Shown: positions 1 through 64,000 of the stretch, piece after piece
How the letters are laid out: each line of letters starts with the position of its first letter
Numbering within the stretch: position 1 is the stretch's first letter
Source: Mitsuaria chitosanitabida ATCC BAA-476 = NBRC 102408
GTDB taxonomy: Bacteria > Pseudomonadota > Gammaproteobacteria > Burkholderiales > Burkholderiaceae_C
DNA: 64,000 nucleotides
Assembly: GCF_001598255.1 (NCBI RefSeq)
Contig: NZ_BCYP01000006.1
Coordinates: 248,001-312,000 of the forward strand
Direction: 5' to 3'
Made by a program: the position numbers and the translations under genes
The notes under the pieces: model-generated
Databases searched by the model: none
The model's input: the letters and a program-made list of their open reading frames with translations, nothing else
What the model was told of the DNA's origin: nothing

Positions 1-1362
1 CTCGCGACGCTGGCCGTCGACAAGGCGCTGCAGAAGGGCCGTCGGGAACACCTGCGCGGCACGGTGCGGCGGCTGGGCTCACGCTTCGATGTCGATGCCT
101 TCGCGGGGCGCGAGCATCTGTTGCCGCCCTCGGGCGTGCCGTCGCCGCAGTCGCTGAGGGAGTGCCGGCTGGTCGCGATGACCACCACGCGCGCCGCCTT
201 CACGCTGAAGACGCTGCGCGAGCTCGCGGAAGGCGAGGGCAGCGAGAGCCTCAGCTTCGAAGGCATGGCGATCGCCTGGGCCTCGCCCTTCGATCTGGTC
301 GTCTTCGACGAGGCGAGCCAGGTGAGCCTGGCGCATGCGCTCGCGCTGATGCCGCTGGGCCGCGCGCGGCTCTTCGCGGGCGACCCGCAGCAGCTCTCGC
401 CGGTGCTGCGCAGCGAGGACCGCGGCGCGAAGCTGTGGCTGGGGCGATCGCCGTTCGCGGCGATGCCCAAGGGCCGAGCGGGCGGACAGGGCGCCCCATC
501 GCCGACGTCACAGAAGTCACAGGCCCCTCAGGCCTCACCGGGGGCGGTCGCGACCTGGCCGGTGGCGATGCTCGACGAGCAATCCCGCATGGCCGCGCCC
601 ATCGGCGATCTGGTCAGCGACATGTTCTACGACGGCGCGCTGCGCGTCGCGGCTGATGCCTCGGCCTCCGACGCTTGGCGCGAGGCGCGGGCGAGGGCGC
701 TCGGCGACATCCCGGCGGACGTCCATGTGAAGGTGCATCGCGTGACGCGCGAGGGCGGCTGGTCGGCCAGGGACCGCGGCCCGGTGAGACGCGAGTCCGC
801 CGAGGCGATCGCCGCCACCATCGCGCAGGCGCTGGCCGGTGGCGACTGGGGGCCGGAGGAATTGATCGTGCTGACGCCGTTCCGCGCGCAGCGGGCGCTG
901 ATCCGGCAGCGGCTGTTCGCGCAGGGCGTGGACGAGCGGGTGAAGGTCAGCACCGTGCACCGCGCGCAGGGCAGCGAGGCGCCGGTGGTGTTCTTCGATC
1001 CGGCCGACGGCACGCAAGCCTTTCTCCAGACGGAGGAGGCGCGGCGGCTGCTCAACGTGGCGCTGAGCCGGGCGCAGGCCAAGGTGGTGGTCTACCTGTC
1101 CTCGGCCGACCTGACGAATCCAGTGCTGGCGCCCATCGTCCACCGGATGCGGCTGGCGGCCGATCCGCGCGAGCCGGTGGCGCTGCGGTCGCTGGCCAAG
1201 GCGCCGGACTTCCCGTTCAACGCCAAGGGGCTGCGCGTCGCGGCGGGGCGGCTGGTGGGTGAAGTCCACCGGATCGCGCCGGACGGCCGGCAGTTCTGGG
1301 TCATCAACGAGAAGAGCGGCAACGAGGTCGTCATCGACACCGCCTTCTGGCGCGACCGCTGA
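1..1362 (+). CDS. SF1 (UPF1-like) DNA/RNA helicase, C-terminal part, 5' end outside window
   Basis: The reading frame is open from base 1, so the gene starts upstream and only about 453 C-terminal residues are present. It shows the hallmarks of the second half of a UPF1/AAA_11-AAA_12 superfamily 1 helicase: a Walker B / motif II block (VVFDEASQ), motif III with GDPQQLSPV, then VSTVHRAQGSEAPVVFF (motif V) and LLNVALSRAQ (motif VI). These act in ATP hydrolysis and strand translocation. A roughly 30-residue Gly/Ser/Gln-rich stretch after motif III looks like a loop insertion. The Walker A motif must lie upstream. Substrate (DNA or RNA) cannot be told from this part. Family assignment is confident, cellular role is not. 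Confidence 0.85.
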   Translation, partial: LATLAVDKALQKGRREHLRGTVRRLGSRFDVDAFAGREHLLPPSGVPSPQSLRECRLVAMTTTRAAFTLKTLRELAEGEGSESLSFEGMAIAWASPFDLVVFDEASQVSLAHALALMPLGRARLFAGDPQQLSPVLRSEDRGAKLWLGRSPFAAMPKGRAGGQGAPSPTSQKSQAPQASPGAVATWPVAMLDEQSRMAAPIGDLVSDMFYDGALRVAADASASDAWREARARALGDIPADVHVKVHRVTREGGWSARDRGPVRRESAEAIAATIAQALAGGDWGPEELIVLTPFRAQRALIRQRLFAQGVDERVKVSTVHRAQGSEAPVVFFDPADGTQAFLQTEEARRLLNVALSRAQAKVVVYLSSADLTNPVLAPIVHRMRLAADPREPVALRSLAKAPDFPFNAKGLRVAAGRLVGEVHRIAPDGRQFWVINEKSGNEVVIDTAFWRDR

Positions 1363-1456
1363 GCAGAGTCGCCCCGCGGGCTGCCCGGCCGTCCGGGCCG
1401 GGCCGTGGGGCGCCGACGGGAGTCGCACGGGCCGGAGCGCCGCGCGCCGCAAAGGA

Positions 1457-1481
1457 AAACGCCCCGCTGGGCGGGGCGTTT
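1457..1481. terminator. Bidirectional intrinsic terminator between helicase and rpoZ
   Basis: An 11-bp perfect stem, AAACGCCCCGC against GCGGGGCGTTT, with a TGG loop sits between two convergent genes. The A-run on one side and T-run on the other suit termination from both directions. It lies 95 bases after the helicase stop and 23 bases after the rpoZ stop. Confidence 0.8.
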
Positions 1482-1503
1482 CGATCCAGCGTTCAGCCGG
1501 GGA

Positions 1504-1707
1504 TCAGACGGGCACGCGGCGCAGCATTTCCACGCCGACGTCGCCGTTGGCGACTTCGCGCAGCGCGGTCACGCCGGGCTTGTTCTTGGATTCCAGCTTC
1601 GGGGCGTGGCCCTGGCTCAGCATGCGAGCGCGATAGGTCGCGGCGAGCACCAGCTGGAAACGGTTCGGGATCTTGGTCAGGCAGTCTTCGACGGTGATGC
1701 GGGCCAT
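1504..1707 (-). CDS. rpoZ: DNA-directed RNA polymerase omega subunit
   Basis: A 67-residue protein starting [10 protein letters not shown] and continuing with the [14 protein letters not shown] segment typical of omega. Omega binds the beta' subunit and helps RNA polymerase assemble; in many proteobacteria it is needed for ppGpp binding. Its length matches the short betaproteobacterial form. It follows gmk by 21 bases on the same strand. The gmk-rpoZ order is conserved in proteobacteria (usually followed by spoT), but here transcription appears to end after rpoZ at the hairpin at 1457-1481, and spoT is not adjacent. Confidence 0.95.
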
Positions 1708-1728
1708 GCTGGTTTCCTGCAGAAGCGG

Positions 1729-2352
1729 TTACTCGATGAGGTCGAGCGCACGGAACACGGTGGACCGGTTGCGGCGCTGGGTCGCGTATTTTAGCCGTTG
1801 TGCCTGGACGATGGCTTTCAGGTCGAAAAGCGCGGTCTCGAACACGGCATTGATCACGACGAAATCGAAGTGTTTCGCCTGCGCGACCTCGTTGCGGGCG
1901 GCGTTCATGCGCTTGGCGATGACGTCCTCGGCGGTGTCGCCGCGGCGGATCAGGCGCTGCTTGAGCTCGTCCCAGCTGGGAGGGAGGATGAAGATCAGCA
2001 CCGCGTGCGGGAACAGCTGCTTGATCTGCAGCGCGCCCTGGTAGTCGATCTCCAGGACCACGTCCTCGCCATGGGCCAGGCGCGCCTCGATCGCGGCGCG
2101 GGAGGTGCCGTAGAGGTTGCCGTGGACCTCGGCCCACTCGAAGAACTCGCCGCGATCGACCATCGCGCGGAACGCCGCCTGGTCGACGAAGAGATATTCG
2201 CGGCCATGTTGTTCCTGGCCGCGCGGGTCGCGCGAGGTGTGCGAGACGGAGACGCTCAGTTTGGCGTCCAGCTCCAGCAGCGCCTTGACGAGGCTGGATT
2301 TGCCGGCGCCGCTCGGCGCGGCGACGACGAAGAGATTGCCCGGATATTCCAT
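1729..2352 (-). CDS. gmk: Guanylate kinase
   Basis: A 207-residue cytosolic enzyme that phosphorylates GMP (or dGMP) to GDP with ATP, a step in guanine nucleotide synthesis and salvage. The P-loop [14 protein letters not shown] is near residue 12, followed by the GMP-binding [10 protein letters not shown] segment and the GREYLFVD and [12 protein letters not shown] motifs, then [11 protein letters not shown] and the lid-region RLIRRGDT. Length is normal for the family. It lies 26 bases after yicC and 21 bases before rpoZ, so yicC-gmk-rpoZ is probably one transcript. Confidence 0.97.
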
Positions 2353-2378
2353 CGGCAGATTTTACGCGGGCGCCGCGC

Positions 2379-3296
2379 TCACTCGATGTTCTGCACCTGT
2401 TCCTTCATCTGCTCGATCGCGACTTTCATCTCGACGGAGATGTTGGTGAGCTCGATCGCCACGGCCTTGGAGCCCAGCGTGTTGGCCTCGCGATGCAGCT
2501 CCTGCATCAGGAAGTCCAGCCGCTTGCCGATGTCGCCGCCCTTCTTGAACAGGCGCTCGATCTCGTCCAGGTGGGCGCGCAGACGGGTCAGCTCCTCCGC
2601 CACGTCGATGCGCAGCGCGTAGGCGGCGGCCTCGTTTACGGCACGCTCCTGCAGCGTCTGCTCGGAGATGGTCTGCGTGGCGCCCGAGGCGCTCAGCGCT
2701 TCCTGCCAGCGCTCCAGGAATCGCTCCCGCTGACGCTGCACGGCGGCGGGGATCAGCGGCTCGGCTTGTGTGGCGAGGTCCCGCAAAGTGGCGACGCGCT
2801 GCTTGAGCATCGTCACCAGCTTGCCACCTTCGCGCTCGCGCGCTTCCAGGAATCCCTTCAGGCAGACGCGGGCCGCGTCGAGCACCGTCTCGTCCGCGGC
2901 GGTGCTGCTCGTGCCTCCGCTCTTGCACCAGTTCAGCGCTTCCTGGACGCTCAATCCCTGCGCCTTCGGCAGCCAGGATTGCACCGTCGACTCGAGGCGC
3001 GCCAGGCGGTTGAGCTGCTCTGGCTGCGGGTTCGGCCAGGAACTGTCGGTCTCGCGATGGGTCGCGATGCGCAGCTCCATCTTGCCGCGCTTGACCTGGC
3101 TGGTAATGAGCTCTCGCAGCGCGGGCTCGAGCGCGCGCAGCTCGTCGGGCATGCGGAAGCTCAGGTCCAGGAAACGGCCGTTGACCGAGCGGGCCTCCAC
3201 CGTCACCGCCGAGGCGGTCGCGGGGTTAGGGGTTTCGCCGGAGTTCGCGGGTTGTGCCGTGGCGCTGGCATAACCGGTCATGCTGTAAACTGGCAT
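2379..3296 (-). CDS. yicC: YicC family endoribonuclease
   Basis: A 305-residue YicC/YloC protein. It begins with the family signature MTGYA (MPVYSMTGYASA) and ends with the conserved segment running from RLDFLMQELHREANTLGSK to EQMKEQVQNIE. E. coli YicC is an RNase implicated in small-RNA turnover; the exact substrate here is unknown. The protein is somewhat longer than the common ~287 residues because of an insertion near residues 15-30 (PANSGETPNPATAS). It is the first gene of the run into gmk and rpoZ and is divergent from the kinase gene, with only 31 bases between the two starts. Confidence 0.92.
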   Translation of the reverse strand: MPVYSMTGYASATAQPANSGETPNPATASAVTVEARSVNGRFLDLSFRMPDELRALEPALRELITSQVKRGKMELRIATHRETDSSWPNPQPEQLNRLARLESTVQSWLPKAQGLSVQEALNWCKSGGTSSTAADETVLDAARVCLKGFLEAREREGGKLVTMLKQRVATLRDLATQAEPLIPAAVQRQRERFLERWQEALSASGATQTISEQTLQERAVNEAAAYALRIDVAEELTRLRAHLDEIERLFKKGGDIGKRLDFLMQELHREANTLGSKAVAIELTNISVEMKVAIEQMKEQVQNIE

Positions 3297-3327
3297 CAGC
3301 TATCGGTAGAGAAATCGAACCGCGATT

Positions 3328-4296
3328 ATGTCAAAGCCCAAACCGGCGCCCTTGCCCGCAGGCACCGTCGTGGGGGGCTATCAGATCATCAAGAAGCTGG
3401 CTGCGGGCGGATTCGGCGTCGTGTATTTGGCCGAAGACCCCGACCATCATTTGGTGGCGCTGAAGGAATACCTCCCGTCCTCGCTTGCTGAACGCTCCCC
3501 CGGCGAACTGACGCCACGCGTCAAGCCTGAAAAACAGCCGTTGTACCGCCTCGGCTTGCGCAGCTTCTTCGAAGAAGGGCGTTCGCTCGCCCAGATTTCG
3601 CATCCGAGCGTGGTCTCGGTGCTGAATTTCCTGCGCGAGAACGAGACCGTCTATATGGTCATGAATTACCTGCAAGGCGATACCTTGCAGGATTTCATCG
3701 TGACCGCCCGCGATTTGAAGCGTGACAAGGTGTTCCGCGAATCGACCATCCGGTCGCTATTCGACGAAATCCTCAAGGGCCTGCGCATCGTGCATCAGCA
3801 CAAGATGCTGCACCTGGACATCAAGCCGGCCAATATCTTCATCACCAACGACAACAAGGCGGTGCTGCTCGATTTCGGCGCGGCGCGCGAGGTGCTGTCC
3901 AAGGAAGGCAACTTCATCCGGCCGATGTACACGCCCGGCTTCGCCGCGCCCGAGATGTACCGCCGCGACGGCTCGCTGGGCCCGTGGACCGACATCTACG
4001 CCATCGGTGCCTGCATCTACGCCTGCATGCAGGGCTATCCGCCCAACGATGCGCCCCAGCGTCTGGAGAAGGACCGGCTGGGCCTGTCGCTCTCGCGCCT
4101 GCGCAACGTCTACTCGGACAACCTGCTCGAAGTGACCGAGTGGTGCATGTCGCTGGACCCGCTGACGCGTCCGCAGAGCGTCTTCGCGCTGCAGAAGGAA
4201 CTGTCCCGCGAGACCGAACGCCGCTACACGAAGCTCAGCTTCAGCGAGCGCCTGAAGCTGCAGCTGGAGAACCTGAAGACCGGGGCCAAGGCGTGA
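3328..4296 (+). CDS. Serine/threonine protein kinase (Hanks type)
   Basis: A 322-residue soluble kinase. Visible motifs in order are the glycine loop ([14 protein letters not shown]), the ATP-anchoring lysine in VALKEYLP, the catalytic loop [10 protein letters not shown], the metal-binding DFG in [10 protein letters not shown] and the APE-like AAPEMY. The catalytic loop reads HLD rather than HRD, so this is a non-RD kinase, which usually does not depend on activation-loop phosphorylation. There is no transmembrane segment or extracellular sensor domain. Its stop overlaps the GTG start of the PP2C phosphatase gene, so the two form an opposing kinase/phosphatase pair that is probably translated together. 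The substrate is unknown. Confidence 0.93.
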
Positions 4297-5195
4297 AGTT
4301 CTCCGTCTATCAGGTGAGCCGCCGTGGCGGCCGCGAGAAGAACGAGGACCGCATGGGGTATTGCTATACCCGCGAGTCCGGCCTGTTCGCGCTCGCCGAC
4401 GGCATGGGCGGCCATCCCGAGGGCGAGGTCGCCGCGCACATGGCGCTGCAGAACGTCGCCGCGCTGTTCCAGCGCGACGCGCACCCGATCCTGAAGGAGC
4501 CGGCGCAGTTCCTCGAGACCGCCGTGCTGCTGGCGCATCAGCAGCTGATCGCCTACGCCGCGCAGCGCGGCATGAGCGACACGCCGCGCACGACCATCGT
4601 CGTCGGGCTGATGCAGCAGGGGCAGATCTGGTGGGCCCACTGCGGCGACTCGCGCATGTACCTGCTGCGCGACGCCGAGCTCATCGCCCGCACCCGCGAC
4701 CACTCCTACAGCGAGTTGCAGGAGGCCCTGGGCCGCCATGCGACCGGCGCGGAGCGCTTCAACCGCCACGTGCTGTTCACCTGCCTGGGCAGCCCCGGCA
4801 AGCCGATGATCGACGTCAACGGCCCGGTGCTGCTGCAGAACGGCGACCGCATGCTGCTGTGCTCGGATGGGCTGTGGAGCTCGGTGTCGGACGCCGACAT
4901 CCTGCGCCATCTCTCCGACAGCCGCAGCGTCGCCGACGCCGTGCCCGAGCTGGTCGAGCAGGCGCTGCGCCAGGCCGGCGCGCGCAGCGACAACGTCACC
5001 GCCCTGGCGGTGGAGTGGGAAGGCGAGGGCGATGCCCCCGACTCGATCTCCACCCAGGACCTGGACGACGAGGGCTTCGCCTCGACGATCCAGGGCGCCG
5101 CGGGCGCCGACGTGCAATTGGACGAAGCCGAGATCGATTCGGCCGTGCGCGAGATCCAGGACGCGATCCGCCGCGCCGGCAAGAAACCCACCTGA
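4293..5195 (+). CDS. PP2C-family serine/threonine protein phosphatase
   Basis: A 300-residue PPM/PP2C phosphatase. The metal-binding signatures are present: KNEDRMGY near the N-terminus, [11 protein letters not shown] around residue 35, [13 protein letters not shown], then LCSDGLW and SDNVTALAV. It removes phosphate from Ser/Thr residues with two Mn/Mg ions. The GTG start is chosen because it overlaps the kinase stop in a GTGA arrangement and the protein then begins right at the PP2C domain; the longer open frame upstream is a shadow of the kinase gene. The acidic tail of about 50 residues after the catalytic domain ([10 protein letters not shown] and beyond) has no recognised function. It is the likely antagonist of the upstream kinase. 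Confidence 0.92.
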
Positions 5196-5206
5196 AGGAA
5201 CACGAC

Positions 5207-5941
5207 ATGACCGCCATCGCCTCCCGCCCGCAAGGGCGCGCGGCCGACGCCCTGCGTCCGGTGCGCATCACCCGCCACTACACCCGCCACGCCGAGGGCG
5301 CCGTGCTGATCGAGTTCGGCGACACCAAGGTGCTGTGCACCGCCTCGGTCGAGGAGAAGGTGCCGCCGCACAAGAAGGGCAGCGGCGAAGGCTGGGTCAC
5401 GGCCGAGTACGGCATGCTCCCGCGCGCCACGCACACCCGCAGCGACCGCGAGGCCGCGCGCGGCAAGCAGACCGGCCGCACGCAGGAGATCCAGCGCCTG
5501 ATCGGCCGCGCGCTGCGCGCCGTCTTCGATCTGGGTCAGCTGGGCGAGCGCACGATCCAGATCGACTGCGACGTGATCCAGGCCGACGGCGGCACCCGCA
5601 CCGCGGCGATCACCGGCGCCTATGTCGCCGCGCACGACGCCGTGAGCTGGCTGATCGCGCAGGGCAAGATCGCCGCGTCGCCGCTGAAGGACTCGGTGGC
5701 CGCGATCTCGGTGGGCATCCATGAAGGCTGCGCGCTGCTGGACCTCGAGTACGTCGAGGACTCCGCCTGCGACACCGACATGAACGTGGTCATGACCGGC
5801 GCGGGACACTTCGTGGAGCTGCAGGGCACCGCCGAGGGCGTGGCCTTCACCCGCGCCGAGGTGGACGTGCTGCTGAACCTGGCCGAGAAGGGCATCCGCG
5901 AACTGCTCGTCGCGCAGCGCGAGGCGCTCGGCCTGAAGTAA
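5207..5941 (+). CDS. rph: Ribonuclease PH
   Basis: A 244-residue phosphorolytic 3'-5' exoribonuclease that trims the 3' ends of tRNA precursors and some other RNAs. Family motifs include [12 protein letters not shown], the substrate-binding stretch [17 protein letters not shown], the RALRAVFDL segment and [18 protein letters not shown], which carries catalytic-core residues. The ATG at 5207 is preceded by an AAGGAA ribosome binding site and gives the normal family length of about 240 residues. It begins 11 bases after the phosphatase stop, so it is probably co-transcribed with the kinase/phosphatase pair. Confidence 0.97.
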
Positions 5942-6026
5942 CTCGAACGCTCGAATGGCGGGCGTCCGTCGGACATCGACCGGCGCTCGGACACCCCCGG
6001 ATGAACAGCAAGGATTGGAGCAAGCG

Positions 6027-6632
6027 ATGAAGTTGGTCCTGGCCTCCAACAACGCGAAGAAGCTGAAGGAACTGCAGGCGCTGTTCCAGCCGCTGGCGAT
6101 CGAGCTCGTGACGCAGGGCAGCCTCGGCATCCCGGAAGCGGAGGAGCCGTTTCATACCTTCGTCGAGAACGCGCTGACCAAGGCGCGCCATGCGGCGAGG
6201 GCCAGCGGCCTGCCGGCGCTGGCGGATGACTCGGGACTGGCGGTCGACGCGCTGGGTGGCATGCCCGGCGTGCTGTCGGCGCGCTATGCGACGCTGTTCG
6301 GCCGCGAGAAGAGCGATCCCGAGAACAACCGTGTGCTGCTCGATAAGCTCGAGGGCATCGAGGATCGCCGCGCGCGCTTCGTGTGCGCGCTGGTGGCGGT
6401 GCGCACGGCCGACGACCCCGAGCCGCTGATCGCGATGGGTCGCTGGCAGGGCGAAATCCTGCACGCCGCGGAAGGCGAGGGCGGCTTCGGCTACGACCCG
6501 CTGCTGTTCATTCCCGAACTCGGCCAGAGCGTCGCGACGCTGGGCGCCGAGGTCAAGAACCGACTGAGCCATCGCGCGCTGGCCTCGCAAGAGCTGCTGC
6601 GCCAGATGCGCGAGAGCTGGCACCTTGGCTGA
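6027..6632 (+). CDS. rdgB: RdgB/HAM1 non-canonical purine NTP pyrophosphatase
   Basis: A 201-residue pyrophosphatase that hydrolyses dITP, ITP and XTP to monophosphates, keeping deaminated purines out of DNA and RNA. Signature segments are LVLASNNAKKLKEL at the N-terminus, FVENALTKARHAA, ALADDSGLAVDAL and EGGFGYDPLLF. The ATG at 6027 is chosen because the conserved strand starts immediately after it; an in-frame start 72 bases upstream would add an unrelated tail. Its 3' end overlaps the hemW start by 8 bases, giving an rdgB-hemW pair that is common in proteobacteria. Confidence 0.96.
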   Translation: MKLVLASNNAKKLKELQALFQPLAIELVTQGSLGIPEAEEPFHTFVENALTKARHAARASGLPALADDSGLAVDALGGMPGVLSARYATLFGREKSDPENNRVLLDKLEGIEDRRARFVCALVAVRTADDPEPLIAMGRWQGEILHAAEGEGGFGYDPLLFIPELGQSVATLGAEVKNRLSHRALASQELLRQMRESWHLG

Positions 6633-7827
6633 CATCATCCGCATGATGCGGCCCGGCACGCTGACGCTGTCGGCGCTGCCGCCGCTGTCGCTGTACGTGC
6701 ACCTGCCGTGGTGCATCCGCAAGTGCCCGTACTGCGACTTCAACTCCCATGAATACCGCGACGGCCGCGAGCTCGACGTCGACACCGCGCGCGCCTACCT
6801 GACCGCGCTGCGGGCCGACCTGGAGGCCGCGCTGCCGCTGATCTGGGGACGCTCGGTCGTGTCGATCTTCATCGGCGGCGGCACGCCCAGCCTGTTCGCG
6901 CCGGAGCAGATCGCCGAGTTGATCTCCGACCTGCGCGCGCGCCTGCCGCTGGAGCCGGGCTGCGAGATCACGATGGAGGCCAACCCCGGCACCTTCGAGA
7001 AGGACCGCTTCGCGGGCTTCGCGCAGGCGGGCGTGACGCGGCTGTCCATCGGGGTGCAGAGCTTCGACGACGCCAAGCTGCATGCGCTGGGCCGCATCCA
7101 CAGCGGCACGCAGGCGCGCGCCGCGATCGAGGAGGCGGCGCGGTCCTTCGGTACCTTCAACATCGACCTGATGTACGCGCTGCCGGAGCAGACGCTGGCG
7201 GAGCTCGACCAGGACCTGTCGACGGCGCTGTCCTATGCGCCGCCGCACCTGTCGGTCTATCACCTGACCATCGAGCCCAACACCCGCTTCGCCAACGCGC
7301 CGCCGGAGCACCTGCCCGACCCCGACCTGGCCAGCGAAATGCTGGACCTGATCACCGCCCGCACCGGCGAGCGCGGCATGTCGCGCTACGAGGTCTCGGC
7401 CTATGCGCGCGAGGGCCATCGCTGCACGCACAACACCAACTACTGGCAGTTCGGCGACTACCTGGGCATCGGCGCGGGCGCGCACACCAAGCTGAGCTTC
7501 GCGCACCGCATCCTGCGGCAGGTCCGCTGGCGCGATCCGGCGACCTTCATGCAGAAGGCGGCCGAGGGGCAGGCCGTGTCCAACGAGCACGAGGTGGCGC
7601 GCAACGAGCTGCCCTTCGAGTTCATGCTCAATGCGCTGCGTCTGCGCGAGGGCGTGACGATGACGAGCTTCCTGGAGCGCACCGGCCTGCCGCCGTCCGC
7701 GATCGCCCAGGCGATGGCGCAGGGCCGCGCGAAGGGGCTGCTGGACGCGGATCCGGCGGTGATCCGCGCGACCCCCAAGGGCTTCGACTTCCTCAGCGAT
7801 CTGCAGGAACTGTTCCTGTCGGCATGA
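6625..7827 (+). CDS. hemW: HemW-like radical SAM haem chaperone
   Basis: A 400-residue HemN-related protein. The radical-SAM cluster motif is CIRKCPYC (C-x3-C-x2-C) in YVHLPWCIRKCPYCDF, followed by the SAM-binding IFIGGGTPSLF and MEANPGTF, and a C-terminal HemW-type winged-helix domain. HemW binds haem and is thought to deliver it to membrane proteins; it is not a coproporphyrinogen oxidase although often annotated as one. The assigned TTG start overlaps the rdgB stop; an ATG at 6643 would also leave the domain intact. The 3' end overlaps the convergent LysR gene by 35 bases. Confidence 0.92.
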   Translation: MADIIRMMRPGTLTLSALPPLSLYVHLPWCIRKCPYCDFNSHEYRDGRELDVDTARAYLTALRADLEAALPLIWGRSVVSIFIGGGTPSLFAPEQIAELISDLRARLPLEPGCEITMEANPGTFEKDRFAGFAQAGVTRLSIGVQSFDDAKLHALGRIHSGTQARAAIEEAARSFGTFNIDLMYALPEQTLAELDQDLSTALSYAPPHLSVYHLTIEPNTRFANAPPEHLPDPDLASEMLDLITARTGERGMSRYEVSAYAREGHRCTHNTNYWQFGDYLGIGAGAHTKLSFAHRILRQVRWRDPATFMQKAAEGQAVSNEHEVARNELPFEFMLNALRLREGVTMTSFLERTGLPPSAIAQAMAQGRAKGLLDADPAVIRATPKGFDFLSDLQELFLSA

Positions 7828-8782
7828 GCGCGTCGCCGCGCGCGGCGCTGACCTTGCCCGTGGCCAGACAGGTCGTCGAGCCGTCGAGCGCCTCGCGCGA
7901 CTGCGCGGTCTCCTTGTGCAGCCAGTCGATGAAGGCGCTGACGGCGGGCGCGTCCCGCGTGCCGGGCCGATAGACGATGTGATAACGCTGCGGCTCCTTG
8001 AGCATGGCCTGCCGCGGCGCGACGCGCACCAGGCGGCCGTCGAGCAGCGCATCGGCCGCCAGCAGCTCGCGCGTCAGGCCGACGCCGATGCCTTGTTCCG
8101 CCGCCTGCAGCAGGATGCCGAAGTCGTTGAAGATCGCGACCGGCACGACCTGGCGCCGCAGACCGGCCTGCTCGAACCACGCTTCCCACTGGCTCGCGTC
8201 GCCCAGCAGCGGCGCCTGCGCGAGCGCCTCCAGCGGCTGCCCGATCAGCTGATGCGCCAGCGCGGGCGAGGCCACCGGCAGCATGGACAGGTCGAACAGC
8301 GGCTCGCTCTCCACGCCCGGCCAGGGCCCCAGACCCTGGCGCATCGCGATGTCGAAGCCCTCGCGCTCCAGGTCGACCAGGCGCGGCGTGGCCTCGATCT
8401 CCAGCGTCACCTCGGGGTGCTGCGCATGCCAGCGGCCCAGGCGCGGCAGCAGCCAGCGCTGCGCGAAGGAGGGCAGCACCGTGACGCGCAGGCTGCGCTG
8501 CTCCACCCCATGCGCGGCGGTCGCCGCGCGCAGGCCCTGGTCGAGCTCCTGATAGGCGCGCTCGACGCCGCGCAGCAAGGCGCCGCCCGCCGCGTTGAGC
8601 ACCACCCGCCGCCCCTGCCGATCGAAGACCGGGAAGCCGAGCTGCAGCTCCAGCGCGCGGATCTGCTGGCTCACCGCGCTGTGGGTCAGGTTCAGCTCCT
8701 CGGAGGCGGCGCGCAGGTTCTGGTGCAGCGCGGCCGCGCGGAAGGCGGCCAGGTACTGGAGCGGAAGGCGGGGCAGGCGCAT
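7793..8782 (-). CDS. LysR-type transcriptional regulator (GcvA-like)
   Basis: A regulator of about 329 residues with an N-terminal winged helix-turn-helix (LQYLAAFRAAALHQNLRAAS, then SAVSQQIRALE) and a LysR substrate-binding domain of the GcvA subgroup. The ATG at 8782 is preferred because it places the LPRLPLQYLAAF helix at the start; an alternative start 36 bases upstream exists. The C-terminus carries about 30 residues beyond the usual domain end and runs into hemW on the other strand. The gene is divergent from the small membrane-protein gene at 8962, a possible target. The effector is unknown. Confidence 0.9.
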   Translation of the reverse strand: MRLPRLPLQYLAAFRAAALHQNLRAASEELNLTHSAVSQQIRALELQLGFPVFDRQGRRVVLNAAGGALLRGVERAYQELDQGLRAATAAHGVEQRSLRVTVLPSFAQRWLLPRLGRWHAQHPEVTLEIEATPRLVDLEREGFDIAMRQGLGPWPGVESEPLFDLSMLPVASPALAHQLIGQPLEALAQAPLLGDASQWEAWFEQAGLRRQVVPVAIFNDFGILLQAAEQGIGVGLTRELLAADALLDGRLVRVAPRQAMLKEPQRYHIVYRPGTRDAPAVSAFIDWLHKETAQSREALDGSTTCLATGKVSAARGDALMPTGTVPADR

Positions 8783-8961
8783 GGGGGAGGGACTCCTTGC
8801 TGGAAAGAATGGCTGCACAAGGAGGCAAGGATATAGCGTTTGGAGGGCGGATGCTGGGCATCTACAGTGACCAACATCGCGACGGACACAGCCTCCCCCG
8901 AGCGCTCCCGCCCCCGGCAGGACCGTCGCGCCGCCTCACCCCCGATGCAGAAGGAGCGACC

Positions 8962-9372
8962 ATGAACGAGCCCGACATCCCCCTCTCCACCCCCGTCCCG
9001 GCGGCTCCCTGCGCGAGCGGCACCTTGCCCGCGTCGGCCTGCTATGCCTACCGGCCCTGGCCGCGCCATCCGGTCATCGGACCGGCCTTGCTGGTGCTGG
9101 TCGCCGTGCTGTCGGCGCTGCTGCTGGTGTCGAACGCGAACGCCTTCAACGACGTCAACGCCGAGCTCCAGATCGCTGCCCGCGAGCAGCGCATCGCCCG
9201 CCAGGAAGCCGAACGCGTGGCCAAGGCCGAGGCCGCCCGCCGCGCCCTGGTGGCGGACGCCGGCGCGCCGCGTCTCCCGCGCGATGCGGATCGTGGCGCC
9301 GGTGCCGAGACCGCCCGGAGCGCGAGCGCCTCGCGCCCGCCGTCGCCGCCTCCCGCCGCCAAGAAGCAGTGA
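8962..9372 (+). CDS. Small single-pass membrane protein of unknown function
   Basis: A 136-residue protein with one clear transmembrane helix (about residues 40-62, VIGPALLVLVAVLSALLLV), then a helical charged stretch rich in Ala, Glu and Arg (EQRIARQEAERVAKAEAARR) that could be a coiled coil, and a disordered Ser/Pro tail ending in PPPAAKKQ. An AAGGAG ribosome binding site lies just before the ATG. I recognise no family. It sits divergent to the LysR gene, with 179 bases between the start codons, and is followed 19 bases later by a SnoaL-like gene. Confidence 0.65.
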   Translation: MNEPDIPLSTPVPAAPCASGTLPASACYAYRPWPRHPVIGPALLVLVAVLSALLLVSNANAFNDVNAELQIAAREQRIARQEAERVAKAEAARRALVADAGAPRLPRDADRGAGAETARSASASRPPSPPPAAKKQ

Positions 9373-9391
9373 TTCAGGAGTGACCCGCCCA

Positions 9392-9793
9392 ATGACCCCG
9401 ACCGATCTGATCCAGGCCCAGCTCGACGCCTACAACGCGCACGACGTCGAGGCGCTGCTGGCGCTCTACGCGGCGGACGCGCGCCAGTACAAGCATCCCG
9501 ACACCTTGATCGCCGCGGGCGCCGACGCGCTGCGTCAGCGCATGAGCGCGCGCTTCGAGGCCTCCCGGCCGCGCGCGGAGCTGCTGCATCGCATCGCCGT
9601 CGGCAACACGGTGATCGACCACGAGCGCATCCACAACCAGACCCCCTCGGGACCGGTCGTGCGCGAGCTGATCGCGATCTACGAGGTGGACATGACCTTG
9701 CCGGGCGCGGCGGGCGGCGAGGATGGCCGCGCCAGGGAAAACGGGCGCATCGTCGGCGCCCGTTTCGTGTTCGGCGAGGAAGTGCCCGCCTGA
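9392..9793 (+). CDS. SnoaL/NTF2-like domain protein
   Basis: A 133-residue protein with the cone-shaped NTF2-like fold signature: DLIQAQLDAYNAHDVEALLALYAAD at the N-terminus, then the LRQRMSARFEASRP region and a beta-sheet half ending in GARFVFGEE. Family members are small ketosteroid-isomerase-type enzymes or ligand-binding proteins; nothing here fixes the substrate. It follows the small membrane protein by 19 bases and may share its transcript. The fold assignment is good, the function is open. Confidence 0.8.
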   Translation: MTPTDLIQAQLDAYNAHDVEALLALYAADARQYKHPDTLIAAGADALRQRMSARFEASRPRAELLHRIAVGNTVIDHERIHNQTPSGPVVRELIAIYEVDMTLPGAAGGEDGRARENGRIVGARFVFGEEVPA

Positions 9794-9805
9794 CGTGACC
9801 GGGCC

Positions 9806-9827
9806 GGACCGCGCGGGAGCGCGGTCC
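9806..9827. terminator. GC-rich hairpin between convergent genes
   Basis: A 9-bp perfect stem, GGACCGCGC against GCGCGGTCC, with a GGGA loop in the 43-base gap between the SnoaL-like gene and cheB. No T-run follows on either strand, so termination is plausible but not certain. Confidence 0.45.
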
Positions 9828-9836
9828 GCGCCGGCG

Positions 9837-10940
9837 TCACACCCGGTTCAATGACATGCCGGCCGTGCTGCGCAGGCGCTCGATCAATCGCGTCGCGATC
9901 TGCTGCAAGGGCAGGACCTCGTCGGCGGCGCCGGCGTTGATCGCCTCGCGCGGCATGCCGAAGACCACGCAGGTGGCCTCGTCCTGGACCAGGTTGTAGG
10001 AACCCGCGTCCTTCATCGTCTTCATGGCCTTGGCGCCGTCGGCGCCCATGCCGGTCAGCATGATGCCCAGCGCGTTCTGGCCCACGACACGCGCGGCCGA
10101 GTTGAACAGCACTTCCACCGACGGCTTGTGGCGGTTCACCGGATCGCCGTCCTGCACGCGTGCGATGTAGTTGGCGCCGGAGCGCTCCACGCTGAAGTGC
10201 ATGCCGCCCGGGGCGATGTAGCCGTGGCCGGGCAGGATCCGCTCGCCGTCCTGGGCTTCCTTGACGCGGATCTTGCACAGGCCGTCCAGGCGCGCCGCGT
10301 AGCTGCGGGTGAAGCCGGGCGGCATGTGCTGCGTGATGCAGACCGCCGGGCAGTCGGCGGGCAGGTTGATGAGCACGTCCTTGGTCGCCTCGGTGCCGCC
10401 GGTCGACGCGCCGATGAAGATGATCTTCTCGGTGGACAGACGGCCCAGGCTGGCGATCGGGGAGGCGGGCTTGAGCGGCGGCGTCGCGCCGCCGGTCGCG
10501 GCGGCCGGCGCGGCGGTGGGCGCGTGCAGGCGGCGGATCTGGGCCTTGGCGGCGATGCGGATCTTGTCGGTGATGTCCTGCGCCAGCGCGCGGATGCCGT
10601 CGGCCACGCCGATCTTGGGCTTGGCCACGAAGTCCACCGCGCCCAGCTCCAGCGCCTTGAGCGTCACCTCGGCGCCGCGCTCGGTCAGCGTGGACACCAT
10701 CACCACCGGCATCGGTCGCAGGCGCATCAGGCGCTGCAGGAAGTCGAGGCCGTCCATCTTGGGCATCTCGACGTCCAGCGTGATCACGTCGGGGTTGAGG
10801 TTGCGGATCATCTCGCGCGCCGCGAGCGGGTCGCTGGCCGCGCCGATGCACTGCATGTCGGGCTGGCGGTTGATGATCTCGGTCAGGATGCTGCGCACCA
10901 GCGCGGAATCATCGACGACGACGACAGTGGTCTTGGCCAT
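9837..10940 (-). CDS. cheB: Chemotaxis protein-glutamate methylesterase/deamidase CheB
   Basis: A 367-residue response-regulator enzyme. Residues 1-120 form a receiver domain with the acidic pair DD at 10-11, the phosphoacceptor Asp56 in [13 protein letters not shown] and the Lys of FVAKPK. After a Pro/Ala-rich linker (about 135-165) comes the methylesterase domain with the catalytic triad visible as Ser in GASTGG, His in TQHMPPGF and Asp in GMGADGA. It removes methyl groups from chemoreceptors when phosphorylated by CheA, giving adaptation. It follows cheD by 61 bases. No cheA or cheW lies in the window. Confidence 0.97.
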
Positions 10941-11001
10941 TTCTTCTTACTCCTCGTACTTCTGTACTTCTTCCAGGGGCTCCCCGGGTTCCGTCGCGCG
11001 C

Positions 11002-11673
11002 TCAGAACAGGTCGATCGAGCCACCGCTGCTGGCCACCGGCTGCGCGCGCTGCGCCGCGGCCTTGTCCTGCTGCACCAGCGCGTCGGTGTTGGTCGGCGC
11101 CAGGCGCTTGACCATCGCCTTGCCGCTCCTGGGCAGGAAGCAGACCTTGCGCGGATAGACGTCCATCACGTCCTTGGAGACGATGGGGATGCGCTCGAGC
11201 TTGAGGAAGTCGATGACGAAGTTGGTGTTGCGCTCGCCGACGTTGATCGTGTTCATGCCGGAGATGACCGCGCCGCCGCCAAAGATCTTGGCTTCCATGC
11301 GGCTCTTGGCGGCGCCGCGCTTCATCATCTCGTTGATCAGCAGTTCCATCGCGAACGAGCCGTAGCGGCCCGAGTCGCCGTGACCCTCGGGCAGCATGAA
11401 GTGGTTCATCCCGCCGATCTGCGCGTGGCGGTCCCACAGGCAGGCGGCGATGCAGGAACCCAGCGTGGTCATCACCAGCAGGTCGTCGTTGTCGACGAAG
11501 TACTCGCCGGGCAGCACCTTCACGGCGGCGTTCTTGAAGTGCGCGTCGTAGAAGAAGAACGAGGCCTCGCCGTTCTTGCGCGACACCGTCTTGAGCTGGG
11601 CCACGCGTGCCGCGCCGGCGCTGGCCAGCGCCGCGCTTTGCTGCATGGCGGAGGAGGCGGAGGACAGGGTCAT
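11002..11673 (-). CDS. cheD: Chemoreceptor glutamine deamidase CheD
   Basis: A protein of about 223 residues that deamidates glutamines on methyl-accepting chemotaxis proteins. The active-site cysteine is in TLGSCIAACLWD and the histidine in GGMNHFMLPE, the family's catalytic pair. It has an N-terminal extension of about 35 residues and a C-terminal tail of about 30 residues rich in Ala and Gln, ending GGSIDLF. The ATG at 11673 gives full coverage; a second ATG at 11646 is possible. It lies 11 bases after cheR and 61 bases before cheB, the usual cheR-cheD-cheB order in betaproteobacteria. Confidence 0.95.
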   Translation of the reverse strand: MTLSSASSAMQQSAALASAGAARVAQLKTVSRKNGEASFFFYDAHFKNAAVKVLPGEYFVDNDDLLVMTTLGSCIAACLWDRHAQIGGMNHFMLPEGHGDSGRYGSFAMELLINEMMKRGAAKSRMEAKIFGGGAVISGMNTINVGERNTNFVIDFLKLERIPIVSKDVMDVYPRKVCFLPRSGKAMVKRLAPTNTDALVQQDKAAAQRAQPVASSGGSIDLF

Positions 11674-11684
11674 GGGGTGTTCTT

Positions 11685-12551
11685 TCAGACGCGCTCGTAG
11701 ATCGTCTTGCCGCGCAGGCGGAAGAGATCGCGGGAATCGGTGAAGTTCTCGGAATGACCGACGAACAGCAGACCGCCCGGGCGCATCACCTTGTGGATGC
11801 GCTCCAGCACCTTGCGCTGCGTCGGGGCGTCGAAATAGATCATCACGTTGCGGCAGAACACGACATGGAAGGGCTCGCCCAGGTTCCAGCTCGTGTTCAT
11901 GAGGTTCAGCGTCCGGAACTCGATCATGCGCGCGAGTTCGGGCTTCACGCGGATGCGGCCCTCGTTGGCGCCCGTTCCCTTGAGGAAGAATTGACGCAGA
12001 CGCTGCGGAGAGAGCCCGCGCGACTCGGCCGCGTAGACGCCGCGGCGCGCGGTGTTGAGCACGTTGGTGTCGATGTCGCTGCAGATGATCTGCACGCCGG
12101 AGTTCGCGCCCAGCGACTCCTGGCAGGTCATCGCGATGGAGTAGGGCTCCTCGCCGGTGGAGGCCGCGCAGCACCAGATGCGGATCGGCTTCCCCTGGAG
12201 CGTCTTGAGGTCGTCCGTGAGTGACTGGAAGTGGTGGTCCTCGCGGAAGAAGCTGGTCAGGTTGGTGGTCAGGCAGTTCACGAACTCCTGCCACTCCTGG
12301 TCGCCCTGCGGCCCCGTCACGCCCTCGAGCCACTGCAGGTAGCTGGCGAAGCTCTTGTGGCCGGTGTCGCGCAGCCGGCGCGAGAGCCGGCTGTAGACCA
12401 TGGCGTGCTTGCCATCGTGCAGCGAGATGCCGGCGTGCTGGTAGATCAGCTGCCGCACGCGGTCGAAATCCGCCCGGCTGAAGCTGAACTCGTGATCGAT
12501 CGCCTCGACGGGAGACGAAGCCGGAACGGAAGCCGGTTGACCTGGGCGCAT
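11685..12551 (-). CDS. cheR: Chemotaxis protein methyltransferase CheR
   Basis: A 288-residue SAM-dependent enzyme that methylates glutamates on chemoreceptors. The N-terminal alpha domain begins FSFSRADFDRVRQLIYQHAG, followed by TNLTSFFRE, the SAM-binding WCCAASTGEEPYS and the catalytic-domain motif FCRNVMIYFD. The ATG at 12551 precedes the CheR domain by about 20 residues; the frame stays open far upstream only because it runs antisense to the GGDEF gene. It is the first gene of cheR-cheD-cheB and is divergent from the diguanylate cyclase gene. Confidence 0.96.
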   Translation of the reverse strand: MRPGQPASVPASSPVEAIDHEFSFSRADFDRVRQLIYQHAGISLHDGKHAMVYSRLSRRLRDTGHKSFASYLQWLEGVTGPQGDQEWQEFVNCLTTNLTSFFREDHHFQSLTDDLKTLQGKPIRIWCCAASTGEEPYSIAMTCQESLGANSGVQIICSDIDTNVLNTARRGVYAAESRGLSPQRLRQFFLKGTGANEGRIRVKPELARMIEFRTLNLMNTSWNLGEPFHVVFCRNVMIYFDAPTQRKVLERIHKVMRPGGLLFVGHSENFTDSRDLFRLRGKTIYERV

Positions 12552-12719
12552 GGGGCTATTGGACTTCTTGATGGGGGATGCCGGGGCACCGGGTAAGCCG
12601 CCATTGTCGGCAATCGCTAGTTTGCGTGCTAGTCGCCGTTTTGATGTGTGAAAGAGGTGGGGTAACCGGCTCTTTTCTGCACGCTCATTCGAGGGGAAGC
12701 CGCTAGACTTCGCCGGAAA

Positions 12720-13466
12720 TTGACCTGTCTTGCCTCGGTCCGCCCCTTGGAACATCCGCAAAGTCTCATTGCCGCGCATCACTTGCGCCTGGACCTGGCC
12801 CTGCAGCTGCTGCAGCAGGCCGGGGCGATGCTGCCCGACGCGGAGCCGTACTCGGAGGCCTGGTTGCAGGGCATCCTGGACGCGCTGTGCGACCTCTCGA
12901 GCAAGGACGCGTTGACCGGACTGGTCAACCGCCGCAGCTTCGAGATGGCCCTGGGCCGCGAGGTCGACCGGGTGGCACGGTCCGGCGAGCCGGCCTTGCT
13001 GCTGGTGCTGGACATCGACCACTTCAAGGCGGTCAACGACACGCATGGCCACGCGGCCGGTGATCAGGTGATCCGCGCGGTGGCCGGGGCGATCAGTCAG
13101 ACGGTCCGGCCGATGGACACGGTGGCCCGGGTCGGCGGCGAGGAGTTCGCGATCATTCTTCCCAACTGCCCGACCTCGGTCGGCGTGGTGGTGGCGGAGC
13201 GGATCCGGCAACGGGTGGAGGCGATGGCCATCAGCGTCGCCACCGGCGTGGACGCGCTGCGCTGCACGATCAGCATCGGCGGGGCGTTCGCGCCGCAGTG
13301 GGTGCGGTCGTCGACCCTGATCTGGACGGAACGTGCCGACCGTCAGCTGTACCGGGCCAAGGCCGAGGGACGCAACCGCGCCTGCCTCGAGAGCCATGTG
13401 GACTCCCTGGTCAGCGCCGAGGAAAAAGGCATGTTGTTCGCAGTAACGCAACAGGATAGTGAATGA
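12720..13466 (+). CDS. Diguanylate cyclase (GGDEF domain)
   Basis: A protein of about 248 residues with an N-terminal helical region of ~60 residues and a GGDEF domain that makes cyclic-di-GMP from two GTP. Visible motifs are DALTGLVNRRSFE, the metal-binding DIDHFKAVNDTHGH, the active site GGEEF and, five residues before it, an RxxD inhibitory site (RPMD), so product feedback is expected. No transmembrane helix is seen. The start is uncertain: the longest frame begins at a TTG at 12720 and no ATG lies before the domain. Its stop overlaps the next gene's ATG (ATGA), coupling it to the FlhG-like ATPase. Confidence 0.9.
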   Translation: MTCLASVRPLEHPQSLIAAHHLRLDLALQLLQQAGAMLPDAEPYSEAWLQGILDALCDLSSKDALTGLVNRRSFEMALGREVDRVARSGEPALLLVLDIDHFKAVNDTHGHAAGDQVIRAVAGAISQTVRPMDTVARVGGEEFAIILPNCPTSVGVVVAERIRQRVEAMAISVATGVDALRCTISIGGAFAPQWVRSSTLIWTERADRQLYRAKAEGRNRACLESHVDSLVSAEEKGMLFAVTQQDSE

Positions 13467-14275
13467 GCATGACAACAGCTCCTGCTGCACCGAATGCCCG
13501 CGGAGGCGCTCGCACCTTGGCCGTCACGAGCGGCAAGGGCGGCGTGGGCAAGACCTTCGTCACCGCCAACCTGGCGGCCGCCCTGGCGGCGCGCGGCGAG
13601 CGCGTGCTGGTGCTGGACGCCGACCTCGGCCTGGCCAACCTGGACGTGGTGCTGAACCTGCACCCCAAGCTCACCCTGCACGACGTCTTCACCGAGCGCT
13701 GCACCCTGGAGCAGGCCATCCTGCCCGCGCCGGGCGGCTTCCATGTGCTGCTGGCGGGCTCGGGCATGGTGGAGTATTCGCGGCTGACGCCGGACGTGCG
13801 CGACAAGCTGCTGCATATCCTGGAGGTGGTCCGCCCGCGCTTCGACTACGTGCTGCTGGACACCGGTGCCGGCATCTCGGACGTGGTGCTGTTCGCGGTC
13901 TCGATGGCGCATGACGTGCTCGTCGTGGCGACGCCGGAGCCCACCTCGCTGACCGACGCCTACGCGACGATCAAGGTGCTGGCCACGCAGCAGGACCGCC
14001 GCCAGGTCCGGCTGATCATCAACCAGGCCAACCGGCCGGGCGAGGGCAAGCTGATCTGCGGTCAGCTGCAGCAGGTGCTGCAACGCTTCGTCGGTCCGCA
14101 GCCGGGGCAGAACTTCAAGCTGGACCTGCTGGGCGAGGTCAAGAGCGACCCCATGGTCCGGCAGGCCGTGCTCAAGCGCCAGCTGCTGCTGGAGCATTAC
14201 CCGGGCAGCGACGCGGCGCAGTCCATCCGCGGCCTGGCCTCCAAGCTGCTCGAGATCGCCGCCGCTCGCGCCTGA
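13463..14275 (+). CDS. MinD/ParA-family ATPase, FlhG (FleN/YlxH)-like
   Basis: A 270-residue deviant Walker A ATPase. SGKGGVGKTFVTANLAAAL is the P-loop with the signature lysine, followed by VLVLDADLGLANLDV (switch I / Walker A') and the VLLDTGAGISD switch II segment. The DLGLANLDV form and overall length fit FlhG/FleN, which limits the number and position of polar flagella, better than MinD; the C-terminal membrane-targeting helix of MinD is not obvious. It overlaps the diguanylate cyclase gene by four bases and lies near cheRDB, supporting a motility role. FlhF, its usual partner, is not in the window. Confidence 0.85.
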   Translation: MSMTTAPAAPNARGGARTLAVTSGKGGVGKTFVTANLAAALAARGERVLVLDADLGLANLDVVLNLHPKLTLHDVFTERCTLEQAILPAPGGFHVLLAGSGMVEYSRLTPDVRDKLLHILEVVRPRFDYVLLDTGAGISDVVLFAVSMAHDVLVVATPEPTSLTDAYATIKVLATQQDRRQVRLIINQANRPGEGKLICGQLQQVLQRFVGPQPGQNFKLDLLGEVKSDPMVRQAVLKRQLLLEHYPGSDAAQSIRGLASKLLEIAAARA

Positions 14276-14376
14276 CCCTCTGTGTGAACGCGCGCCGGCC
14301 GCCGTCCGCCTGGTGCGGGTCCGAGCCCCGGCCGCGCGCGGATCTCTCCTTCCTCAAGCCGCTTTCTCCCGCTGCG

Positions 14377-14793
14377 ATGACCGATTCCCAAGACGCTGGT
14401 GCGACAGGCGCCGCCGCGCCCACGACCCCGTTCGAATGGGTGGGCGGCGAGGACGCCGTGCGGCGCCTCGTCGACCGCTTCTACGACCTGATGGACCTGG
14501 AGCCGCGCTTCGCGCAGCTGCGCGCCATCCATCCGACGACGCTGGACGGCTCGCGCGACAAGCTGTTCTGGTTCCTGTGCGGCTGGCTGGGCGGCCCGGA
14601 CCACTTCGTCGAGCGCTTCGGCCACCCGCGCCTGCGCGCGCGGCACATGCCCTACCGCATCGGCATCGCGGAGCGCGACCAGTGGATGGCCGCGATGACC
14701 CAGGCCATGGCCGAGTGCGAGTTCGACCCCGAGCTGCAGCGCCGCCTGGTGGCCTCCTTCGCCAACACGGCGGACTGGATGCGCAACGTCTGA
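14377..14793 (+). CDS. Group II truncated haemoglobin (TrHbO type)
   Basis: A 138-residue globin with the 2-on-2 fold. The segment FEWVGGEDAVRRLVDRFYDLMD is helix B/E of the family; the proximal-histidine region HPRLRARHMPYRI is followed by the conserved IAERDQWMAAM with the group II tryptophan. These proteins bind O2 or NO and are linked to oxygen handling and nitrosative stress. The ATG at 14377 is chosen because the globin fold starts about 20 residues later; a GTG at 14284 would add 31 residues without similarity. It starts about 100 bases after the FlhG-like gene. Confidence 0.9.
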   Translation: MTDSQDAGATGAAAPTTPFEWVGGEDAVRRLVDRFYDLMDLEPRFAQLRAIHPTTLDGSRDKLFWFLCGWLGGPDHFVERFGHPRLRARHMPYRIGIAERDQWMAAMTQAMAECEFDPELQRRLVASFANTADWMRNV

Positions 14794-15019
14794 GCGGCGC
14801 GCGGACCGGGTGATCCGACCGCCGCGGCGGACGGGCCGATCCGCGAGCCGCCGGCCACCCGGACGGGCTGCCGTGCGTTCCTTCACGACCCGCGGACCGC
14901 GGCGCCGCGGCGGTGCCATGTAACCGGCGCCGGGGGCGTGCATTTCTGACGGCAGGGCTTGCCGCGTCGCGGGGCCGATGAACACGGGGCTCGCGGCGTC
15001 GTCTAACGTGGCGCCCATC

Positions 15020-15403
15020 ATGCTCACGCAATTCGACGACGATGTGGTCGGCATCGAAGCCAATCCCGACCTCCAGCATGTCCGCATCGACGATGGCCGC
15101 CTGTGGCTGTCGGAGGATGCCCGCGAGGACATCGAGGTCTGCGCCGGCTACTGCCCGGAAACGGACAGCCCGATCCTGATGCTGAACTTCCTGCGCGCGG
15201 CCTGCGTGCGGCTCCAGCACGTGGATGTCGACGGTGAACAGGCGGAGAACGCGTTCATGTCCTTCTGCGTCCTCAAGGGCCTGGAGCACGCCATCGAGAC
15301 CCACTGGCAGGGCGCCGAACTGGTCGGTGAGTTCCACCCGGAACGCCTGCTGATGGCCTTCACGACGCAGGTGTCGCCGCACACCAGCCTGATGCTGCAC
15401 TGA
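15020..15403 (+). CDS. Acidic small protein of unknown function
   Basis: About 127 residues starting MLTQFDDDVVGIEANPDLQ; an in-frame ATG at 14978 would add 14 residues. The protein is acidic, soluble and without a signal peptide. It has two cysteines close together in EVCAGYCPETDSP and another in the RAACVRLQ helix. No family is recognised. Codon bias matches its neighbours, so it looks like a real chromosomal gene. It stands alone between the globin gene and the TonB-like gene on the other strand, after a 226-base gap in which nothing else is evident. Confidence 0.6.
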   Translation: MLTQFDDDVVGIEANPDLQHVRIDDGRLWLSEDAREDIEVCAGYCPETDSPILMLNFLRAACVRLQHVDVDGEQAENAFMSFCVLKGLEHAIETHWQGAELVGEFHPERLLMAFTTQVSPHTSLMLH

Positions 15404-15517
15404 GCGCGCCGCGCTCGGTTCGCCCCACGAGGCGCCGGTCACGCGACGAGCGTGCCGGCGCCTTGGTCGTTCAGGGCCCGCGAGCCGGCGCCGTGACGCC
15501 GCCCGCGTCTCGCCCGC

Positions 15518-16216
15518 TCAATCGACGCGGAAGGCGAATTCCTGCTGGAAGCGGTGCTCGCCGGGGCAGACGTAGCGCGACTTCAGCGTGCCCTCGATGG
15601 CGTTCGAGAAGGCGCGCCGCGTGCGCGCATCCATCGCGCCGCCCAGCGCCTGGATCTGCACCGCGACCACGCGTCCGCCTTGCACGTCGGCCACCGCGCG
15701 GAACAGCGCCTCGCCGCTCCAGTTGACCGAGGGCATCTCCGGCGAGGCCATCTGCGTGCAGATGGCGCCGGGCTGCGTGACCGTGGTCTTCGGCACGACG
15801 GCCGGCGGTCCCTGGTCCGGACGGACCTCGCCCTTGGCGACCTCGAACGGGACGACCTCGCGCCGCTCCTGCGCCGCCACGGTCTGGATCAGCGGCGGGG
15901 TCGTGGGCGTGATCTCCACCGGCGGCACCGGGACCTCCACCAGCTTGGGCAGGCGGATCTCGGGTTGCGGGATGGGGAGCGGGTCGGGCGGCTTGGGGTG
16001 CTCCTCCTTCTCGGTGACGGGGCGCAACGTGATGGGCGCCGGTGCCTCCGCGGCGTGGCGCTGGAAGCCCTTGATGAGCGCGCCCACCATCAGCAGGTGG
16101 ACGATCCCGACCAGGATCAGCCCGCCGGTGCGGGCGCTGGGCGCCTGGAAGTGGCCGCGGCTGAGGCGGCGCGGACCCGAGGCGGCCAGAAAGGCCGGAG
16201 ACATGGGCATCGACAT
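15518..16216 (-). CDS. TonB-like energy transducer
   Basis: A 232-residue inner-membrane-anchored protein. A single N-terminal transmembrane helix (about residues 30-50, GGLILVGIVHLLMVGALI) is followed by a Pro-rich periplasmic span with Pro-Glu and Pro-Lys repeats (PKPPDPLPIPQPE) and a C-terminal TonB-fold domain near residues 150-232 (VNWSGEALFRAVADVQGGRV and on). TonB couples the proton motive force through ExbB/ExbD to outer-membrane receptors. ExbB and ExbD are not adjacent, and the C-terminal domain is a divergent TonB_C-type, so it may serve a subset of receptors. A Fur-like palindrome lies just upstream. Confidence 0.82.
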   Translation of the reverse strand: MSMPMSPAFLAASGPRRLSRGHFQAPSARTGGLILVGIVHLLMVGALIKGFQRHAAEAPAPITLRPVTEKEEHPKPPDPLPIPQPEIRLPKLVEVPVPPVEITPTTPPLIQTVAAQERREVVPFEVAKGEVRPDQGPPAVVPKTTVTQPGAICTQMASPEMPSVNWSGEALFRAVADVQGGRVVAVQIQALGGAMDARTRRAFSNAIEGTLKSRYVCPGEHRFQQEFAFRVD

Positions 16217-16269
16217 GCGTGTTCCCTCCCCATCGTGACGATGGACGTGTGGTGGTGTGAATCAATCCC

Positions 16270-16286
16270 TTGAGAACTGTTCTCAA
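16270..16286. promoter_or_regulatory. Perfect palindrome upstream of TonB-like gene, candidate Fur box
   Basis: TTGAGAAC and GTTCTCAA flank a single T, an 8-1-8 perfect inverted repeat. Its inner part, TGAGAAC-n-GTTCTCA, matches the 7-1-7 layout of Fur sites (TGATAAT-n-ATTATCA; TGAGAAT-n-ATTCTCA is a common form), differing only at G/C positions. It lies 54-70 bases upstream of the TonB-like start, where a promoter is expected, so iron-dependent repression is a reasonable inference. Confidence 0.6.
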
Positions 16287-16404
16287 CAACGCCGGCGTCA
16301 GCGCAGACTAGCCAGCCCGCTGGCCAAGCGCAATCGCGTGTTCCGGAAAACAACGCGCATGGGGGAGGGGGAAAGCCCGTGTGGGCCGGGAGGGCGGGAG
16401 CGCC

Positions 16405-17046
16405 TCAGGTCGCGTTGAGCAGCACCATCAGCGCGCCGGCGCCGCCATCGCTGGCGCGGGCCTGGACGAAGGCCAGGACCTCCTGCTTCTGCACCAGCCA
16501 GCGCCGCACGCGCGCCTTGAGCACCGGCTCCTTGCCGGGCGAACCGTTGCCCTTGCCGTGGATCACGCGCACGCAGCGCAGGCCGCGGCGGGCGCTGTCA
16601 TGGATGAACTGGCCCAGCGCCTCGCGCGCCTGGTCGCGGCGCAGGCCGTGCAGGTCGATCTGCGCCTGCAGCGACCAGTGGCCGCGCCGCAGCTTGCGCA
16701 CCGACTCGGCGGAGATCTCCGGCCGGCGGAAGGACAGGGTCTCGTCGGTCTCCAGCAGCGAGTCCACGTCGAAGTCGTCCGACAGCGCCTGCTTCCAGGC
16801 CTGCTGCTCGTCGAGCTCGCGCTGGCGGGGTTCGGGCTCGGGCAGGCCGTGGCGCATCACCACGCGGTTGGCGTCGGGCAGCCGGACGACCGCGCCGACG
16901 GTGTGCTCGAAGATGCGGGCCTCGTGGTCGCGCAGCCGCGCGAGCGCGGCCTCGCGTTCGCGGCGCTCCTCCTCCGCGCGTTGGCGGAGCTTCAGTTCTC
17001 GGTGCAGCGTCTGCAGGTCCTGCAGGCTGCGCAGTCGGTCGGTCAC
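16405..17046 (-). CDS. Smr-domain protein (SmrA-like putative DNA endonuclease)
   Basis: A 213-residue protein. The N-terminal half is helical and highly charged (EEERREREAALARLRDHEAR); the C-terminal Smr domain shows IDLHGLRRDQAREAL and VRVIHGKGNGSPGKEPVL, the HGxG signature of MutS2-type Smr nucleases. Free-standing Smr proteins nick DNA in vitro or act on RNA; the in vivo role is unsettled. The GTG start at 17046 overlaps the radC stop (GTGA), so the two genes are translationally coupled. The frame is open far upstream, but that part is antisense or overlaps radC. Confidence 0.88.
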   Translation of the reverse strand: MTDRLRSLQDLQTLHRELKLRQRAEEERREREAALARLRDHEARIFEHTVGAVVRLPDANRVVMRHGLPEPEPRQRELDEQQAWKQALSDDFDVDSLLETDETLSFRRPEISAESVRKLRRGHWSLQAQIDLHGLRRDQAREALGQFIHDSARRGLRCVRVIHGKGNGSPGKEPVLKARVRRWLVQKQEVLAFVQARASDGGAGALMVLLNAT

Positions 17047-17822
17047 ATCAGGCCCAGGTCGGTCATCGATACGGCATCGCCCGCGCCGACGATGAAATGG
17101 TCCAGCACCTTCACGTCCACCAGGGCCAGCGCCTGCGCCATCACGCCGGTCAGCTGCAGGTCCTGGGGCGAGGGATCGGTGTGGCCGGAGGGATGGTTGT
17201 GGACCAGGATCACGGCGGTGGCGTTCAGGGCCAGCGCGCGCTTCACCACCTCGCGGGGATAGGCAATGGTATGGGATGCGGTGCCCTGGAACAGGGTCTC
17301 CAGGGCGATCAGCCGATGGCGGATGTCGAGAAACATCACGGCGAAACACTCGGCGCTCAAGGCGTCGTACTCCAGGCGGAGCAAGTCGCGGACGGTCTGG
17401 GCGTGCTCGAAGACGGGGGCCTGATGCAGGGGCTGGCGCAGCGCGCGGCGCGTGATCTCGGCCGCGGCGAGCAGCATGCCGGCCTTGGACGGCCCCAGGC
17501 CCCGGATGCGGCCCAGCGTGGCGGCATCGGACGCGACCAGGCCGGCGAAGCCGCCGCAGCGGTCCAGCACGTCCCGGGCCAGTTGAAGCACCGGGCGGCC
17601 GGGCAGGCCGGTGCACAGCAGGACGGCCAGCAGCTCGGCATCGCTGAGCGCCCGGGCGCCGCGCGCCAGCAGCTTCTCCCGCGGACGGGCCTCGGCCGGC
17701 AACGCGGCCAGCGAGCCGCCGCGGACGGCGCGAGGGGCGGGGATCGGGGGCTCGCCGGGGACGCGCGTGGACGAGCGGGACGGGCCAGCGGCCGGGGTGG
17801 TGGGATCGATCTGGACGGTCAT
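17043..17822 (-). CDS. radC: RadC family JAB/MPN metalloprotein
   Basis: A 259-residue protein with an N-terminal helix-hairpin-helix region (LGRIRGLGPSKAGMLL near residue 110) and the RadC JAB1/MPN domain carrying the metal-binding motif HNHPSGHTDPSPQD. Despite the name, RadC is not established as a recombination-repair protein; its catalytic function is unknown. An N-terminal Pro/Ser/Arg-rich stretch of about 40 residues precedes the conserved REKLLARGARALSDAELLA. It is coupled to the downstream Smr gene and divergent from slpA, with a 73-base gap between starts. Confidence 0.94.
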   Translation of the reverse strand: MTVQIDPTTPAAGPSRSSTRVPGEPPIPAPRAVRGGSLAALPAEARPREKLLARGARALSDAELLAVLLCTGLPGRPVLQLARDVLDRCGGFAGLVASDAATLGRIRGLGPSKAGMLLAAAEITRRALRQPLHQAPVFEHAQTVRDLLRLEYDALSAECFAVMFLDIRHRLIALETLFQGTASHTIAYPREVVKRALALNATAVILVHNHPSGHTDPSPQDLQLTGVMAQALALVDVKVLDHFIVGAGDAVSMTDLGLM

Positions 17823-17895
17823 GGCGGGACTCGGAGGAAAGGGCGTGGCGCTCCAGCCTAAAATCGCGCCTCGTCCTCAAAAATCCCCCTGACTA

Positions 17896-18339
17896 GTGAA
17901 CCCCGTCCAACCTGGCTCGTTCCTGACCTTGCATTACCGCCTCAGCGGTCCGGATGGTCAGCAGCTGATCGACACCTTCGCCGACAAGCCCGCCACGCTG
18001 ACGCTGGGCGCCGGCGAGTTGGCGCCCGCCATCGAGGCGCGCCTGATCGGCCTTGAGGAAGGCACGCACACCCGCTTCGAGCTGGCGCCGGGCGAGGCCT
18101 TCGGCGAGCGCAATCCCGAGCTGCTGCAGCGGGTCAAGCGCAGCCTGATGCGCGAGCTGGGCGACCCCGACGAGCAATACAACCTCGGCGATGTCGTGCA
18201 GTTCCCCACCCCCGACGGGCAGGGACAGTACGCCGGCGTGGTGCGCGAACTGGGCGAAGACTGGCTGCTGTTCGATTTCAACCACCCGTTGGCGGGACAG
18301 CCCGTCAGCTTCGAGGTGCAACTGATCGGGGTGCTGTGA
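17896..18339 (+). CDS. slpA: FKBP-type peptidyl-prolyl isomerase, SlpA-like
   Basis: A 147-residue prolyl isomerase/chaperone. [19 protein letters not shown] opens the FKBP domain, and an inserted IF (insert-in-flap) domain spans about residues 70-125 ([18 protein letters not shown]), the SlyD/SlpA arrangement. The His-rich metal-binding tail of SlyD is absent, which favours SlpA. It starts at GTG 17896. Its stop overlaps the ispH start codon, the conserved slpA-ispH pair of proteobacteria. Confidence 0.93.
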
Positions 18340-19358
18340 TGGCCGAACACGACATGACCGACCCGACCCAGACCGTCGACCTGAGCGCGCTGCCCGGCGG
18401 CAAGGACATCGTGCTGGCCGAGCCGCGCGGCTTCTGCGCCGGCGTGGACCGCGCGATCGAGATCGTCGAGCGCGCGCTGAAGAAGTTCGGCGCCCCGATC
18501 TACGTGCGCCACGAGATCGTCCACAACACCTACGTCGTCAACGACCTGAAGCAGCGCGGCGCGATCTTCATCGAGGACCTGGCCGAGGTGCCGGCCGGCG
18601 CGACGCTGGTGTTCTCGGCCCACGGCGTGAGCCAGGCGGTGCGCCAGGAGGCGGCCGCGCGCGGTTTCCAGGTCTTCGACGCGACCTGCCCGCTGGTGAC
18701 CAAGGTCCACGTCGAGGTGGCCAAGCTGCACCGCGAGGGCTACGAGTTCATCATGATCGGCCACAAGGGCCACCCCGAGGTCGAGGGCACGATGGGCCAG
18801 CTGACCGACGGCATCTACCTGGTCGAGGAAGCCTCGGACGTGCCGCACGTGCGCGTCAAGGACCCGTCCAAGCTGGCCGTGGTCACGCAGACCACACTGA
18901 GCGTCGACGACGCCGCCGAGATCCTGTCGGCGGTCAAGAAGCACTTCCCGCAGATCCGCGAACCCAAGAAGCAGGACATCTGCTACGCCACGCAGAACCG
19001 CCAGGACGCGGTGAAGGTGCTGGCCCCGCAGGTCGACGTGGTGGTGGTGGTCGGCAGTCCGACCAGCTCCAACAGCAACCGCCTGCGCGAGCTGGCCGAG
19101 CGCCTGGGCACGCCGGCCTACATGGTCGATGCCGCCGACGACGTGAAGGCCGAGTGGCTGGAGGGGCGTTCCAAGGTGGGCCTGACGGCCGGGGCCTCGG
19201 CGCCCGACGTGCTGGTGCAGGCCGTGATCGACCGCCTGCGCGAGCTGGGCGCGACGACCGTGCGCAAGCTGCCGGGTGTCGAGGAGAACGTGCGCTTCCC
19301 GCTCCCGATGGGTCTGGGCGACAAGTCCATGGCCGAGGTGGCCGCGAGCCGATCTTGA
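18339..19358 (+). CDS. ispH: 4-hydroxy-3-methylbut-2-enyl diphosphate reductase (LytB)
   Basis: A 339-residue iron-sulfur enzyme, the last step of the MEP isoprenoid pathway, making IPP and DMAPP from HMBPP. The cluster-binding cysteines are visible in [26 protein letters not shown] and the third conserved Cys in [12 protein letters not shown]. The substrate loop [10 protein letters not shown] and the HEIVHN segment are also present. An ATG at 18339 is used; a GTG three bases earlier overlaps the slpA stop. A 144-base gap separates it from serS. Confidence 0.97.
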
Positions 19359-20798
<1,440 letters not shown>

Positions 20799-20917
20799 GG
20801 GGAGGGCGGGGCAATCGGCCGCGTACCGCACACTTCTCCAAAGAAGTTGCCACGGCCCTGAAAACCTCGCTATACTCTTAGGCTTACTCGCTAACAACCA
20901 CAGCGAGCACCGAATTC

Positions 20918-21005
20918 GGAGAGGTGGCAGAGTGGTTGAATGTACCTGACTCGAAATCAGGCGGACGGAAACGTCTCGGGGGTTCGAATCCCCCCCTCTC
21001 CTCCA
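20918..21005 (+). tRNA. tRNA-Ser (anticodon CGA)
   Basis: An 88-base class II tRNA. The acceptor stem is GGAGAGG paired with CCTCTCC, the anticodon stem-loop is CCTGA-CTCGAAA-TCAGG with anticodon CGA (reads UCG), there is a long variable arm (GGCGGACGGAAACGTCTC region), and the T stem-loop is GGGGG-TTCGAAT-CCCCC. The 3' CCA is encoded. The discriminator base is T, not the G usual for bacterial serine tRNAs. The gene lies directly downstream of serS. Confidence 0.96.
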
Positions 21006-21034
21006 AAATAGCGCTTGTCGATCAAGCACTTACG

Positions 21035-21058
21035 AAACCCGCCTCTTGGCGGGTTTTT
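21035..21058 (+). terminator. Intrinsic terminator after tRNA-Ser
   Basis: A 9-bp stem (AAACCCGCC / GGCGGGTTT) with a TCTT loop is followed by further T residues, a strong intrinsic terminator about 30 bases after the tRNA 3' end. Confidence 0.85.
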
Positions 21059-21164
21059 CGTTTCTACGCCACTTTGTGCGGGGATTTCCGCCCGATTTTC
21101 TGAATCGCCTCATTCTGCGGCGAAGGACGGCAACGGAATCCGCATCGGCAGCCTCGGCAATGAG

Positions 21165-21203
21165 AAAGGCCGGCCAACCCCTTCCAGGGCTGGCCGGCCT
21201 TTT
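21165..21203 (-). terminator. Intrinsic terminator for autotransporter gene
   Basis: A 12-bp perfect stem (AAAGGCCGGCCA / TGGCCGGCCTTT) with a 14-base loop lies 15 bases beyond the autotransporter stop on the minus strand. T residues follow the stem on both strands, so it may also stop plus-strand transcription. Confidence 0.8.
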
Positions 21204-21217
21204 CATTGGTCAGCCCG

Positions 21218-24200
21218 TCAGAACGCGATCGTCGCGCCCGCGTTCACCGAGGTCTCGGTGCGCTGCGAGCGGGCTTCGCCGCTGATGCCGGCGTACAGGT
21301 AGGCGCTGCGCGTCAGCAGCCAGGTGCCCGTCACGTTGCCTTGCACGAAGGCGCGACCCACTTGCGGGGCCTCGATGGTCGTGGCCACGCCAGCGAGCAT
21401 CGCCCGCACCGTCGGACGGGTCAGGCTGCCGCTGTCCTGGCCGACCGCCACCGTGCCGCGGAAGGTGTGCGACGCGATCATCGGATCGGTCGCCGTCGAG
21501 GCCACCGTCAGGCCGGCCGCGACGCGCGTGCCGCGCATCGACAGCGCCGCCAGGCTCAGCGCCGTCGGCGACGCCGCGCCGGCACCGCCCTCGACGCCGG
21601 CATCCCGTTTGACCCGCTGCACGCCGACGCGCGCGAAGGGCTCCAGCGTCAGGCCCGCGACCGAGTACGACGGCGCGCGAAGGCCCAGGCCGGCGAAGCT
21701 CTGGCTCGTGCCCAGGTCGGTGCTCAGCGCGCCGCCGTAGGCGATCGCGTCCAGCGCCTGCAGCGGGTTCGCGCGGCCGGTGCGCGAGTGTCCGTTGCCA
21801 TGACCCAGCTGCGCGTCCACCGTCCAGCCGCCGACGGCCTGCTGGCCGTAGACCACGCCCAGGTTGTCCTCCAGCGAGCCCGTGCCGCCCGACGAGGCGC
21901 TGACCTGCGAGGTCGACTGCACGATCGCCACGCCCGCGCGGGTCGTCTCGGACTGCAGCAGGTCCACGCCCAGCGTGAACTGGTTGCGCGAGCCGCGCGT
22001 CGAGGACGCGACCGCGTCACCGGTGGTGCGCGCGTCGCCGGTCGCGTAGTCCAGCCACAGGCGGCTGTTGCCGGCGACGGTGAGGTGCTTGGACACGGCG
22101 CCCATCGCGCCTTGTCCCGCCGCGCCCTGCGCCGCGGCCATCGCGCCGTGGATCTCGCCCGCGACGCCGGCGATCGCGCCGTCGAACTGCGCGCCCGTGA
22201 GGCCGAGGATGGTGTTGCTCAACTGCTGTTGCGTCGCCGAGGCCGTGCCCGCGTCGACCGCCGTCAGCAGCGTGTCGATCGCCTGCGCCGCCGAGACCGC
22301 ATTGCGGTTGAGACCGCGACCCGTGCCGTAGTCCGCGAAGGAGGTCGGCACCACGCGCAGGTCGATCGCGCTGGCGCCGCCCGCGCCGTAGACCACGCGC
22401 AGACGCGTGCCCGCGGCCAGGCCGCCGGGCTGCGTGATCGACGCGAAGCGCGTCGCGCCGATGCCGCCCTCGGCGGTGACGATGCGGAAGCTGTCGCCCA
22501 ACTGCGGCACGTACGGCGTGTAGGTGCCCAGGCCCGAGATCGCGGTCAGGTTGACCGTCAGGGTCGCGCCGTTCGCGTTGAAGCGCGCGCCGCTGCCGAC
22601 CAGGTTGACCTGGTCGTAATGACCGGCGCCGTTGCCGGCGCTGATGCCGTTGATGTCGACCTCGAAGATCGCGCCCGCGGCCAGGTTCACCGGGGCGTTG
22701 ACGGTGAGCACGCCCGGCGAGTTGCCCGGCGAGAACTTGCCGCCCGAGGCCACCGTCACCGGGCCGCCGATGACGCCGCTGCCGTGCAGCGTGCCGCCGG
22801 ACTGCACCGCCACGCCGCCCGCGAGGCGGCCGTTGACGCTGACCAGCGCGCTGTTGCCGATGGTCGTCAGGCCGGTGAAGGTCTGCGTGTTGGCGATGGT
22901 CATCGAGCCGCCCGTGACCGTCAGGCCACCGGTGCCGCTCATCACGCCGGTGAAGCCGCTGGCGTTGTTCACCGTCAGCGTCCGCGCGCCCAGCACCACG
23001 TTGCCGGCGCCGCTCAGCGTCTTGACGCTCGCGCCGGCGGTCGTGCCGGAGATGTCCAGCGTGCCGGCGTTGGCCAGGCCGCTCGAGGCCGCCACGCTGC
23101 CCGCGCCGGACAGCGCCAGCGTCGCGCCGGACGCGATGCTGGTCGCGCCGGTGTAGCTGTTGACGCCCGACAGCGTCTGCGTGCCGCCCGCGATGCTCAC
23201 GCCGCCGGTGCCGGCGATCGTGCCGCCGAAGCTGCCCGAGGCCGCCGTCAGCGTCAGGCCGTTGGCGCCCAGCGCGACCTGGCCGTTGCCGGTGATCGCC
23301 TTCAGGCTCACGCCGCCCGACGCCGCGCCCAGGTTCAGCGTGCCGGCGACGTCGACGCCGCTGGAGCTGGCGATGCTGCCCGCGCCGGACAGCGCCAGGG
23401 TGGCGCCCGCGGCCACGGTCGTGGCACCGGTGTAGGTGTTGACGCCGGTCAGCGTGACTGTGCCGCCGGTACCGGTGATGTGGACCGCGCCCGCCGTGCC
23501 GGCGACCTCGTCCGAGATCACGCCGCTGAGCGTCGCCGAGGTGCCGTTGACCTGCAGCGTGCCGCCCGCGCCGCTCACGGTGAAGTTCTGCGTCAGCGCC
23601 ATCTGCGGCGCGTCGATGTTCAGCGTGCCGCCCTTGAAGGCCGGGTTCAGCGTGGTGCCGAGCTTGCTCGCCGCGAACGAACCGGCGCTGCTGTCGATGT
23701 CCGTGGGCTGCGGCGTGCCGCCGCCGCCGATCTGCTGCTGCTGCGCCAGGTAGGCGATCAGGTTGTCGGTGAAGGCCGGGGCCAGGTAGCCGTTGGTCAG
23801 GAAGTTGATGTCCAGCACCGAGATCACCGTGCCGGTGGCCGCGTTCCCGAGCGTGCCCACGCCCCAGGCGGCCGCGGTGCAGGCGCTGGTGATGCAGGCG
23901 CCGTTGCCGACCGTGGCGAAGGTGCCCGAGCCGGCGAAGGTCACGCTGGACGTCGGGTTGTTCACCAGGAACTGCGAGGCGATCGTCTCGGCACCGGGGC
24001 CGTAGCCGCCCATGGTCACGCTGCCGGCGCCCAGGCCGGTCAGGAAGCTGGCGATCTGAGGGTCGCGCGTCGGTGCGGCGCCGGGGTTCTCGCCCATCAG
24101 GAACAGCGTGCCGCCGCCCTGCAGGTAGCTGGTGAGGGCGCCCGTGTAGGCGCCGCTCATCGCGCTGTTGTAGCCCAGGTCCCAGATCTGGTCGTAGCCG

Positions 24201-24472
24201 GCGAGGCTGGCCGGCAGCGCGCCCACGCCCATCACGGTGGTGGTGTTGCCCGCGACGGTCTGCCGGTCGGTCAGCGCCGCGGTCGTGCCGCTGTACGCGC
24301 CGGTGTCGACGATCAGCACGTTGAGCGCGTTCGCGCTGAAGGCGGCGCCCAGGCCCAGGGTCAGGGCAGCGGCGCGGACCAGATGCGCGCGACCGGACAG
24401 CGCGCAGACACCCGCCGACACCAGTTCTCCAGCGAGACGGGTCAGGCGATAGCTCACAACATTCAAATGCAC
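21218..24472 (-). CDS. Type Va autotransporter with N-terminal Rossmann-like domain and PATR repeats
   Basis: A protein of about 1084 residues. It starts at a GTG with an AAGAGGA ribosome binding site and has a long signal sequence (about 50 residues, cleavage near AAFSANA). Residues ~50-260 (LNVLIVDTGAYSG, AGYDQIWDLGYN, YLQGGGTLFLMGEN) look like a glutamine-amidotransferase/ThuA-type Rossmann fold, unusual in an autotransporter. Next come at least three passenger-associated repeats (NTYTGATTVAAGATLALSG-like), a linker with GGKFSPGNSPGVL, and a ~270-residue C-terminal beta-barrel ending in the terminal phenylalanine of ATIAF. The passenger is predicted to reach the cell surface. No protease triad was recognised; an adhesin or biofilm role is inferred. 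Confidence 0.88.
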   Translation of the reverse strand: MHLNVVSYRLTRLAGELVSAGVCALSGRAHLVRAAALTLGLGAAFSANALNVLIVDTGAYSGTTAALTDRQTVAGNTTTVMGVGALPASLAGYDQIWDLGYNSAMSGAYTGALTSYLQGGGTLFLMGENPGAAPTRDPQIASFLTGLGAGSVTMGGYGPGAETIASQFLVNNPTSSVTFAGSGTFATVGNGACITSACTAAAWGVGTLGNAATGTVISVLDINFLTNGYLAPAFTDNLIAYLAQQQQIGGGGTPQPTDIDSSAGSFAASKLGTTLNPAFKGGTLNIDAPQMALTQNFTVSGAGGTLQVNGTSATLSGVISDEVAGTAGAVHITGTGGTVTLTGVNTYTGATTVAAGATLALSGAGSIASSSGVDVAGTLNLGAASGGVSLKAITGNGQVALGANGLTLTAASGSFGGTIAGTGGVSIAGGTQTLSGVNSYTGATSIASGATLALSGAGSVAASSGLANAGTLDISGTTAGASVKTLSGAGNVVLGARTLTVNNASGFTGVMSGTGGLTVTGGSMTIANTQTFTGLTTIGNSALVSVNGRLAGGVAVQSGGTLHGSGVIGGPVTVASGGKFSPGNSPGVLTVNAPVNLAAGAIFEVDINGISAGNGAGHYDQVNLVGSGARFNANGATLTVNLTAISGLGTYTPYVPQLGDSFRIVTAEGGIGATRFASITQPGGLAAGTRLRVVYGAGGASAIDLRVVPTSFADYGTGRGLNRNAVSAAQAIDTLLTAVDAGTASATQQQLSNTILGLTGAQFDGAIAGVAGEIHGAMAAAQGAAGQGAMGAVSKHLTVAGNSRLWLDYATGDARTTGDAVASSTRGSRNQFTLGVDLLQSETTRAGVAIVQSTSQVSASSGGTGSLEDNLGVVYGQQAVGGWTVDAQLGHGNGHSRTGRANPLQALDAIAYGGALSTDLGTSQSFAGLGLRAPSYSVAGLTLEPFARVGVQRVKRDAGVEGGAGAASPTALSLAALSMRGTRVAAGLTVASTATDPMIASHTFRGTVAVGQDSGSLTRPTVRAMLAGVATTIEAPQVGRAFVQGNVTGTWLLTRSAYLYAGISGEARSQRTETSVNAGATIAF

Positions 24473-24865
24473 GGGGAATCCTCTTGGACTGCGGGAAATG
24501 GGGACGCCGGGTCGCGTGAAGCACCTGGGGTGGTGGTCGGCGTCCGAGGTGCCGAGGCGTCGACCGGACTTGCCGGCGGCCTCGCAAAGGGTGCGCGCAT
24601 CGTAGGCAGGCGGGGGACGCGTCAAGCACCGATGTGGCGTGCATCCACGATGCCAACGTGCGTTCTGGCCGCTTCCAGCCCCTTCGTTTCTTCAGCTGAC
24701 TGAAGCTTGTTGCGGCGATGATGCAGCGTCCCGCAGACGCCCTGCGAACTACCAAAGACTTCCGGTGAATTGGCAAAGAAGCGTCGCTCCGAAGACGCGT
24801 TCACGACCATCCCTCGACCTTCCCACGACGCTTCGACGATGGCGCCCCACGACGGCGCGATGCCC
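24473..24865. other. 393-base divergent intergenic region, autotransporter / two-component system
   Basis: No gene is supported here. It should contain the promoters of both the autotransporter and the response regulator gene. A short inverted repeat, CTTCAG-CTGA-CTGAAG, lies at 24690-24705, roughly mid-region, and could be an operator. The stretch 24650-24760 is visibly AT-richer than the coding flanks, as expected of a promoter. Confidence 0.5.
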
Positions 24866-25525
24866 ATGCACATTCTTCTGATCGAGGACGACCTCGACCT
24901 GGGTCGCGCGCTGCAAGCCGCGCTCCGGCTCGAAGGCCACAGCAGCGAATGGCTGCGCCGCGCCAACGACGCGCCCCACCAGCTCGATCCCGGCGCCCAG
25001 GACGCCGTGCTGCTCGACCAGACCTTGCCCGGCGGCGACGGCCATGCGCTGCTGACGCGCTGGCGCCGGCAGGGCAGCGCGGTGCCCATCATCGTGATCA
25101 CCGCGCGCTCCGCCTTGCAGGACCGGCTCGCCGGCTTCGACGGCGGAGCCGACGACTACGTGGTCAAGCCCTTCGAGATGCCCGAGCTCATCGCCCGCCT
25201 GCGCTCGGTCCTGCGCCGCAGCGCGCACCAGGCCAGCGACACCTGGCAGCTGGGCGCGCTCACCATCGAACCCCTGCGCCGGCGCGTGCTGCTGGACGGG
25301 GCCGAGCTCGCGCTCTCGCCGCGCGAGTACCAGCTGCTGGTCGAGCTCGCCCGCGAGCGCGGCAACGTCGTCGCCAAGCATGTGCTCGCGCAGCGCCTGT
25401 CGCCGCTGGGCGATCCGCTGGACTTCGGGACGCTGGAGGTGCACCTGGCCAACCTGCGGCGAAAGATCGGCGCATCGCGCATCGGCACCGCGCGCGGCGT
25501 CGGCTACTGGCTGGAATGCGCATGA
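24866..25525 (+). CDS. OmpR/PhoB-family response regulator
   Basis: A 219-residue two-component regulator. The receiver domain begins MHILLIEDD, with phosphoacceptor Asp51 in AVLLDQTLPGGDG, the Thr/Ser of VIVITARS and the Lys of YVVKPFEMPE; the C-terminal winged helix includes LSPREYQLLVELARERGNVV and the recognition part LEVHLANLRRKIG with GVGYWLE. It is of the QseB/PmrA/TctD type. The ATG at 24866 begins the receiver domain exactly; upstream in-frame starts would add an unrelated leader. Its stop overlaps the kinase start (ATGA). Divergent from the autotransporter gene, which may be a target. Confidence 0.93.
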   Translation: MHILLIEDDLDLGRALQAALRLEGHSSEWLRRANDAPHQLDPGAQDAVLLDQTLPGGDGHALLTRWRRQGSAVPIIVITARSALQDRLAGFDGGADDYVVKPFEMPELIARLRSVLRRSAHQASDTWQLGALTIEPLRRRVLLDGAELALSPREYQLLVELARERGNVVAKHVLAQRLSPLGDPLDFGTLEVHLANLRRKIGASRIGTARGVGYWLECA

Positions 25526-26883
25526 GGGGCTGGCTGCAACCGACGCTCTCGCGTCGGCTGATCGGCGCGCTCATGGTGGCCGTGCTCTTCTTCGCCGTCG
25601 TCGTGCTCGCGCAGGACCAGCTCGACATCGACGAGCAGATCGCCACCAACCCCGGCGTGCGGCAGACCGGTCTGCCGCTGGCCGCGGAGCTCGACGAGGT
25701 CGACGATCCGGTGGAGGCGGCGCGCATGGTCGACCACCTCGCGCGCGTGTTCAACCGCCAGCGACAACCGTCGGAGGTCCAGACCGGCCGACTGCTGTTC
25801 CAGCTCTACGACCGCTCGGGCCGGCTGCTCTACGCCTCCGCCGACGCCGATCCCATCGCGCGGCCGGGCGTCGGCGAGCAGGTCCTGGCCGGTCGCAACC
25901 ACTGGACCTGGCGCCACGACGGACCGCGCTGGTCGCTGCGCATCGCGGAGCCGGCCATCTCGCGGGGCGCCTTGTTCCGCTTCTCCTGCTGGGAGCTGGT
26001 CAAGGTGATGCTGCCGGCCTTGCCGCTGATGCTGCTGCCGATCTGGCTGGCGGTGCGCACCGGCATGCGGCCCTTGCGCCGGTTCACGCGCCGCATCCGC
26101 GAGATGGATGCCGGCCAGGCGCTGGCGCCGCTCGGCATGGACCTGCGCTACGCCGAACTGCGGCCGCTGGGGCAGGCCTTCGACACGCTGCTGCTGCGCC
26201 TGCGCGAGCGCCTGCAGCGCGAGCAGGCCTTCGTCCACGACGCCGCGCACGAGCTGCGCACGCCGCTGGCGGTGATCGCCGCGCAGGCGCATGTGCTCGC
26301 GCACGCGCGGGAGCCGGCGGCGCGCGCCGAGGCCTCGGCGGCGATGTCGTCCGCGATCGCGCGCAGCGCCCATCTCGCGCAGCAGCTGCTGGATCTGGCC
26401 GCACTCGACGGGCGCGCGTCCGCGCCGCCCGATGTCGTCGACCTGTCGATCCTGAGCGCGCAGCTCCTGGCCGCCCAGGTCGGTCTTGCGCGAAGTCGGG
26501 ACATCGCGCTCTCGCTGGAGGCTCCCGAGAAGCTGCCGGCGCGGCTGGATCGCGCGGCCTTTCAGTCCATCCTTCAGAACTTGCTGGACAACGCGCTGCG
26601 CTATGTCCACGAGGGCGCGCGGATCGAGATCGAGCTGAGTCCGATCGCGTCCGATGGCCTGCGCCTGGTCGTCGCCGACGACGGCCCGGGCATCGACGCA
26701 CAGGACCACGCCAGGATCTTCGATCGCTTCTGGCGCGGCAGCGGGCACGACCAACCGGGCTCGGGACTCGGCCTGGCGATCGTGCGACAGGCCGCGACGC
26801 GACTGGGCGGACACGTCAGCGTGGGGACGGGCCTGGACGGGCGCGGTATCCGCTTCGAGTTGACCGTGCCGGCTTCGGTGTAG
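25522..26883 (+). CDS. Sensor histidine kinase (QseC/TctE-like)
   Basis: A 453-residue membrane kinase. Transmembrane helix 1 is near residues 10-30 (LIGALMVAVLFFAVVVLA), a periplasmic sensor of ~130 residues follows, and helix 2 is near 160-178 (VMLPALPLMLLPIWLAV), then a HAMP-like linker. The phospho-accepting His243 is in HDAAHELRTPLAV, and the ATPase domain has the N box NLLDNALRYV, DDGPGID and GSGLGLAIV. It presumably phosphorylates the regulator encoded just upstream, whose stop codon its ATG overlaps; an ATG six bases earlier is an alternative. The stimulus is unknown. A close paralogue lies at 33838. Confidence 0.93.
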   Translation: MRGWLQPTLSRRLIGALMVAVLFFAVVVLAQDQLDIDEQIATNPGVRQTGLPLAAELDEVDDPVEAARMVDHLARVFNRQRQPSEVQTGRLLFQLYDRSGRLLYASADADPIARPGVGEQVLAGRNHWTWRHDGPRWSLRIAEPAISRGALFRFSCWELVKVMLPALPLMLLPIWLAVRTGMRPLRRFTRRIREMDAGQALAPLGMDLRYAELRPLGQAFDTLLLRLRERLQREQAFVHDAAHELRTPLAVIAAQAHVLAHAREPAARAEASAAMSSAIARSAHLAQQLLDLAALDGRASAPPDVVDLSILSAQLLAAQVGLARSRDIALSLEAPEKLPARLDRAAFQSILQNLLDNALRYVHEGARIEIELSPIASDGLRLVVADDGPGIDAQDHARIFDRFWRGSGHDQPGSGLGLAIVRQAATRLGGHVSVGTGLDGRGIRFELTVPASV

Positions 26884-27001
26884 CGATCGCGGCCGGCCCT
26901 GGCATCGGGTCCGTCCGCGGAAGGGGGCGATCTTGGGCGTTCATTAAGGCGCGCGTTTCCAGAATGAGCGCGTCAATCCCGACAGCCTTCCGAAAGCACC
27001 T

Positions 27002-27586
27002 GTGACGTCGACTTCGCATCGCCTCCTCGCGATCCTCGCGCTGACCCTGACCGCCTCCGCCGCCAGCCCGGCATGGGCCCTCGAGCCCTACGTCGGCCTC
27101 TCGCTCGCCACGCCCGGCGAGGCCCGTCTGCAATCCGGTTCAAGCGCCGCGATCAAGAACAGCAACAACCCGACCGCCGTCCGGCTCTACGGTGGCCTGA
27201 AGCTCACGCCCGAGTGGTCGGTCGAGGCCGGCTACGGAGCCTTCGGCAGCTGGCGCTTCACCGATCCCGCCTCGGGGCCGCTGGACCGGGCGCGCCTCTC
27301 GTCGAACGTCTTCACGCTCGCGGGCCGCTACACGCTGGCGCTGGACGACACCTTCTCGGTCTTCGGCAAGGCCGGCGTGGCGCTGAACCGCTTCCGCTTT
27401 CGCGACAACCAGGGCCAATCGATCAAGGACAACATCACGCGGCCGATGTGGGGCCTCGGCGTCGAGGCGAAGCTGAGCGACCACCTGTCCATCCCGATCG
27501 AGTTCGAGTCCTTCGGATCGAGCCGCACGCAGCTCGGCCGCTTCAACCAGCGCAAACTGGAGATCGGCGCGCGCCTGCAGTTCTGA
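27002..27586 (+). CDS. Outer-membrane beta-barrel protein (OmpA/OmpW-like small barrel)
   Basis: A 194-residue secreted protein starting at GTG with a clear signal peptide (LLAILALTLTASAASPAWA). The mature part shows alternating hydrophobic strands typical of an eight-stranded barrel: EPYVGLSLA, AVRLYGGLKL, WSVEAGYGAF, VFTLAGRYTLAL, SVFGKAGVALNRF and a C-terminal IGARLQF ending in phenylalanine. No peptidoglycan-binding domain follows the barrel. Function is not indicated beyond outer-membrane location. It lies 118 bases after the histidine kinase and is convergent with the next gene. Confidence 0.82.
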   Translation: MTSTSHRLLAILALTLTASAASPAWALEPYVGLSLATPGEARLQSGSSAAIKNSNNPTAVRLYGGLKLTPEWSVEAGYGAFGSWRFTDPASGPLDRARLSSNVFTLAGRYTLALDDTFSVFGKAGVALNRFRFRDNQGQSIKDNITRPMWGLGVEAKLSDHLSIPIEFESFGSSRTQLGRFNQRKLEIGARLQF

Positions 27587-27628
27587 GGCGGGCCGGCTCG
27601 GACCGCTCGGCGGCGGCGCCGGGGCCGC

Positions 27629-28846
27629 TCACATGAAGTTCCGCGTGTGCAGCCCCGCCAGCCGCTCGGCTTCCGCCGGCGCGAAGCCCAGGCGCGCCAG
27701 CCGCGCCTTGCGGCCGACGGCCATCTCCGCCTGCAGGCGCTGGACCGCCTCGTGGCCGCGCGCGATCGCGGCGGGCGCCAGCGATCCGGCCGCCAGCAGC
27801 ACCAGCGCGTCGAAGACGTGCTCGTTCAGGCCGGCGGTCGCTGCGAGCTCGTCGTAGCGGGTCTCGATGGCGTTCCTCAGCGTGGCGACATAGCCCGGCG
27901 AGGTCGCCACGCGATGCTCGACATGCGCCATCCCGAAGGCCACATGACGCGCCTCGTCGCGCGCGGTGAGGCGCGCGATCTGACGCGTCACAGGATCGGG
28001 CGCGTGCTCGTGCAGGAAGTTGAGCAGGTTGACGAAGCTGCCCTCGCCGAGCACCGACAGCAGGAAGGTCGCCTGCGAGAAGTCGTGCGCCTCCAGCAGG
28101 GTCTTCAGCGAGGCCTGCCCACCCGCGCTCGAGCGCGCCGGCCCGCGGCCGCGCAGCGTCGCGCGGCGCGTGAAGACCTCGACATGCCGAGCCTCGTCCG
28201 CGCACTGCAGCGCGAGCAGCTGCATCACCTCCCGGTAATGGGGGTGGATGCGGCCCAGATGCCGCGCCGGCACGAGCAGCGCGGCGTTCTCGTTCTCGAT
28301 CAGGTAGGTCATGAGCTGCACGACCGCGGCCTCGATCTCGTCGGGCGGCACGGTCGGGTCGGCCCAGGCGATGGCCTGTTCCGGATCCCACTGCGCGGCC
28401 GCGGCCTGCCGGTAGAGCGCGCCCGCCGTCGCGGCCCACAGCTCGTCGCGGCGCGTCAGCGTGAAGTCGAAGCGCGGGCCGCCGGCCTCGACGGTCGCGC
28501 CACGCGCGGCGAGGCCCCACGCGAGCGAGGCCTCGGCCGCCGGCAGCTCGCCCTCGCCGAGCAGCGCCGGGCCGGTGGACAGCGCGTCGCGCCATCGGCC
28601 GTCCGCCTGCGCCGAGCGGGTGATCCAGGCCTCGCACCGGCCATCGGCGCGTTCCTCGACGCTGAGCTCGTGCCCCTGATGCCGGCACCAGGCCGCCAGG
28701 TGCAGCTGCCACGCCGGCGCGCGGCCGCGCACGCGCAGCACGTCGCCGGGCGCGACCTCGTCCAGCGCGCGCCGCACCAGCAGCAGCGCACCCTGGTCGA
28801 GCCCCAGCGCCTCAATATCGATAGTCGGCGGCGAGGATGCGTCCAT
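27629..28846 (-). CDS. Ferritin-like di-iron protein with degenerate TusA-like N-terminal domain
   Basis: A 405-residue protein. Residues ~8-65 (IDIEALGLDQGALLLVRRAL to CRHQGHELSVEE) align by pattern with TusA/SirA sulfur-carrier folds, but the catalytic Cys-Pro motif is absent. The rest is a ferritin-like four-helix domain with two sets of iron ligands: IENENAALL plus CADEARHVEVF, and VLGEGSFVNLL plus ARDEARHVAFG. Such carboxylate-bridged di-iron centres serve in oxygenases, N-oxygenases and oxidative-stress proteins. The ATG at 28846 overlaps the PhnD-like gene by 35 bases. Third gene of a unit with the flavoprotein at 29728. Substrate unknown. Confidence 0.75.
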   Translation of the reverse strand: MDASSPPTIDIEALGLDQGALLLVRRALDEVAPGDVLRVRGRAPAWQLHLAAWCRHQGHELSVEERADGRCEAWITRSAQADGRWRDALSTGPALLGEGELPAAEASLAWGLAARGATVEAGGPRFDFTLTRRDELWAATAGALYRQAAAAQWDPEQAIAWADPTVPPDEIEAAVVQLMTYLIENENAALLVPARHLGRIHPHYREVMQLLALQCADEARHVEVFTRRATLRGRGPARSSAGGQASLKTLLEAHDFSQATFLLSVLGEGSFVNLLNFLHEHAPDPVTRQIARLTARDEARHVAFGMAHVEHRVATSPGYVATLRNAIETRYDELAATAGLNEHVFDALVLLAAGSLAPAAIARGHEAVQRLQAEMAVGRKARLARLGFAPAEAERLAGLHTRNFM

Positions 28847-29672
28847 CGGCGGCATAGAAGGCCTCGTCATCGACCGCGCGCGCCAGCAGCGCATAGCCGC
28901 TGGTGCGGCCGGGCCGCCAGGCGCGCAGGCCCTCGAGCTCCAGCAGCGGTCGGACCTGGGGATCGTCCCAGCGCATGGACAGCAGCAGCTCGGTGAAGCG
29001 CGCGAGCGCCGGCGCCGGCGCGCCGGGGCTGGTCGTGAAGTTGCAGTGGTCGAAGAGACCGGTGGTGGCGAGGATCCGCGTGCCGCCGGCGGGCAGCGTG
29101 CCGTCCAGGCCGAAAGCCAGGTGGTTGCCGTCGATCAGGCAGCAGGCGTCGACCTCGCCGGCGAGCATCGCCTTGGCGGCGTCGCGCTCGCCGCCGATGT
29201 GGTCGCCATGCTTGCCGCCCAGCACGTCGAAGCGCCGCACCTGGAAATCGCGTCCGCCGACCAGCCCCTGCTGGCGCAGGTGGTCCAGCGGGATCAGCGT
29301 CGCCTGCGGCGAGTCGATCGCGCCCACCGCGAGCGTGCGCCCTCGCAGGTCGCTCACCGCGCGCAGCGGCGAGTCCTGCCTCACCACGATCACCGAGCGC
29401 AGGTCGCAGTCGGTGTCGCGCATCGCGATCGCCTCGACGGCGACACCGCGCGCGGCGGCGATGCGGCGCGCGCGCTCCCAGGCCAGCGGCGAGTTCCAGG
29501 CCAGATGGATCTGGCCGTCGAACTGCGCCTGGACCTGGCGCTCGTAGTTGGAGAAGAGCAGGTAGTCGAAGGCCAGGCCATGTCCGGCGAACCACGCCTT
29601 GAAGCCTTCCCAGATCGTGACCACCTTGGGCGCGTAGGCCACGGCCCCCATCAACAAGGGTTCTGATTGCAA
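28812..29672 (-). CDS. PhnD-like phosphate/phosphonate-binding-fold protein without signal peptide
   Basis: A 286-residue protein with the PhnD/SsuA-type periplasmic-binding fold: LLMGAVAYAPKVVTIWEGF, then FDYLLFSNYERQVQAQFDG, an aspartate-rich DTDCDLRSVIVVRQDSPL hinge region and LRGRTLAVGAIDSPQATLIP. Unlike transport proteins of this fold, it has no signal peptide and no lipobox, and no ABC permease or ATPase lies beside it, so it is probably cytoplasmic, either a sensor or an enzyme-like binding protein. It lies 55 bases after the flavoprotein gene and overlaps the di-iron gene by 35 bases, implying a shared function. Confidence 0.78.
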   Translation of the reverse strand: MQSEPLLMGAVAYAPKVVTIWEGFKAWFAGHGLAFDYLLFSNYERQVQAQFDGQIHLAWNSPLAWERARRIAAARGVAVEAIAMRDTDCDLRSVIVVRQDSPLRAVSDLRGRTLAVGAIDSPQATLIPLDHLRQQGLVGGRDFQVRRFDVLGGKHGDHIGGERDAAKAMLAGEVDACCLIDGNHLAFGLDGTLPAGGTRILATTGLFDHCNFTTSPGAPAPALARFTELLLSMRWDDPQVRPLLELEGLRAWRPGRTSGYALLARAVDDEAFYAADGRILAADYRY

Positions 29673-29727
29673 GTGCGTCTCCCTGGATCGGTCGCGTCGT
29701 CCCGGGCCTCGTCGAGGCCGCGGGCGC

Positions 29728-30843
29728 TCAGAACAGCGGCAGGCCGGTGACGGCCTTGCCGATGAAGTCGTACAGCACGTCCGAGGTCGGCCCCATCACG
29801 CTGGCCGCGCGCGCGTCGCGGAACAGGCGCTCGATGCCCGCTTCCTTGCGGAAGGCCGCGCCCCCGCACACGCGCATCGCGATGTCGGTGACCTCCAGCG
29901 CCGTCTCGGCCGCCGCGGCCTTCACCTCCAGCACCCGCAGCATGGTGTCGGGCCGTCCCGCGGCGATCGCGGCGATGGTGTCCTGCAGCAGCGTCCCGGC
30001 CATGTCGGCCTTGATGCGGCCGCGCGCGAGATAGGCGCGGATCGTCGGCAGGTCCGCCAGGGAACTCTCGAGGTGCTGCAGCCGCGTCTGCCCGACGTGG
30101 CCGGCCGCGCGCATGATCGCGCCCTCCATCAGCCCGACCGAGCAGGCCGCGCTCAGCACGCTGAACCAGGGCAGCACCACGCCCATCATGGTGTCGAAGC
30201 CGTGGCCGTCCTCGCCCAGGCGCCTGTCGGCCGCGATGAGGACCTCGGTCGCGGTGATCGGCGTCGACGCATTGCCGCGCAGCCCCAGGCCGTCGAAGCC
30301 GCCGGGCTGCACCAGGCCGTGCGTGCGCGCGTCCACCAGCCACAACGTGCTGGCGCCCTCGGCGGCCAGCGGCCGGCTCGACCAGACGTAGCTGTCGGCC
30401 TCGAAGGCGCTGGTGACCCAGCTCTTGCGCGCGTCCAGCATCACCTGCGCGCCCGTGCCGCGGGCGGTCCCGGCCGGCGCCCAGAAGTGGCTGCGCGAGG
30501 CGGCCTCGGAGAAGGCCAGCGTGCTCAGGTGCCGGCCGGCGGCGATCTCGCGGCGCACGGCCTCGGGCCCCTGGGCCTCGATCACGGCGGCGGCGCAGTA
30601 ATGCATGCACACGACCATCGCGGTGGACGGGCAGTCGCGGGCGATGCGGCCGACGACCTCGGCGGCCTCGCGCAGGCCGGCGCCCTGGCCGCCGACGGCG
30701 GTCGCGGAGACCAGCCCGAGCAGGCCGGCGCGACCCAGCGCGTCGATGGCCTCGCGCGGGAAGCGGCCCTCGCGGTCGGTGCGGATGGACAGCGGTTCGA
30801 TGACGTCGCGGACGACGACGTCGGCGGTGTCGAGATGGCTCAT
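29728..30843 (-). CDS. Acyl-CoA dehydrogenase-like flavoprotein
   Basis: A 371-residue flavoprotein of the acyl-CoA dehydrogenase superfamily. The N-terminal helical domain (FPREAIDALGRAGLLGLVSA), the central beta domain (STLAFSEAASRSHFW, KSWVTSAFEADSYVW) and the C-terminal helical domain with CGGAAFRKEAGIERLFRDAR are all present. It resembles the SfnB/DszC-like monooxygenase branch about as much as true dehydrogenases; the catalytic Glu position is not certain by eye. It is first in a three-gene unit with a PhnD-like protein and a TusA/ferritin fusion, and has a long, structured 5' leader. The physiological substrate is unknown. Confidence 0.85.
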   Translation of the reverse strand: MSHLDTADVVVRDVIEPLSIRTDREGRFPREAIDALGRAGLLGLVSATAVGGQGAGLREAAEVVGRIARDCPSTAMVVCMHYCAAAVIEAQGPEAVRREIAAGRHLSTLAFSEAASRSHFWAPAGTARGTGAQVMLDARKSWVTSAFEADSYVWSSRPLAAEGASTLWLVDARTHGLVQPGGFDGLGLRGNASTPITATEVLIAADRRLGEDGHGFDTMMGVVLPWFSVLSAACSVGLMEGAIMRAAGHVGQTRLQHLESSLADLPTIRAYLARGRIKADMAGTLLQDTIAAIAAGRPDTMLRVLEVKAAAAETALEVTDIAMRVCGGAAFRKEAGIERLFRDARAASVMGPTSDVLYDFIGKAVTGLPLF

Positions 30844-31223
30844 GGAATCCCTCTGCGGTTGCGGTGGCGCGAACGCCGTGACGACGCGACCTCCGGCCGC
30901 GACGGCGGAACTTCAGGGTGGGGTGAGCCAGGGATCCGACGCCCGCTGGGACCGTCGCGGGCGACGGTCCTGCTGCCCGCACGGGGCAAGCACGAGTCCG
31001 GGTCCTGCTCCGATCCCGGGGCGGCTCGGCGGGCGCTGCGCGCCGCCGACGTCCCCATCGGACAGACGCCCCAGGGCAGGGGCGGGCGAGGCCAGTCTAG
31101 GGGTGTGGCGCCCGACGCGTCAACGACGCTCGCATGAGGGGGGCGCACGGCCCGAGTCGCCCAGGTGAAACGGGTACGCTCGCGCTTGCAGTACCTTTGG
31201 CGCCGCCGCCGCCAACCGATCCC
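30844..31223. other. 380-base divergent intergenic region with strong RNA-folding potential
   Basis: No gene is supported. The region separates the flavoprotein (minus) and solute-binding-protein (plus) start codons. Nested pairings are visible: GGGATC (30931-30936) with GATCCC (31012-31017) could close a domain containing a 9-bp hairpin, GGACCGTCG / CGACGGTCC with a CGGG loop (30949-30970), and a smaller hairpin, TGCCC / GGGCA (30974-30988). On the minus strand this would sit in the leader of the flavoprotein operon. It does not match a riboswitch core that I recognise. Confidence 0.45.
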
Positions 31224-32105
31224 ATGAACAACAACACGGAGACAGACGGGTCCCTCGCGCCTTCCTCGCGCGGGCCCGACTCCGCGCGCCCGTCGCGTGC
31301 CCGGCGGGCGCTGATCGGCGCCGCCGCGCTGGGCCTGGCGGGCCTGGGCGTCATGAGCGCCTCCGGCGCCAGGGGCGCGACCCACGCCGCCCCGGCGGCC
31401 CGTGTCATCCGGGCCCTGATCGAGAGCTGGCCCCCCTACCTGTACCGCGACGCCGACGGCACCGTGCGCGGCCTGGACGCGGCGCTGCTCGAGGCGATCG
31501 CCCGGCAGGCCGGCTACACGGTCACCTGGATCGAGGCGCCGCCGCAGTGGCGCAAGCGCCGCTACCGCGAGCTGCTGGCCGACCAGTTCGACGTGATCTT
31601 CTCGGCCACGCCGTCCCCCGATCTGTCGAAGTCGGTGATGTACACCCGCAGCTATCGCAACGAGGTCATGATGGTCGCCGCACCCGCGCGGCACGACGCT
31701 CAGCTCGACAGCTTGCGCGGCTTCGAGGATCTGCTCGCGCATCGGGTGCGCTTGCTCCACGTCGAGTCCAAGGGCCTGGGCGCCGACTTCGAGGCCCATC
31801 GCGCGCGGCTCGACGCGGCCGGGCTGCTGATCCCCTATCCGACCTCGCGCCAGGGCATCGACATGCTGCGCCTGGGCCGCGCGCCGCTGATCCTGGGCGA
31901 CGCGCTGGACCTGGAGACGCAGGCGCGGCTCTCGTCGCTGCGGCTGATCCGCCAGCCCTACGGCTACAGCGCGCAGCCGGTCAGCCTGATGCTGAGCCGG
32001 CGGCGACTGGACGAGGCGGATCTCGCCCGCCTGGACCAGGCCATCTACACGCTGGAGCAGCGCGGCACGCTCGGCGCGATCCGCAAGCAGCACGGCCTGC
32101 CCTGA
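31224..32105 (+). CDS. Periplasmic solute-binding protein, family 3 (amino-acid type)
   Basis: A 293-residue exported protein. The N-terminus has a twin-arginine-like signal (ARRALIGAAALGLAGLGV, cleavage after the GARGA region). The mature domain follows the SBP_bac_3 pattern: RALIESWPPYLYRDADGTVRG, LDAALLEAIARQAGYTVTW and DQFDVIFSATPSPDLSKSV. It probably binds a polar amino acid or similar small solute, either for transport or as a sensor partner. No permease genes are nearby, so its partner is elsewhere, or it works as a free-standing binding protein. The ATG at 31224 is preferred over a longer upstream frame because it directly precedes the signal. Confidence 0.83.
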   Translation: MNNNTETDGSLAPSSRGPDSARPSRARRALIGAAALGLAGLGVMSASGARGATHAAPAARVIRALIESWPPYLYRDADGTVRGLDAALLEAIARQAGYTVTWIEAPPQWRKRRYRELLADQFDVIFSATPSPDLSKSVMYTRSYRNEVMMVAAPARHDAQLDSLRGFEDLLAHRVRLLHVESKGLGADFEAHRARLDAAGLLIPYPTSRQGIDMLRLGRAPLILGDALDLETQARLSSLRLIRQPYGYSAQPVSLMLSRRRLDEADLARLDQAIYTLEQRGTLGAIRKQHGLP

Positions 32106-32266
32106 GCGGCCGAGGCCGTCCCGCTGGTCGGCACGGCCGGACAGGCCGGTGGGACGGCGCCGCGCGGGAGGTCCGCGCCGCGTACCCCGTCCCGACGACG
32201 CGCGCGAGGCGGCGCCGTCAGGCGCCGGTGGCAGACTGGGCGCCGCCGCAATCACCAGGGGCCGTC

Positions 32267-33754
32267 ATGAGCGATTCCTTCGACGCCATCGTCATCGGCG
32301 CGGGCCAGTCCGGCCCGCCGCTGGCCGAGCGCATGTCCCGGGAGGGCTGGCGCGTCGCCGTGATCGAGCGCTCGCGCGTGGGCGGCACCTGCGTGAACAC
32401 CGGCTGCATCCCGACCAAGGCGCTGGTCGCCAGCGCCCATGCGGCCTGGGTCGTGCGCGAGGCCGCCCGCTGGGGCGTGCGCGCGACCGAGGCGTCCGGC
32501 GTGGACCTGGCGGCCGTGATGGCGCGCAAGGACCGCATCTCCGGCAAATCGCGGCAGAACGTCGAGGCCTGGCTGCGCGGCATGGCGAATGTCGAGCTGG
32601 TCCGGGGCCACGCCCGCTTCATCGACCCGCACACCCTCGAGGTCGACGGCCGCCGGCTGCGCGCCGACCGCTTCTTCATCAACGTGGGTGGCCGCCCCGC
32701 GCAGCCCGGCGTGGAGGGGCTGGACAGCGTCCCCTGGCTCACCAACGCGTCGATCATGCGGCTCACCGAGCTGCCCCGCCATCTGGTGGTGGTCGGCGGC
32801 AGCTACATCGGGCTGGAGTTCGCGCAGATGTTCCGGCGCTTCGGCTCGGCCGTGACCGTCGTGCAGCGCGGACCGCAGCTGGTGCCGCGCGAGGACCCCG
32901 ACGTCGCCGAGGCGCTGCGGGCGCTGCTCGAGGAGGAGGGCATCGCCATCCGCACTGGCGCCGAGTGCGTGCGGCTCGCGCCGGCCGCGGGCGCCAGCGG
33001 CGGCGATCGGGACGGTCCCGGTCGTCTGGGGCTTCCCGCCGGCCCGTCGCCGAGCGGCGACGGCGTCAGCGCCGACGCGCAGGCCGGCGACATCGCGGTG
33101 CACGTCGACTGCCAACGTGGCGATCCGGTGCTGCGCGCCAGCCACGTGCTGGTCGCGACCGGCCGCCGACCCAACACCGACGACCTGGGTCTGGAGCAGG
33201 CGGGCGTGCAGCTCGACGACCGGGGCAACATCGTCGTGAACGACCAGCTCGTGAGCAGCGTGCCGCACATCTGGGCCCTGGGCGATTGCAACGGCCGTGG
33301 CGCCTTCACGCACACGTCGTGGAACGATTTCGAGGTCGTCGCCGCGAATCTCTTCGACCGTGAATCGCGCGGCGTCGGGGATCGGCTGGTGACCTATGCG
33401 CTCTACACCGATCCGCCGCTGGCGCGCATCGGGATGAGCGAGCGCGAGGTGCGCGCCAGCGGCCGCCCGGCGCTGATCGGCACGCGGCCGATGACGCGCG
33501 TGGGCCGCGCGGTGGAGAAGGGCGAGGACAAGGGCTTCATCAAGATCCTGGTCGACCGGGAGACCCAGGCCATCCTCGGCGCCAGCATCCTGGGCGTGGA
33601 CGGCGACGAGGCCATCCACTCGCTGCTGGACGTGACCGTGGCCCGGCGGCCCTGGACCGAGGTCATGAAGGGCGTGCGCATCCATCCGACGGTCAGCGAG
33701 CTGCTGCCGACCGTGTTGCAGTCGCTCCAGCCGCTGCCTCCCCCGTCGCCCTGA
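32267..33754 (+). CDS. FAD-dependent pyridine nucleotide-disulfide oxidoreductase, mercuric reductase-like
   Basis: A 495-residue flavoenzyme. It has the FAD-binding AIVIGAGQSGPPLAERM, the redox-active disulfide GGTCVNTGCIPTKAL, the NAD(P)H-binding VVVGGSYIGLEFAQMF, the second FAD motif HIWALGDCNG, and the dimerisation domain with GVRIHPTVSELLP. The N-terminal HMA domain and C-terminal vicinal cysteines of true MerA are missing, so mercury reduction is unlikely; it belongs with the MerA-like FAD-containing oxidoreductases. A low-complexity Gly/Ala/Asp-rich insertion of about 35 residues (AAGASGGDRDGPG to SADAQAGD) interrupts the domain near residues 243-278. Confidence 0.87.
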   Translation: MSDSFDAIVIGAGQSGPPLAERMSREGWRVAVIERSRVGGTCVNTGCIPTKALVASAHAAWVVREAARWGVRATEASGVDLAAVMARKDRISGKSRQNVEAWLRGMANVELVRGHARFIDPHTLEVDGRRLRADRFFINVGGRPAQPGVEGLDSVPWLTNASIMRLTELPRHLVVVGGSYIGLEFAQMFRRFGSAVTVVQRGPQLVPREDPDVAEALRALLEEEGIAIRTGAECVRLAPAAGASGGDRDGPGRLGLPAGPSPSGDGVSADAQAGDIAVHVDCQRGDPVLRASHVLVATGRRPNTDDLGLEQAGVQLDDRGNIVVNDQLVSSVPHIWALGDCNGRGAFTHTSWNDFEVVAANLFDRESRGVGDRLVTYALYTDPPLARIGMSEREVRASGRPALIGTRPMTRVGRAVEKGEDKGFIKILVDRETQAILGASILGVDGDEAIHSLLDVTVARRPWTEVMKGVRIHPTVSELLPTVLQSLQPLPPPSP

Positions 33755-33837
33755 GCGCCCCCTGAATCGGTGGCGCGCCGGGACCCGTCGCCCGGTCTTC
33801 GGGCGATCTTCATGTTCATCGCGCAGAATCGCGCGCC

Positions 33838-35412
33838 ATGCGACTGCGCCTGCTCGAGGACCGCCTGAATCCGATACGCGCGCTCCTGCGGCCGACGCTG
33901 ATGCGCCGGCTGCTGGGCGTGCTGATGGCGGCCTTCGCGCTGGTGGGGTTGGTGCTGGTGACGCTGAACTACCTGGACTTCAAGGCCGAGGTGGTGCGCA
34001 AGCCGGCGGTGCTGGTCCTGGCCCGCGAGATGGCCCTGGTGCTGGCGCAGTTGCCCGAGGCCGAGGCGCCGACGCTGTCCCGCGTCTTCGCCGAGCGCCT
34101 GGAACACCTGCGCGGCGAATCCGGCATGCGGCTGGAGCCGGTCGAATGGCAGGTGCGGCGCATCCCCGGGGCGCAGGCGGACACCGGCACCGTGGTCTTC
34201 GCGACGTCGCGCATCGGCGCGGCGATCCCGATGCCCGGCCGGGAGCCTGGCACGCTCGACATCGGCGGCCAGCCTTACTGGTTCGGCCAGTCCGAGGCGG
34301 GACCCTGGCGGGTCGTGATCGCCGAGCGCTGCCTGGACGACTCGATCGTGGTCGAGGCGATCTGGAAGGAGCTGGCGGGCTCGCTGCTGCTGGCCTTCCC
34401 GCTGGTGGTGCTGCCGGTGTGGATCGCCGTGCGGCGGGGCATGCGGCCGCTGACGCAGCTGGCCCGCGAGGTGGAGGGCCGCGACGCGCAAGACCTGGCC
34501 CCGCTGGGCTTCACGCCGCGGCACGATGAACTCGTACCGCTCGTGGGCGCTTTCGACGGCCTGCTGGCGCGGCTGCGCCAGCAACTGCAGCGCGAGCGCT
34601 CCTTCGTGCATGACGCCGCCCACGAGCTGCGCACCCCGATGGCCGTCGTCGCGGTGCAGGCGCATCTGCTCGCGCAGGCCCGTGGCGACGAGGACCGCCG
34701 CGCGGCCGCCGAGGCGCTGCACCGCGCGCTGGAGCGGGCCGCGCATCTGAGCCGGCAGCTGCTGGTGCTGGCGGCCGTCGACGACAGCCGGGGCGCGGTG
34801 GCGGAACCGGTCGATCTGGCCGAGCTCGCGCAGGCCCGATTGGCGCAGTCGGGACCGGACGCAGCGCGTCGCCGGATCGACATGGCGCTCGACGCGCCAG
34901 CGGCGATGCCGCTGATCGCCGATCGCATGGCGCTGGAATCGATCCTCGGCAACCTGATCGAGAACGCGCTGCGCTACGTGCCGCCCGGCGGTCAGGTGTC
35001 GGTGACGATCTCGATCGGGTCGGGCGCGAGCCGCGGCACGCCAGACAGCGGTGGTGATCGCAGCGATCCCGGTGATCGCGGTGATCCCGGAGATCGCCGC
35101 GGCGGGGGCCTCCGCGGTCTCGGGGATCGCCATGACCACGTGGCGGGGGGCGACGGCGACCAGGTGGTGCTCGTCGTCGCCGACGACGGGCCGGGCATCG
35201 CGCCGGATCGCCGCGAGCAGGCCTTCGAGCGCTTCTGGCGCGGTCAGCAGGCCGGCGAGATCAGCGGGACCGGGCTGGGCCTGGCCATCGTGCGCGAGGC
35301 CGCGCGACGCCTGGGCGGGGAGGCGCTGCTCGAGGACGGCCTCCCGCGCGCCGACGGCGGCGTGGGCCTCGCCGTTGTCGTGCGCTGGCCGCGGGTGACG
35401 CCCGCGGGCTGA
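33838..35412 (+). CDS. Orphan sensor histidine kinase
   Basis: A 524-residue membrane kinase. Transmembrane helices are near residues 25-45 (LLGVLMAAFALVGLVLVTL) and 182-200 (LAGSLLLAFPLVVLPVWIAV), flanking a periplasmic sensor. His262 in HDAAHELRTPMAV is the phosphoacceptor; the N box is NLIENALRYV (~372), DDGPGIAP is near 449 and GTGLGLAIV follows. Between N box and DDGPGI it carries an insertion of about 45 residues with a GD[RP] triplet repeat encoded by 9-bp units. It closely resembles the kinase at 25522 in architecture but has no adjacent response regulator. Confidence 0.9.
   Translation: MRLRLLEDRLNPIRALLRPTLMRRLLGVLMAAFALVGLVLVTLNYLDFKAEVVRKPAVLVLAREMALVLAQLPEAEAPTLSRVFAERLEHLRGESGMRLEPVEWQVRRIPGAQADTGTVVFATSRIGAAIPMPGREPGTLDIGGQPYWFGQSEAGPWRVVIAERCLDDSIVVEAIWKELAGSLLLAFPLVVLPVWIAVRRGMRPLTQLAREVEGRDAQDLAPLGFTPRHDELVPLVGAFDGLLARLRQQLQRERSFVHDAAHELRTPMAVVAVQAHLLAQARGDEDRRAAAEALHRALERAAHLSRQLLVLAAVDDSRGAVAEPVDLAELAQARLAQSGPDAARRRIDMALDAPAAMPLIADRMALESILGNLIENALRYVPPGGQVSVTISIGSGASRGTPDSGGDRSDPGDRGDPGDRRGGGLRGLGDRHDHVAGGDGDQVVLVVADDGPGIAPDRREQAFERFWRGQQAGEISGTGLGLAIVREAARRLGGEALLEDGLPRADGGVGLAVVVRWPRVTPAG
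35053..35097 (+). repeat. Five degenerate 9-bp tandem repeats inside the orphan kinase gene
   Basis: Five consecutive units of the form GGTGATCGC / GGTGATCCC (one starts AGC, one GGA) are in frame and encode GDR-SDP-GDR-GDP-GDR. They form the core of a low-complexity insertion in the ATPase domain. Since 9 is a multiple of 3, copy-number change would lengthen or shorten the loop without a frameshift. Confidence 0.85.
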
Positions 35413-35540
35413 GCGCTGGCGTGGCCCACCCGGGCCGCTTCGACGCCTCCGCGGTCTTCCACGGAGCGCCGCCTGGTCGCCGATCGAGCACCGGTCACGT
35501 CCTGATGGAGCGCCGATCGGACGTCAATCGTCTGCCGGCG

Positions 35541-35551
35541 CCCCCCCCCCC
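35541..35551 (+). repeat. Run of 11 cytosines upstream of the serine-hydrolase gene
   Basis: An uninterrupted C11 tract lies 69 bases before the chosen start of the beta-lactamase-like gene, in the 207-base gap after the orphan kinase. Such tracts are prone to slipped-strand length change and to sequencing error. The flanks (GCCGGCG and GCGCTC) are otherwise unremarkable. Confidence 0.9.
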
Positions 35552-35619
35552 GCGCTCTTTAGCCATTCTTGAGGTTGGCTGCGAAGAATAGGCGGCGTCA
35601 TCCACTCGCTGTCCTTGCC

Positions 35620-36864
35620 ATGACGCCTCGCTCTCCAGATCCCGGGACCTTGCAGTCCACCCGTCGATCCCGCATGGTCTTCGCGCTCGTGCTCGGCATC
35701 GCGGTGGTGGCGACCATCCTCCTGAGCGCCTGTGGTTCGGGCGACGACCCTCGCGCCGATCCCTCCACCGGCCGCGCGGCCGTGCTCGCCATCGTGCAGC
35801 GCGCGGCCAGCGAGGCGGTGGCCGGCGGTCTGGTCGGCGTCGCGGTCGACCACCTGGGCCCGGACCGCACCGATGCCGTCGTGGCCGGCGTGCGCCGCGC
35901 CGGCGCCGGTGACGCCATCCGCGCCACCGACTTCTTCCAGATCGGCTCGACGACCAAGGCGATGACCGCCGCGGTCGCGGCTCGGCTGGTCGAACGCGGC
36001 GTGATCGCGTGGACGACGACGCTGGCCGAGGCCTTGCCCGAACTGGCCGAGGGCATGCTGCCGGCCTACCGCGGCGTCACGCTGGAACAGCTGCTCGACC
36101 ACCGAGGCGGCGTGGCGGCCTTCACCGATCCGTCGGACGGGGAGCGCTTCTTCTCCGCCGTCGCCGACGCCGGCATCGCGACGCCCGACACCCCCGCCGC
36201 CCGCGCGCGGATCTTCGCCGCCTGGCTGCTCGCGCAGGAGCCGCCCAAGGGCGTCACGCCGGGCCGCGACTTCCTCTACTCCAATGCCGGCTACGCGCTG
36301 GTCGCGATGATGCTGGAGGCCCGCGCGGGGCAGCCCTTCATCGCGCTCTTCGAAGTGGAGCTCGCCAAGCCCCTGGGCCTGGCCGTCGCCTGGGTGCGGC
36401 AGGACGCGACGCTCACCGAGGCGCCGCTGGGCCACGACGGCGTGCGGGGCAAGATCGCGGCGATCGCGCCGCTGGACGTGGGCATGGCCGCCTGGCTGGC
36501 GGTGCTGGCGCCCAGCGGCGGCGGGCTGGCGCTGCCGCCGGAGAGCTATGCGAGCTGGGTGCGCTGGCACATGAAGGCGCTGCAGGGCCAGGCGACGCCG
36601 CTGCCGGGGGGCTACCTGCAACGGCTGCGCGGGTTGAAGGCGGGCGAGTACGCCCTGGGCTGGCAGGGCGACGACATCGAGGGCCGGGCGGTGCTGGCGC
36701 ACACCGGCGAGGACCGCGGCTACAGCAGCCTGGTGATCCTCGATCGCCAGGGCCGCAGCGCCTCCTTCGCCTTCACCAACACCGAGGCCCAGGGCGAGGA
36801 CTGGGTGATGGCGGCGCTGACTCAGCGGCTGGTCGACATGGAGCGCGCGCTGCAGCCGAAGTGA
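35620..36864 (+). CDS. Serine hydrolase lipoprotein, beta-lactamase/AmpC-type fold
   Basis: A 414-residue class C beta-lactamase-related hydrolase. The signal and lipobox (FALVLGIAVVATILLSAC) predict a lipoprotein. Catalytic elements are the SxxK motif in IGSTTKAMTAA, a YSN motif in FLYSNAGYALVA and a C-terminal HTGEDRGYSS in place of KTG. Members cleave small esters, peptides or D-amino-acid substrates; few are true lactamases. An ATG at 35620 is used; one at 35674 would start the hydrophobic segment directly. The 3' end overlaps the convergent LacI gene by 43 bases. Confidence 0.85.
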   Translation: MTPRSPDPGTLQSTRRSRMVFALVLGIAVVATILLSACGSGDDPRADPSTGRAAVLAIVQRAASEAVAGGLVGVAVDHLGPDRTDAVVAGVRRAGAGDAIRATDFFQIGSTTKAMTAAVAARLVERGVIAWTTTLAEALPELAEGMLPAYRGVTLEQLLDHRGGVAAFTDPSDGERFFSAVADAGIATPDTPAARARIFAAWLLAQEPPKGVTPGRDFLYSNAGYALVAMMLEARAGQPFIALFEVELAKPLGLAVAWVRQDATLTEAPLGHDGVRGKIAAIAPLDVGMAAWLAVLAPSGGGLALPPESYASWVRWHMKALQGQATPLPGGYLQRLRGLKAGEYALGWQGDDIEGRAVLAHTGEDRGYSSLVILDRQGRSASFAFTNTEAQGEDWVMAALTQRLVDMERALQPK

Positions 36865-37892
36865 GGCGCGGGCGGCCGCGTGGACTCGCGCACGACCAGC
36901 TCCGGCTCCGGCGCGTTCACGCGCGGCGCGCGGTGCTGCAGCAGATCGAGCAGCGCCAGCGCGGCGCGCCGACCGAGCTCGGCCACCGACAGGCTGACGG
37001 TGGTGCGGGGCGGGCTGGCGTGCGCGGTGGCCAGCAGGTCGTCGAAGCCGACGATGGACACTTCCTCCGGCACGCGCAGGCCGCGGCGATGCAGCACCTG
37101 CGCGGCGCCGGCGGCCATCTGGTCGTTGGCCGCGAAGATCGCGGAGAAGGCGACGCCGTCATCCAGCAAGGCCTCGGTGGCCGCCGCGCCGCCGGTCTCC
37201 AGGTAGTCGCCCGCGCGCATCAGCGCCGGATCGACGGCGACGCCGGCCTCGGCCAGCGCCGCGCGGTAGCCGCGTTCGCGCTCCTGCGCGTCGGGATGCC
37301 GCGGATCCCCGCCGATGAAGGCGATGCGGGCATGGCCCCGCTCCAGCAGATGACGCGTCGCGGCGCGCGCACCGTCGACATCGTTGGAATGCAGCGCGTG
37401 CAGCCCCGGGGCCTCCAGCCGCCGGCCGGTGACGACGACGGGCAGCTCTCGCGCGAGCTCGACCAGGAACTCGTCCTCCAGCATGCCCGTCAGCACGATG
37501 ACGCCGTCGACCCGGCGCGTGCGCATCGTGTGGATGCAGCGGGCCTCCTCCTCGGCGTTCCAGTGCCCGCTGGCGACGACCAGGCCGTAGCCGGCGGCGG
37601 ACAGCGTCTCCTCGATGCCGCGCAGCATCAGCGCGTAGAAGGGGCTCTCCAGATATTGCGCGACCAGCCCGACGCTGAAGCTGCGGCCGTCGGCCAGCGC
37701 GCGGGCGAGCGTGTTGGGCACGAAGCCCAGCGCCGCCACGGCCTCGCGCACGCGGGCCTGCTTCTCCGCGCTGACCACGGCGGTGCCGTTGAGCACGCGC
37801 GACACGGTGCTCGGCGACACGCCGCAGGCGGACGCCACCCTGCCGAGGGTGACATGGGAGGAGGTGGGCAGCAGCGGTTTGCTTCGCTTCAT
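36822..37892 (-). CDS. LacI-family transcriptional regulator
   Basis: A 356-residue repressor. The N-terminal helix-turn-helix and hinge (LGRVASACGVSPSTVSRVLNG, then NTLARAL) are followed by the periplasmic-binding-like effector domain (FSVGLVAQYLESPFYALM, IFAANDQMAAGAAQVL, VPEEVSIVGFDDL). The effector is probably a sugar or related metabolite but nothing fixes it. A 12-bp palindrome 22 bases upstream of the ATG fits the LacI-type operator core, so autorepression is likely. The divergent gene at 38030 may share this control. ATG 37892 is chosen because MKRSK directly precedes the DNA-binding region. Confidence 0.92.
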   Translation of the reverse strand: MKRSKPLLPTSSHVTLGRVASACGVSPSTVSRVLNGTAVVSAEKQARVREAVAALGFVPNTLARALADGRSFSVGLVAQYLESPFYALMLRGIEETLSAAGYGLVVASGHWNAEEEARCIHTMRTRRVDGVIVLTGMLEDEFLVELARELPVVVTGRRLEAPGLHALHSNDVDGARAATRHLLERGHARIAFIGGDPRHPDAQERERGYRAALAEAGVAVDPALMRAGDYLETGGAAATEALLDDGVAFSAIFAANDQMAAGAAQVLHRRGLRVPEEVSIVGFDDLLATAHASPPRTTVSLSVAELGRRAALALLDLLQHRAPRVNAPEPELVVRESTRPPAPHFGCSARSMSTSR

Positions 37893-37914
37893 GGGGCGGC
37901 TCGCGAGGTGATCT

Positions 37915-37926
37915 GAAAGCGCTTTC
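37915..37926. promoter_or_regulatory. LacI-type operator palindrome
   Basis: GAAAGCGCTTTC is a perfect 12-bp palindrome centred on the CG step typical of LacI/GalR-family operators. It lies 23-34 bases upstream of the LacI-family start codon and 104 bases before the divergent glycosyltransferase-like gene. Autoregulation is the simplest reading. Confidence 0.7.
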
Positions 37927-38029
37927 TTGAGTGGGCGTGACGTTAAGGCCGAACCGGGGATTCCGCAAGCGGCGGGCACGCGTGGGTATGGCGCTTGCCG
38001 CCCGGTGGATGTCGACCGAAAGGATTCCC

Positions 38030-38728
38030 ATGAACCGGCAGCGAGGTCCAGGCGCGCCGCATGTCGTCGAGTTGCTCGGCGCGTCCGAGGACGCGCCCGA
38101 CGCCGACGCGCGGGCCGCCGCGCGGCTCATGGAGCGCCTGGTCGGGCATCTGGGCCAGGGCGGCGCGCTGCGCTTCACCGTGCTGATGGCGGCGGAGGGC
38201 GCGATGGCGGACCGGCTGCGGTCGCTGGGGGTCGAGGTGGTCGTCGTGCCGATGCCGGAGGACCCGCCCTGGCACGCGATCCAGGTGCTGGTGGGCCTGA
38301 TCCGCAGCCGCGAGGTCGACGTGCTGCACGCGCACCTGCCGGCGGCGCATCGGCTGGCGGGGCTGGCCGGCCGCATCACCGGCGCGCCGGTGCTGTGCAC
38401 CGTGCAGGGGCCCCAGATCGACATGCCGGACCTGGAGGTCCACCGCATGATCGGCAGCCAGTTGAGCGTGGTCAGCGAGGCGAGCTATTTCCATGCGCTG
38501 GGGCTGGGCATCGACCCCGAGCGTCTGGGCTGCGACGCCTTCGACGCGGATGCCGACGAGCCGACGCAGGCCGCGAGCCTGCAGGCTGTCGGTCGGCGCC
38601 TGTACGGCCTGGCGGTGCAGGCGGCGGTGGCCCCGGTCGATCCCGTCGCGGACGCGGGCGGCGCGACACCGTCGCGGGGCCTGGCGCAGGCCCGCGCGCT
38701 GGTGCAACCGCTGCGACCGGCACGGTGA
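38030..38728 (+). CDS. Glycosyltransferase family 4-like N-terminal domain protein
   Basis: A 232-residue protein matching only the N-terminal acceptor half of a GT-B glycosyltransferase: MERLVGHLGQGGALRFTVL, VVVVPMPEDPPW, VDVLHAHLPAAHRLAG, GAPVLCTVQGPQID and LSVVSEASYFHAL. The C-terminal nucleotide-sugar-binding half, with its EX7E motif, is missing; the last ~50 residues are low-complexity Ala/Pro/Asp. It may be a truncated relic or a half-domain with its own role. A good ribosome binding site (GAAAGGA) precedes the ATG at 38030. It is divergent from the LacI regulator. Confidence 0.7.
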   Translation: MNRQRGPGAPHVVELLGASEDAPDADARAAARLMERLVGHLGQGGALRFTVLMAAEGAMADRLRSLGVEVVVVPMPEDPPWHAIQVLVGLIRSREVDVLHAHLPAAHRLAGLAGRITGAPVLCTVQGPQIDMPDLEVHRMIGSQLSVVSEASYFHALGLGIDPERLGCDAFDADADEPTQAASLQAVGRRLYGLAVQAAVAPVDPVADAGGATPSRGLAQARALVQPLRPAR

Positions 38729-38773
38729 TTGCCGAGCTTTCTTCACTCCCCCTCAACTTTCAGGAGAGATGTC

Positions 38774-39211
38774 ATGACTCCTCGTTCCAAGATCACCACC
38801 GTGGCGATGGCCATCGCGCTGGCGTCCGGCGCCGGCATCCTGTACGCGCAGAGCGGCGGGCAGGGCGGCAGCTCGGGCTCGGTGGGCGCGCGGGACCAGA
38901 CCAACGACCCGCTGTCCAACAACAACGACCAGATGAAGCAGCCGCCGGCCACGCAGACCGGCCAGCCGCCCGCGACCCAGGCCGCCGATCCGGTGACCGG
39001 TCAGCCGCCTCAGCCCCTGGATCAGCAGCAGGGCCAGACGGCGACCAGCAGCCAGAACAACGGCAACAACACGACGACCGAGCAGCGCCAGGATCCGAGC
39101 GTGCGGACGCAGGCGCCCGACAGTTCGATGAACAGCGATTCGACCAGCCGGAACAACAGCGCCAACAGCGGCAGCGACAGCACCTTGCCGGCGCGCGCGG
39201 ACCGGAACTGA
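38774..39211 (+). CDS. Exported, intrinsically disordered Gln/Asn/Ser-rich protein
   Basis: A 145-residue protein with a signal peptide (TTVAMAIALASGAGILYAQ) followed by a mature part composed almost wholly of Gly, Gln, Asn, Ser, Thr, Asp and Pro, with repeated PATQTGQPPATQ units and NSDSTSRNNSANSGSDS. No folded domain is expected. A GGAGA ribosome binding site precedes the ATG. Function is unknown; such proteins are often secreted matrix or periplasmic linker components. It follows the glycosyltransferase-like gene by 45 bases. Confidence 0.7.
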   Translation: MTPRSKITTVAMAIALASGAGILYAQSGGQGGSSGSVGARDQTNDPLSNNNDQMKQPPATQTGQPPATQAADPVTGQPPQPLDQQQGQTATSSQNNGNNTTTEQRQDPSVRTQAPDSSMNSDSTSRNNSANSGSDSTLPARADRN

Positions 39212-39353
39212 GGTCGCTTGCCCGGGCGATCGATCCCATCGATCGCACCGGGGCGCCCGGATCGACGGCGGGCCCTGACACGCGGGTCCGACCGCCCTGG
39301 CGGCGGCCTGGCGAGGGCGGTAGATTCGTGCATCCCAGCACGGAGCCACCGCC

Positions 39354-39914
39354 ATGCGCCCAGCCGCCGCTTTCTTTCTCCCGTCCTCCCTTCCCTCAGG
39401 AACCGCGGCGCGAATCGCCGCGGGCCGCTTGCGCGCGCCCATCCTGGTCGCGCTCGCGGCAGTGCTGACGGCCACCGGCGCGCGGGCCGCCGAACCCTCG
39501 CTCGATCAGCTCACCTGGCTGGCGGGGTGCTGGGCCTCGGAGAACGCGGAGGCGGGGTCGGTGGAGCACTGGCTCCCTCTGGCGGGCGGGACGATGCTCG
39601 GCGTGAGCCGGACGGTGAGGAACGGTCGCACGGTCGAGCACGAGTTCATGCAGATCCGGCGGGACGCCGAGGGCCGCGTCGTCTACATCGCGCTGCCCTC
39701 GCGGCAGACGGAGGCGAGCTTCACGGCGGTATCGGTCGGCGATCGCTCGGTGACCTTCGAGAACCCCGCGCACGACTTCCCGCAGCGCATCCTCTACAAG
39801 GCGGTCGGCGAAGACCGCCTGGCCGCGCGCATCGAAGGTCAGCGCAATGGCGCGACGCGCGGCATCGACTTCCCGATGCGGCGCGTGTCCTGCGACACGG
39901 CGCTCAGGCCCTGA
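39354..39914 (+). CDS. DUF6265-type exported protein
   Basis: A 186-residue protein with a long signal region (hydrophobic APILVALAAVLTATGARA, cleavage near residue 46) and a single beta-rich domain with the family pattern LTWLAGCWASEN, HWLPLAGGTMLGVSRT and HEFMQIRR, then FENPAHDFPQRILY. The family is widespread and uncharacterised; the fold resembles lipocalin-like THAP4/nitrobindin barrels, by pattern only. It stands alone between the disordered protein and a convergent exporter gene. Confidence 0.75.
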   Translation: MRPAAAFFLPSSLPSGTAARIAAGRLRAPILVALAAVLTATGARAAEPSLDQLTWLAGCWASENAEAGSVEHWLPLAGGTMLGVSRTVRNGRTVEHEFMQIRRDAEGRVVYIALPSRQTEASFTAVSVGDRSVTFENPAHDFPQRILYKAVGEDRLAARIEGQRNGATRGIDFPMRRVSCDTALRP

Positions 39915-39939
39915 GTCGGCCTGAAGTCCGCGCGGACGC

Positions 39940-40863
39940 TCATCCCTTGGCGCGCCGCGCCAGCCAGACGCCGACGGCGGCCAGCGCCATGCCGGCCATG
40001 GAGAGCCCCGTGAGGGTCTCGCCGAAGAGCGCCCAGGCGATCAGCGCGGTGGTCGGCGGCGTCAGGTAGAAGAGGCTGGCGACATTCACCGCGCTCCCGC
40101 GCCGGATCAGCACGTTGAGCAGGCTCACCGCGCCGATCGACAGCACCAGCACCAGCCACCCCAGCGCGAAGACGAAGTGACCGGTCCAGCGCACCTGCGT
40201 GGTCTCGGTCAGCAGCGCGAGCGCGGCGGTGACGAGCAGCGTCGGCACGAACTGGATGACGGCGCCGGTGCGCAGGTCGAAGGCCGGGCAGTACTTCTTC
40301 TGGTAAAGCGTGCCGGCGGTGATGCCGAGCAGCGCGATCACCGCGGGCGTCAGCATGGTCAGCACGGCCGCGCCGGAGACCGCGGCCGTCTTCTGCGCGA
40401 CGACCAGCGCCACCCCGACGAAGCCCAGCGCGAGGCCGGCCCATTGCGGGCGCGAGATGCGCTCGCCGAGGAAGGCGCGGGCGCCGAGCGCGGTCACCAG
40501 CGGCTGCAGGCCGACGACCAGCGCGGTGATGCCGGCGGGCAGCCCGCGCGCGATCGCGGTGAAGACGCCGCCCAGGTAGACGCCATGGACCAGCAGACCG
40601 GAGATCGCGATGTGGCCGGTCGCCGCGCGGCTGGCCGGCCAGGGCGCGCGGGCCAGCAGCACGACGGGCAGCATCAGCACGAGGACGATCGCGTAGCGCC
40701 AGGCCAGGAAGGTCAGCGGCTCCGCGTCCGGCAGGCCGAACTTGGCGCCGATGAAGCCGGTGCTCCAGACCGCGACGAAGAGCAGCGGCAGGAGCGGGCC
40801 GTCCGCGTGGGCGGTGGCGGGCGAGGACGGGGCGGCGGACGGCCTGGCGGACGACTGGGTCAT
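39940..40863 (-). CDS. EamA/DMT-family transporter
   Basis: A 307-residue inner-membrane protein with ten predicted helices arranged as two EamA halves. The first half includes FVAVWSTGFIGAKFGLPDAEPLTFLAWRY, with the family's Gly-rich entrance helix; the second half has WAGLALGFVGVALVV and ends AAVGVWLARRAKG. DMT exporters of this type carry metabolites such as amino acids or drugs outward; the substrate is not evident. The C-terminus overlaps nothing, and the gene lies 45 bases downstream of the MFS gene on the same strand. Confidence 0.9.
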   Translation of the reverse strand: MTQSSARPSAAPSSPATAHADGPLLPLLFVAVWSTGFIGAKFGLPDAEPLTFLAWRYAIVLVLMLPVVLLARAPWPASRAATGHIAISGLLVHGVYLGGVFTAIARGLPAGITALVVGLQPLVTALGARAFLGERISRPQWAGLALGFVGVALVVAQKTAAVSGAAVLTMLTPAVIALLGITAGTLYQKKYCPAFDLRTGAVIQFVPTLLVTAALALLTETTQVRWTGHFVFALGWLVLVLSIGAVSLLNVLIRRGSAVNVASLFYLTPPTTALIAWALFGETLTGLSMAGMALAAVGVWLARRAKG

Positions 40864-40908
40864 GGGCGCCGATGCTACCCAGGCCCGCGTCGCCGCGTGT
40901 CCCCGAGG

Positions 40909-42324
40909 TCACACGGCGTGCGATTCCTCGATCCGGCGCAGGGGCGTCGCCATCGCGCCGATCGCCACGATCACCAGCATCGCCGCGCCGCAGACGGTGA
41001 ACACCGTCGAGGTCGGCACGATCCGCAGCAGCCACCCCGCGCCGGCGGCGGACAGCGGCGCCAGGCCCATCACGATGCACAGCAGCACCGACATCGCCCG
41101 CCCCAGCATCCGCGGCGGCACGCGGCGCTGGATCCAGCTCATCACCGCCACCTGCACGAAGCCCGCCAGCATCCCGATGGGCGCGAGCAGCGCGATCGCC
41201 TCCCAGGTCCGCGTCGCGTGGCCCAGCGCGATGAAGACCGCTCCGGCCAGCGCATCGATGGTCAGCACCGTCGCGCCCAGCGTGCCCACGCGCCAATCCG
41301 GCTTCCAGCCCGCCAGCAGCAGGCCGGTGAGCACGCCCGCGCCGTGGCCCGCCATGAGCAACCCCAGCGTCGACGCGTCGCCGTGGAGCTGGCGCTCGGC
41401 CAGCAGCGGCAGGGCGACCTGCAAGGGGCCGCCGATCAGCAGGCTCACCGCGGCGACATACAGGCACAGCGTGCGCAGCAGGCGATCGCGCCACAGCGTG
41501 CCCAGTCCCTCGGCGATGGACGCGGCGATCGACGGCCGCGTCGACGCCGTCGAGGCGCTGGGCACCGCCAGCAGCGCGACCGGGATCAGCGCGCAGGCCG
41601 CCAGCGCGAAGCTGCAGGCGTCGAAGGCGAAGGCCCAACTCAGGCCCGTGGCATCGCGCAGGACGGTGGCGGCCGGCGCCGGAGACCCGGCGACCGTGTG
41701 GCCGTGCCACCCGTGCGCGATCAGCGCCGCGCCGGCCACCGGGCCGATCAGCATCGTCGCCTGGCGCATCGCCATCAGCAGCCCGTTGGCTGGCCGGATC
41801 AGGGCCGGGGGCAGGGCCCGCGGGAGCAGCGCGCTCGACGCGGGATGGGCGAAGGCGGTGGTCACGCCCAGGGTGACGGCGAAGACATGGATCAGCGCCG
41901 AGCTGGCGTGCCCCGTGGCGACCAGCAGGGCGAGCGCCCCCAGCAGCACGGCGCTGATCTGATGCGTCGTCAGCAGCACGCGACGCGGCGCATGACGATC
42001 GACGACCGCGCCGCCGACCAGCAGGAGCAGCGCGCGCGGCAGGCCCATCGCCGCCATCACCGTGCCCAGCGTCAGCGGATCGCCGCTGACCTGCAGCACC
42101 AGCCAGGGCAGGGCCACCAGCGTGAACTGGTCGCCCAGCATGGACACCAGGCTGGCCGCCGCGATCCAGCGGAAGTTGCGGTTCGAGAGCACCGCGGACG
42201 GCGTGCCGGCGGTCGGGGCGGAGGCGTCGATCGGAGCGGACGGGGCCGGGGGCGCGGAAGGTCCAGCGGGCGCGGCGGGCGCCGAGGTGGCGAAGGGGGA
42301 CCGGGGACCGAGGGGCGTGCTCAT
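40909..42324 (-). CDS. MFS transporter (enterobactin exporter-like)
   Basis: A 471-residue major facilitator protein. A disordered Ala/Pro N-terminus of ~45 residues leads into NFRWIAAASLVSMLGDQFTLVALPWLVLQ, then the cytoplasmic-loop motif GGAVVDRHAPRRVLL, with about 12 helices in all. The pattern resembles MFS_3/EntS-like exporters. Its ATG overlaps the stop of the MerR regulator (ATGA), so the regulator and transporter are translationally coupled, and a drug or metabolite sensed by the MerR protein is the likely export substrate. Confidence 0.9.
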   Translation of the reverse strand: MSTPLGPRSPFATSAPAAPAGPSAPPAPSAPIDASAPTAGTPSAVLSNRNFRWIAAASLVSMLGDQFTLVALPWLVLQVSGDPLTLGTVMAAMGLPRALLLLVGGAVVDRHAPRRVLLTTHQISAVLLGALALLVATGHASSALIHVFAVTLGVTTAFAHPASSALLPRALPPALIRPANGLLMAMRQATMLIGPVAGAALIAHGWHGHTVAGSPAPAATVLRDATGLSWAFAFDACSFALAACALIPVALLAVPSASTASTRPSIAASIAEGLGTLWRDRLLRTLCLYVAAVSLLIGGPLQVALPLLAERQLHGDASTLGLLMAGHGAGVLTGLLLAGWKPDWRVGTLGATVLTIDALAGAVFIALGHATRTWEAIALLAPIGMLAGFVQVAVMSWIQRRVPPRMLGRAMSVLLCIVMGLAPLSAAGAGWLLRIVPTSTVFTVCGAAMLVIVAIGAMATPLRRIEESHAV

Positions 42325-43055
42325 CGGGGGGCTCCTTGCTTCTCGGCCGCGAGGGCCGCGTCGATGAAACGGACCAGCGCGGCATCCAGGCCGCTCATCT
42401 GCTGGAAGCCCGCGTCCGCGTCGAGCATCCGGCGGCCCTTGCGGCGCAGGTCCTCGTCGACGGGGAGCAGGGTCTCCAGCGCCAGCCATTGCCGCGCGGC
42501 CTCCCGCATCGCCGGGGCCGTCGCCGCGAGGCCGTCCTGGAGCCCTTGCCGGAAGACACCCATCAGACGCGGGATCTCGGTCTTGAAGCGCGCCATGTCG
42601 GCGGCGGAGATGCCGTCCTGGACGGCGCGCAGGCGGTCGATCTCCTCGGCGGAGTAGTGCTGCTCGAGGATGCGCTGCGCGCTGATCAGCCGCAGCAGTT
42701 CGTCGGTGTCGAGGGCGCCGCCGTCGCGCGCGCGCCGGGCGGTGCGCTGCAGCGTGGTCAGCAGGCGCTGTTGCGCCGCGATCGTGGCCTCGACGGCGGC
42801 GATCTGGCGATCGAGCAGCTCGGCCAGCGGGACGATCGCGCCGGGCGCGAGCAGCGGCGCGATGTCCTTCAGCGCCAGCCCGATCTGGCGGTAGGCCAGG
42901 ATGCGGTGCAGGGTCCGGACGTCCTCGTCCCCGTAGAGGCGATAGCCGCCCTCGGTCCGGGTCGAGGGGACGAGCAGCCCGAGCTGCTCGTAGTGGTGGA
43001 GCGTGCGCACGGTCAGGCCGGTGCGCTGCGCCAGGTCGCCGATGGTGTAGTTCAT
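42321..43055 (-). CDS. MerR-family transcriptional regulator (TipA-like)
   Basis: A 244-residue regulator with the MerR winged helix (MNYTIGDLAQRTGLTVRTLHHYEQLGLL, SEGGYRLY-type wing) and dimerisation helix. No metal-binding cysteines are seen. The C-terminal ~125 residues form an all-helical domain resembling the TipAS drug-binding domain, so the ligand may be a cyclic peptide or drug. It is coupled to the MFS exporter. Its own promoter has the MerR hallmark, a long spacer occupied by a dyad, so it probably activates this operon by twisting promoter DNA. Confidence 0.92.
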   Translation of the reverse strand: MNYTIGDLAQRTGLTVRTLHHYEQLGLLVPSTRTEGGYRLYGDEDVRTLHRILAYRQIGLALKDIAPLLAPGAIVPLAELLDRQIAAVEATIAAQQRLLTTLQRTARRARDGGALDTDELLRLISAQRILEQHYSAEEIDRLRAVQDGISAADMARFKTEIPRLMGVFRQGLQDGLAATAPAMREAARQWLALETLLPVDEDLRRKGRRMLDADAGFQQMSGLDAALVRFIDAALAAEKQGAPR

Positions 43056-43082
43056 GACGGGCCGTGGGTGATGACGGCCCGG

Positions 43083-43113
43083 ATGATGAACCCTGACGTC
43101 ACGTCAGGGTCAA
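43083..43113 (-). promoter_or_regulatory. MerR-type promoter with 19-base spacer and dyad operator
   Basis: On the minus strand, TTGACC (43113-43108) and CATCAT (43088-43083) form -35 and -10 elements separated by 19 bases. The region holds an inverted repeat, ACCCTGACGT and its complement ACGTCAGGGT around one base (43090-43110), which fills the spacer. Long spacer plus dyad is diagnostic of MerR-activated promoters. It lies 28 bases upstream of the MerR gene. Confidence 0.82.
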
Positions 43114-43124
43114 GGGGGATCTCC

Positions 43125-45614
43125 TCACCACCGGTAGCCGGCCTTGGCGTAGTACTGCCGCCCGTTGAAGCCGAAGGGCGAGAACTGCGTGTAGGTGAGG
43201 ATGCCGCCGACCGCATTGGCGGCGATGACCCGGTCGGGGTAGCGGTTGGTCAGGTTGTCGATGCCGACGCTGGCGTTCCAGCGGCCGGACTCCCACCCCG
43301 CCGACACATCCGCGACCCAGGCCGCGCCGAAGGTCTGGTCGTTGGCGGCGCTGCTCTGGCGCACGATGAAGCTGCCGTAGCGGCTCAGCGCGACGCGGCC
43401 GCTCCACGGACCCCAGCGGTGCTCGGCGCTGGCGACCAGCTTGTCCTTGGGCGAGCCCACGGTGGCGCGCGCCAAGGTCACGCGGTCGATCAGCTCCAGC
43501 TGGTTGGCGCTCAGCAGCGCGGGGTTGTCGGCCACGCGACGGATCGAGTTCTCGATGTGGCTGAAGGCCACCGCGTAGTCGCCCCGGCCCGAGCGGCCCC
43601 AGTCCTGGCTCAGCGTGCTGACCAGGTCCACGCCACGGGTGCGCGTGTCCAGCGCGTTGGTGAAGTAGCGGCCCGCGCTGACCAGCACGCCCTGCGCCGC
43701 CAGCTGCGCGCGCAGCGCGGCCGGCAGGCTGAGGTTGGCGGAGAGCAGCACGCGGTCGTCGATGTCGATCTGGTAGGCGTCGATCGTGGTCTGCCAGTTC
43801 GCGGTGGGCCGCAGCAGCAGGCCCAGGCTCAGGTGACGGGACTTCTCCGGCTTGAGCGGCTGCGCGCCCAGCGCGATGGCGGCGGGTGATCCGACCGGGA
43901 AGGTGCCCGCGTCGACCAGCGCGCCATTGATCAGGTTGGTCGAGGTGGTGGCGAAGTACTGCTGCGCCAGCGAGGGCGCGCGGAAGCCGGTCGCGAGCGT
44001 GCCGCGCAGCGCGACCGCCGGCGTGAACGCGTAGCGGCCGGACAGCTTGGCCGAGGTGGCGTTGCCGAAGTCGCTGTAGCGCTCGCCGCGCAGCGCGGCC
44101 GAGGCGCTGAAGTCCTTGGACAGCTGCGCCTCGATGCCGGCATAGACCGCCTCGTCATGGCGGCCGTGGCCGCCGGCGTTGGACGGCTGGAAGCCGGGGA
44201 AGCCGGAGGCGCCGCCGTTCTGGTACGAGCCGGGCTCGCCGGCGTCGATCTCGTAGCGCTCGCGGCGGTACTCGGCGCCGAGCGACAGCGTCAGCGGCGC
44301 GACGAGCCCGGCGTCGAGCTCGCGCGAGACGTCGGCGTTGAGGACGGTCTGCCGGTTGCTCAGCCGGCCCGCGTCGAAGCGCGTCGGGCTGGCCGCGCCG
44401 AGCGAGTAGTTGGCGGTGTTGGCCACGTCGATGTCGAAGCGGTTGCGTCCATGGTTGACGCTGAGGTCCCAGCGCCAGCCCGCCGCCTCGCCGCGCACGC
44501 CGAGCACCGCGCCGATGTCGGTGCTCGCGCTGTCCTCCAGCGGCAGGAAGCCGTCGGGGTAGAGCGCGGCGACGTTGTTGGCCTTCGCGGTCGCCTGCGT
44601 GCGCCAGAAGGCGGCGGTGATCGAGTCGCGCCGGCTGAAGGTCGCGAAGGCGTAGACCTGGGCCAGGTCGGTCCGGCCCCATTGCGCGTTGACGACGGCC
44701 GACTGCTGCATGCTGTCGGGATCGCCGAGCCGGTTGTTGACCAGGCCGCGGCGAGGCTCGGTCGCGGCGTCGCGGGTGTCGACGCCCGCCCGGTTGGTGC
44801 GCTGCTGATGGCGGGTCTCGACGGCCAGGCGCGCCCAGCCCTCGTCGCCGAGCGCCAGTCCCAGGCTCGCGGCGGCCGCGCCGCGTCCGCCATCGCCGGC
44901 ATCGGTCTGGCCGGCCTCGAGCGCGATCTCGCCGCCGCTGGCGCCCTTGCGCAGGACGATGTTGATGACGCCGGCGATCGCGTCGGAGCCGTATTGCGCG
45001 GCGGCGCCGTCGCGCAGCACCTCGATGTGGTCGATGGCGGCGAGCGGGATGGCGTTCAGATCGACCGGCGCGGAGCCGCGGCCCTGCGTGCCGTTCACGT
45101 TGACGACGGCCGAGGTGTGGCGGCGCTTGCCGTCGACGAGCACCAGCGTCTGGTCGGGCGACAGCCCGCGCAGCTGCGCCGGCCGCACCGCGTCGGAGGC
45201 GTCGGTCAGCGAGGGGCGCGGGAAGTTGAGCGAGGGCAGCAGCTGGCCCAGCGCGCTGGCGAGATCGGCCGCGCCAGTGCGGCGCAGGTCCTTGCCGCTG
45301 AGCACGTCGACCGGCGATTCCGAATCGGCGAGCGTGCGGTCGATGCGGCGCGTGCCGGTGACGACGACCTGGCCGAGGGCGCCGTCGGCGGTCGCCGCGG
45401 CGCTGTTGCTCGTGGTCGTGCCGGCCGAGGTGGTCTGCGCGAAGGCCGCGGCGGGCAGCGCGCCCCAGGCGGCCATGGCGGCCATCGCCGCGAGGGCGAT
45501 CGGGTGTGGCGGGCGGAGGCGGCGGTGACGGGACTCGCCCGAGGACGAGCGGCGGGCGCTGGACGTGGTGGACGCGAGGGCGGTGGCGGACGAGGCGATG
45601 CGGTCGAGGTTCAA
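43125..45614 (-). CDS. TonB-dependent outer-membrane receptor
   Basis: A receptor of about 829 residues. After a signal (PIALAAMAAMAAWGALPAAAFAQ) come the TonB box region GQVVVTGTRR, the plug domain (LVLVDGKRRHTS, HIEVLRDGAAAQYGSDAIAGVINIVL) and a 22-strand barrel ending in YYAKAGYRW with the terminal aromatic residue. It imports a chelated metal or other large solute using TonB energy. The start is uncertain: a TTG at 45614 gives MNLDRIASS, while the frame stays open to a GTG at 45668; neither has a convincing ribosome binding site. The substrate is not evident. Confidence 0.88.
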   Translation of the reverse strand: MNLDRIASSATALASTTSSARRSSSGESRHRRLRPPHPIALAAMAAMAAWGALPAAAFAQTTSAGTTTSNSAAATADGALGQVVVTGTRRIDRTLADSESPVDVLSGKDLRRTGAADLASALGQLLPSLNFPRPSLTDASDAVRPAQLRGLSPDQTLVLVDGKRRHTSAVVNVNGTQGRGSAPVDLNAIPLAAIDHIEVLRDGAAAQYGSDAIAGVINIVLRKGASGGEIALEAGQTDAGDGGRGAAAASLGLALGDEGWARLAVETRHQQRTNRAGVDTRDAATEPRRGLVNNRLGDPDSMQQSAVVNAQWGRTDLAQVYAFATFSRRDSITAAFWRTQATAKANNVAALYPDGFLPLEDSASTDIGAVLGVRGEAAGWRWDLSVNHGRNRFDIDVANTANYSLGAASPTRFDAGRLSNRQTVLNADVSRELDAGLVAPLTLSLGAEYRRERYEIDAGEPGSYQNGGASGFPGFQPSNAGGHGRHDEAVYAGIEAQLSKDFSASAALRGERYSDFGNATSAKLSGRYAFTPAVALRGTLATGFRAPSLAQQYFATTSTNLINGALVDAGTFPVGSPAAIALGAQPLKPEKSRHLSLGLLLRPTANWQTTIDAYQIDIDDRVLLSANLSLPAALRAQLAAQGVLVSAGRYFTNALDTRTRGVDLVSTLSQDWGRSGRGDYAVAFSHIENSIRRVADNPALLSANQLELIDRVTLARATVGSPKDKLVASAEHRWGPWSGRVALSRYGSFIVRQSSAANDQTFGAAWVADVSAGWESGRWNASVGIDNLTNRYPDRVIAANAVGGILTYTQFSPFGFNGRQYYAKAGYRW

Positions 45615-45764
45615 GGCGGGCTCTGGGCGGAGTGGCGGGGGACTCGCGCCGCCGAGAGGGCACGGCACGAACGCGGTCCGTCAGGTTGCCGCCCGGCCCG
45701 GTTCGACCCAAGGAAGCGATTGGCAGAAGCTCATGCGCGCTTCTTCCTCGGCGGGTCGCCGCGT

Positions 45765-46388
45765 TCAGCGCTGCACGAGCGCGAGCTTGACGCCCAGTCC
45801 CACGAAGGCCGCCGCGAAGCCGCGCCGCATCCAGCGCAGCGCCGAGGGACGCTCGAGCACGCGGTGCCGCAGCGAGGCGGCGAAGACGCCATAGACCGCG
45901 AAGACGGCGAAGGTCATGGCCATGAACACGGCGGAGAGGGCGAGCATCTCCCGCGTCGGCTGCGCGGCGTCGGCGGCGATGAACTGCGGCAGAAACGCGA
46001 CGAAGAAGATCGACAGCTTGGGGTTGAGCAGGTTCACCAGGATCGCGTGGACGACGATCTCGCGCGCCGCGCGGGGTGGGGCGGTGGCCTCGACCGCGAG
46101 GGCGCCGCGATCGCGCAGGGCGGCCCAGGCCATGTAGAGCAGGTACAGCACGCCCGCGATCTTGATCGCGTCGAAGGCGGTGGCGCTGGCATGCAGCAGC
46201 GCGGCCAGGCCGGTCACCGCGGCGAGCATGTGCGGGACGATGCCCAGCGTGCAGCCGATGGCCGCCATCACCGCGGCGCGCGCGCCCTGCGAGAGCCCCG
46301 CGGCCAAGGTCACCAGCGCGCCGGTGCCCGGCGACGCGACGACGATCAATGAGGTGATCAGGAATTCGGGACTGGTGATGGACGACAC
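45765..46388 (-). CDS. LysE/RhtB-family amino-acid exporter
   Basis: A 207-residue membrane protein with about six helices: ITSLIVVASPGTGALVTLAAGLSQG carries the family signature, followed by AIGCTLGIVPHMLAAVTG and ILVNLLNPKLSIFFVAFLPQF. LysE/RhtB proteins export amino acids or homoserine lactones. A GTG start at 46388 gives the standard family length; an upstream open frame adds an improbable hydrophilic leader. An AraC regulator lies 197 bases upstream on the same strand, a recurrent pairing in which the regulator controls the exporter. Confidence 0.87.
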   Translation of the reverse strand: MSSITSPEFLITSLIVVASPGTGALVTLAAGLSQGARAAVMAAIGCTLGIVPHMLAAVTGLAALLHASATAFDAIKIAGVLYLLYMAWAALRDRGALAVEATAPPRAAREIVVHAILVNLLNPKLSIFFVAFLPQFIAADAAQPTREMLALSAVFMAMTFAVFAVYGVFAASLRHRVLERPSALRWMRRGFAAAFVGLGVKLALVQR

Positions 46389-46585
46389 GGGCGGGCCTCG
46401 GAGATGGCGATGGACACGGCGCCATCGTCGGGCGAGGTCGTCGGATGGTCTTGGATGAAATTGCAGCGAAGGGATCAGCGGCGGACCCGGTGCCTTGTGG
46501 GGCTGTGTCTCGGTGTGCTCGCCGAGCTCTGTCGCTCGCACCTGCGATCAGGTCGAGGGGGCCGCGGCCAAAGTCGCAGGACGTC

Positions 46586-47395
46586 TCAGCGGACGGACTT
46601 GGCGTAGGCGCCCGGGGACAGGCCGAAGCAGCGGACGAAGTGCCGCGTGAGGTGACTCTGGTCGCAGAAGCCGGCCGCGGCCGCGGCATCGGCCAGCGGC
46701 AGGCCGTTGGCGATGAGCGTGCGGGCGCGTTGCAGCCGGCGCTGGATCAGGTAGGCGTGTGGCGTGAGTCCCGTGGCGCGCGAGAACGCGCGCAGGAACT
46801 GGAAGCGGCTCAGGCCCGCGTCGGCGGCGAGGGTGGCGAGATCGACCTCGCTCGCCGGGTCGTCGTCGAGGCGCGCGCGGGCCGGAGTGATCGTGGCCGC
46901 GACGATCGGGGCGTCGCTCGATCGCGGTGACAGCAGGTCGGCGAGCAGCATCAGCAGGGCGGATTCCGCCTGCATCGACGGGGCGGCGGTGGGGGCGGCG
47001 ATCAGCGCGGGGAAGAGCGCCTCGAAGCGTCGCGCGAGACGGGTGTCCTTCAGCGTGGGCCGGGTGAACTCGACCTCGCGCGAGACGGCGCGGCCGGTGA
47101 CATCGGCGGCGAGCTCGAAGACGCGCTCCGGATCGAGGTAGAGCATGCGCCAGCTGCGGCCGTGATCGCCGATGGGGGTGCCGTCGTGGACCTCGCCCGG
47201 GTTGACGGTGATGAGGTCGCCCGCGCCGGCCTCGACCATCCCACGGCCGCTCGCGGACTTCTGCGCGCCGCGATCGATCAGGCCGATGCCGAACTGGTCG
47301 TGGACGTGCCGCGCGAAGGCGCGCGCCGTGTCCGCCCGCACGACCTCGATGCCGACGAGGAGGCTGGGCAGCAGGGTGAAAGACGAGGCGGGCAT
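46586..47395 (-). CDS. AraC-family transcriptional regulator
   Basis: A 269-residue regulator with an N-terminal cupin-type sensing domain (HVHDQFGIGLIDRG, LITVNPGEVHDGTP) and a C-terminal double helix-turn-helix (LATLAADAGLSRFQFLRAFSRATG, ADAAAAAGFCDQSHLTRHFVRCFG). It probably controls the LysE exporter that follows on the same strand, since this AraC-LysE arrangement is common; that link is inference. The ligand is unknown. It lies 46 bases downstream of chrA. Confidence 0.9.
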   Translation of the reverse strand: MPASSFTLLPSLLVGIEVVRADTARAFARHVHDQFGIGLIDRGAQKSASGRGMVEAGAGDLITVNPGEVHDGTPIGDHGRSWRMLYLDPERVFELAADVTGRAVSREVEFTRPTLKDTRLARRFEALFPALIAAPTAAPSMQAESALLMLLADLLSPRSSDAPIVAATITPARARLDDDPASEVDLATLAADAGLSRFQFLRAFSRATGLTPHAYLIQRRLQRARTLIANGLPLADAAAAAGFCDQSHLTRHFVRCFGLSPGAYAKSVR

Positions 47396-47441
47396 GGCGA
47401 GGGGGATCGGAGCGTCGTGATGATGAGAACCCGTCCGCGCG

Positions 47442-48677
47442 TCAGACGCCGGCGAGTACCGCGCCGCCGATCGCGGCGAGCACGACCACGGCGAGCGGCG
47501 GCACGCGCCCGAGGACGAGCAGCCCGAAGGCGACGAGCGCGAGACCGAAGTCTGCCTTGGAATGGATGGCGCTGGTCCAGACGGGGTCGTAAAGCGCGGC
47601 GAGCAGGATGCCGACGACGCCGGCGTTCACGCCCATCAGCGCGGCGCGCACGAGCGCGCGGCGCCGCAGCGCGTCCCAGAAGGGCAGGGTGCCGGTGACC
47701 AGCAGATAGGCGGGCGCGAAGATCGCGAGCAGGAAGACGAGACCGCCGATCCAGCCTTGCAGCGGCGTGTGCATGACGGTCCCGAGGTAGGCGGCGAAGG
47801 TGAACAGCGGACCCGGCACGGCCTGCGCCGCGCCATAGCCGGCGAGGAAGGCCGCGTTGTCGATCGCGCCCGTCGGGACGACGACCGCCTGCAGCAGCGG
47901 CAGCACGACGTGCCCGCCCCCGAAGACGAGGGCGCCGGTCTGGAAGAACCCGCCGATCAGCCCGACGAGGGCGGAGCCGGAGCGGGCCGCGATCAGCAGT
48001 CCGACCAGGAGGGCGACGAAGGCCGCGAGCGAGAACGCGCCCGCAGTGCGGGAGACCTGGGTCAGCTGGAGAGCCCGGCCCTCCGCCGGCGGAGCCTCGA
48101 GGGCCAGGAGGCCGACGACGGCGCAGGCGACCAACGCGCCGAGCTGGCCGAGCGTGGAGGGCAGCGTCAGCGTCAGCAACGCCGACACGATGGCGAGCGC
48201 GGCTCGCGGCCGATCGGGACAGAGCGACTTCGCCATGCCCCAGACGGCCTGCGCGACGACGGCGACCGCGACGACCTTCAACCCATGCACGGCGCCGGAG
48301 TCGGCGATCGACGCGAAGCGGGAGATGCCGTAGCCGAAGGCGATGAGCAGGATCGCGGAGGGCAGGGTGAAGCCGACCCAGGCGGCCAGTGATCCGAGCC
48401 AGCCGGCGCGAGCCATGCCGATGGCGATGCCGACCTGGCTCGACGCGGGGCCAGGGAGGAACTGGCAGAGGGCGACGATGTCGGAGTAGCGCGCGTCGTC
48501 GAGCCAGCGACGGCGGTCGACGAATTCGGCGCGGAAATAGCCGAGGTGGGCGATCGGCCCGCCGAAGGAGGTGAGGCCGAGGCGGAGGAAGACGAGGAAG
48601 ACCTGCCAGGCGGCGCCTGGGGCAGGGGTGAAGGTCGGGAGCGGCGTGGCGGCGGCGGGCGGCATGGGCGGGATCAT
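47442..48677 (-). CDS. chrA: Chromate transporter ChrA (long-chain CHR family)
   Basis: A 411-residue membrane protein made of two tandem CHR domains. The N-terminal half has VFLRLGLTSFGGPIAHLGYFR and CQFLPGPASSQVGIAIG; the C-terminal half repeats the pattern with GGFFQTGALVFGGGHVVLPL and GAAQAVPGPLFTFAAYLG. The FGGP and PGP motifs are family hallmarks. ChrA pumps chromate out using the proton gradient, giving chromate tolerance; no chrB regulator lies adjacent. Start ATG 48677 or 48665, with no effect on the domains. Confidence 0.9.
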   Translation of the reverse strand: MIPPMPPAAATPLPTFTPAPGAAWQVFLVFLRLGLTSFGGPIAHLGYFRAEFVDRRRWLDDARYSDIVALCQFLPGPASSQVGIAIGMARAGWLGSLAAWVGFTLPSAILLIAFGYGISRFASIADSGAVHGLKVVAVAVVAQAVWGMAKSLCPDRPRAALAIVSALLTLTLPSTLGQLGALVACAVVGLLALEAPPAEGRALQLTQVSRTAGAFSLAAFVALLVGLLIAARSGSALVGLIGGFFQTGALVFGGGHVVLPLLQAVVVPTGAIDNAAFLAGYGAAQAVPGPLFTFAAYLGTVMHTPLQGWIGGLVFLLAIFAPAYLLVTGTLPFWDALRRRALVRAALMGVNAGVVGILLAALYDPVWTSAIHSKADFGLALVAFGLLVLGRVPPLAVVVLAAIGGAVLAGV

Positions 48678-48863
48678 CGCGCAGTCGCATGCACGGCCCC
48701 GTGTCGGCAAGCGCGAGAACCGTCAGGCTGACCGAACCTGAGCGGCTTCCAGCTCCCCGCGAATCGCCAACTCGGATCAATGTGGGGGCCATCGACCGCG
48801 CGGTGCCGTGCCAGTTTCGGCGGTAGTGCAGGCGGTCGCGTCACGCCGCGAGCGGTCGGAAGG

Positions 48864-49823
48864 TCACGAACTCCTCGACAAGGCCTCGTTGTCCATCCTG
48901 GTCGCCGGCGTGGAGGAGTTCTGGGCGTCCTCTGACTCACGCGCGTACTGTGCAGGAGGCTTGCCCACATATCTTGAGAATGCGACGCTGAACGTGCTGG
49001 CCGACGCATAGCCAACGCGCTCGGCGACATCGGCAATGGCCACTTTCCGTCGACGAAGCATGTCCTTGGCGAGCGCCATCCGCCAAGCCAGCAGGTATGC
49101 CATGGGCGCCATGCCCACCGCGCAACTGAAGCGCTCGAAGAATGTCGTGCGAGAAAGCGCCGCCGCCTTGGCGAGATCTATCACCGTCCACGGTCTGGCG
49201 GGCTGCTCGTGCATCGCCCGTATGGCTGCCGCGAGACGCGCATCGGTGAGCGCGCGCACCAGTCCAGGGGGCGATGCAGCGCTGGCGTTCGAGCGCAAGG
49301 CTTCAATCAGGAGGACTTCGAGCAGGCGCGTGAGGATGAGCTCACGCGCCGGGCGCCGCTCCCGTGATTCCTGGCCGACGAGATGCACGAGCGTCGCGAG
49401 TCGCTCCTCGCCGCGCACGTGGACGAGTTCCGGCAGCAACGAGACGAGCAACGCGGCATCCTGCGAGCCGAAGCTGCAATGGCCAGCCAGGATTCGCAGG
49501 TCGATGGGCTTTTCCACGTCGCCGATCCTGAAGATGCCCGGGCTCAGTTCCACCGGCAGGGCGTTGGCGGTGTCGGTGGGCACCTCGAGGCTGGACATGG
49601 TGACGCCAAACGCCGCAGGAACCAAAGCAAAGTCGCCAGCTTCAAGCACGAGCGGCTCCCGACCGTCGAGCGTCAAGCGGCAACTGCCCTCAAGTACAGC
49701 GCAGTAGAACGGCTGGCCGGCGTCCGATCGGTGAACCTGCCACGCACCAGCGCCGATGACGTTCTTGGAGAATCGAGCGGTCGGCTGAAGCAGCAGGACA
49801 ACCTCGGCAAGCGGATCGACCAC
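48864..49823 (-). CDS. AraC-family regulator with cupin N-domain
   Basis: A 319-residue regulator. The N-terminal cupin_6-type domain (LAEVVLLLQPTARFSKNVIG, FYCAVLEGSCRLTLDG, LEAGDFALVPAAFG) is followed by an AraC helix-turn-helix domain (VIDLAKAAALSRTTFFERF, IADVAERVGYASASTFSVAFSRYVG). Such regulators often sit beside and control oxidoreductase genes. Here it is divergent from a short-chain dehydrogenase with 102 bases between starts, the probable target. Codon use is less GC-biased than in flanking core genes, consistent with acquired DNA. Confidence 0.9.
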   Translation of the reverse strand: MVDPLAEVVLLLQPTARFSKNVIGAGAWQVHRSDAGQPFYCAVLEGSCRLTLDGREPLVLEAGDFALVPAAFGVTMSSLEVPTDTANALPVELSPGIFRIGDVEKPIDLRILAGHCSFGSQDAALLVSLLPELVHVRGEERLATLVHLVGQESRERRPARELILTRLLEVLLIEALRSNASAASPPGLVRALTDARLAAAIRAMHEQPARPWTVIDLAKAAALSRTTFFERFSCAVGMAPMAYLLAWRMALAKDMLRRRKVAIADVAERVGYASASTFSVAFSRYVGKPPAQYARESEDAQNSSTPATRMDNEALSRSS

Positions 49824-49925
49824 GGTCGTACTCCTGCAAATGAAAAGCGGACGTTGAAGTGTAGCTAGTACGGCTTTGGGGACCTATCGTGGAGGCGTTG
49901 CAACCCTCTGGAAAGAACAGCCTCA

Positions 49926-50681
49926 ATGAAAACCGTACTCGTCACCGGGTGCTCGTCCGGCTTTGGCTTGGAAACAGCCCGCGAATTCTTGGAGCGTGGG
50001 TGGCAGGTGGTGGCCACCATGCGTACACCCCGAGAGGATCTGTTGCCGCGGTCCGAGCGACTTCGCGTGCTGCAGCTTGATGTCACAGACGCGCAAAGCA
50101 TCCGCGCGGCCATCAGCGCCGCTGGCCCGATCGACGTCCTGGTCAACAACGCTGGCTTCGGAGCACCGGCCCCTGTCGAGCTGACGAGCCTGGAAACGAT
50201 TCGCGAGCTGTTTGAGACCAACACCTTCGGCACGATGGCGGTCTCGCAGGCGGTACTGCCTCAAATGCGCGAACGCCGCTCGGGCGTCATCGTGAACGTG
50301 TCTTCGAGCGTCACGTTGAAGGCGTTGCCCTTGGTCGGCATCTATCGGGCGGCCAAGGTTGCCGTGAACGCGTTCTCCGAGTCGCTGGAGAAGGAGGTCG
50401 CGCAGTTTGGCGTTCGCGTGCGGCTTGTGCTGCCTGGCTCCTCCGGCGAAACGCGATTTCGAGAGACGGCGCGCGAGAACCTTCGGGGCATGGACGATGC
50501 AACGTATGGTGAGTTCATGAAGGCCGCCATCGCGCGCATGCAGGCATCCACCGGCCCTGGAACGCGGGCGAAGGACGTTGCCGAAGCGGTGTGGCTTGCC
50601 GCGACCGATCTCAATGCGCCGTTCTGCATCCCCGCCGGCGCTGACGCCGTGCAGTGGGCCGCGGAAGCCGATCAGAGCTGA
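49926..50681 (+). CDS. Short-chain dehydrogenase/reductase
   Basis: A 251-residue classical SDR. The nucleotide-binding motif TGCSSGFGLETAREF, the NNAGFG motif and the catalytic Ser with YxxxK (SSSVTLKALP, IYRAAKVAVN) are all present. It reduces or oxidises a carbonyl/alcohol using NAD(P)H; the substrate is unknown. It is divergent from the AraC regulator, which probably controls it. A second, different SDR lies 3 kb away at 52849. Confidence 0.92.
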   Translation: MKTVLVTGCSSGFGLETAREFLERGWQVVATMRTPREDLLPRSERLRVLQLDVTDAQSIRAAISAAGPIDVLVNNAGFGAPAPVELTSLETIRELFETNTFGTMAVSQAVLPQMRERRSGVIVNVSSSVTLKALPLVGIYRAAKVAVNAFSESLEKEVAQFGVRVRLVLPGSSGETRFRETARENLRGMDDATYGEFMKAAIARMQASTGPGTRAKDVAEAVWLAATDLNAPFCIPAGADAVQWAAEADQS

Positions 50682-50813
50682 CGCAGGCCGAGGCGCCGCG
50701 GCTGCCGAGCCTGCGCGCCAGGAAGTGCATGCTGCCAAGGCCGCCGTGGTGGCCGTGGCAGCGCCGCCGGGATGGCGGGTCAACGATTAGGGTTTTTACC
50801 AATCTTTCAGGGC

Positions 50814-50842
50814 CTTGAACTCGCCCAGCCAAGCTCCTAAAT
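50814..50842 (+). promoter_or_regulatory. Possible heat-shock (sigma-32-like) promoter before the Hsp20 genes
   Basis: CTTGAA at 50814-50819 matches the sigma-32 -35 core (CTTGAAA). Fourteen bases later, CTCCTAAAT partly matches the -10 element (CCCCATNT). Spacing fits, the -10 match is weak. Its position upstream of two small heat-shock genes is the main support. Confidence 0.35.
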
Positions 50843-50886
50843 CCGAGTCGATTCGCCACCAATCGATTCGGATGAGGACCTGGATC

Positions 50887-51093
50887 ATGGCCACGCATCA
50901 AGACCCTTCCCACGCCGCTCGCGAGGAGCGCGCACCGCGACAGGCTCGGCTGCCGATGACCCCGTCGCAACTTCAGGCCTACCTGCTCGCACGCGAGACC
51001 CTGCGGCGGTTCAAGCGCTCGCCGGGCCCTTGTTTCGCCCGCGATCCCGGGGCCACGCCGAAGCCGTCCCCCAGCTCCGACCAGCCACGCTGA
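50887..51093 (+). CDS. Small basic protein of unknown function upstream of hsp20 genes
   Basis: A 68-residue Arg/Ala/Pro-rich open frame starting MATHQDPSHAAREERA, with a short helical segment (LQAYLLARETLRRF). There is no signal peptide and no recognised family. A GAGG sequence 10 bases before the ATG could serve as ribosome binding site; an ATG 15 bases earlier is also in frame. It precedes hsp20 by 118 bases on the same strand. It could be a real small protein of the stress operon or a chance frame; evidence is weak. Confidence 0.4.
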   Translation: MATHQDPSHAAREERAPRQARLPMTPSQLQAYLLARETLRRFKRSPGPCFARDPGATPKPSPSSDQPR

Positions 51094-51211
51094 TCGCCCC
51101 AGGCGAGCTGCAACGCGGCGCGCGGGGCTGGCCCTGTCCTGACGATTCACCTCGACGACGGATTCGCTCCGGCGTCGTCCTGTTTCATCGACCACGGAAA
51201 GGAGAGTTTTC

Positions 51212-51664
51212 ATGTTCGACCACACCCTGTATCGACCTCAAGCGCTGCTGGAGCAGCTCTCGCAGTTGCAACAGGCGCTGTCGCGTTCCCTGACGCCGGG
51301 CGGCGCGCCTGACGGCATCCGTGCCGCGGCGGCCGGCAGCTTCCCGCCGATCAATGTCGGCCGGACCGAGCGTTCCATCGAGGTCTATGCCTTCGCGCCA
51401 GGTCTGGACGCTCAGGGCATCGACGTCACCGTCGAGCGCGGCGTGCTGCGCCTCTCGGGCGAGCGCCGGCCCACGGAGCGCCAGGCCGGGCAAGGCGTGC
51501 AGGTCTACGCGGCGGAACGCTGGCATGGCCGGTTCAGCCGGGCCGTCGCGCTGCCGGACGATGCCGACACCACCAGCGTCCAGGCCAGCTATCGCGATGG
51601 CGTGCTGCGCGTGAGCGTCGGCCTGCGCGAGGCCGCCCGCCCACAGCGCATCACCGTGCAATGA
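51212..51664 (+). CDS. Hsp20 family small heat-shock protein
   Basis: A 150-residue alpha-crystallin-domain protein. The domain runs from about residue 45 (IEVYAFAPGLDAQGIDVTVERG) with GVLRLSGERR, and the edge motif GVLRVSVGL; an N-terminal arm of ~40 residues (LEQLSQLQQALSRSL) precedes it. The C-terminal IxI motif is reduced to RITVQ. It binds unfolding proteins without ATP. A strong ribosome binding site (AAAGGAGA) precedes the ATG. It is 27 bases upstream of the second Hsp20 gene. Confidence 0.93.
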   Translation: MFDHTLYRPQALLEQLSQLQQALSRSLTPGGAPDGIRAAAAGSFPPINVGRTERSIEVYAFAPGLDAQGIDVTVERGVLRLSGERRPTERQAGQGVQVYAAERWHGRFSRAVALPDDADTTSVQASYRDGVLRVSVGLREAARPQRITVQ

Positions 51665-51691
51665 CCCAAGAAACAATGAAAAGGAGTCGCC

Positions 51692-52120
51692 ATGTCTGAT
51701 CAGAACAACTTGACCGTCTCCAGGAACGACTCGGCCGACGTGCCCGCGGCCGGCTCGTCGCCGACGAGCCGCGCCAGCCAGGGCGAGCGTGCCGCCGCCG
51801 CGCCTGTGGTGGAGATCATCGAGGACGGTATCGGCATCACGCTGTTGGCCGACATGCCCGGCGTGTCCCGCGAGAAGCTGGATGTGCGGCTCGACGGCGA
51901 GACGCTCGTGATCGAAGGAGACACTGCCGTCGAGGGCCCCGAGGGCATGCGCGGCCTGTGGGCGGAGGTCCACGTGCCTCGCTATCGCCGCAGCTTCACG
52001 CTCAGCCGCGAGCTGGACACGTCGCGGATCGAGGCCGGCATCAAGGACGGTGTGCTGACGCTGCGCATTCCCAAGCAGACGCACGTGCAGCCACGGCGCA
52101 TCGCGGTGTCATTGGGCTGA
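51692..52120 (+). CDS. Hsp20 family small heat-shock protein, second copy
   Basis: A 142-residue small heat-shock protein with a low-complexity Ala/Ser N-arm (residues 1-42) and an alpha-crystallin domain: EIIEDGIGITLLADMPGVSR, then LVIEGDTAV and GVLTLRIPKQTHVQPRRI, where the RIP-type tail gives the C-terminal anchoring motif. A strong AAAAGGAG ribosome binding site is present. Tandem Hsp20 pairs in betaproteobacteria often form mixed oligomers that hold aggregates for DnaK/ClpB. Confidence 0.93.
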   Translation: MSDQNNLTVSRNDSADVPAAGSSPTSRASQGERAAAAPVVEIIEDGIGITLLADMPGVSREKLDVRLDGETLVIEGDTAVEGPEGMRGLWAEVHVPRYRRSFTLSRELDTSRIEAGIKDGVLTLRIPKQTHVQPRRIAVSLG

Positions 52121-52162
52121 CGCGGCCGGGGGGAGGTTCCGTTGGTCCCGTGGAGATGCGCC

Positions 52163-52420
52163 ATGGAGTGCTATCGCGTCAAACTGCCGCCCGGTGCGCG
52201 GCTCGCTGGCTTCACGGCCACCGGGCAGCGCCTGCCAATCCTCCCCGGTGAGTACCACGTGCATCGGCTCCGACCGAAAGTGGCGCTGCGCGCCAGCGTC
52301 GACGCCTTGCGCTTTGTCGGCCCGTATGGCCCGGACATCGACATCCATGTGCCGTTGGCCGCGGGGGCCGACGTCCGTCTTGCACTGCCGCCAGAGGCCG
52401 TTGTTGCCGTGCAGGAGTAG
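52163..52420 (+). CDS. Small Hsp20-linked protein of unknown function
   Basis: An 85-residue protein starting MECYRVKLPPGARLAG and rich in beta-type segments (VALRASVDALRFVG, DIDIHVPLAAGADVRLAL). It is not a third crystallin domain, and no family is recognised. It begins 43 bases after the second Hsp20 stop on the same strand, so it is likely in the same transcript. A GTG 21 bases upstream (52142) is an alternative start. Confidence 0.5.
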   Translation: MECYRVKLPPGARLAGFTATGQRLPILPGEYHVHRLRPKVALRASVDALRFVGPYGPDIDIHVPLAAGADVRLALPPEAVVAVQE

Positions 52421-52597
52421 TCTGGCTTTGGCGTGATTGCTTCGGCCACAGGTAGAGCCTCGGGCCGAGGACTGGGGCGCTCAAAGATGGGCCGAAGGCG
52501 CGGGGACCTCAGCGTGGGCAGGGGGAAGTGGCCAAGGCGACGGCGGGCCGATTGACGAGCTATTGGGTCGAGTGTTCAAGGGGCGATTCTGCCGCGC

Positions 52598-52852
52598 TCA
52601 ATATCCGCGGGCCTTGCGCAACTGCGGCTGCAGAGCTTGAGAGATCAGGCCCTCGACACTCTGCTCCAGCCCGCGCCGGGCAGGGCTGTCGCCACTAGTG
52701 GCTGGCGCACCTTCATGGAACACAGTGAGATTCATCGCGAGGGTATCGCTGGGCGGCATCCGGAGGTGCTGGCCGCTGCGTGGTGGAACCGCTGGGTCGG
52801 TGACCAGGGCATTGAGCGATGCCGCCGCCCGCACGACTCTGAAAACCGTCAA
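52598..52852 (-). CDS. Weakly supported short open frame after the second SDR
   Basis: An 84-residue frame on the minus strand, starting at a TTG that overlaps the SDR stop (TTGA). It has a Ser/Pro/Gly-rich centre and ends LISQALQPQLRKARGY. No homology is recognised and codon bias is poor, so it may be a decayed gene. The rest of 52421-52848 holds nothing else that I can support. Confidence 0.25.
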   Translation of the reverse strand: MTVFRVVRAAASLNALVTDPAVPPRSGQHLRMPPSDTLAMNLTVFHEGAPATSGDSPARRGLEQSVEGLISQALQPQLRKARGY

Positions 52853-53688
52853 GCCGGTTTGCCGGAGATTCCAGTAGCCATGCGCATGAACCCGTCAAAG
52901 GCGCGATCCGAGAGAAGCCCGCGCATGAAGATCATCGGCTTGGCGCCGAAGCCGACCGCGTACCGCGTCTTCGGGCGGCGGGCCGTGACGGCCTTGCCGA
53001 TGGTGTCGGCGATGAGTTCGGGCGGAGACTGACGCTTGCGGCTGGTTTCACCGACCATGGAATCGGCCATCGGGCGAGCCTGAGGGGCATAAGGGCCGTT
53101 GCCCGAGACTTCGAGCAGCTTGTCGGCGGCGATGCCGGCCCACTCCGTCTTGATGCCGCCGGGTTCGACGACGACCACGTCAATGCCGAAGGGCTGGACC
53201 TCCATGCGCAGGCAGTCGCTGATGGCCTCCAGGGCGAACTTCGTGCCGTGATACCAGGCGCCTAGCGGCGTGTGAATCTTGCCGCCCATCGACGTGATGT
53301 TGACGATGGTGCCAGAGCGGTTGCGACGCATGTGGGGCAACGCGAGCTGGATCAGACGGACCGCGCCGAAGACATTGACCTCGAACTGGGCACGCGCTTC
53401 CTCAAGCGGCACATCCTCCACGGCACCATACGAGCCGTAGCCAGCGTTGTTGACCAGGACGTCGATGCGTCCGGACATAGAGATGATGCTGTCGATGCCA
53501 GCTTGCATCGAAGCGTCGTCGGTGACGTCCAGGGCCAGGACGTTGATCCCGGCCTTCGCAAGGTCACGCATCCGGTCCACGCGGCGAGCGGCCGCATACA
53601 CGGTGTAGCCGAAGCTTCTGAGCTTGAGGGCGGTGGCGGCGCCGATGCCGGACGACGCGCCGGTCACGAGAGCAACTTTGGAGTTCAT
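52849..53688 (-). CDS. Short-chain dehydrogenase/reductase, KR/17-beta-HSD-like
   Basis: A 279-residue SDR. MNSKVALVTGASSGIGAATAL is the nucleotide-binding start, with NNAGYGS, the catalytic Ser in TSMGGK and the YHGTK catalytic pair, plus a long C-terminal region (KPMIFMRGLLSDRAFD) typical of the oxidoreductases often labelled 'SDR family NAD(P)-dependent oxidoreductase'. ATG 53688 opens the Rossmann fold; an upstream frame adds 23 residues of no similarity. It has no clear operon partner; a START pseudogene lies 157 bases upstream. Confidence 0.92.
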   Translation of the reverse strand: MNSKVALVTGASSGIGAATALKLRSFGYTVYAAARRVDRMRDLAKAGINVLALDVTDDASMQAGIDSIISMSGRIDVLVNNAGYGSYGAVEDVPLEEARAQFEVNVFGAVRLIQLALPHMRRNRSGTIVNITSMGGKIHTPLGAWYHGTKFALEAISDCLRMEVQPFGIDVVVVEPGGIKTEWAGIAADKLLEVSGNGPYAPQARPMADSMVGETSRKRQSPPELIADTIGKAVTARRPKTRYAVGFGAKPMIFMRGLLSDRAFDGFMRMATGISGKPA

Positions 53689-53845
53689 GGCTGGAGTCTT
53701 GGATGGAGAGTTGAGGTTCGTGGCGCGCCTTGCTTGGCTCGCCGTCTGTGCCATCAACTTTAGGGATCGAGGGCTGGTTCGGCCCTAGCGATCCACGCCA
53801 CCCGTCTGGCAAACCGCGCCACTTGGTCGGCCGTCGGCGCCAACT

Positions 53846-54198
53846 TCAGTGTGCCGACTGGAGGTACGCCCTGAGGGCCTTGAGCGTCCCAAAGGGTGTG
53901 TCGACGACCGTTTGATTCGCCAGCCAGCTGGGGATGGAGCCCCCAGGGAGGCATGCATCTGGTAGCTCACACGGACCCCATCGGTGTTGGAAACCAGACG
54001 CCATTGCCCCTCTGCTGTGGGAATGCGGACCTTGCCGTCGCGGGCTGGGATGTAGTTCTGAACGGCTTCGACGCGAACGACCACCGTGCCGTCGGCAGGC
54101 CAACCGCCATCAGAGCGGTCACAGAGAATCCCTTGATGTTCATACAGCGTCAATGCGAAGTGGAAACGCGTTGACGTTAGTAGCGAAGCTGCCGACAT
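53846..54198 (-). pseudogene. START-domain lipid-binding protein, frameshifted and 5'-truncated
   Basis: On the minus strand the first frame reads PARDGKVRIPTAEGQWRLVS and NTDGVRVSYQMHASLG, then loses similarity; a different frame continues GGSIPSWLANQTVVDTPFG and LKALRAYLQSAH, which is the normal end of START-domain proteins. Restoring one base in the C5 run at 53940-53944 (G5 on the coding strand) joins the two. The N-terminal ~100 residues of a typical START protein are also missing. It therefore looks like a dead gene. It was once a lipid-transfer or binding protein. Confidence 0.75.
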
Positions 54199-54297
54199 TC
54201 ACTCGCATGATGTGCCACCGGCAAGGCAATTGACGCCGTCAAGGTCTTGGGTTGCGCATATTGAGCTGATCCGGCTCCGCGTAGCGTCTGCCTGACA

Positions 54298-55293
54298 TCA
54301 GGGGTGCAGGGAGGGCTTTGCCGCGGTGCTCGCGATGCTGTTCCCGCGCTCGTCGGGAAAGCCCTGGCGCTGCATCGCCGCACGTATGGCCGGCAACACC
54401 GCCGAGGCGGCCTCGTAACCGCGCCTCCTGGCAGTTTCCCGTCCTTCGGCGTCCCTGATTCCGGCTGGCGCGACGGCAGGCGCGATCAGCACATCGGCCG
54501 AACCTGCCTCCTGACGAGACAAGAGACAACTCTGGACCTGCGACACCCTGAGCCACATGGACATCACCGTGTTCGATGGGTACTGCGGACCATGGCAGTA
54601 GATGTCCACGGCGATGACCAGTTCGGCGCCGAGCGCACGAGCAGCGAGCACCGGGACCAGGGAGGTCACGCCACCGTCGACAAAAATGGCGCCGCCAGAC
54701 CGAACCGGGAGGAAAACGCCGGGAATCGCGGCGGATGCGCGCAGCGCCTGACCGGTATCGCCCTGCGTGATGACATAGGGCAGGCCACGGTCGACATCCG
54801 TGGCCACGGCTGCGAAGCGCAAGGGAAAGCGCTCAAGGGCTTGCTGGCCGACCAACTGGCCGGCCCAGCGAGCTAAGGCCTCGCCCTTCACGAAGCCTGG
54901 ACCTTGAAGCGTGACATCCGCCAACGCGCTCACCTGCAGGGCGCTGGCCTGCCTCCAGAGCTCGTCCGGTGAAGCGCCGGCGGCGTACGCGGCTCCGACG
55001 ATGGCGCCGATGGATGTGCCGACGACCAAGTCAGGCCGCAGACCGGCTTCATCGAGCGCCTGCAGAACACCGATGTGCGCATAGCCGCGCAGGCCGCCGC
55101 CGCCCAGCACGACGGCCAGTCCCGGCGGTGCTGCATTTGGCTTCGGAGCAGTCGTGTCGGCTTCCGGCTGCAGGGCGCCATCGACCAGCCATGCGCCGGA
55201 GAACGCAGGTCCGCGCTCCGGCGTACCTGCGCAGGCTGCCAACAGGCCGATGGCAATCGACAGCGCGAGCCATCGAAACAGAGCCTGGCTCAT
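54298..55293 (-). CDS. Patatin-like phospholipase lipoprotein (RssA-like)
   Basis: A 331-residue patatin. The signal and lipobox (LSIAIGLLAAC, Cys21) predict a lipoprotein. The oxyanion loop GGGGLRGYAHIGVL (64-77) and catalytic Ser94 in GTSIG are present, with the catalytic Asp in the DGG motif (FVDGGVTSLVP). It probably cleaves phospholipids or acyl chains at the membrane. Its ATG overlaps the stop of the NAD(P)-binding protein gene by four bases (55290-55293), so the two are co-translated, and an AraC regulator lies immediately upstream of both. Confidence 0.88.
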   Translation of the reverse strand: MSQALFRWLALSIAIGLLAACAGTPERGPAFSGAWLVDGALQPEADTTAPKPNAAPPGLAVVLGGGGLRGYAHIGVLQALDEAGLRPDLVVGTSIGAIVGAAYAAGASPDELWRQASALQVSALADVTLQGPGFVKGEALARWAGQLVGQQALERFPLRFAAVATDVDRGLPYVITQGDTGQALRASAAIPGVFLPVRSGGAIFVDGGVTSLVPVLAARALGAELVIAVDIYCHGPQYPSNTVMSMWLRVSQVQSCLLSRQEAGSADVLIAPAVAPAGIRDAEGRETARRRGYEAASAVLPAIRAAMQRQGFPDERGNSIASTAAKPSLHP

Positions 55294-55955
55294 GGGCGTG
55301 AAGCGCCAATCCGAATCAATTCATCCGACGACAGCACGATCAGTCCTTGCCCGCTTGGCACGGTGCGCAGCAGCGCCTGCGCCACCGCCCTCCCGTAGAC
55401 CGGCCGATAGGTTCCCGGCAACAGGGGCGCGAGCAGCTTCGCGATGGGAATCGCGATCCGCTCGCCGAGCCGCGGGGGCTGACTCAATCCTTCCCGTTTG
55501 TCGAGCAGCAGCGAAGGCTGGGCCAGCACCAAGGCTGTCAGGTCCATGGCCTTCAGCGCGTCTTCCAACTCACCTTTGACACGGTTGTAGAACATCGACG
55601 AACGCGAGTCGGCGCCGGCTGCGCTGACCAGCCCCACGCGACGCGCGCCGGCGGATGCCGCAGCGCGCGCGACTGCGAGGTTGGCGTCCAGGTCCACAGC
55701 ACGGAAAGCGCCTTGACTACCCGCCACCTTGATCGTGGTCCCCAGCGCCAGATAGACCTCGTCCACATGCGGCAGTTCAGGGAGGCGGCTGAAGTCCACG
55801 AGGTGCACACAGAGCTTGGGGTGGCTGATGCTCAGCGCCCGGCGGCTCAGCGCATGCGCGGTTGCCACCTGGGGGTCGGCCAGCAGCCCCTCCAGCATCA
55901 AGCCGCCAACCAGGCCGGTGCCGCCGGCAAGCAGAACGGTTCGTTGTTCATTCAT
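55290..55955 (-). CDS. NAD(P)H-binding protein, TIP30/HTATIP2-like atypical SDR
   Basis: A 221-residue Rossmann protein opening with VLLAGGTGLVGGLMLEGLL, then VDEVYLALGTTIKVAGSQGAFR, the VGLVSAAGADSRSSMFYNRVKGELE segment with Tyr and Lys in the YNRVKGE spacing, and a C-terminal substrate part. This is the TIP30-like/YwnB group of atypical SDRs, whose substrates are mostly unknown. It is coupled to the patatin gene downstream and separated by 11 bases from the AraC regulator upstream, so the three probably act together. Confidence 0.87.
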   Translation of the reverse strand: MNEQRTVLLAGGTGLVGGLMLEGLLADPQVATAHALSRRALSISHPKLCVHLVDFSRLPELPHVDEVYLALGTTIKVAGSQGAFRAVDLDANLAVARAAASAGARRVGLVSAAGADSRSSMFYNRVKGELEDALKAMDLTALVLAQPSLLLDKREGLSQPPRLGERIAIPIAKLLAPLLPGTYRPVYGRAVAQALLRTVPSGQGLIVLSSDELIRIGASRP

Positions 55956-55966
55956 GGCTTCATCCT

Positions 55967-56977
55967 TCAGTTCAGGCGCATGGCGTGGCGTGCGCCATCA
56001 GGTGTTTGGCCAGTCCAGTCCTGAAAGGCCCGATAGAAGGAATTGGGGTCCTCGAATCCGAGGAGGAACGCAATCTCCCCGCCGGACATCGTCGTGTTGC
56101 CCAGGTAGTGGCGGGCCAGGCCTTCACGCGTGCCGTTGACCAGCGCACGGAAGTTCTCCCCCTCATCTTCGAGACGGCGCTGCAGGGTACGTTTGCTCAT
56201 CCCCAGCCGCTCGGCCGCCTTCTCGATGGTCGCGGCATTGCTGGGCAGCAACTCCAGCAGCACGGCACGCACACGCTCAGCCGTGCTGGCCGTCGCATCG
56301 AGTTCACTGAGCCGGCGGCGAAGCTCCGGCTCGAACACCCGCCACATGCCATCGTTGACGGTCAGGAAGGGGCGCCAGGCGTCCGCGGCCGAGAAGCTGA
56401 TGGTGGGGCTGGCACCGTGTTGCACGGCGGTGCCGAAATAGCTCTCGAAGCGCCGCGCATAGGCACTCGGTGGCAACTTGGTCAGGGTCACGCGAAGTGC
56501 CTTGACGGGTTCGCGGGTCGCCAGGCGAGCCAAGCGGAGCAGGAAGGCCACCTCAGCGACCTCCAGTGAATGCGGTACCTCCGTCGGCGGGGACAGCCAG
56601 CGCGGCGAGACGGAAAGATCACCCGCTTGGCTCACTTCGACCTCCAAGCTCATGGGAGCCACGAGCTGCTTGTACTTGCTCAGGCGCTGCACGGCCTGCA
56701 TCAGGTTGGCGCTGCAAAGCGCAGCGAACAGCGGCGGGTTGAACGACTCTGCGGAGACGAGCTCAACAAGGCGCAGCGGGAACATCGCGTCTGCAGCCTC
56801 GTCCTCCAGGCTTCTCCAGAACCGGAAGTAGTCCTCCGTGGAAACCTCCTGTGCTCCCCGCGAAAGCAGGTCCTCGGGCAAGCCAGCGCGGCGCAACACA
56901 TGCTCCGGCCGCATGCCGAAGTCCTTGAGCAGCGCCTGCCAGCCTACGTCGAGAGAGAACAACCGATTACGCGTCAT
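55967..56977 (-). CDS. AraC-family regulator with arabinose-binding-type domain (OruR-like)
   Basis: A 336-residue regulator. The large N-terminal domain (residues ~15-200, from LLKDFGMRPEHVLRRAGLPEDLL) matches the Arabinose_bd domain of OruR/ArgR-type AraC proteins; the C-terminal helix-turn-helix pair contains IEKAAERLGMSKRTLQRRLED and GGEIAFLLGFEDPNSFYRAFQDWTG. It sits 11 bases upstream of the dehydrogenase/patatin pair and is probably autoregulated with it. A palindrome at 57046-57061 may be its operator. Confidence 0.92.
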   Translation of the reverse strand: MTRNRLFSLDVGWQALLKDFGMRPEHVLRRAGLPEDLLSRGAQEVSTEDYFRFWRSLEDEAADAMFPLRLVELVSAESFNPPLFAALCSANLMQAVQRLSKYKQLVAPMSLEVEVSQAGDLSVSPRWLSPPTEVPHSLEVAEVAFLLRLARLATREPVKALRVTLTKLPPSAYARRFESYFGTAVQHGASPTISFSAADAWRPFLTVNDGMWRVFEPELRRRLSELDATASTAERVRAVLLELLPSNAATIEKAAERLGMSKRTLQRRLEDEGENFRALVNGTREGLARHYLGNTTMSGGEIAFLLGFEDPNSFYRAFQDWTGQTPDGARHAMRLN

Positions 56978-57045
56978 TGGAGCTCCAGTATTGGAAGGGC
57001 GGCTCGACCGACGACCGCTTCTGTTCTTCCAAGTCTAGGCAAGTG

Positions 57046-57061
57046 AGGCCAAAGTTGGCCT
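57046..57061. promoter_or_regulatory. Inverted repeat upstream of AraC gene
   Basis: AGGCCAA and TTGGCCT flank a two-base AG centre, a 7-2-7 perfect palindrome about 69 bases upstream of the AraC-type start. It could be an operator for that regulator. Nothing else is evident in 56978-57193. Confidence 0.4.
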
Positions 57062-57193
57062 GCAAGACGCGCCATATCGGATTCGATCTGCGCCACGCAG
57101 CGGGCTCGGATTTCATACCGGACCGTCTTTTTCCACTTCAAGAGGTGCTGCCTGCGAGCTGTCCGTTCAGCTTGCCGCGGTCCAGGGCCGGCT

Positions 57194-57433
57194 TCAGTCC
57201 CTCGGCGGTAGCGAAGCCACTTTCAAGAGCTTCATCCACTCAGCCCGAAGGCCCGCGGCCTTGGTGTTGGCTTCGCGCAGGTCGGCAGTCTCAAGCGAGC
57301 AGCGGTGTGCCCACTGGCTCGCGTAGAGGTGCTTGAGGTCGCTTGGAGCTTTGATTCCCCAGTGCCAGGAATTGCTGCTGGGCCGCTTCTGGACCCCCGT
57401 GGCTCGCTTCACGTCGTCGCTCACTGTCGTCAT
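57194..57433 (-). pseudogene. Tyrosine-recombinase (integrase) fragment, N-terminal DUF6538-like domain
   Basis: A 79-residue frame. The segment SWHWGIKAPSDLKHLYASQW, followed by AHRCSLETADLREANTKAAG and LRAEWMKLLK, matches the N-terminal domain common to many phage-type integrases (RIPxDLR ... SLKTxDLREAN). The core-binding and catalytic domains (R..H-x-x-R..Y) are absent, and the frame ends at a stop. This is most simply the relic of an integrase. It lies 104 bases from the SRP RNA gene and near a pair of 17-base direct repeats. Confidence 0.7.
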
Positions 57434-57483
57434 GAGCGAACCCTGAAGTTGCACACCATCGGTACACAGTCGGATGCTTGGAA

Positions 57484-57519
57484 CCCGCATGAACGCTGGG
57501 ATCCCGCATGAACACTGGG
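57484..57519. repeat. Pair of 17-base direct repeats next to the SRP RNA gene
   Basis: CCCGCATGAAC-G-CTGGG at 57484-57500 and CCCGCATGAAC-A-CTGGG at 57503-57519 differ at one position and are separated by two bases. They lie between the integrase fragment and the 3' end of the SRP RNA gene. Function unknown; a duplication made by an integration or transposition event is one possibility. Confidence 0.6.
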
Positions 57520-57536
57520 GAAAAGGAAAGAAGGTT

Positions 57537-57631
57537 GACGAGCCTTACCCTCGGCACTGGTCACAACGGTTAGGGCTGCTTGGTTCCCCACCTGACCCGG
57601 TTGGCCGCGCTTCCATGCGAGGAGGCCCGTC
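57537..57631 (-). ncRNA. ffs: Signal recognition particle 4.5S RNA
   Basis: On the minus strand GTCAGGT-GG-GGAA-CC-AAGCAGCC reproduces the SRP RNA apical domain: the GGAA tetraloop, the Ffh-binding internal loop CAGG/AGCAG and flanking helices. The usual CC/GG pair flanking the tetraloop is swapped to GG/CC, a compensatory change that supports a real structure. A 9-bp closing stem (GACGGGCCT with AGGCTCGTC, one G-T) sets the ends and gives 95 bases, normal for bacterial 4.5S RNA. A TAGAAT -10 box lies 8 bases upstream of the predicted 5' end, and a pyrimidine-rich stretch follows the 3' end. Binds Ffh for co-translational targeting. Confidence 0.9.
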
Positions 57632-57918
57632 AGCGCGCGATTCTAGCCGAGCTTTCCACCCCCTCCGGCCGACACCGGCCCCTGCGTGACCCACCGCACA
57701 TCAGGCGCGCGAACACCGCCCGCCCGACGTGGACTCGCCCCGGACCGCTGTGGTTAAATCCGCTCCGGCCATCGAGCGGATCAGCTCCTCCCGACAGCGC
57801 CATCGCCGATTTACCAACTACTTGCGGGCGATCAACAAATGCGGCTAAAGCGTTGCGGCTCCGACTGCCCCCGGGCCGGCAAACGCCGGTGATCTCTGTG
57901 GGCTCTCGGAGTTTTTTC

Positions 57919-58338
57919 ATGTCCGCTCGTCTGGCTCAGTTCGATTCGCTGCTGACCCGCCGCCGCCTCGGCACCACCCACACGCCCGCCCGCTCCGCCC
58001 ACGTCCTGCGCGACCCCTGGGGCGAGCCCGTCGCCGAGTTCTCCCGCTTCCCCTCCGACCTCGACCTGCTCAAGGCCGCTCATCGCGTCCAGGGCGACGA
58101 CTGGGTCGGCGTGCTCGCGGACGAGGCCCAGACCCGGAACCTGAACGCCCCGTGGCGACTGGCGCTGCTGCGCGCCGATCGTCATGGCCAGGCCCGTGTC
58201 TGCCGCGAGCCCGGTCCGCAGTGGATCGGCGCGGCGCAAGCGAGCCGCCCTGGCGCGCGTTCCGCCGAGCTCCGCCGCGACCTGTGCGCGGCCGCCGTGC
58301 GCCAGCTCTGGCAATCGGGTTGGAAGCTGATCGGCTGA
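57919..58338 (+). CDS. Protein of unknown function
   Basis: A 139-residue protein starting MSARLAQFDSLLTRRRLG, hydrophilic and Arg-rich, with the segment DLLKAAHRVQGDDWVGVLADEAQT and the C-terminus AAVRQLWQSGWKLIG. There is no signal peptide or transmembrane helix. I recognise no family. GC content and codon bias match the core genome. It ends 3 bases before the hydrolase gene, suggesting co-transcription. The 287 bases between it and the SRP RNA hold nothing else evident. Confidence 0.6.
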   Translation: MSARLAQFDSLLTRRRLGTTHTPARSAHVLRDPWGEPVAEFSRFPSDLDLLKAAHRVQGDDWVGVLADEAQTRNLNAPWRLALLRADRHGQARVCREPGPQWIGAAQASRPGARSAELRRDLCAAAVRQLWQSGWKLIG

Positions 58339-58341
58339 TCG

Positions 58342-59253
58342 ATGCGGCGAGCGGCGCGTTTCGTCGTGACGCTCGTCGTGCTGATCGCGGCGGGGTGCGC
58401 GATCCTCTGGTTCACCGCGAAGCAGCTCGCCGCGCCCGCCTTCCGCGAGATCGGCCCACCGCCGCCCGCGCTGCAGGCCCGTCAGATCCAGCTGCTCACC
58501 GCGGACGACATCCATGTCTCCGGCTGGTGGAGCCCCGGCCGGCCCGGCCAGGGCGCCGTCCTGCTGCTGCACGGCGTGCGCGGCGATCGCCGCCAGATGC
58601 TGCAGCGCGCCTTGCTGCTGCATCGCCAGGGCCGCGGCGCGCTGCTGATCGATCTGCCCAGTCACGGGGAGAGCGGCGGCGCCGCCATCACCTTCGGCCT
58701 GCGTGAATCGGAGGCCGTCGTCGCCGCGCTCGAGTTCCTCGACCGCGAAGCCCCTTGCGAGCGGCGCGCGGTCATCGGCGTCTCGCTGGGCGCGGCGTCC
58801 ACGGTGCTCGCGAAGGATCGGCCGCCGCTGGACGCGGTGGTGCTCGAGTCCATGTACCCGACCATCGACGAGGCCGTCGCCGACCGCCTCAAGCTGCATC
58901 TGGGCGAATGGGCCGGGGCGCTGTCACCGCTGCTGCTGGCGCAGTTCCCGCTGCAGCTGGGCATCTCTCCGCAGGCGCTGCGGCCCATCGACCGCATCGC
59001 CAAGCTGCGGGCCCCGCTGCTCGTGATCGCCGGCGCCAGGGACCAGCACACGACCGTCGCCGAGACGCGCCGGCTCTACGAGGCCGCGCTGGAGCCGAAG
59101 GCGCTGTGGATCGTGCCCGGCGCCGCTCATGTGGACCTGCTCGACTACGCGCCGGAGGACTACGCGACGCGGGTCTCCGCGTTCCTGGCGGATCGCCTGG
59201 CCGGCACGCGGTGCGCGGTGGTCCGGGCGCCCGCGCCCCTCGTCACGCCGTGA
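58342..59253 (+). CDS. Alpha/beta hydrolase, membrane-anchored
   Basis: A 303-residue alpha/beta hydrolase. A hydrophobic N-terminal helix (FVVTLVVLIAAGCAILWF) probably anchors it to the membrane. The fold elements are GAVLLLHGVRGDRR (oxyanion strand), the nucleophile elbow in VIGVSLGAASTVL (G-V-S-L-G), the acid in LLVIAGARDQHT and the catalytic His in VPGAAHVDLLDY. Substrate is unknown; esterase or lysophospholipase-type activity is likely. It starts 3 bases after the upstream gene and ends overlapping the convergent methyltransferase gene by 11 bases. Confidence 0.88.
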   Translation: MRRAARFVVTLVVLIAAGCAILWFTAKQLAAPAFREIGPPPPALQARQIQLLTADDIHVSGWWSPGRPGQGAVLLLHGVRGDRRQMLQRALLLHRQGRGALLIDLPSHGESGGAAITFGLRESEAVVAALEFLDREAPCERRAVIGVSLGAASTVLAKDRPPLDAVVLESMYPTIDEAVADRLKLHLGEWAGALSPLLLAQFPLQLGISPQALRPIDRIAKLRAPLLVIAGARDQHTTVAETRRLYEAALEPKALWIVPGAAHVDLLDYAPEDYATRVSAFLADRLAGTRCAVVRAPAPLVTP

Positions 59254-60028
59254 CGAGTCGCGCCGCGAGCCAGGCCTCCGTGGCGTAGGGGAAGGCGATC
59301 GTCTCGGCCTGCAGCTCGGGGAAACGATCGCGCAGCGCGCGCAGGCGGTCCGCGATCGATTGCTGCTCCGACTGCGGCAGCGCGGCGATGAAGCTCACCG
59401 ACAGGATGCGGTCGAGGACGACCTGCTCGAAGCTGCCCACATGGCTGTGCGGGAACACGGTCCGCTGCAAGGGGCCGAACAGCGCCTGACCCTCGAAGGG
59501 CCGCTTCCACTTGCCGGTGTAGAAGCGCGGGGCGTCGCCCTCGTAGGGCGTGATGATCTCGGTGATCGCGGCGACCCAGTCGCGGGACTCGTCCCGGACG
59601 TTCCAGACCATGCCCAGCCGACCGCCCACGCGCAGCACGCGGTGCATCTCGCGCAGCGCGTGCGCGTTCGCGAACCAGTGGAAGGCCTGCGCGCAGAGGA
59701 GGACATCGGTGGCCTCGTCGGCCAGCGGGATCGCTTCCGCCGTGCCGGCCAGCGCGGTCACATCGGGCAGGCTCTCCGCGAGCCGCGCCCGCATCGCGTC
59801 GACCGGCTCGACGGCCGTCACCGCGGCGCCCGTGCGGGCCAGCAGCTTGGTGAACTTGCCGGTCCCGGCGCCCAGGTCCACGACCCGCGATCCCGCCACC
59901 ACGCCGAGCGTGCCGGACAGCCAGCCGGACAGGGCTTCGGGGTATTCGGGGCGGCCGCGCTGGTAGTGGTCGGACGCGCTGGTGTAGCCGCGCTGCGCGG
60001 CGTCATGGATGGGCGTGGTCGAGGTCAT
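59243..60028 (-). CDS. Class I SAM-dependent methyltransferase (UbiE/BioC-like)
   Basis: A 261-residue methyltransferase with motif I VVDLGAGTGKFTKLLAR near residue 42, the acidic motif II VTAVEPVDAMRARL, and a motif III/IV-type ADEATDVLLCAQAFHWF. The substrate cannot be fixed; trans-aconitate or small-acid methyltransferases are near relatives by pattern. The C-terminal ~100 residues include FYTGKWKRPFEGQALFG, which probably shapes the substrate pocket. It is convergent with the hydrolase gene. Confidence 0.9.
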   Translation of the reverse strand: MTSTTPIHDAAQRGYTSASDHYQRGRPEYPEALSGWLSGTLGVVAGSRVVDLGAGTGKFTKLLARTGAAVTAVEPVDAMRARLAESLPDVTALAGTAEAIPLADEATDVLLCAQAFHWFANAHALREMHRVLRVGGRLGMVWNVRDESRDWVAAITEIITPYEGDAPRFYTGKWKRPFEGQALFGPLQRTVFPHSHVGSFEQVVLDRILSVSFIAALPQSEQQSIADRLRALRDRFPELQAETIAFPYATEAWLAARLVTA

Positions 60029-60139
60029 CGGGCGATGCTACGCCCGTGGTCGGGACGCGGCGTCAAGACCTCGTCGCGGGCGGCGTCGCGGATCGCTTCG
60101 GTCCTCGGGCCAACGCGCGAGGCGCGCGAAGGGCAGGCG

Positions 60140-60517
60140 TCACAGACCGAGCAAGACCTGGCGCGTCACCGACACCGCCGCCACATAGCCCAGCGCGAGC
60201 AGCGCCAGCAGGTAGCCGATGACGCGGAACTCGCCGCGTCCCAGCGCCCAGTGGCCGACGGCGAAGTAGACGCCCAGCGCGATGAACTTGGCGGTCATCC
60301 AGGGCTCGTAGAGCGGATCGTGGTGCAACGCGCCCCACAGGGAGATGCCGGAGATGACGATCAGCAGATGGCTGCTGAAGACCAGCGTGCGCAGGCGCTC
60401 GTCCATGACCCAGGCCCCGCCGAACTGGTGCCCCAGTCCGCGGACCAGGAACAGTCCCACGCTGCACCACGCGAGCAGCGCATGCATCTGCACCATCGGG
60501 CCGTAGAACCAGTCCAT
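60140..60517 (-). CDS. SirB2-like membrane protein
   Basis: A 125-residue integral membrane protein with four predicted helices (LLAWCSVGLFLVRGLG, LVFSSHLLIVISGISLW, FIALGVYFAVGHWALG, IGYLLALLALGYVAAVSV). Conserved His residues at the helix ends (QMHALL, SSHLLI) and the pattern fit the SirB2 family, whose biochemical role is unresolved. It stands alone, 111 bases downstream of the methyltransferase start and 261 bases from purM, and may have its own promoter in the intervening region. Confidence 0.78.
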   Translation of the reverse strand: MDWFYGPMVQMHALLAWCSVGLFLVRGLGHQFGGAWVMDERLRTLVFSSHLLIVISGISLWGALHHDPLYEPWMTAKFIALGVYFAVGHWALGRGEFRVIGYLLALLALGYVAAVSVTRQVLLGL

Positions 60518-60733
60518 GAAGGGCGAGCTTCGCCACCCCGGTGGGGGATGTCAATCAGGTGAACGCGGGGAAGGGCGGGATCGGCGGGGGGGCGATGGCG
60601 CTCCGTCCCGGTCAACCCCCTCCTTCAGGCGCCCCCGTCACATCCCCCGCCGCCCACAGTTTTGAGTCATGGCGCGACGCGCACGGATTTCGAGACGAGG
60701 CGGAAGCGCTTGATGTCGGCCCTCAGAAACACC

Positions 60734-60755
60734 GAAGGGCGCCTCGGCGCCCTTC
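60734..60755 (-). terminator. Terminator hairpin after purM
   Basis: A 10-bp perfect stem, GAAGGGCGCC / GGCGCCCTTC, lies 24 bases beyond the purM stop on the minus strand, followed by GGTGTTTCT. It is a probable terminator although the T-run is short. Confidence 0.7.
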
Positions 60756-60778
60756 CACTCGTTCAGACCTGACCCTGC

Positions 60779-61909
60779 TCAGCGCAGCTGCAGATCGTCA
60801 TCCCCGAAGCGGATGTTGAGCGGCTCGATCAGCAGTTGCTTCTCGCCGTCCTCGACGCGGCCGGCATCCCAGGCCTCGATGCCGCAGGACTTGGCGATCT
60901 CCACCACCTTGGCCGCCTGGTCCGCCTTCACGAAGATCGCGAAGCCGGCGCCCATGTTCAGCGTGGAATAGGCCTCGCGGTCGTCCTGCTGGGCGTGTTC
61001 CTGCATGAACTTCAGCACCGGCGTGACCGGCGGCACCGTGTGGATGCGGTACGTGAATTTCCCGGGATGACGCAGCAGCTTGCGCCAGCCGTGGCCCGTG
61101 ATGTTGGCGCAGTAGTGCGGGGTGATGCCCGCCTTGTAGATCGCCTCGGTCACCGGCGAGTACAGCGTCGTCGGCGCCAGCAGCGCGTCACCGTAGGTCA
61201 GGCCGGGCTGGACTTCCGTCAGGTAGCCCTGCGGCAGGCGCTCGGTCAGCTTGCGCGCCAGGCTCAGGCCGTTGGCGTGGATGCCCGACGAGGCCAGCAG
61301 CACGATCGCGTCGCCCGCGCCCAGCTTGTCGCCGACCGACAGGCGCTCCTTGGGATTTATCAGGCCGGTGCAGGACGCGGCCAGGTCGATGCGCCCACCC
61401 TCGACGATGCCGGCCAGCGCCGGGGTCTCACCGCCGCCCCAGGCGACCTGGCAGACATCGCAGGCCTTCTTCCAGCCCGCCACCAGCGACTGCGCGCGCT
61501 GCGCGTCGCCGAACCAGTCCGAACCGCCCGCGGCCCAGTAGGCCTGCACCACCAGGGGGGTCGCGCCCACGGTGATCAGGTCGTTCACCGCCATCGCGAT
61601 CGTGTCCTGCGCGATGCCGTCGTAATAGCTCTTGCCCGTCAGCGTCGCCATCTCGTCCGCCACCAGGGTCTTCGTGCCCAGGCACTCGACGATCGACGCG
61701 ATGTAGAAGAGCCCCACGTCCACGACATACGCCGACTCGCCGCGCGAGGCCTTCACCTCGGTGAAGCCATGGGCGCTCATGTGGACGGCCGTGGCGGCCG
61801 CCGCGCGCTGGGCGCTGATCTTCAGCGGATCGATCAGGTCGTAGTTGACGCCGGCCTGTTCGTAGCTCAGCGTGCCGGAGGAGGGATCGTGCGGGGCGTG
61901 GGTGCTCAT
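60779..61909 (-). CDS. Phosphoribosylformylglycinamidine cyclo-ligase-like (PurM superfamily), divergent
   Basis: A 376-residue PurM-superfamily protein. Typical elements are SYEQAGVNYDLIDPLK at the N-terminus, a metal/ATP region IAMAVNDLITVGATPLVVQ, the Gly-rich WGGGETPALAGIV, LLASSGIHANGLSLARKL and TGHGWRKLLRH. It probably makes aminoimidazole ribotide in purine synthesis, as PurM does. However, the usual GTDGVGTK phosphate loop is replaced by VECLGTKTL and the protein is about 30 residues longer than E. coli PurM, so it is either a divergent PurM or a paralogue with another substrate. It is divergent from dnaX with 106 bases between starts. Confidence 0.75.
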   Translation of the reverse strand: MSTHAPHDPSSGTLSYEQAGVNYDLIDPLKISAQRAAAATAVHMSAHGFTEVKASRGESAYVVDVGLFYIASIVECLGTKTLVADEMATLTGKSYYDGIAQDTIAMAVNDLITVGATPLVVQAYWAAGGSDWFGDAQRAQSLVAGWKKACDVCQVAWGGGETPALAGIVEGGRIDLAASCTGLINPKERLSVGDKLGAGDAIVLLASSGIHANGLSLARKLTERLPQGYLTEVQPGLTYGDALLAPTTLYSPVTEAIYKAGITPHYCANITGHGWRKLLRHPGKFTYRIHTVPPVTPVLKFMQEHAQQDDREAYSTLNMGAGFAIFVKADQAAKVVEIAKSCGIEAWDAGRVEDGEKQLLIEPLNIRFGDDDLQLR

Positions 61910-62015
61910 GGGCGGCGATTATCCTTCAGGCCCGCGCGACCCTCCTGACAAACCCGGACGTCATCCCCCGTTCCCGCCCCGGAAGGGGAGGCCGCCCCCC
62001 GTAGAATCCGCCGCC

Positions 62016-64000
62016 ATGAGTTACCAGGTCCTCGCACGCAAGTACCGCTCCCGCACGTTCGAGGAGCTGATGGGTCAGGAACACGTCGTGCAGGCCCTGG
62101 CCAACGCGCTGACGCAGCAGCGCCTGCACCACGCCTATCTGTTCACCGGCACCCGGGGGGTGGGCAAGACCTCCGTGTCCCGCATCCTGGCCAAGTCGCT
62201 GAACTGCATCGGCCCGGACGGCACCGGGGGCATCACCGCCCATCCTTGCGGCGTTTGCGACGCCTGCCGCGACATCGACGCCGGCCGCTTCGTCGACTAC
62301 GTCGAGCTGGACGCCGCCTCCAACCGCGGCGTCGAGGAAATCTCCCAGCTGCTGGACCAGGCCGTCTACAAGCCGGTCGTCGGGCGCTTCAAGGTCTACA
62401 TGATCGACGAAGTGCACATGCTCTCGAACACCGCCTTCAACGCGATGCTGAAGACGCTGGAGGAGCCGCCCGAGTACCTGAAGTTCGTCCTCGCCACCAC
62501 CGATCCGCAGAAGGTCCCGGTGACCGTGCTGTCGCGCTGCCTGCAGTTCAACCTGCGGCCCATGGCGCCGCAGACGGTGCTGGAACACCTGACGCGCGTG
62601 CTCCAGAACGAGAACGTCCCCAACGAGCCCGGCGCGCTGCGCCTGCTGGCGCGCGCGGCGCGGGGCTCCATGCGCGACGCGCTGTCGCTGACCGACCAGG
62701 CGATCGCCTTCGGCTCGGGGCAGCTCCAGGAAGCCGGTGTGCGCCAGATGCTGGGCAGCGTGGATCGCGGCCATGTGCTGGGCATCCTGAACGCGCTGAT
62801 CGCCGGTGACGGCGCGGCGCTGGTGGGTGCGTCCGATCGGCTGCGCGACATGGGCCTGTCCGCCGGCGGCACGTTGGAGGACCTCGCCGCCGCGCTGCAG
62901 CACCTGGCCATCGCCCAGGCGGCCCCCGGCGCCCTGGACGCGAACGATCCGGACCTCGCCGAGCTGCTTCCGCTGGCCCACCAGCTGCCGGCCGACGAGA
63001 TCCAGCTGATGTACAGCATGGCGCTGCACGGCCGCCAGGAACTGCCGCTGGCGCCCGATGAATACGCCGGTCTGACCATGGTGCTGCTGCGCATGCTGGC
63101 CTTCCGGCCGGACGGGCAGGGCACCCGCCAGCCGGCGGCGCCGGACGGCGCGGCCCGATCCGCGCCGGTCGCGGCCCCCGCGGCGCCGATCGCGCGCCCG
63201 CAAGCCGCCCCGGTGCAGCAGGCGAGCGCCCCGGCGCCCGTCGCCGCCGCGCCCGCCGTGCCGCGCGTGGCCGAAGCGGCCCCGCCCGAACCTGAGCCCG
63301 AGCCTGCGCGGCCCTCCGCGCCCGCTGCCGAACCCGCGCCTGCGCCGGTCGTGACGGCGCCCGCTCCGACGCCGGTGGCATCGGCCGCGGTGAGCGCGCC
63401 GACCGTGCCCGTGGACCCGCCTGTCACGGCGCCGGTTGCGGCTCCTGTCGCCGCGCCCGTGCCGATCGCAGCGCCGGCGCCGATGGTTTCGGCTCGCCCG
63501 GAACCGGAACCCGCGCCGGAACCGCCCCGCGCCGCCGAGCCCGAACCGGCGCCCGCGCCCGCTCCGGCTCGCCCGGGCGCGCCTTCCGGGCCGCTGCGCG
63601 CGGCCCAGGCCGGTGCGCCCGCGACGCGCTTCAGCGAGCGCCTGCGCCCGCGTCAGGCGCCCGTCGCCGCGCCCGCCGAGGCCGAGGATCCGCCCGAGGA
63701 CCTGTCGCCGCCGCATGACGACGACGGCCCGCCGCCCTGGCTGGACGTGCCACCACCGTCCGACGAGGAGGCCTCGATCGGCATGGGCCTGTCCGATGCC
63801 GACGATCCCGTGCCCGACACGGCCGCCGACGGCATCTATCTCTCGACCGCGGTCGACGAGGTCGCGCTGGTGCCGACGGCCCTGGGCGAGCGCTGGTACG
63901 CCGTCGTGCCGCAACTGGGCCTGACCGCGCTGACCCGCGAGCTGGCGATGCAGGCCGAATGCCTGGTCTTCGACGACCAGGCCGATCCCCCCTTCTGGCG
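62016..64000 (+). CDS. dnaX: DNA polymerase III tau/gamma subunit, 3' end outside window
   Basis: The first 661 codons of the clamp-loader motor. The AAA+ core has LFTGTRGVGKTSVSR (Walker A), the zinc-binding cysteines C-x-n-HPCGVCDAC, IDEVHMLSNTAFNAML (Walker B), the SRC motif with its arginine finger (TVLSRCLQFNL) and the sensor 2 region GSMRDALSLTDQA. Residues ~375-560 are a long Pro/Ala/Glu-rich linker, after which a C-terminal domain begins (ERWYAVVPQLGLTAL, MQAECLVFDDQ). The frame is open to the window edge. Gamma/tau loads the sliding clamp and links polymerase to helicase. No slippery A-run for frameshifting is visible in the part present. Confidence 0.97.
   Translation, partial: MSYQVLARKYRSRTFEELMGQEHVVQALANALTQQRLHHAYLFTGTRGVGKTSVSRILAKSLNCIGPDGTGGITAHPCGVCDACRDIDAGRFVDYVELDAASNRGVEEISQLLDQAVYKPVVGRFKVYMIDEVHMLSNTAFNAMLKTLEEPPEYLKFVLATTDPQKVPVTVLSRCLQFNLRPMAPQTVLEHLTRVLQNENVPNEPGALRLLARAARGSMRDALSLTDQAIAFGSGQLQEAGVRQMLGSVDRGHVLGILNALIAGDGAALVGASDRLRDMGLSAGGTLEDLAAALQHLAIAQAAPGALDANDPDLAELLPLAHQLPADEIQLMYSMALHGRQELPLAPDEYAGLTMVLLRMLAFRPDGQGTRQPAAPDGAARSAPVAAPAAPIARPQAAPVQQASAPAPVAAAPAVPRVAEAAPPEPEPEPARPSAPAAEPAPAPVVTAPAPTPVASAAVSAPTVPVDPPVTAPVAAPVAAPVPIAAPAPMVSARPEPEPAPEPPRAAEPEPAPAPAPARPGAPSGPLRAAQAGAPATRFSERLRPRQAPVAAPAEAEDPPEDLSPPHDDDGPPPWLDVPPPSDEEASIGMGLSDADDPVPDTAADGIYLSTAVDEVALVPTALGERWYAVVPQLGLTALTRELAMQAECLVFDDQADPPFW

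What the first reader, a model, noticed from the sequence alone, without database searches (positions are those of the whole stretch)
27629..30843. Three-gene unit: acyl-CoA-dehydrogenase-like flavoprotein, signal-less PhnD-like protein, TusA/ferritin di-iron fusion
The genes are tightly packed (55-base gap, then a 35-base overlap) and combine folds that rarely meet: a flavoprotein close in type to SfnB/DszC-like monooxygenases, a binding protein of the PhnD/SsuA fold with no export signal and no transporter genes, and a four-helix di-iron protein with a degenerate TusA-like domain lacking its catalytic cysteine. Together this suggests an undescribed oxidative pathway, possibly for a sulfur- or phosphorus-containing small molecule, with the binding protein acting inside the cell.
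Basis: partly seen in the sequence, partly recalled or inferred. Interest (0 to 1): 0.75.

Follow-up and report, generated by a model that had tools for sequence, protein, structure and literature searches.

The report
Selenium-linked flavin and di-iron gene trio
Three neighbouring genes that stay together in many bacteria, in about a third of the examined cases right beside selenium-handling genes, look like an undescribed oxygen-using selenium (or sulfur) pathway whose cousins elsewhere use a radical enzyme in place of the oxygen-using one.

Summary
On the minus strand: an acyl-CoA-dehydrogenase-like flavoprotein (ACD), a leaderless PhnD-fold protein (SBP) and a TusA-like/di-iron fusion (FUS), 55 bases apart, then overlapping by 35. 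FUS sequence follows SBP in all 80 loci kept from a genome scan (75 complete frames). Di-iron ligands are invariant in 46 of 46 aligned fusions; the TusA catalytic Cys is absent.

First, selenium: selA/B/D/U lie within the fetched flanks in 27 of 80 loci, in several gene orders, once beside senB; and the other proteins matching the Rv1680-type profile in 398 Pseudomonadota genomes (20 of 20) resemble a selD-adjacent ABC binding protein. Second, kinship to the uncharacterised Rv1679-Rv1680-Rv1681 families, whose third protein is a radical-SAM enzyme; one such protein has a weak N-terminal TusA-like match. The trio looks like a di-iron version of a radical-SAM kit.

Function is inferred: a cytosolic, O2-dependent selenium/sulfur module. 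Against a strict selenium role: the window's trio is not near sel genes, two radical-SAM-type genomes lack selD, genome-level co-occurrence is uninformative, and seven Caulobacteraceae loci lack both ACD and nearby sel genes.

The parts
29728..30843 (-). ACD: acyl-CoA-dehydrogenase-like flavoprotein, 371 aa, Rv1679/FadE16-like, without the usual catalytic Glu
   Evidence: Pfam Acyl-CoA_dh_1 67 bits; NF049984 401 bits, cut-off 600; the column aligned with the Glu of SCAD-type enzymes is A 32, G 1, S 1 in 34 aligned rows
28812..29672 (-). SBP: PhnD-fold protein without leader, 286 aa, TTG start, Rv1680-like; invariant GKHGD and His-Cys motifs
   Evidence: NF049985 224.6 bits, cut-off 400; Pfam PF12974 95 bits; model pLDDT 94.9, best PDB matches PhnD/PtxB; motifs in 43 of 43 aligned rows
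27629..28846 (-). FUS: TusA-like domain fused to a ferritin-like di-iron oxygenase-type domain, 405 aa (longest open frame begins at 28894)
   Evidence: Pfam TusA 31 bits, AurF 28.5 bits; AF2 model pLDDT 88.9; PDB matches R2lox, aldehyde-deformylating oxygenase, VlmB
28613..28828 (-). TusA-like domain of FUS (about residues 7-78); no CPxP; Trp-Cys motif at residues 53-54
   Evidence: Strand/helix order; W 46 of 46, C 43 of 46; no Cys at the aligned catalytic site in 46 of 46
27902..28342 (-). Helix bundle of FUS (residues 169-315) with the di-iron ligands: E184/E186, D217-E218-x-x-H221, E268, D297-E298-x-x-H301
   Evidence: Invariant in 46 of 46 aligned rows; helices 169-197, 202-230, 256-281, 285-315
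28812..28846 (-). 35-base overlap of the SBP and FUS genes
   Evidence: Sequence; FUS match begins at or within about 140 bases before the SBP stop, or at most 66 bases after it, in all loci but L069, whose SBP frame is split

Best explanation
A patchily distributed, probably horizontally gained, cytosolic and O2-dependent accessory module of selenium metabolism that may also accept sulfur analogues. Inferred mechanism: the SBP, a leaderless cousin of selenium-linked ABC binding proteins, holds a small acidic Se/S compound (a seleninic or sulfinic acid, or an oxyanion) in the cytosol, with its invariant His-Cys and GKHGD motifs at or near the pocket (placement inferred; no coordinates were examined); the ACD flavoprotein, which lacks the catalytic Glu and so is probably not a classical dehydrogenase, and the di-iron half of FUS oxidise an organoselenium/organosulfur substrate and break the C-Se (C-S) bond, with the TusA-like half as a docking or hand-over domain; the freed selenium then feeds SelD. 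In related bacteria a radical-SAM protein, in some with a TusA-like N-terminus, takes the third place, which suggests a radical step that can be powered by O2 or by SAM. Shown here: conservation, domain make-up, ligands, lack of leader in the window SBP, linkage to sel genes, kinship. Not shown: substrate, direction, metal and flavin content, any activity.
For: FUS sequence behind SBP in 80 of 80 loci, ACD in front in 71 of 80. selA/B/D/U within the fetched flanks in 27 of 80 loci, in 10 of 25 genus labels; about 0.9 loci expected under a rough random-position model of mine. Separate gene orders: selA-[trio]-selB (for example L055), selA-selB-[trio] (L093), [trio]-selD (L109, L110, L120), senA/senB-[trio]-selD (L119), selA and selD facing away (L071). 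In an evenly drawn family sample 12 of 299 genomes have FUS, and at least 6 of those 12 have selB or selD within about 1.2 kb of it (positions; three of the six are also genomes of L043, L046 and L079). SelD in 49 of 51 FUS-type genomes tested. All 20 other matches (E up to 1e-20, at most six candidates scored per genome) to the Rv1680-type profile in 398 Pseudomonadota genomes are 50-84% identical to a selD-adjacent ABC binding protein of L056; the window genome's own one scores 400 bits against TIGR04553. Di-iron ligands 46 of 46; di-iron oxygenase folds. The L030 radical-SAM kin passes the Rv1681 model (498 bits) and has a weak TusA match; profile comparison with FUS E 2.6e-4.
Against: In the window itself no sel gene lies near the trio, and 53 of 80 loci show none within the flank held. 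SelD is common in the family (273 of 299), so co-occurrence there says little; in the family of L069's genome (titled Caulobacter) the background is 73 of 149 against 4 of 5 carriers tested. The two radical-SAM-type genomes tested lack SelD. Seven Caulobacteraceae loci with upstream DNA have no ACD match and no sel genes nearby. SelB above 400 bits in only 36 of 63 handles. The TusA link between FUS and the Rv1681 type is weak: probability 42, L030 match below the Pfam cut-off, and no Pfam TusA match at E 0.01 in the M. vanbaalenii protein. No substrate evidence.
Confidence: 0.35

Rival explanations
1. A biosynthetic module that makes a small Se- or S-containing molecule or carrier, with the SBP-fold protein as an enzyme rather than a binder. 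Precedents recalled, not tested: MqnA/MqnD in menaquinone synthesis (SBP fold, with radical-SAM partners) and THI5.
For: senA/senB beside the trio in L119; Rv1681-type relatives clustered with DUF2064, glycosyltransferase and radical-SAM/SPASM genes in two distant lineages; invariant K/H/D and His-Cys motifs in SBP.
Against: SenB in only 17 of 63 handles and not in the window genome; L119 is the only one of the 80 loci with senA/senB matches.
Confidence: 0.22
2. A general organosulfur or xenobiotic oxidation unit; nearness to selenium genes is secondary.
For: Caulobacteraceae SBP-FUS pairs without ACD or nearby sel genes lie by other metabolic genes: amidohydrolase and nitroreductase in L064 by Pfam, further oxidoreductase-like genes named from their sequence only; radical-SAM-type genomes without SelD; weak likeness of ACD to SfnB, DszC and 3-sulfinopropanoyl-CoA desulfinase.
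Against: Several different sel arrangements, and SBP kinship to Se-linked binding proteins.
Confidence: 0.22
3. An accessory of the selenium-containing formate dehydrogenase or its molybdenum cofactor.
For: fdhG in 23 and fdhE in 23 of 80 loci within the flank; an FdhD-like open frame behind FUS in L093, L097 and L103, named here from its sequence only.
Against: Loci with sel genes but no fdhG/fdhE match (L071, L109, L110, L119, L120); trio genomes without a SelB match.
Confidence: 0.08
4. Phosphonate or phosphite metabolism, as the SBP fold alone would suggest.
For: Best PDB matches are PhnD and PtxB.
Against: The recurrent neighbour clusters that I could recognise by sequence are fdh, sel and selenate-type ABC genes (no systematic phosphonate-gene search was made); the nearest ABC-type cousins are Se-linked.
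Confidence: 0.04

Closest known systems
Rv1679, Rv1680 and Rv1681 families (NCBIfam NF049984, NF049985, NF049973: FadE16, SBP-like, MoeX-type radical SAM)
   Same: Same first two proteins by family; ACD-SBP-radical SAM in order on a Mycolicibacterium vanbaalenii plasmid, whose three proteins pass all three cut-offs
   Different: Third protein there is a radical-SAM enzyme; the window's ACD and SBP score below the cut-offs (401 of 600, 224 of 400); I found no paper giving that cluster a function (listings, passage)
TIGR04553 putative selenate ABC transporter binding protein
   Same: The other Pseudomonadota matches to the Rv1680-type profile are of this kind by similarity
   Different: The window SBP lacks a leader and adjacent transporter genes, and scores 33 bits against a cut-off of 250
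AurF/VlmB, R2lox and aldehyde-deformylating oxygenase group of di-iron proteins
   Same: Fold and ExxH-type ligands of the FUS bundle
   Different: N-terminal TusA-like domain; 10-21% identity to the 50 listed PDB matches
TusA/YedF sulfur carriers
   Same: Strand and helix order; Pfam TusA just over cut-off in the window protein
   Different: No catalytic cysteine; fused to a di-iron domain
Selenoneine genes senA/senB
   Same: Neighbours of the trio in L119
   Different: SenB not found in the window genome and found in 17 of 63 handles

Membership tests
Rv1679-Rv1680-Rv1681 cluster | ACD and SBP over the curated cut-offs | tested here: not met
   401 of 600 and 224 of 400 bits
Rv1679-Rv1680-Rv1681 cluster | Third gene is an Rv1681-type radical SAM | tested here: not met
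   Third gene is TusA-like/di-iron
TIGR04553 selenate ABC binding protein | Export leader and score over cut-off | tested here: not met
   No room for a leader; 33 bits, cut-off 250
TusA | Pfam TusA gathering score | tested here: met
   31 bits, cut-off 28.6; the L119 homologue showed no TusA match at E 0.01
TusA | CPxP catalytic cysteine (motif recalled) | tested here: not met
   Aligned site A 27, E 8, Q 6, G 2, T 2, S 1 of 46, followed by G in 46 of 46
AurF-like di-iron oxygenase | Di-iron carboxylate and histidine ligands | tested here: met
   46 of 46 rows; metal content itself not testable here
AurF-like di-iron oxygenase | Pfam AurF gathering score | tested here: inconclusive
   Window 28.5, cut-off 29.6; L119 homologue 31.6
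Acyl-CoA dehydrogenase | Catalytic Glu | tested here: not met
   A/G/S in 34 of 34 rows at the SCAD-type Glu column
Selenium-metabolism gene | Genomic linkage to sel genes | tested here: met
   27 of 80 loci, though not in the window itself
Selenium-metabolism gene | Required for selenium use | not testable with these tools
   Needs a deletion strain

The most novel reading that the evidence does not exclude
The trio is an undescribed selenium-utilisation trait: an intracellular, O2-driven route that releases or installs selenium in an organic compound, built on a kit whose radical catalyst has been exchanged between a radical-SAM enzyme and a di-iron oxygenase joined to a TusA-like domain.
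Probability: 0.3. Interest if true: 0.85.

Novelty: new variant of a known kind. Interest (0 to 1): 0.65.

Why it matters
It would add an oxygen-dependent step to bacterial selenium metabolism, put a cytosolic version of a selenium-linked binding protein into a pathway, and offer a handle on an uncharacterised gene cluster that is also present in mycobacteria (seen here on a M. vanbaalenii plasmid; the family names come from M. tuberculosis). The exchange of a radical-SAM enzyme for a di-iron enzyme would narrow the chemistry to a radical or oxygenase step.

Tried and rejected
Selenoneine-only role: SenB in 17 of 63 handles, window genome negative. Selenocysteine-only role: SelB over 400 bits in 36 of 63 handles, over the cut-off in 38. 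In both calls at least three genomes are counted twice, under two handles each. Genome-level co-occurrence with SelD: not informative in the window's family (273 of 299; all 12 FUS genomes of that sample would be expected to have it often by chance) and weak in the family of L069's genome. Empty site in the same genus: the right-hand flank (window about 32200-32990) matches in 14 of 15 relatives; the left-hand block appears among the listed matches as one long match only in G013, on another contig than its right-hand flank; no listed match covers the trio, but the list was cut. So lineage-specific gain is likely, but no clean empty site was seen. FUS: no match in the 15 same-genus genomes. Plasmid search with FUS: none at E 1e-5. 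Radical-SAM type in the class of G273: 1 of 240, the centre genome itself. The SBP tree places the Miltoncostaea protein, whose cluster has a radical-SAM gene and no FUS match, with the FUS-type rows (99/98); holding the five radical-SAM-type rows together gave p-AU 0.066, so one clade is not rejected. Papers: searches; passages seen in PMC5322559, PMC9312934, PMC5029168 and PMC8562490; all others seen only in search listings. None of what I saw describes the trio; most subscription journals and all preprints are outside the library.

Errors and partial use: one search queried the wrong strand. One search's database also held alignment rows by mistake; the locus matches were redone with loci only. 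The tree had mistranslated outgroup rows and was redone, where 8 of 20 outgroup rows were left out and 22 of 80 loci were used beside the window and L032. Alignment A4 used 44 of 80 loci, A5 36, A6 27, A7 36. Several FUS starts computed were wrong; frames were recounted. In 47 of 80 SBP genes an upstream in-frame start exists (33 have none), so for those the absence of a leader rests on the chosen start. Gene calls in scripts came from a simple scorer of my own, not a standard gene finder.
Full report
What is there. The three genes lie on the minus strand: ACD 30843-29728, SBP 29672-28812 (TTG start, AGGGAG before it) and FUS 28846-27629. The ACD-SBP gap is 55 bases and SBP overlaps FUS by 35. 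In the 71 loci with an ACD, 66 ACD-SBP gaps are under 30 bases, so the window's gap is at the wide end.

Conservation. A scan of genome contigs with an SBP alignment confirmed 401 relatives and kept the best 80. FUS sequence is found behind SBP in 80 of 80 (75 complete frames, 4 cut by a contig end, 1 C-terminal fragment in L115) and ACD in front in 71 of 80. Of the nine without ACD, L057 and L088 have almost no upstream DNA; the other seven (L058, L060, L061, L062, L064, L066, L069) are Caulobacteraceae by record title or genus. The 80 were kept for closeness to the window's SBP, so they do not sample the radical-SAM type. In the window's family, 12 of 299 evenly drawn genomes have FUS; none of 15 same-genus genomes has it.

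Proteins. FUS: TusA and near-threshold AurF matches in Pfam; model pLDDT 88.9 with TusA-like strands and helices at 8-76 and long helices at 169-315; PDB matches R2lox, aldehyde-deformylating oxygenases and VlmB at 10-21% identity; by sequence profile only a VlmB homologue passes E 0.01; ligands invariant in 46 of 46 rows; no Cys at the TusA catalytic site in 46 of 46. SBP: model pLDDT 94.9, PhnD/PtxB fold, with AioX and ArrX lower in the list; 3-12 residues before the GAVAY motif in the 80 SBPs with the starts I chose; GKHGD and His-Cys in 43 of 43 rows. ACD: SCAD-type catalytic Glu replaced in 34 of 34 rows.

Kin. ACD and SBP are relatives of the Rv1679 and Rv1680 families. In two Pseudomonadota genomes (G273, G257) ACD and SBP are followed, on the opposite strand, by an Rv1681-type radical-SAM protein (the two are 96% identical); the G273 one scores 498 bits and has a weak TusA match (E 0.0045, below cut-off). 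Profile comparison of three such proteins with FUS aligns 74 N-terminal columns, E 2.6e-4, probability 42, including a shared Trp-Cys. M. vanbaalenii carries ACD-SBP-radical-SAM in order, all over the cut-offs; a Rhodococcus opacus plasmid has ACD-SBP with a partial radical-SAM match behind them. Miltoncostaea oceani has ACD and SBP closer to the window's (57% and 63%) in a cluster with an Rv1681-like radical-SAM gene lacking the TusA part (225 bits, below cut-off), other radical-SAM and glycosyltransferase-like genes, and selB-selA-selD nearby. I read the di-iron and radical-SAM forms as alternative third parts of one kit; the tree does not settle it.

Selenium. Within the fetched flanks, 27 of 80 loci hold selA, selB, selD or selU, in 10 of 25 genus labels taken from record titles; about 0.9 loci would be expected if positions were random under a simple model of mine, and related genera are not independent. 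The gene orders differ between lineages, which argues against one inherited accident. The evenly drawn family sample agrees: of 12 FUS genomes at least 6 have selB or selD within about 1.2 kb (the SelD list was cut, so this is a lower bound; three of the six are also genomes of loci in the scan). The 20 other loci that match the Rv1680-type profile at E up to 1e-20 in 398 Pseudomonadota genomes are 50-84% identical to the selD-adjacent ABC binding protein of L056. Against this: the window's own trio is not near sel genes; its genome keeps fdh, selA, selB and a selenate-type binding protein on contig C33 and selD on C17. 53 of 80 loci show no sel gene in the flank held. SelD presence is near background in the families tested, and both radical-SAM-type genomes lack it.

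How it may work. Two predicted O2-handling proteins and a cytosolic acid-binding fold, often next to selenophosphate genes, suggest oxidation of a small organoselenium or organosulfur acid, releasing Se for SelD; making a Se compound is the main rival. No call bears on the substrate.

What is in print. [quoted passage not shown] passages of PMC5029168 name an isochorismatase-like protein, an ABC ATPase and a cysteine desulfurase-like protein for orphan SelD, the first two also in PMC9312934. The terms acyl-CoA and phosphonate were counted 0 times in each of those three main texts. PMC8562490 lists Rv1680 as a putative phosphonate transporter component. The searches named under Tried and rejected found no paper that describes the trio.

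Noticed in passing
L039 (Miltoncostaea oceani plasmid) 524-14847: selB-selA-selD, then DM13, DoxX, carboxymuconolactone decarboxylase, radical-SAM, glycosyltransferase, DUF2064, ACD, SBP, DUF2515, radical-SAM/SPASM in one stretch; a possible larger selenium-related cluster
   Followed up: partly
L030 2530-10847 and L031: Glycosyltransferases, radical-SAM/SPASM, TIGR04282-type and nucleoside-phosphorylase-like genes beside ACD, SBP and the Rv1681-type gene
   Followed up: partly
L119 4370-13135 (Hydrogenophaga aromaticivorans): Selenate-type ABC binding protein, EgtD-like, senA and senB matches, then ACD-SBP-FUS and selD
   Followed up: yes
L058, L060, L061, L062, L064, L066, L069: Caulobacteraceae SBP-FUS pairs without an ACD match, in varied surroundings; in L066 (and by likeness L069) a rhodanese/UPF0176-type gene lies directly in front
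   Followed up: partly
L069 9998-10858: The SBP reading frame is split in two in this MAG
   Followed up: no
L115 10891-11217: Only a C-terminal fragment of FUS is matched in Paraburkholderia nodosa, as if the gene were broken
   Followed up: partly
window 24770-27586: Response-regulator-like and histidine-kinase-like genes (named from sequence) and an outer-membrane beta-barrel gene (Pfam) left of the trio; among listed matches a similar long block appears in only one same-genus genome, G013
   Followed up: partly
window 33838-35412: A second histidine-kinase-like gene (named from sequence only), right of the trio
   Followed up: no
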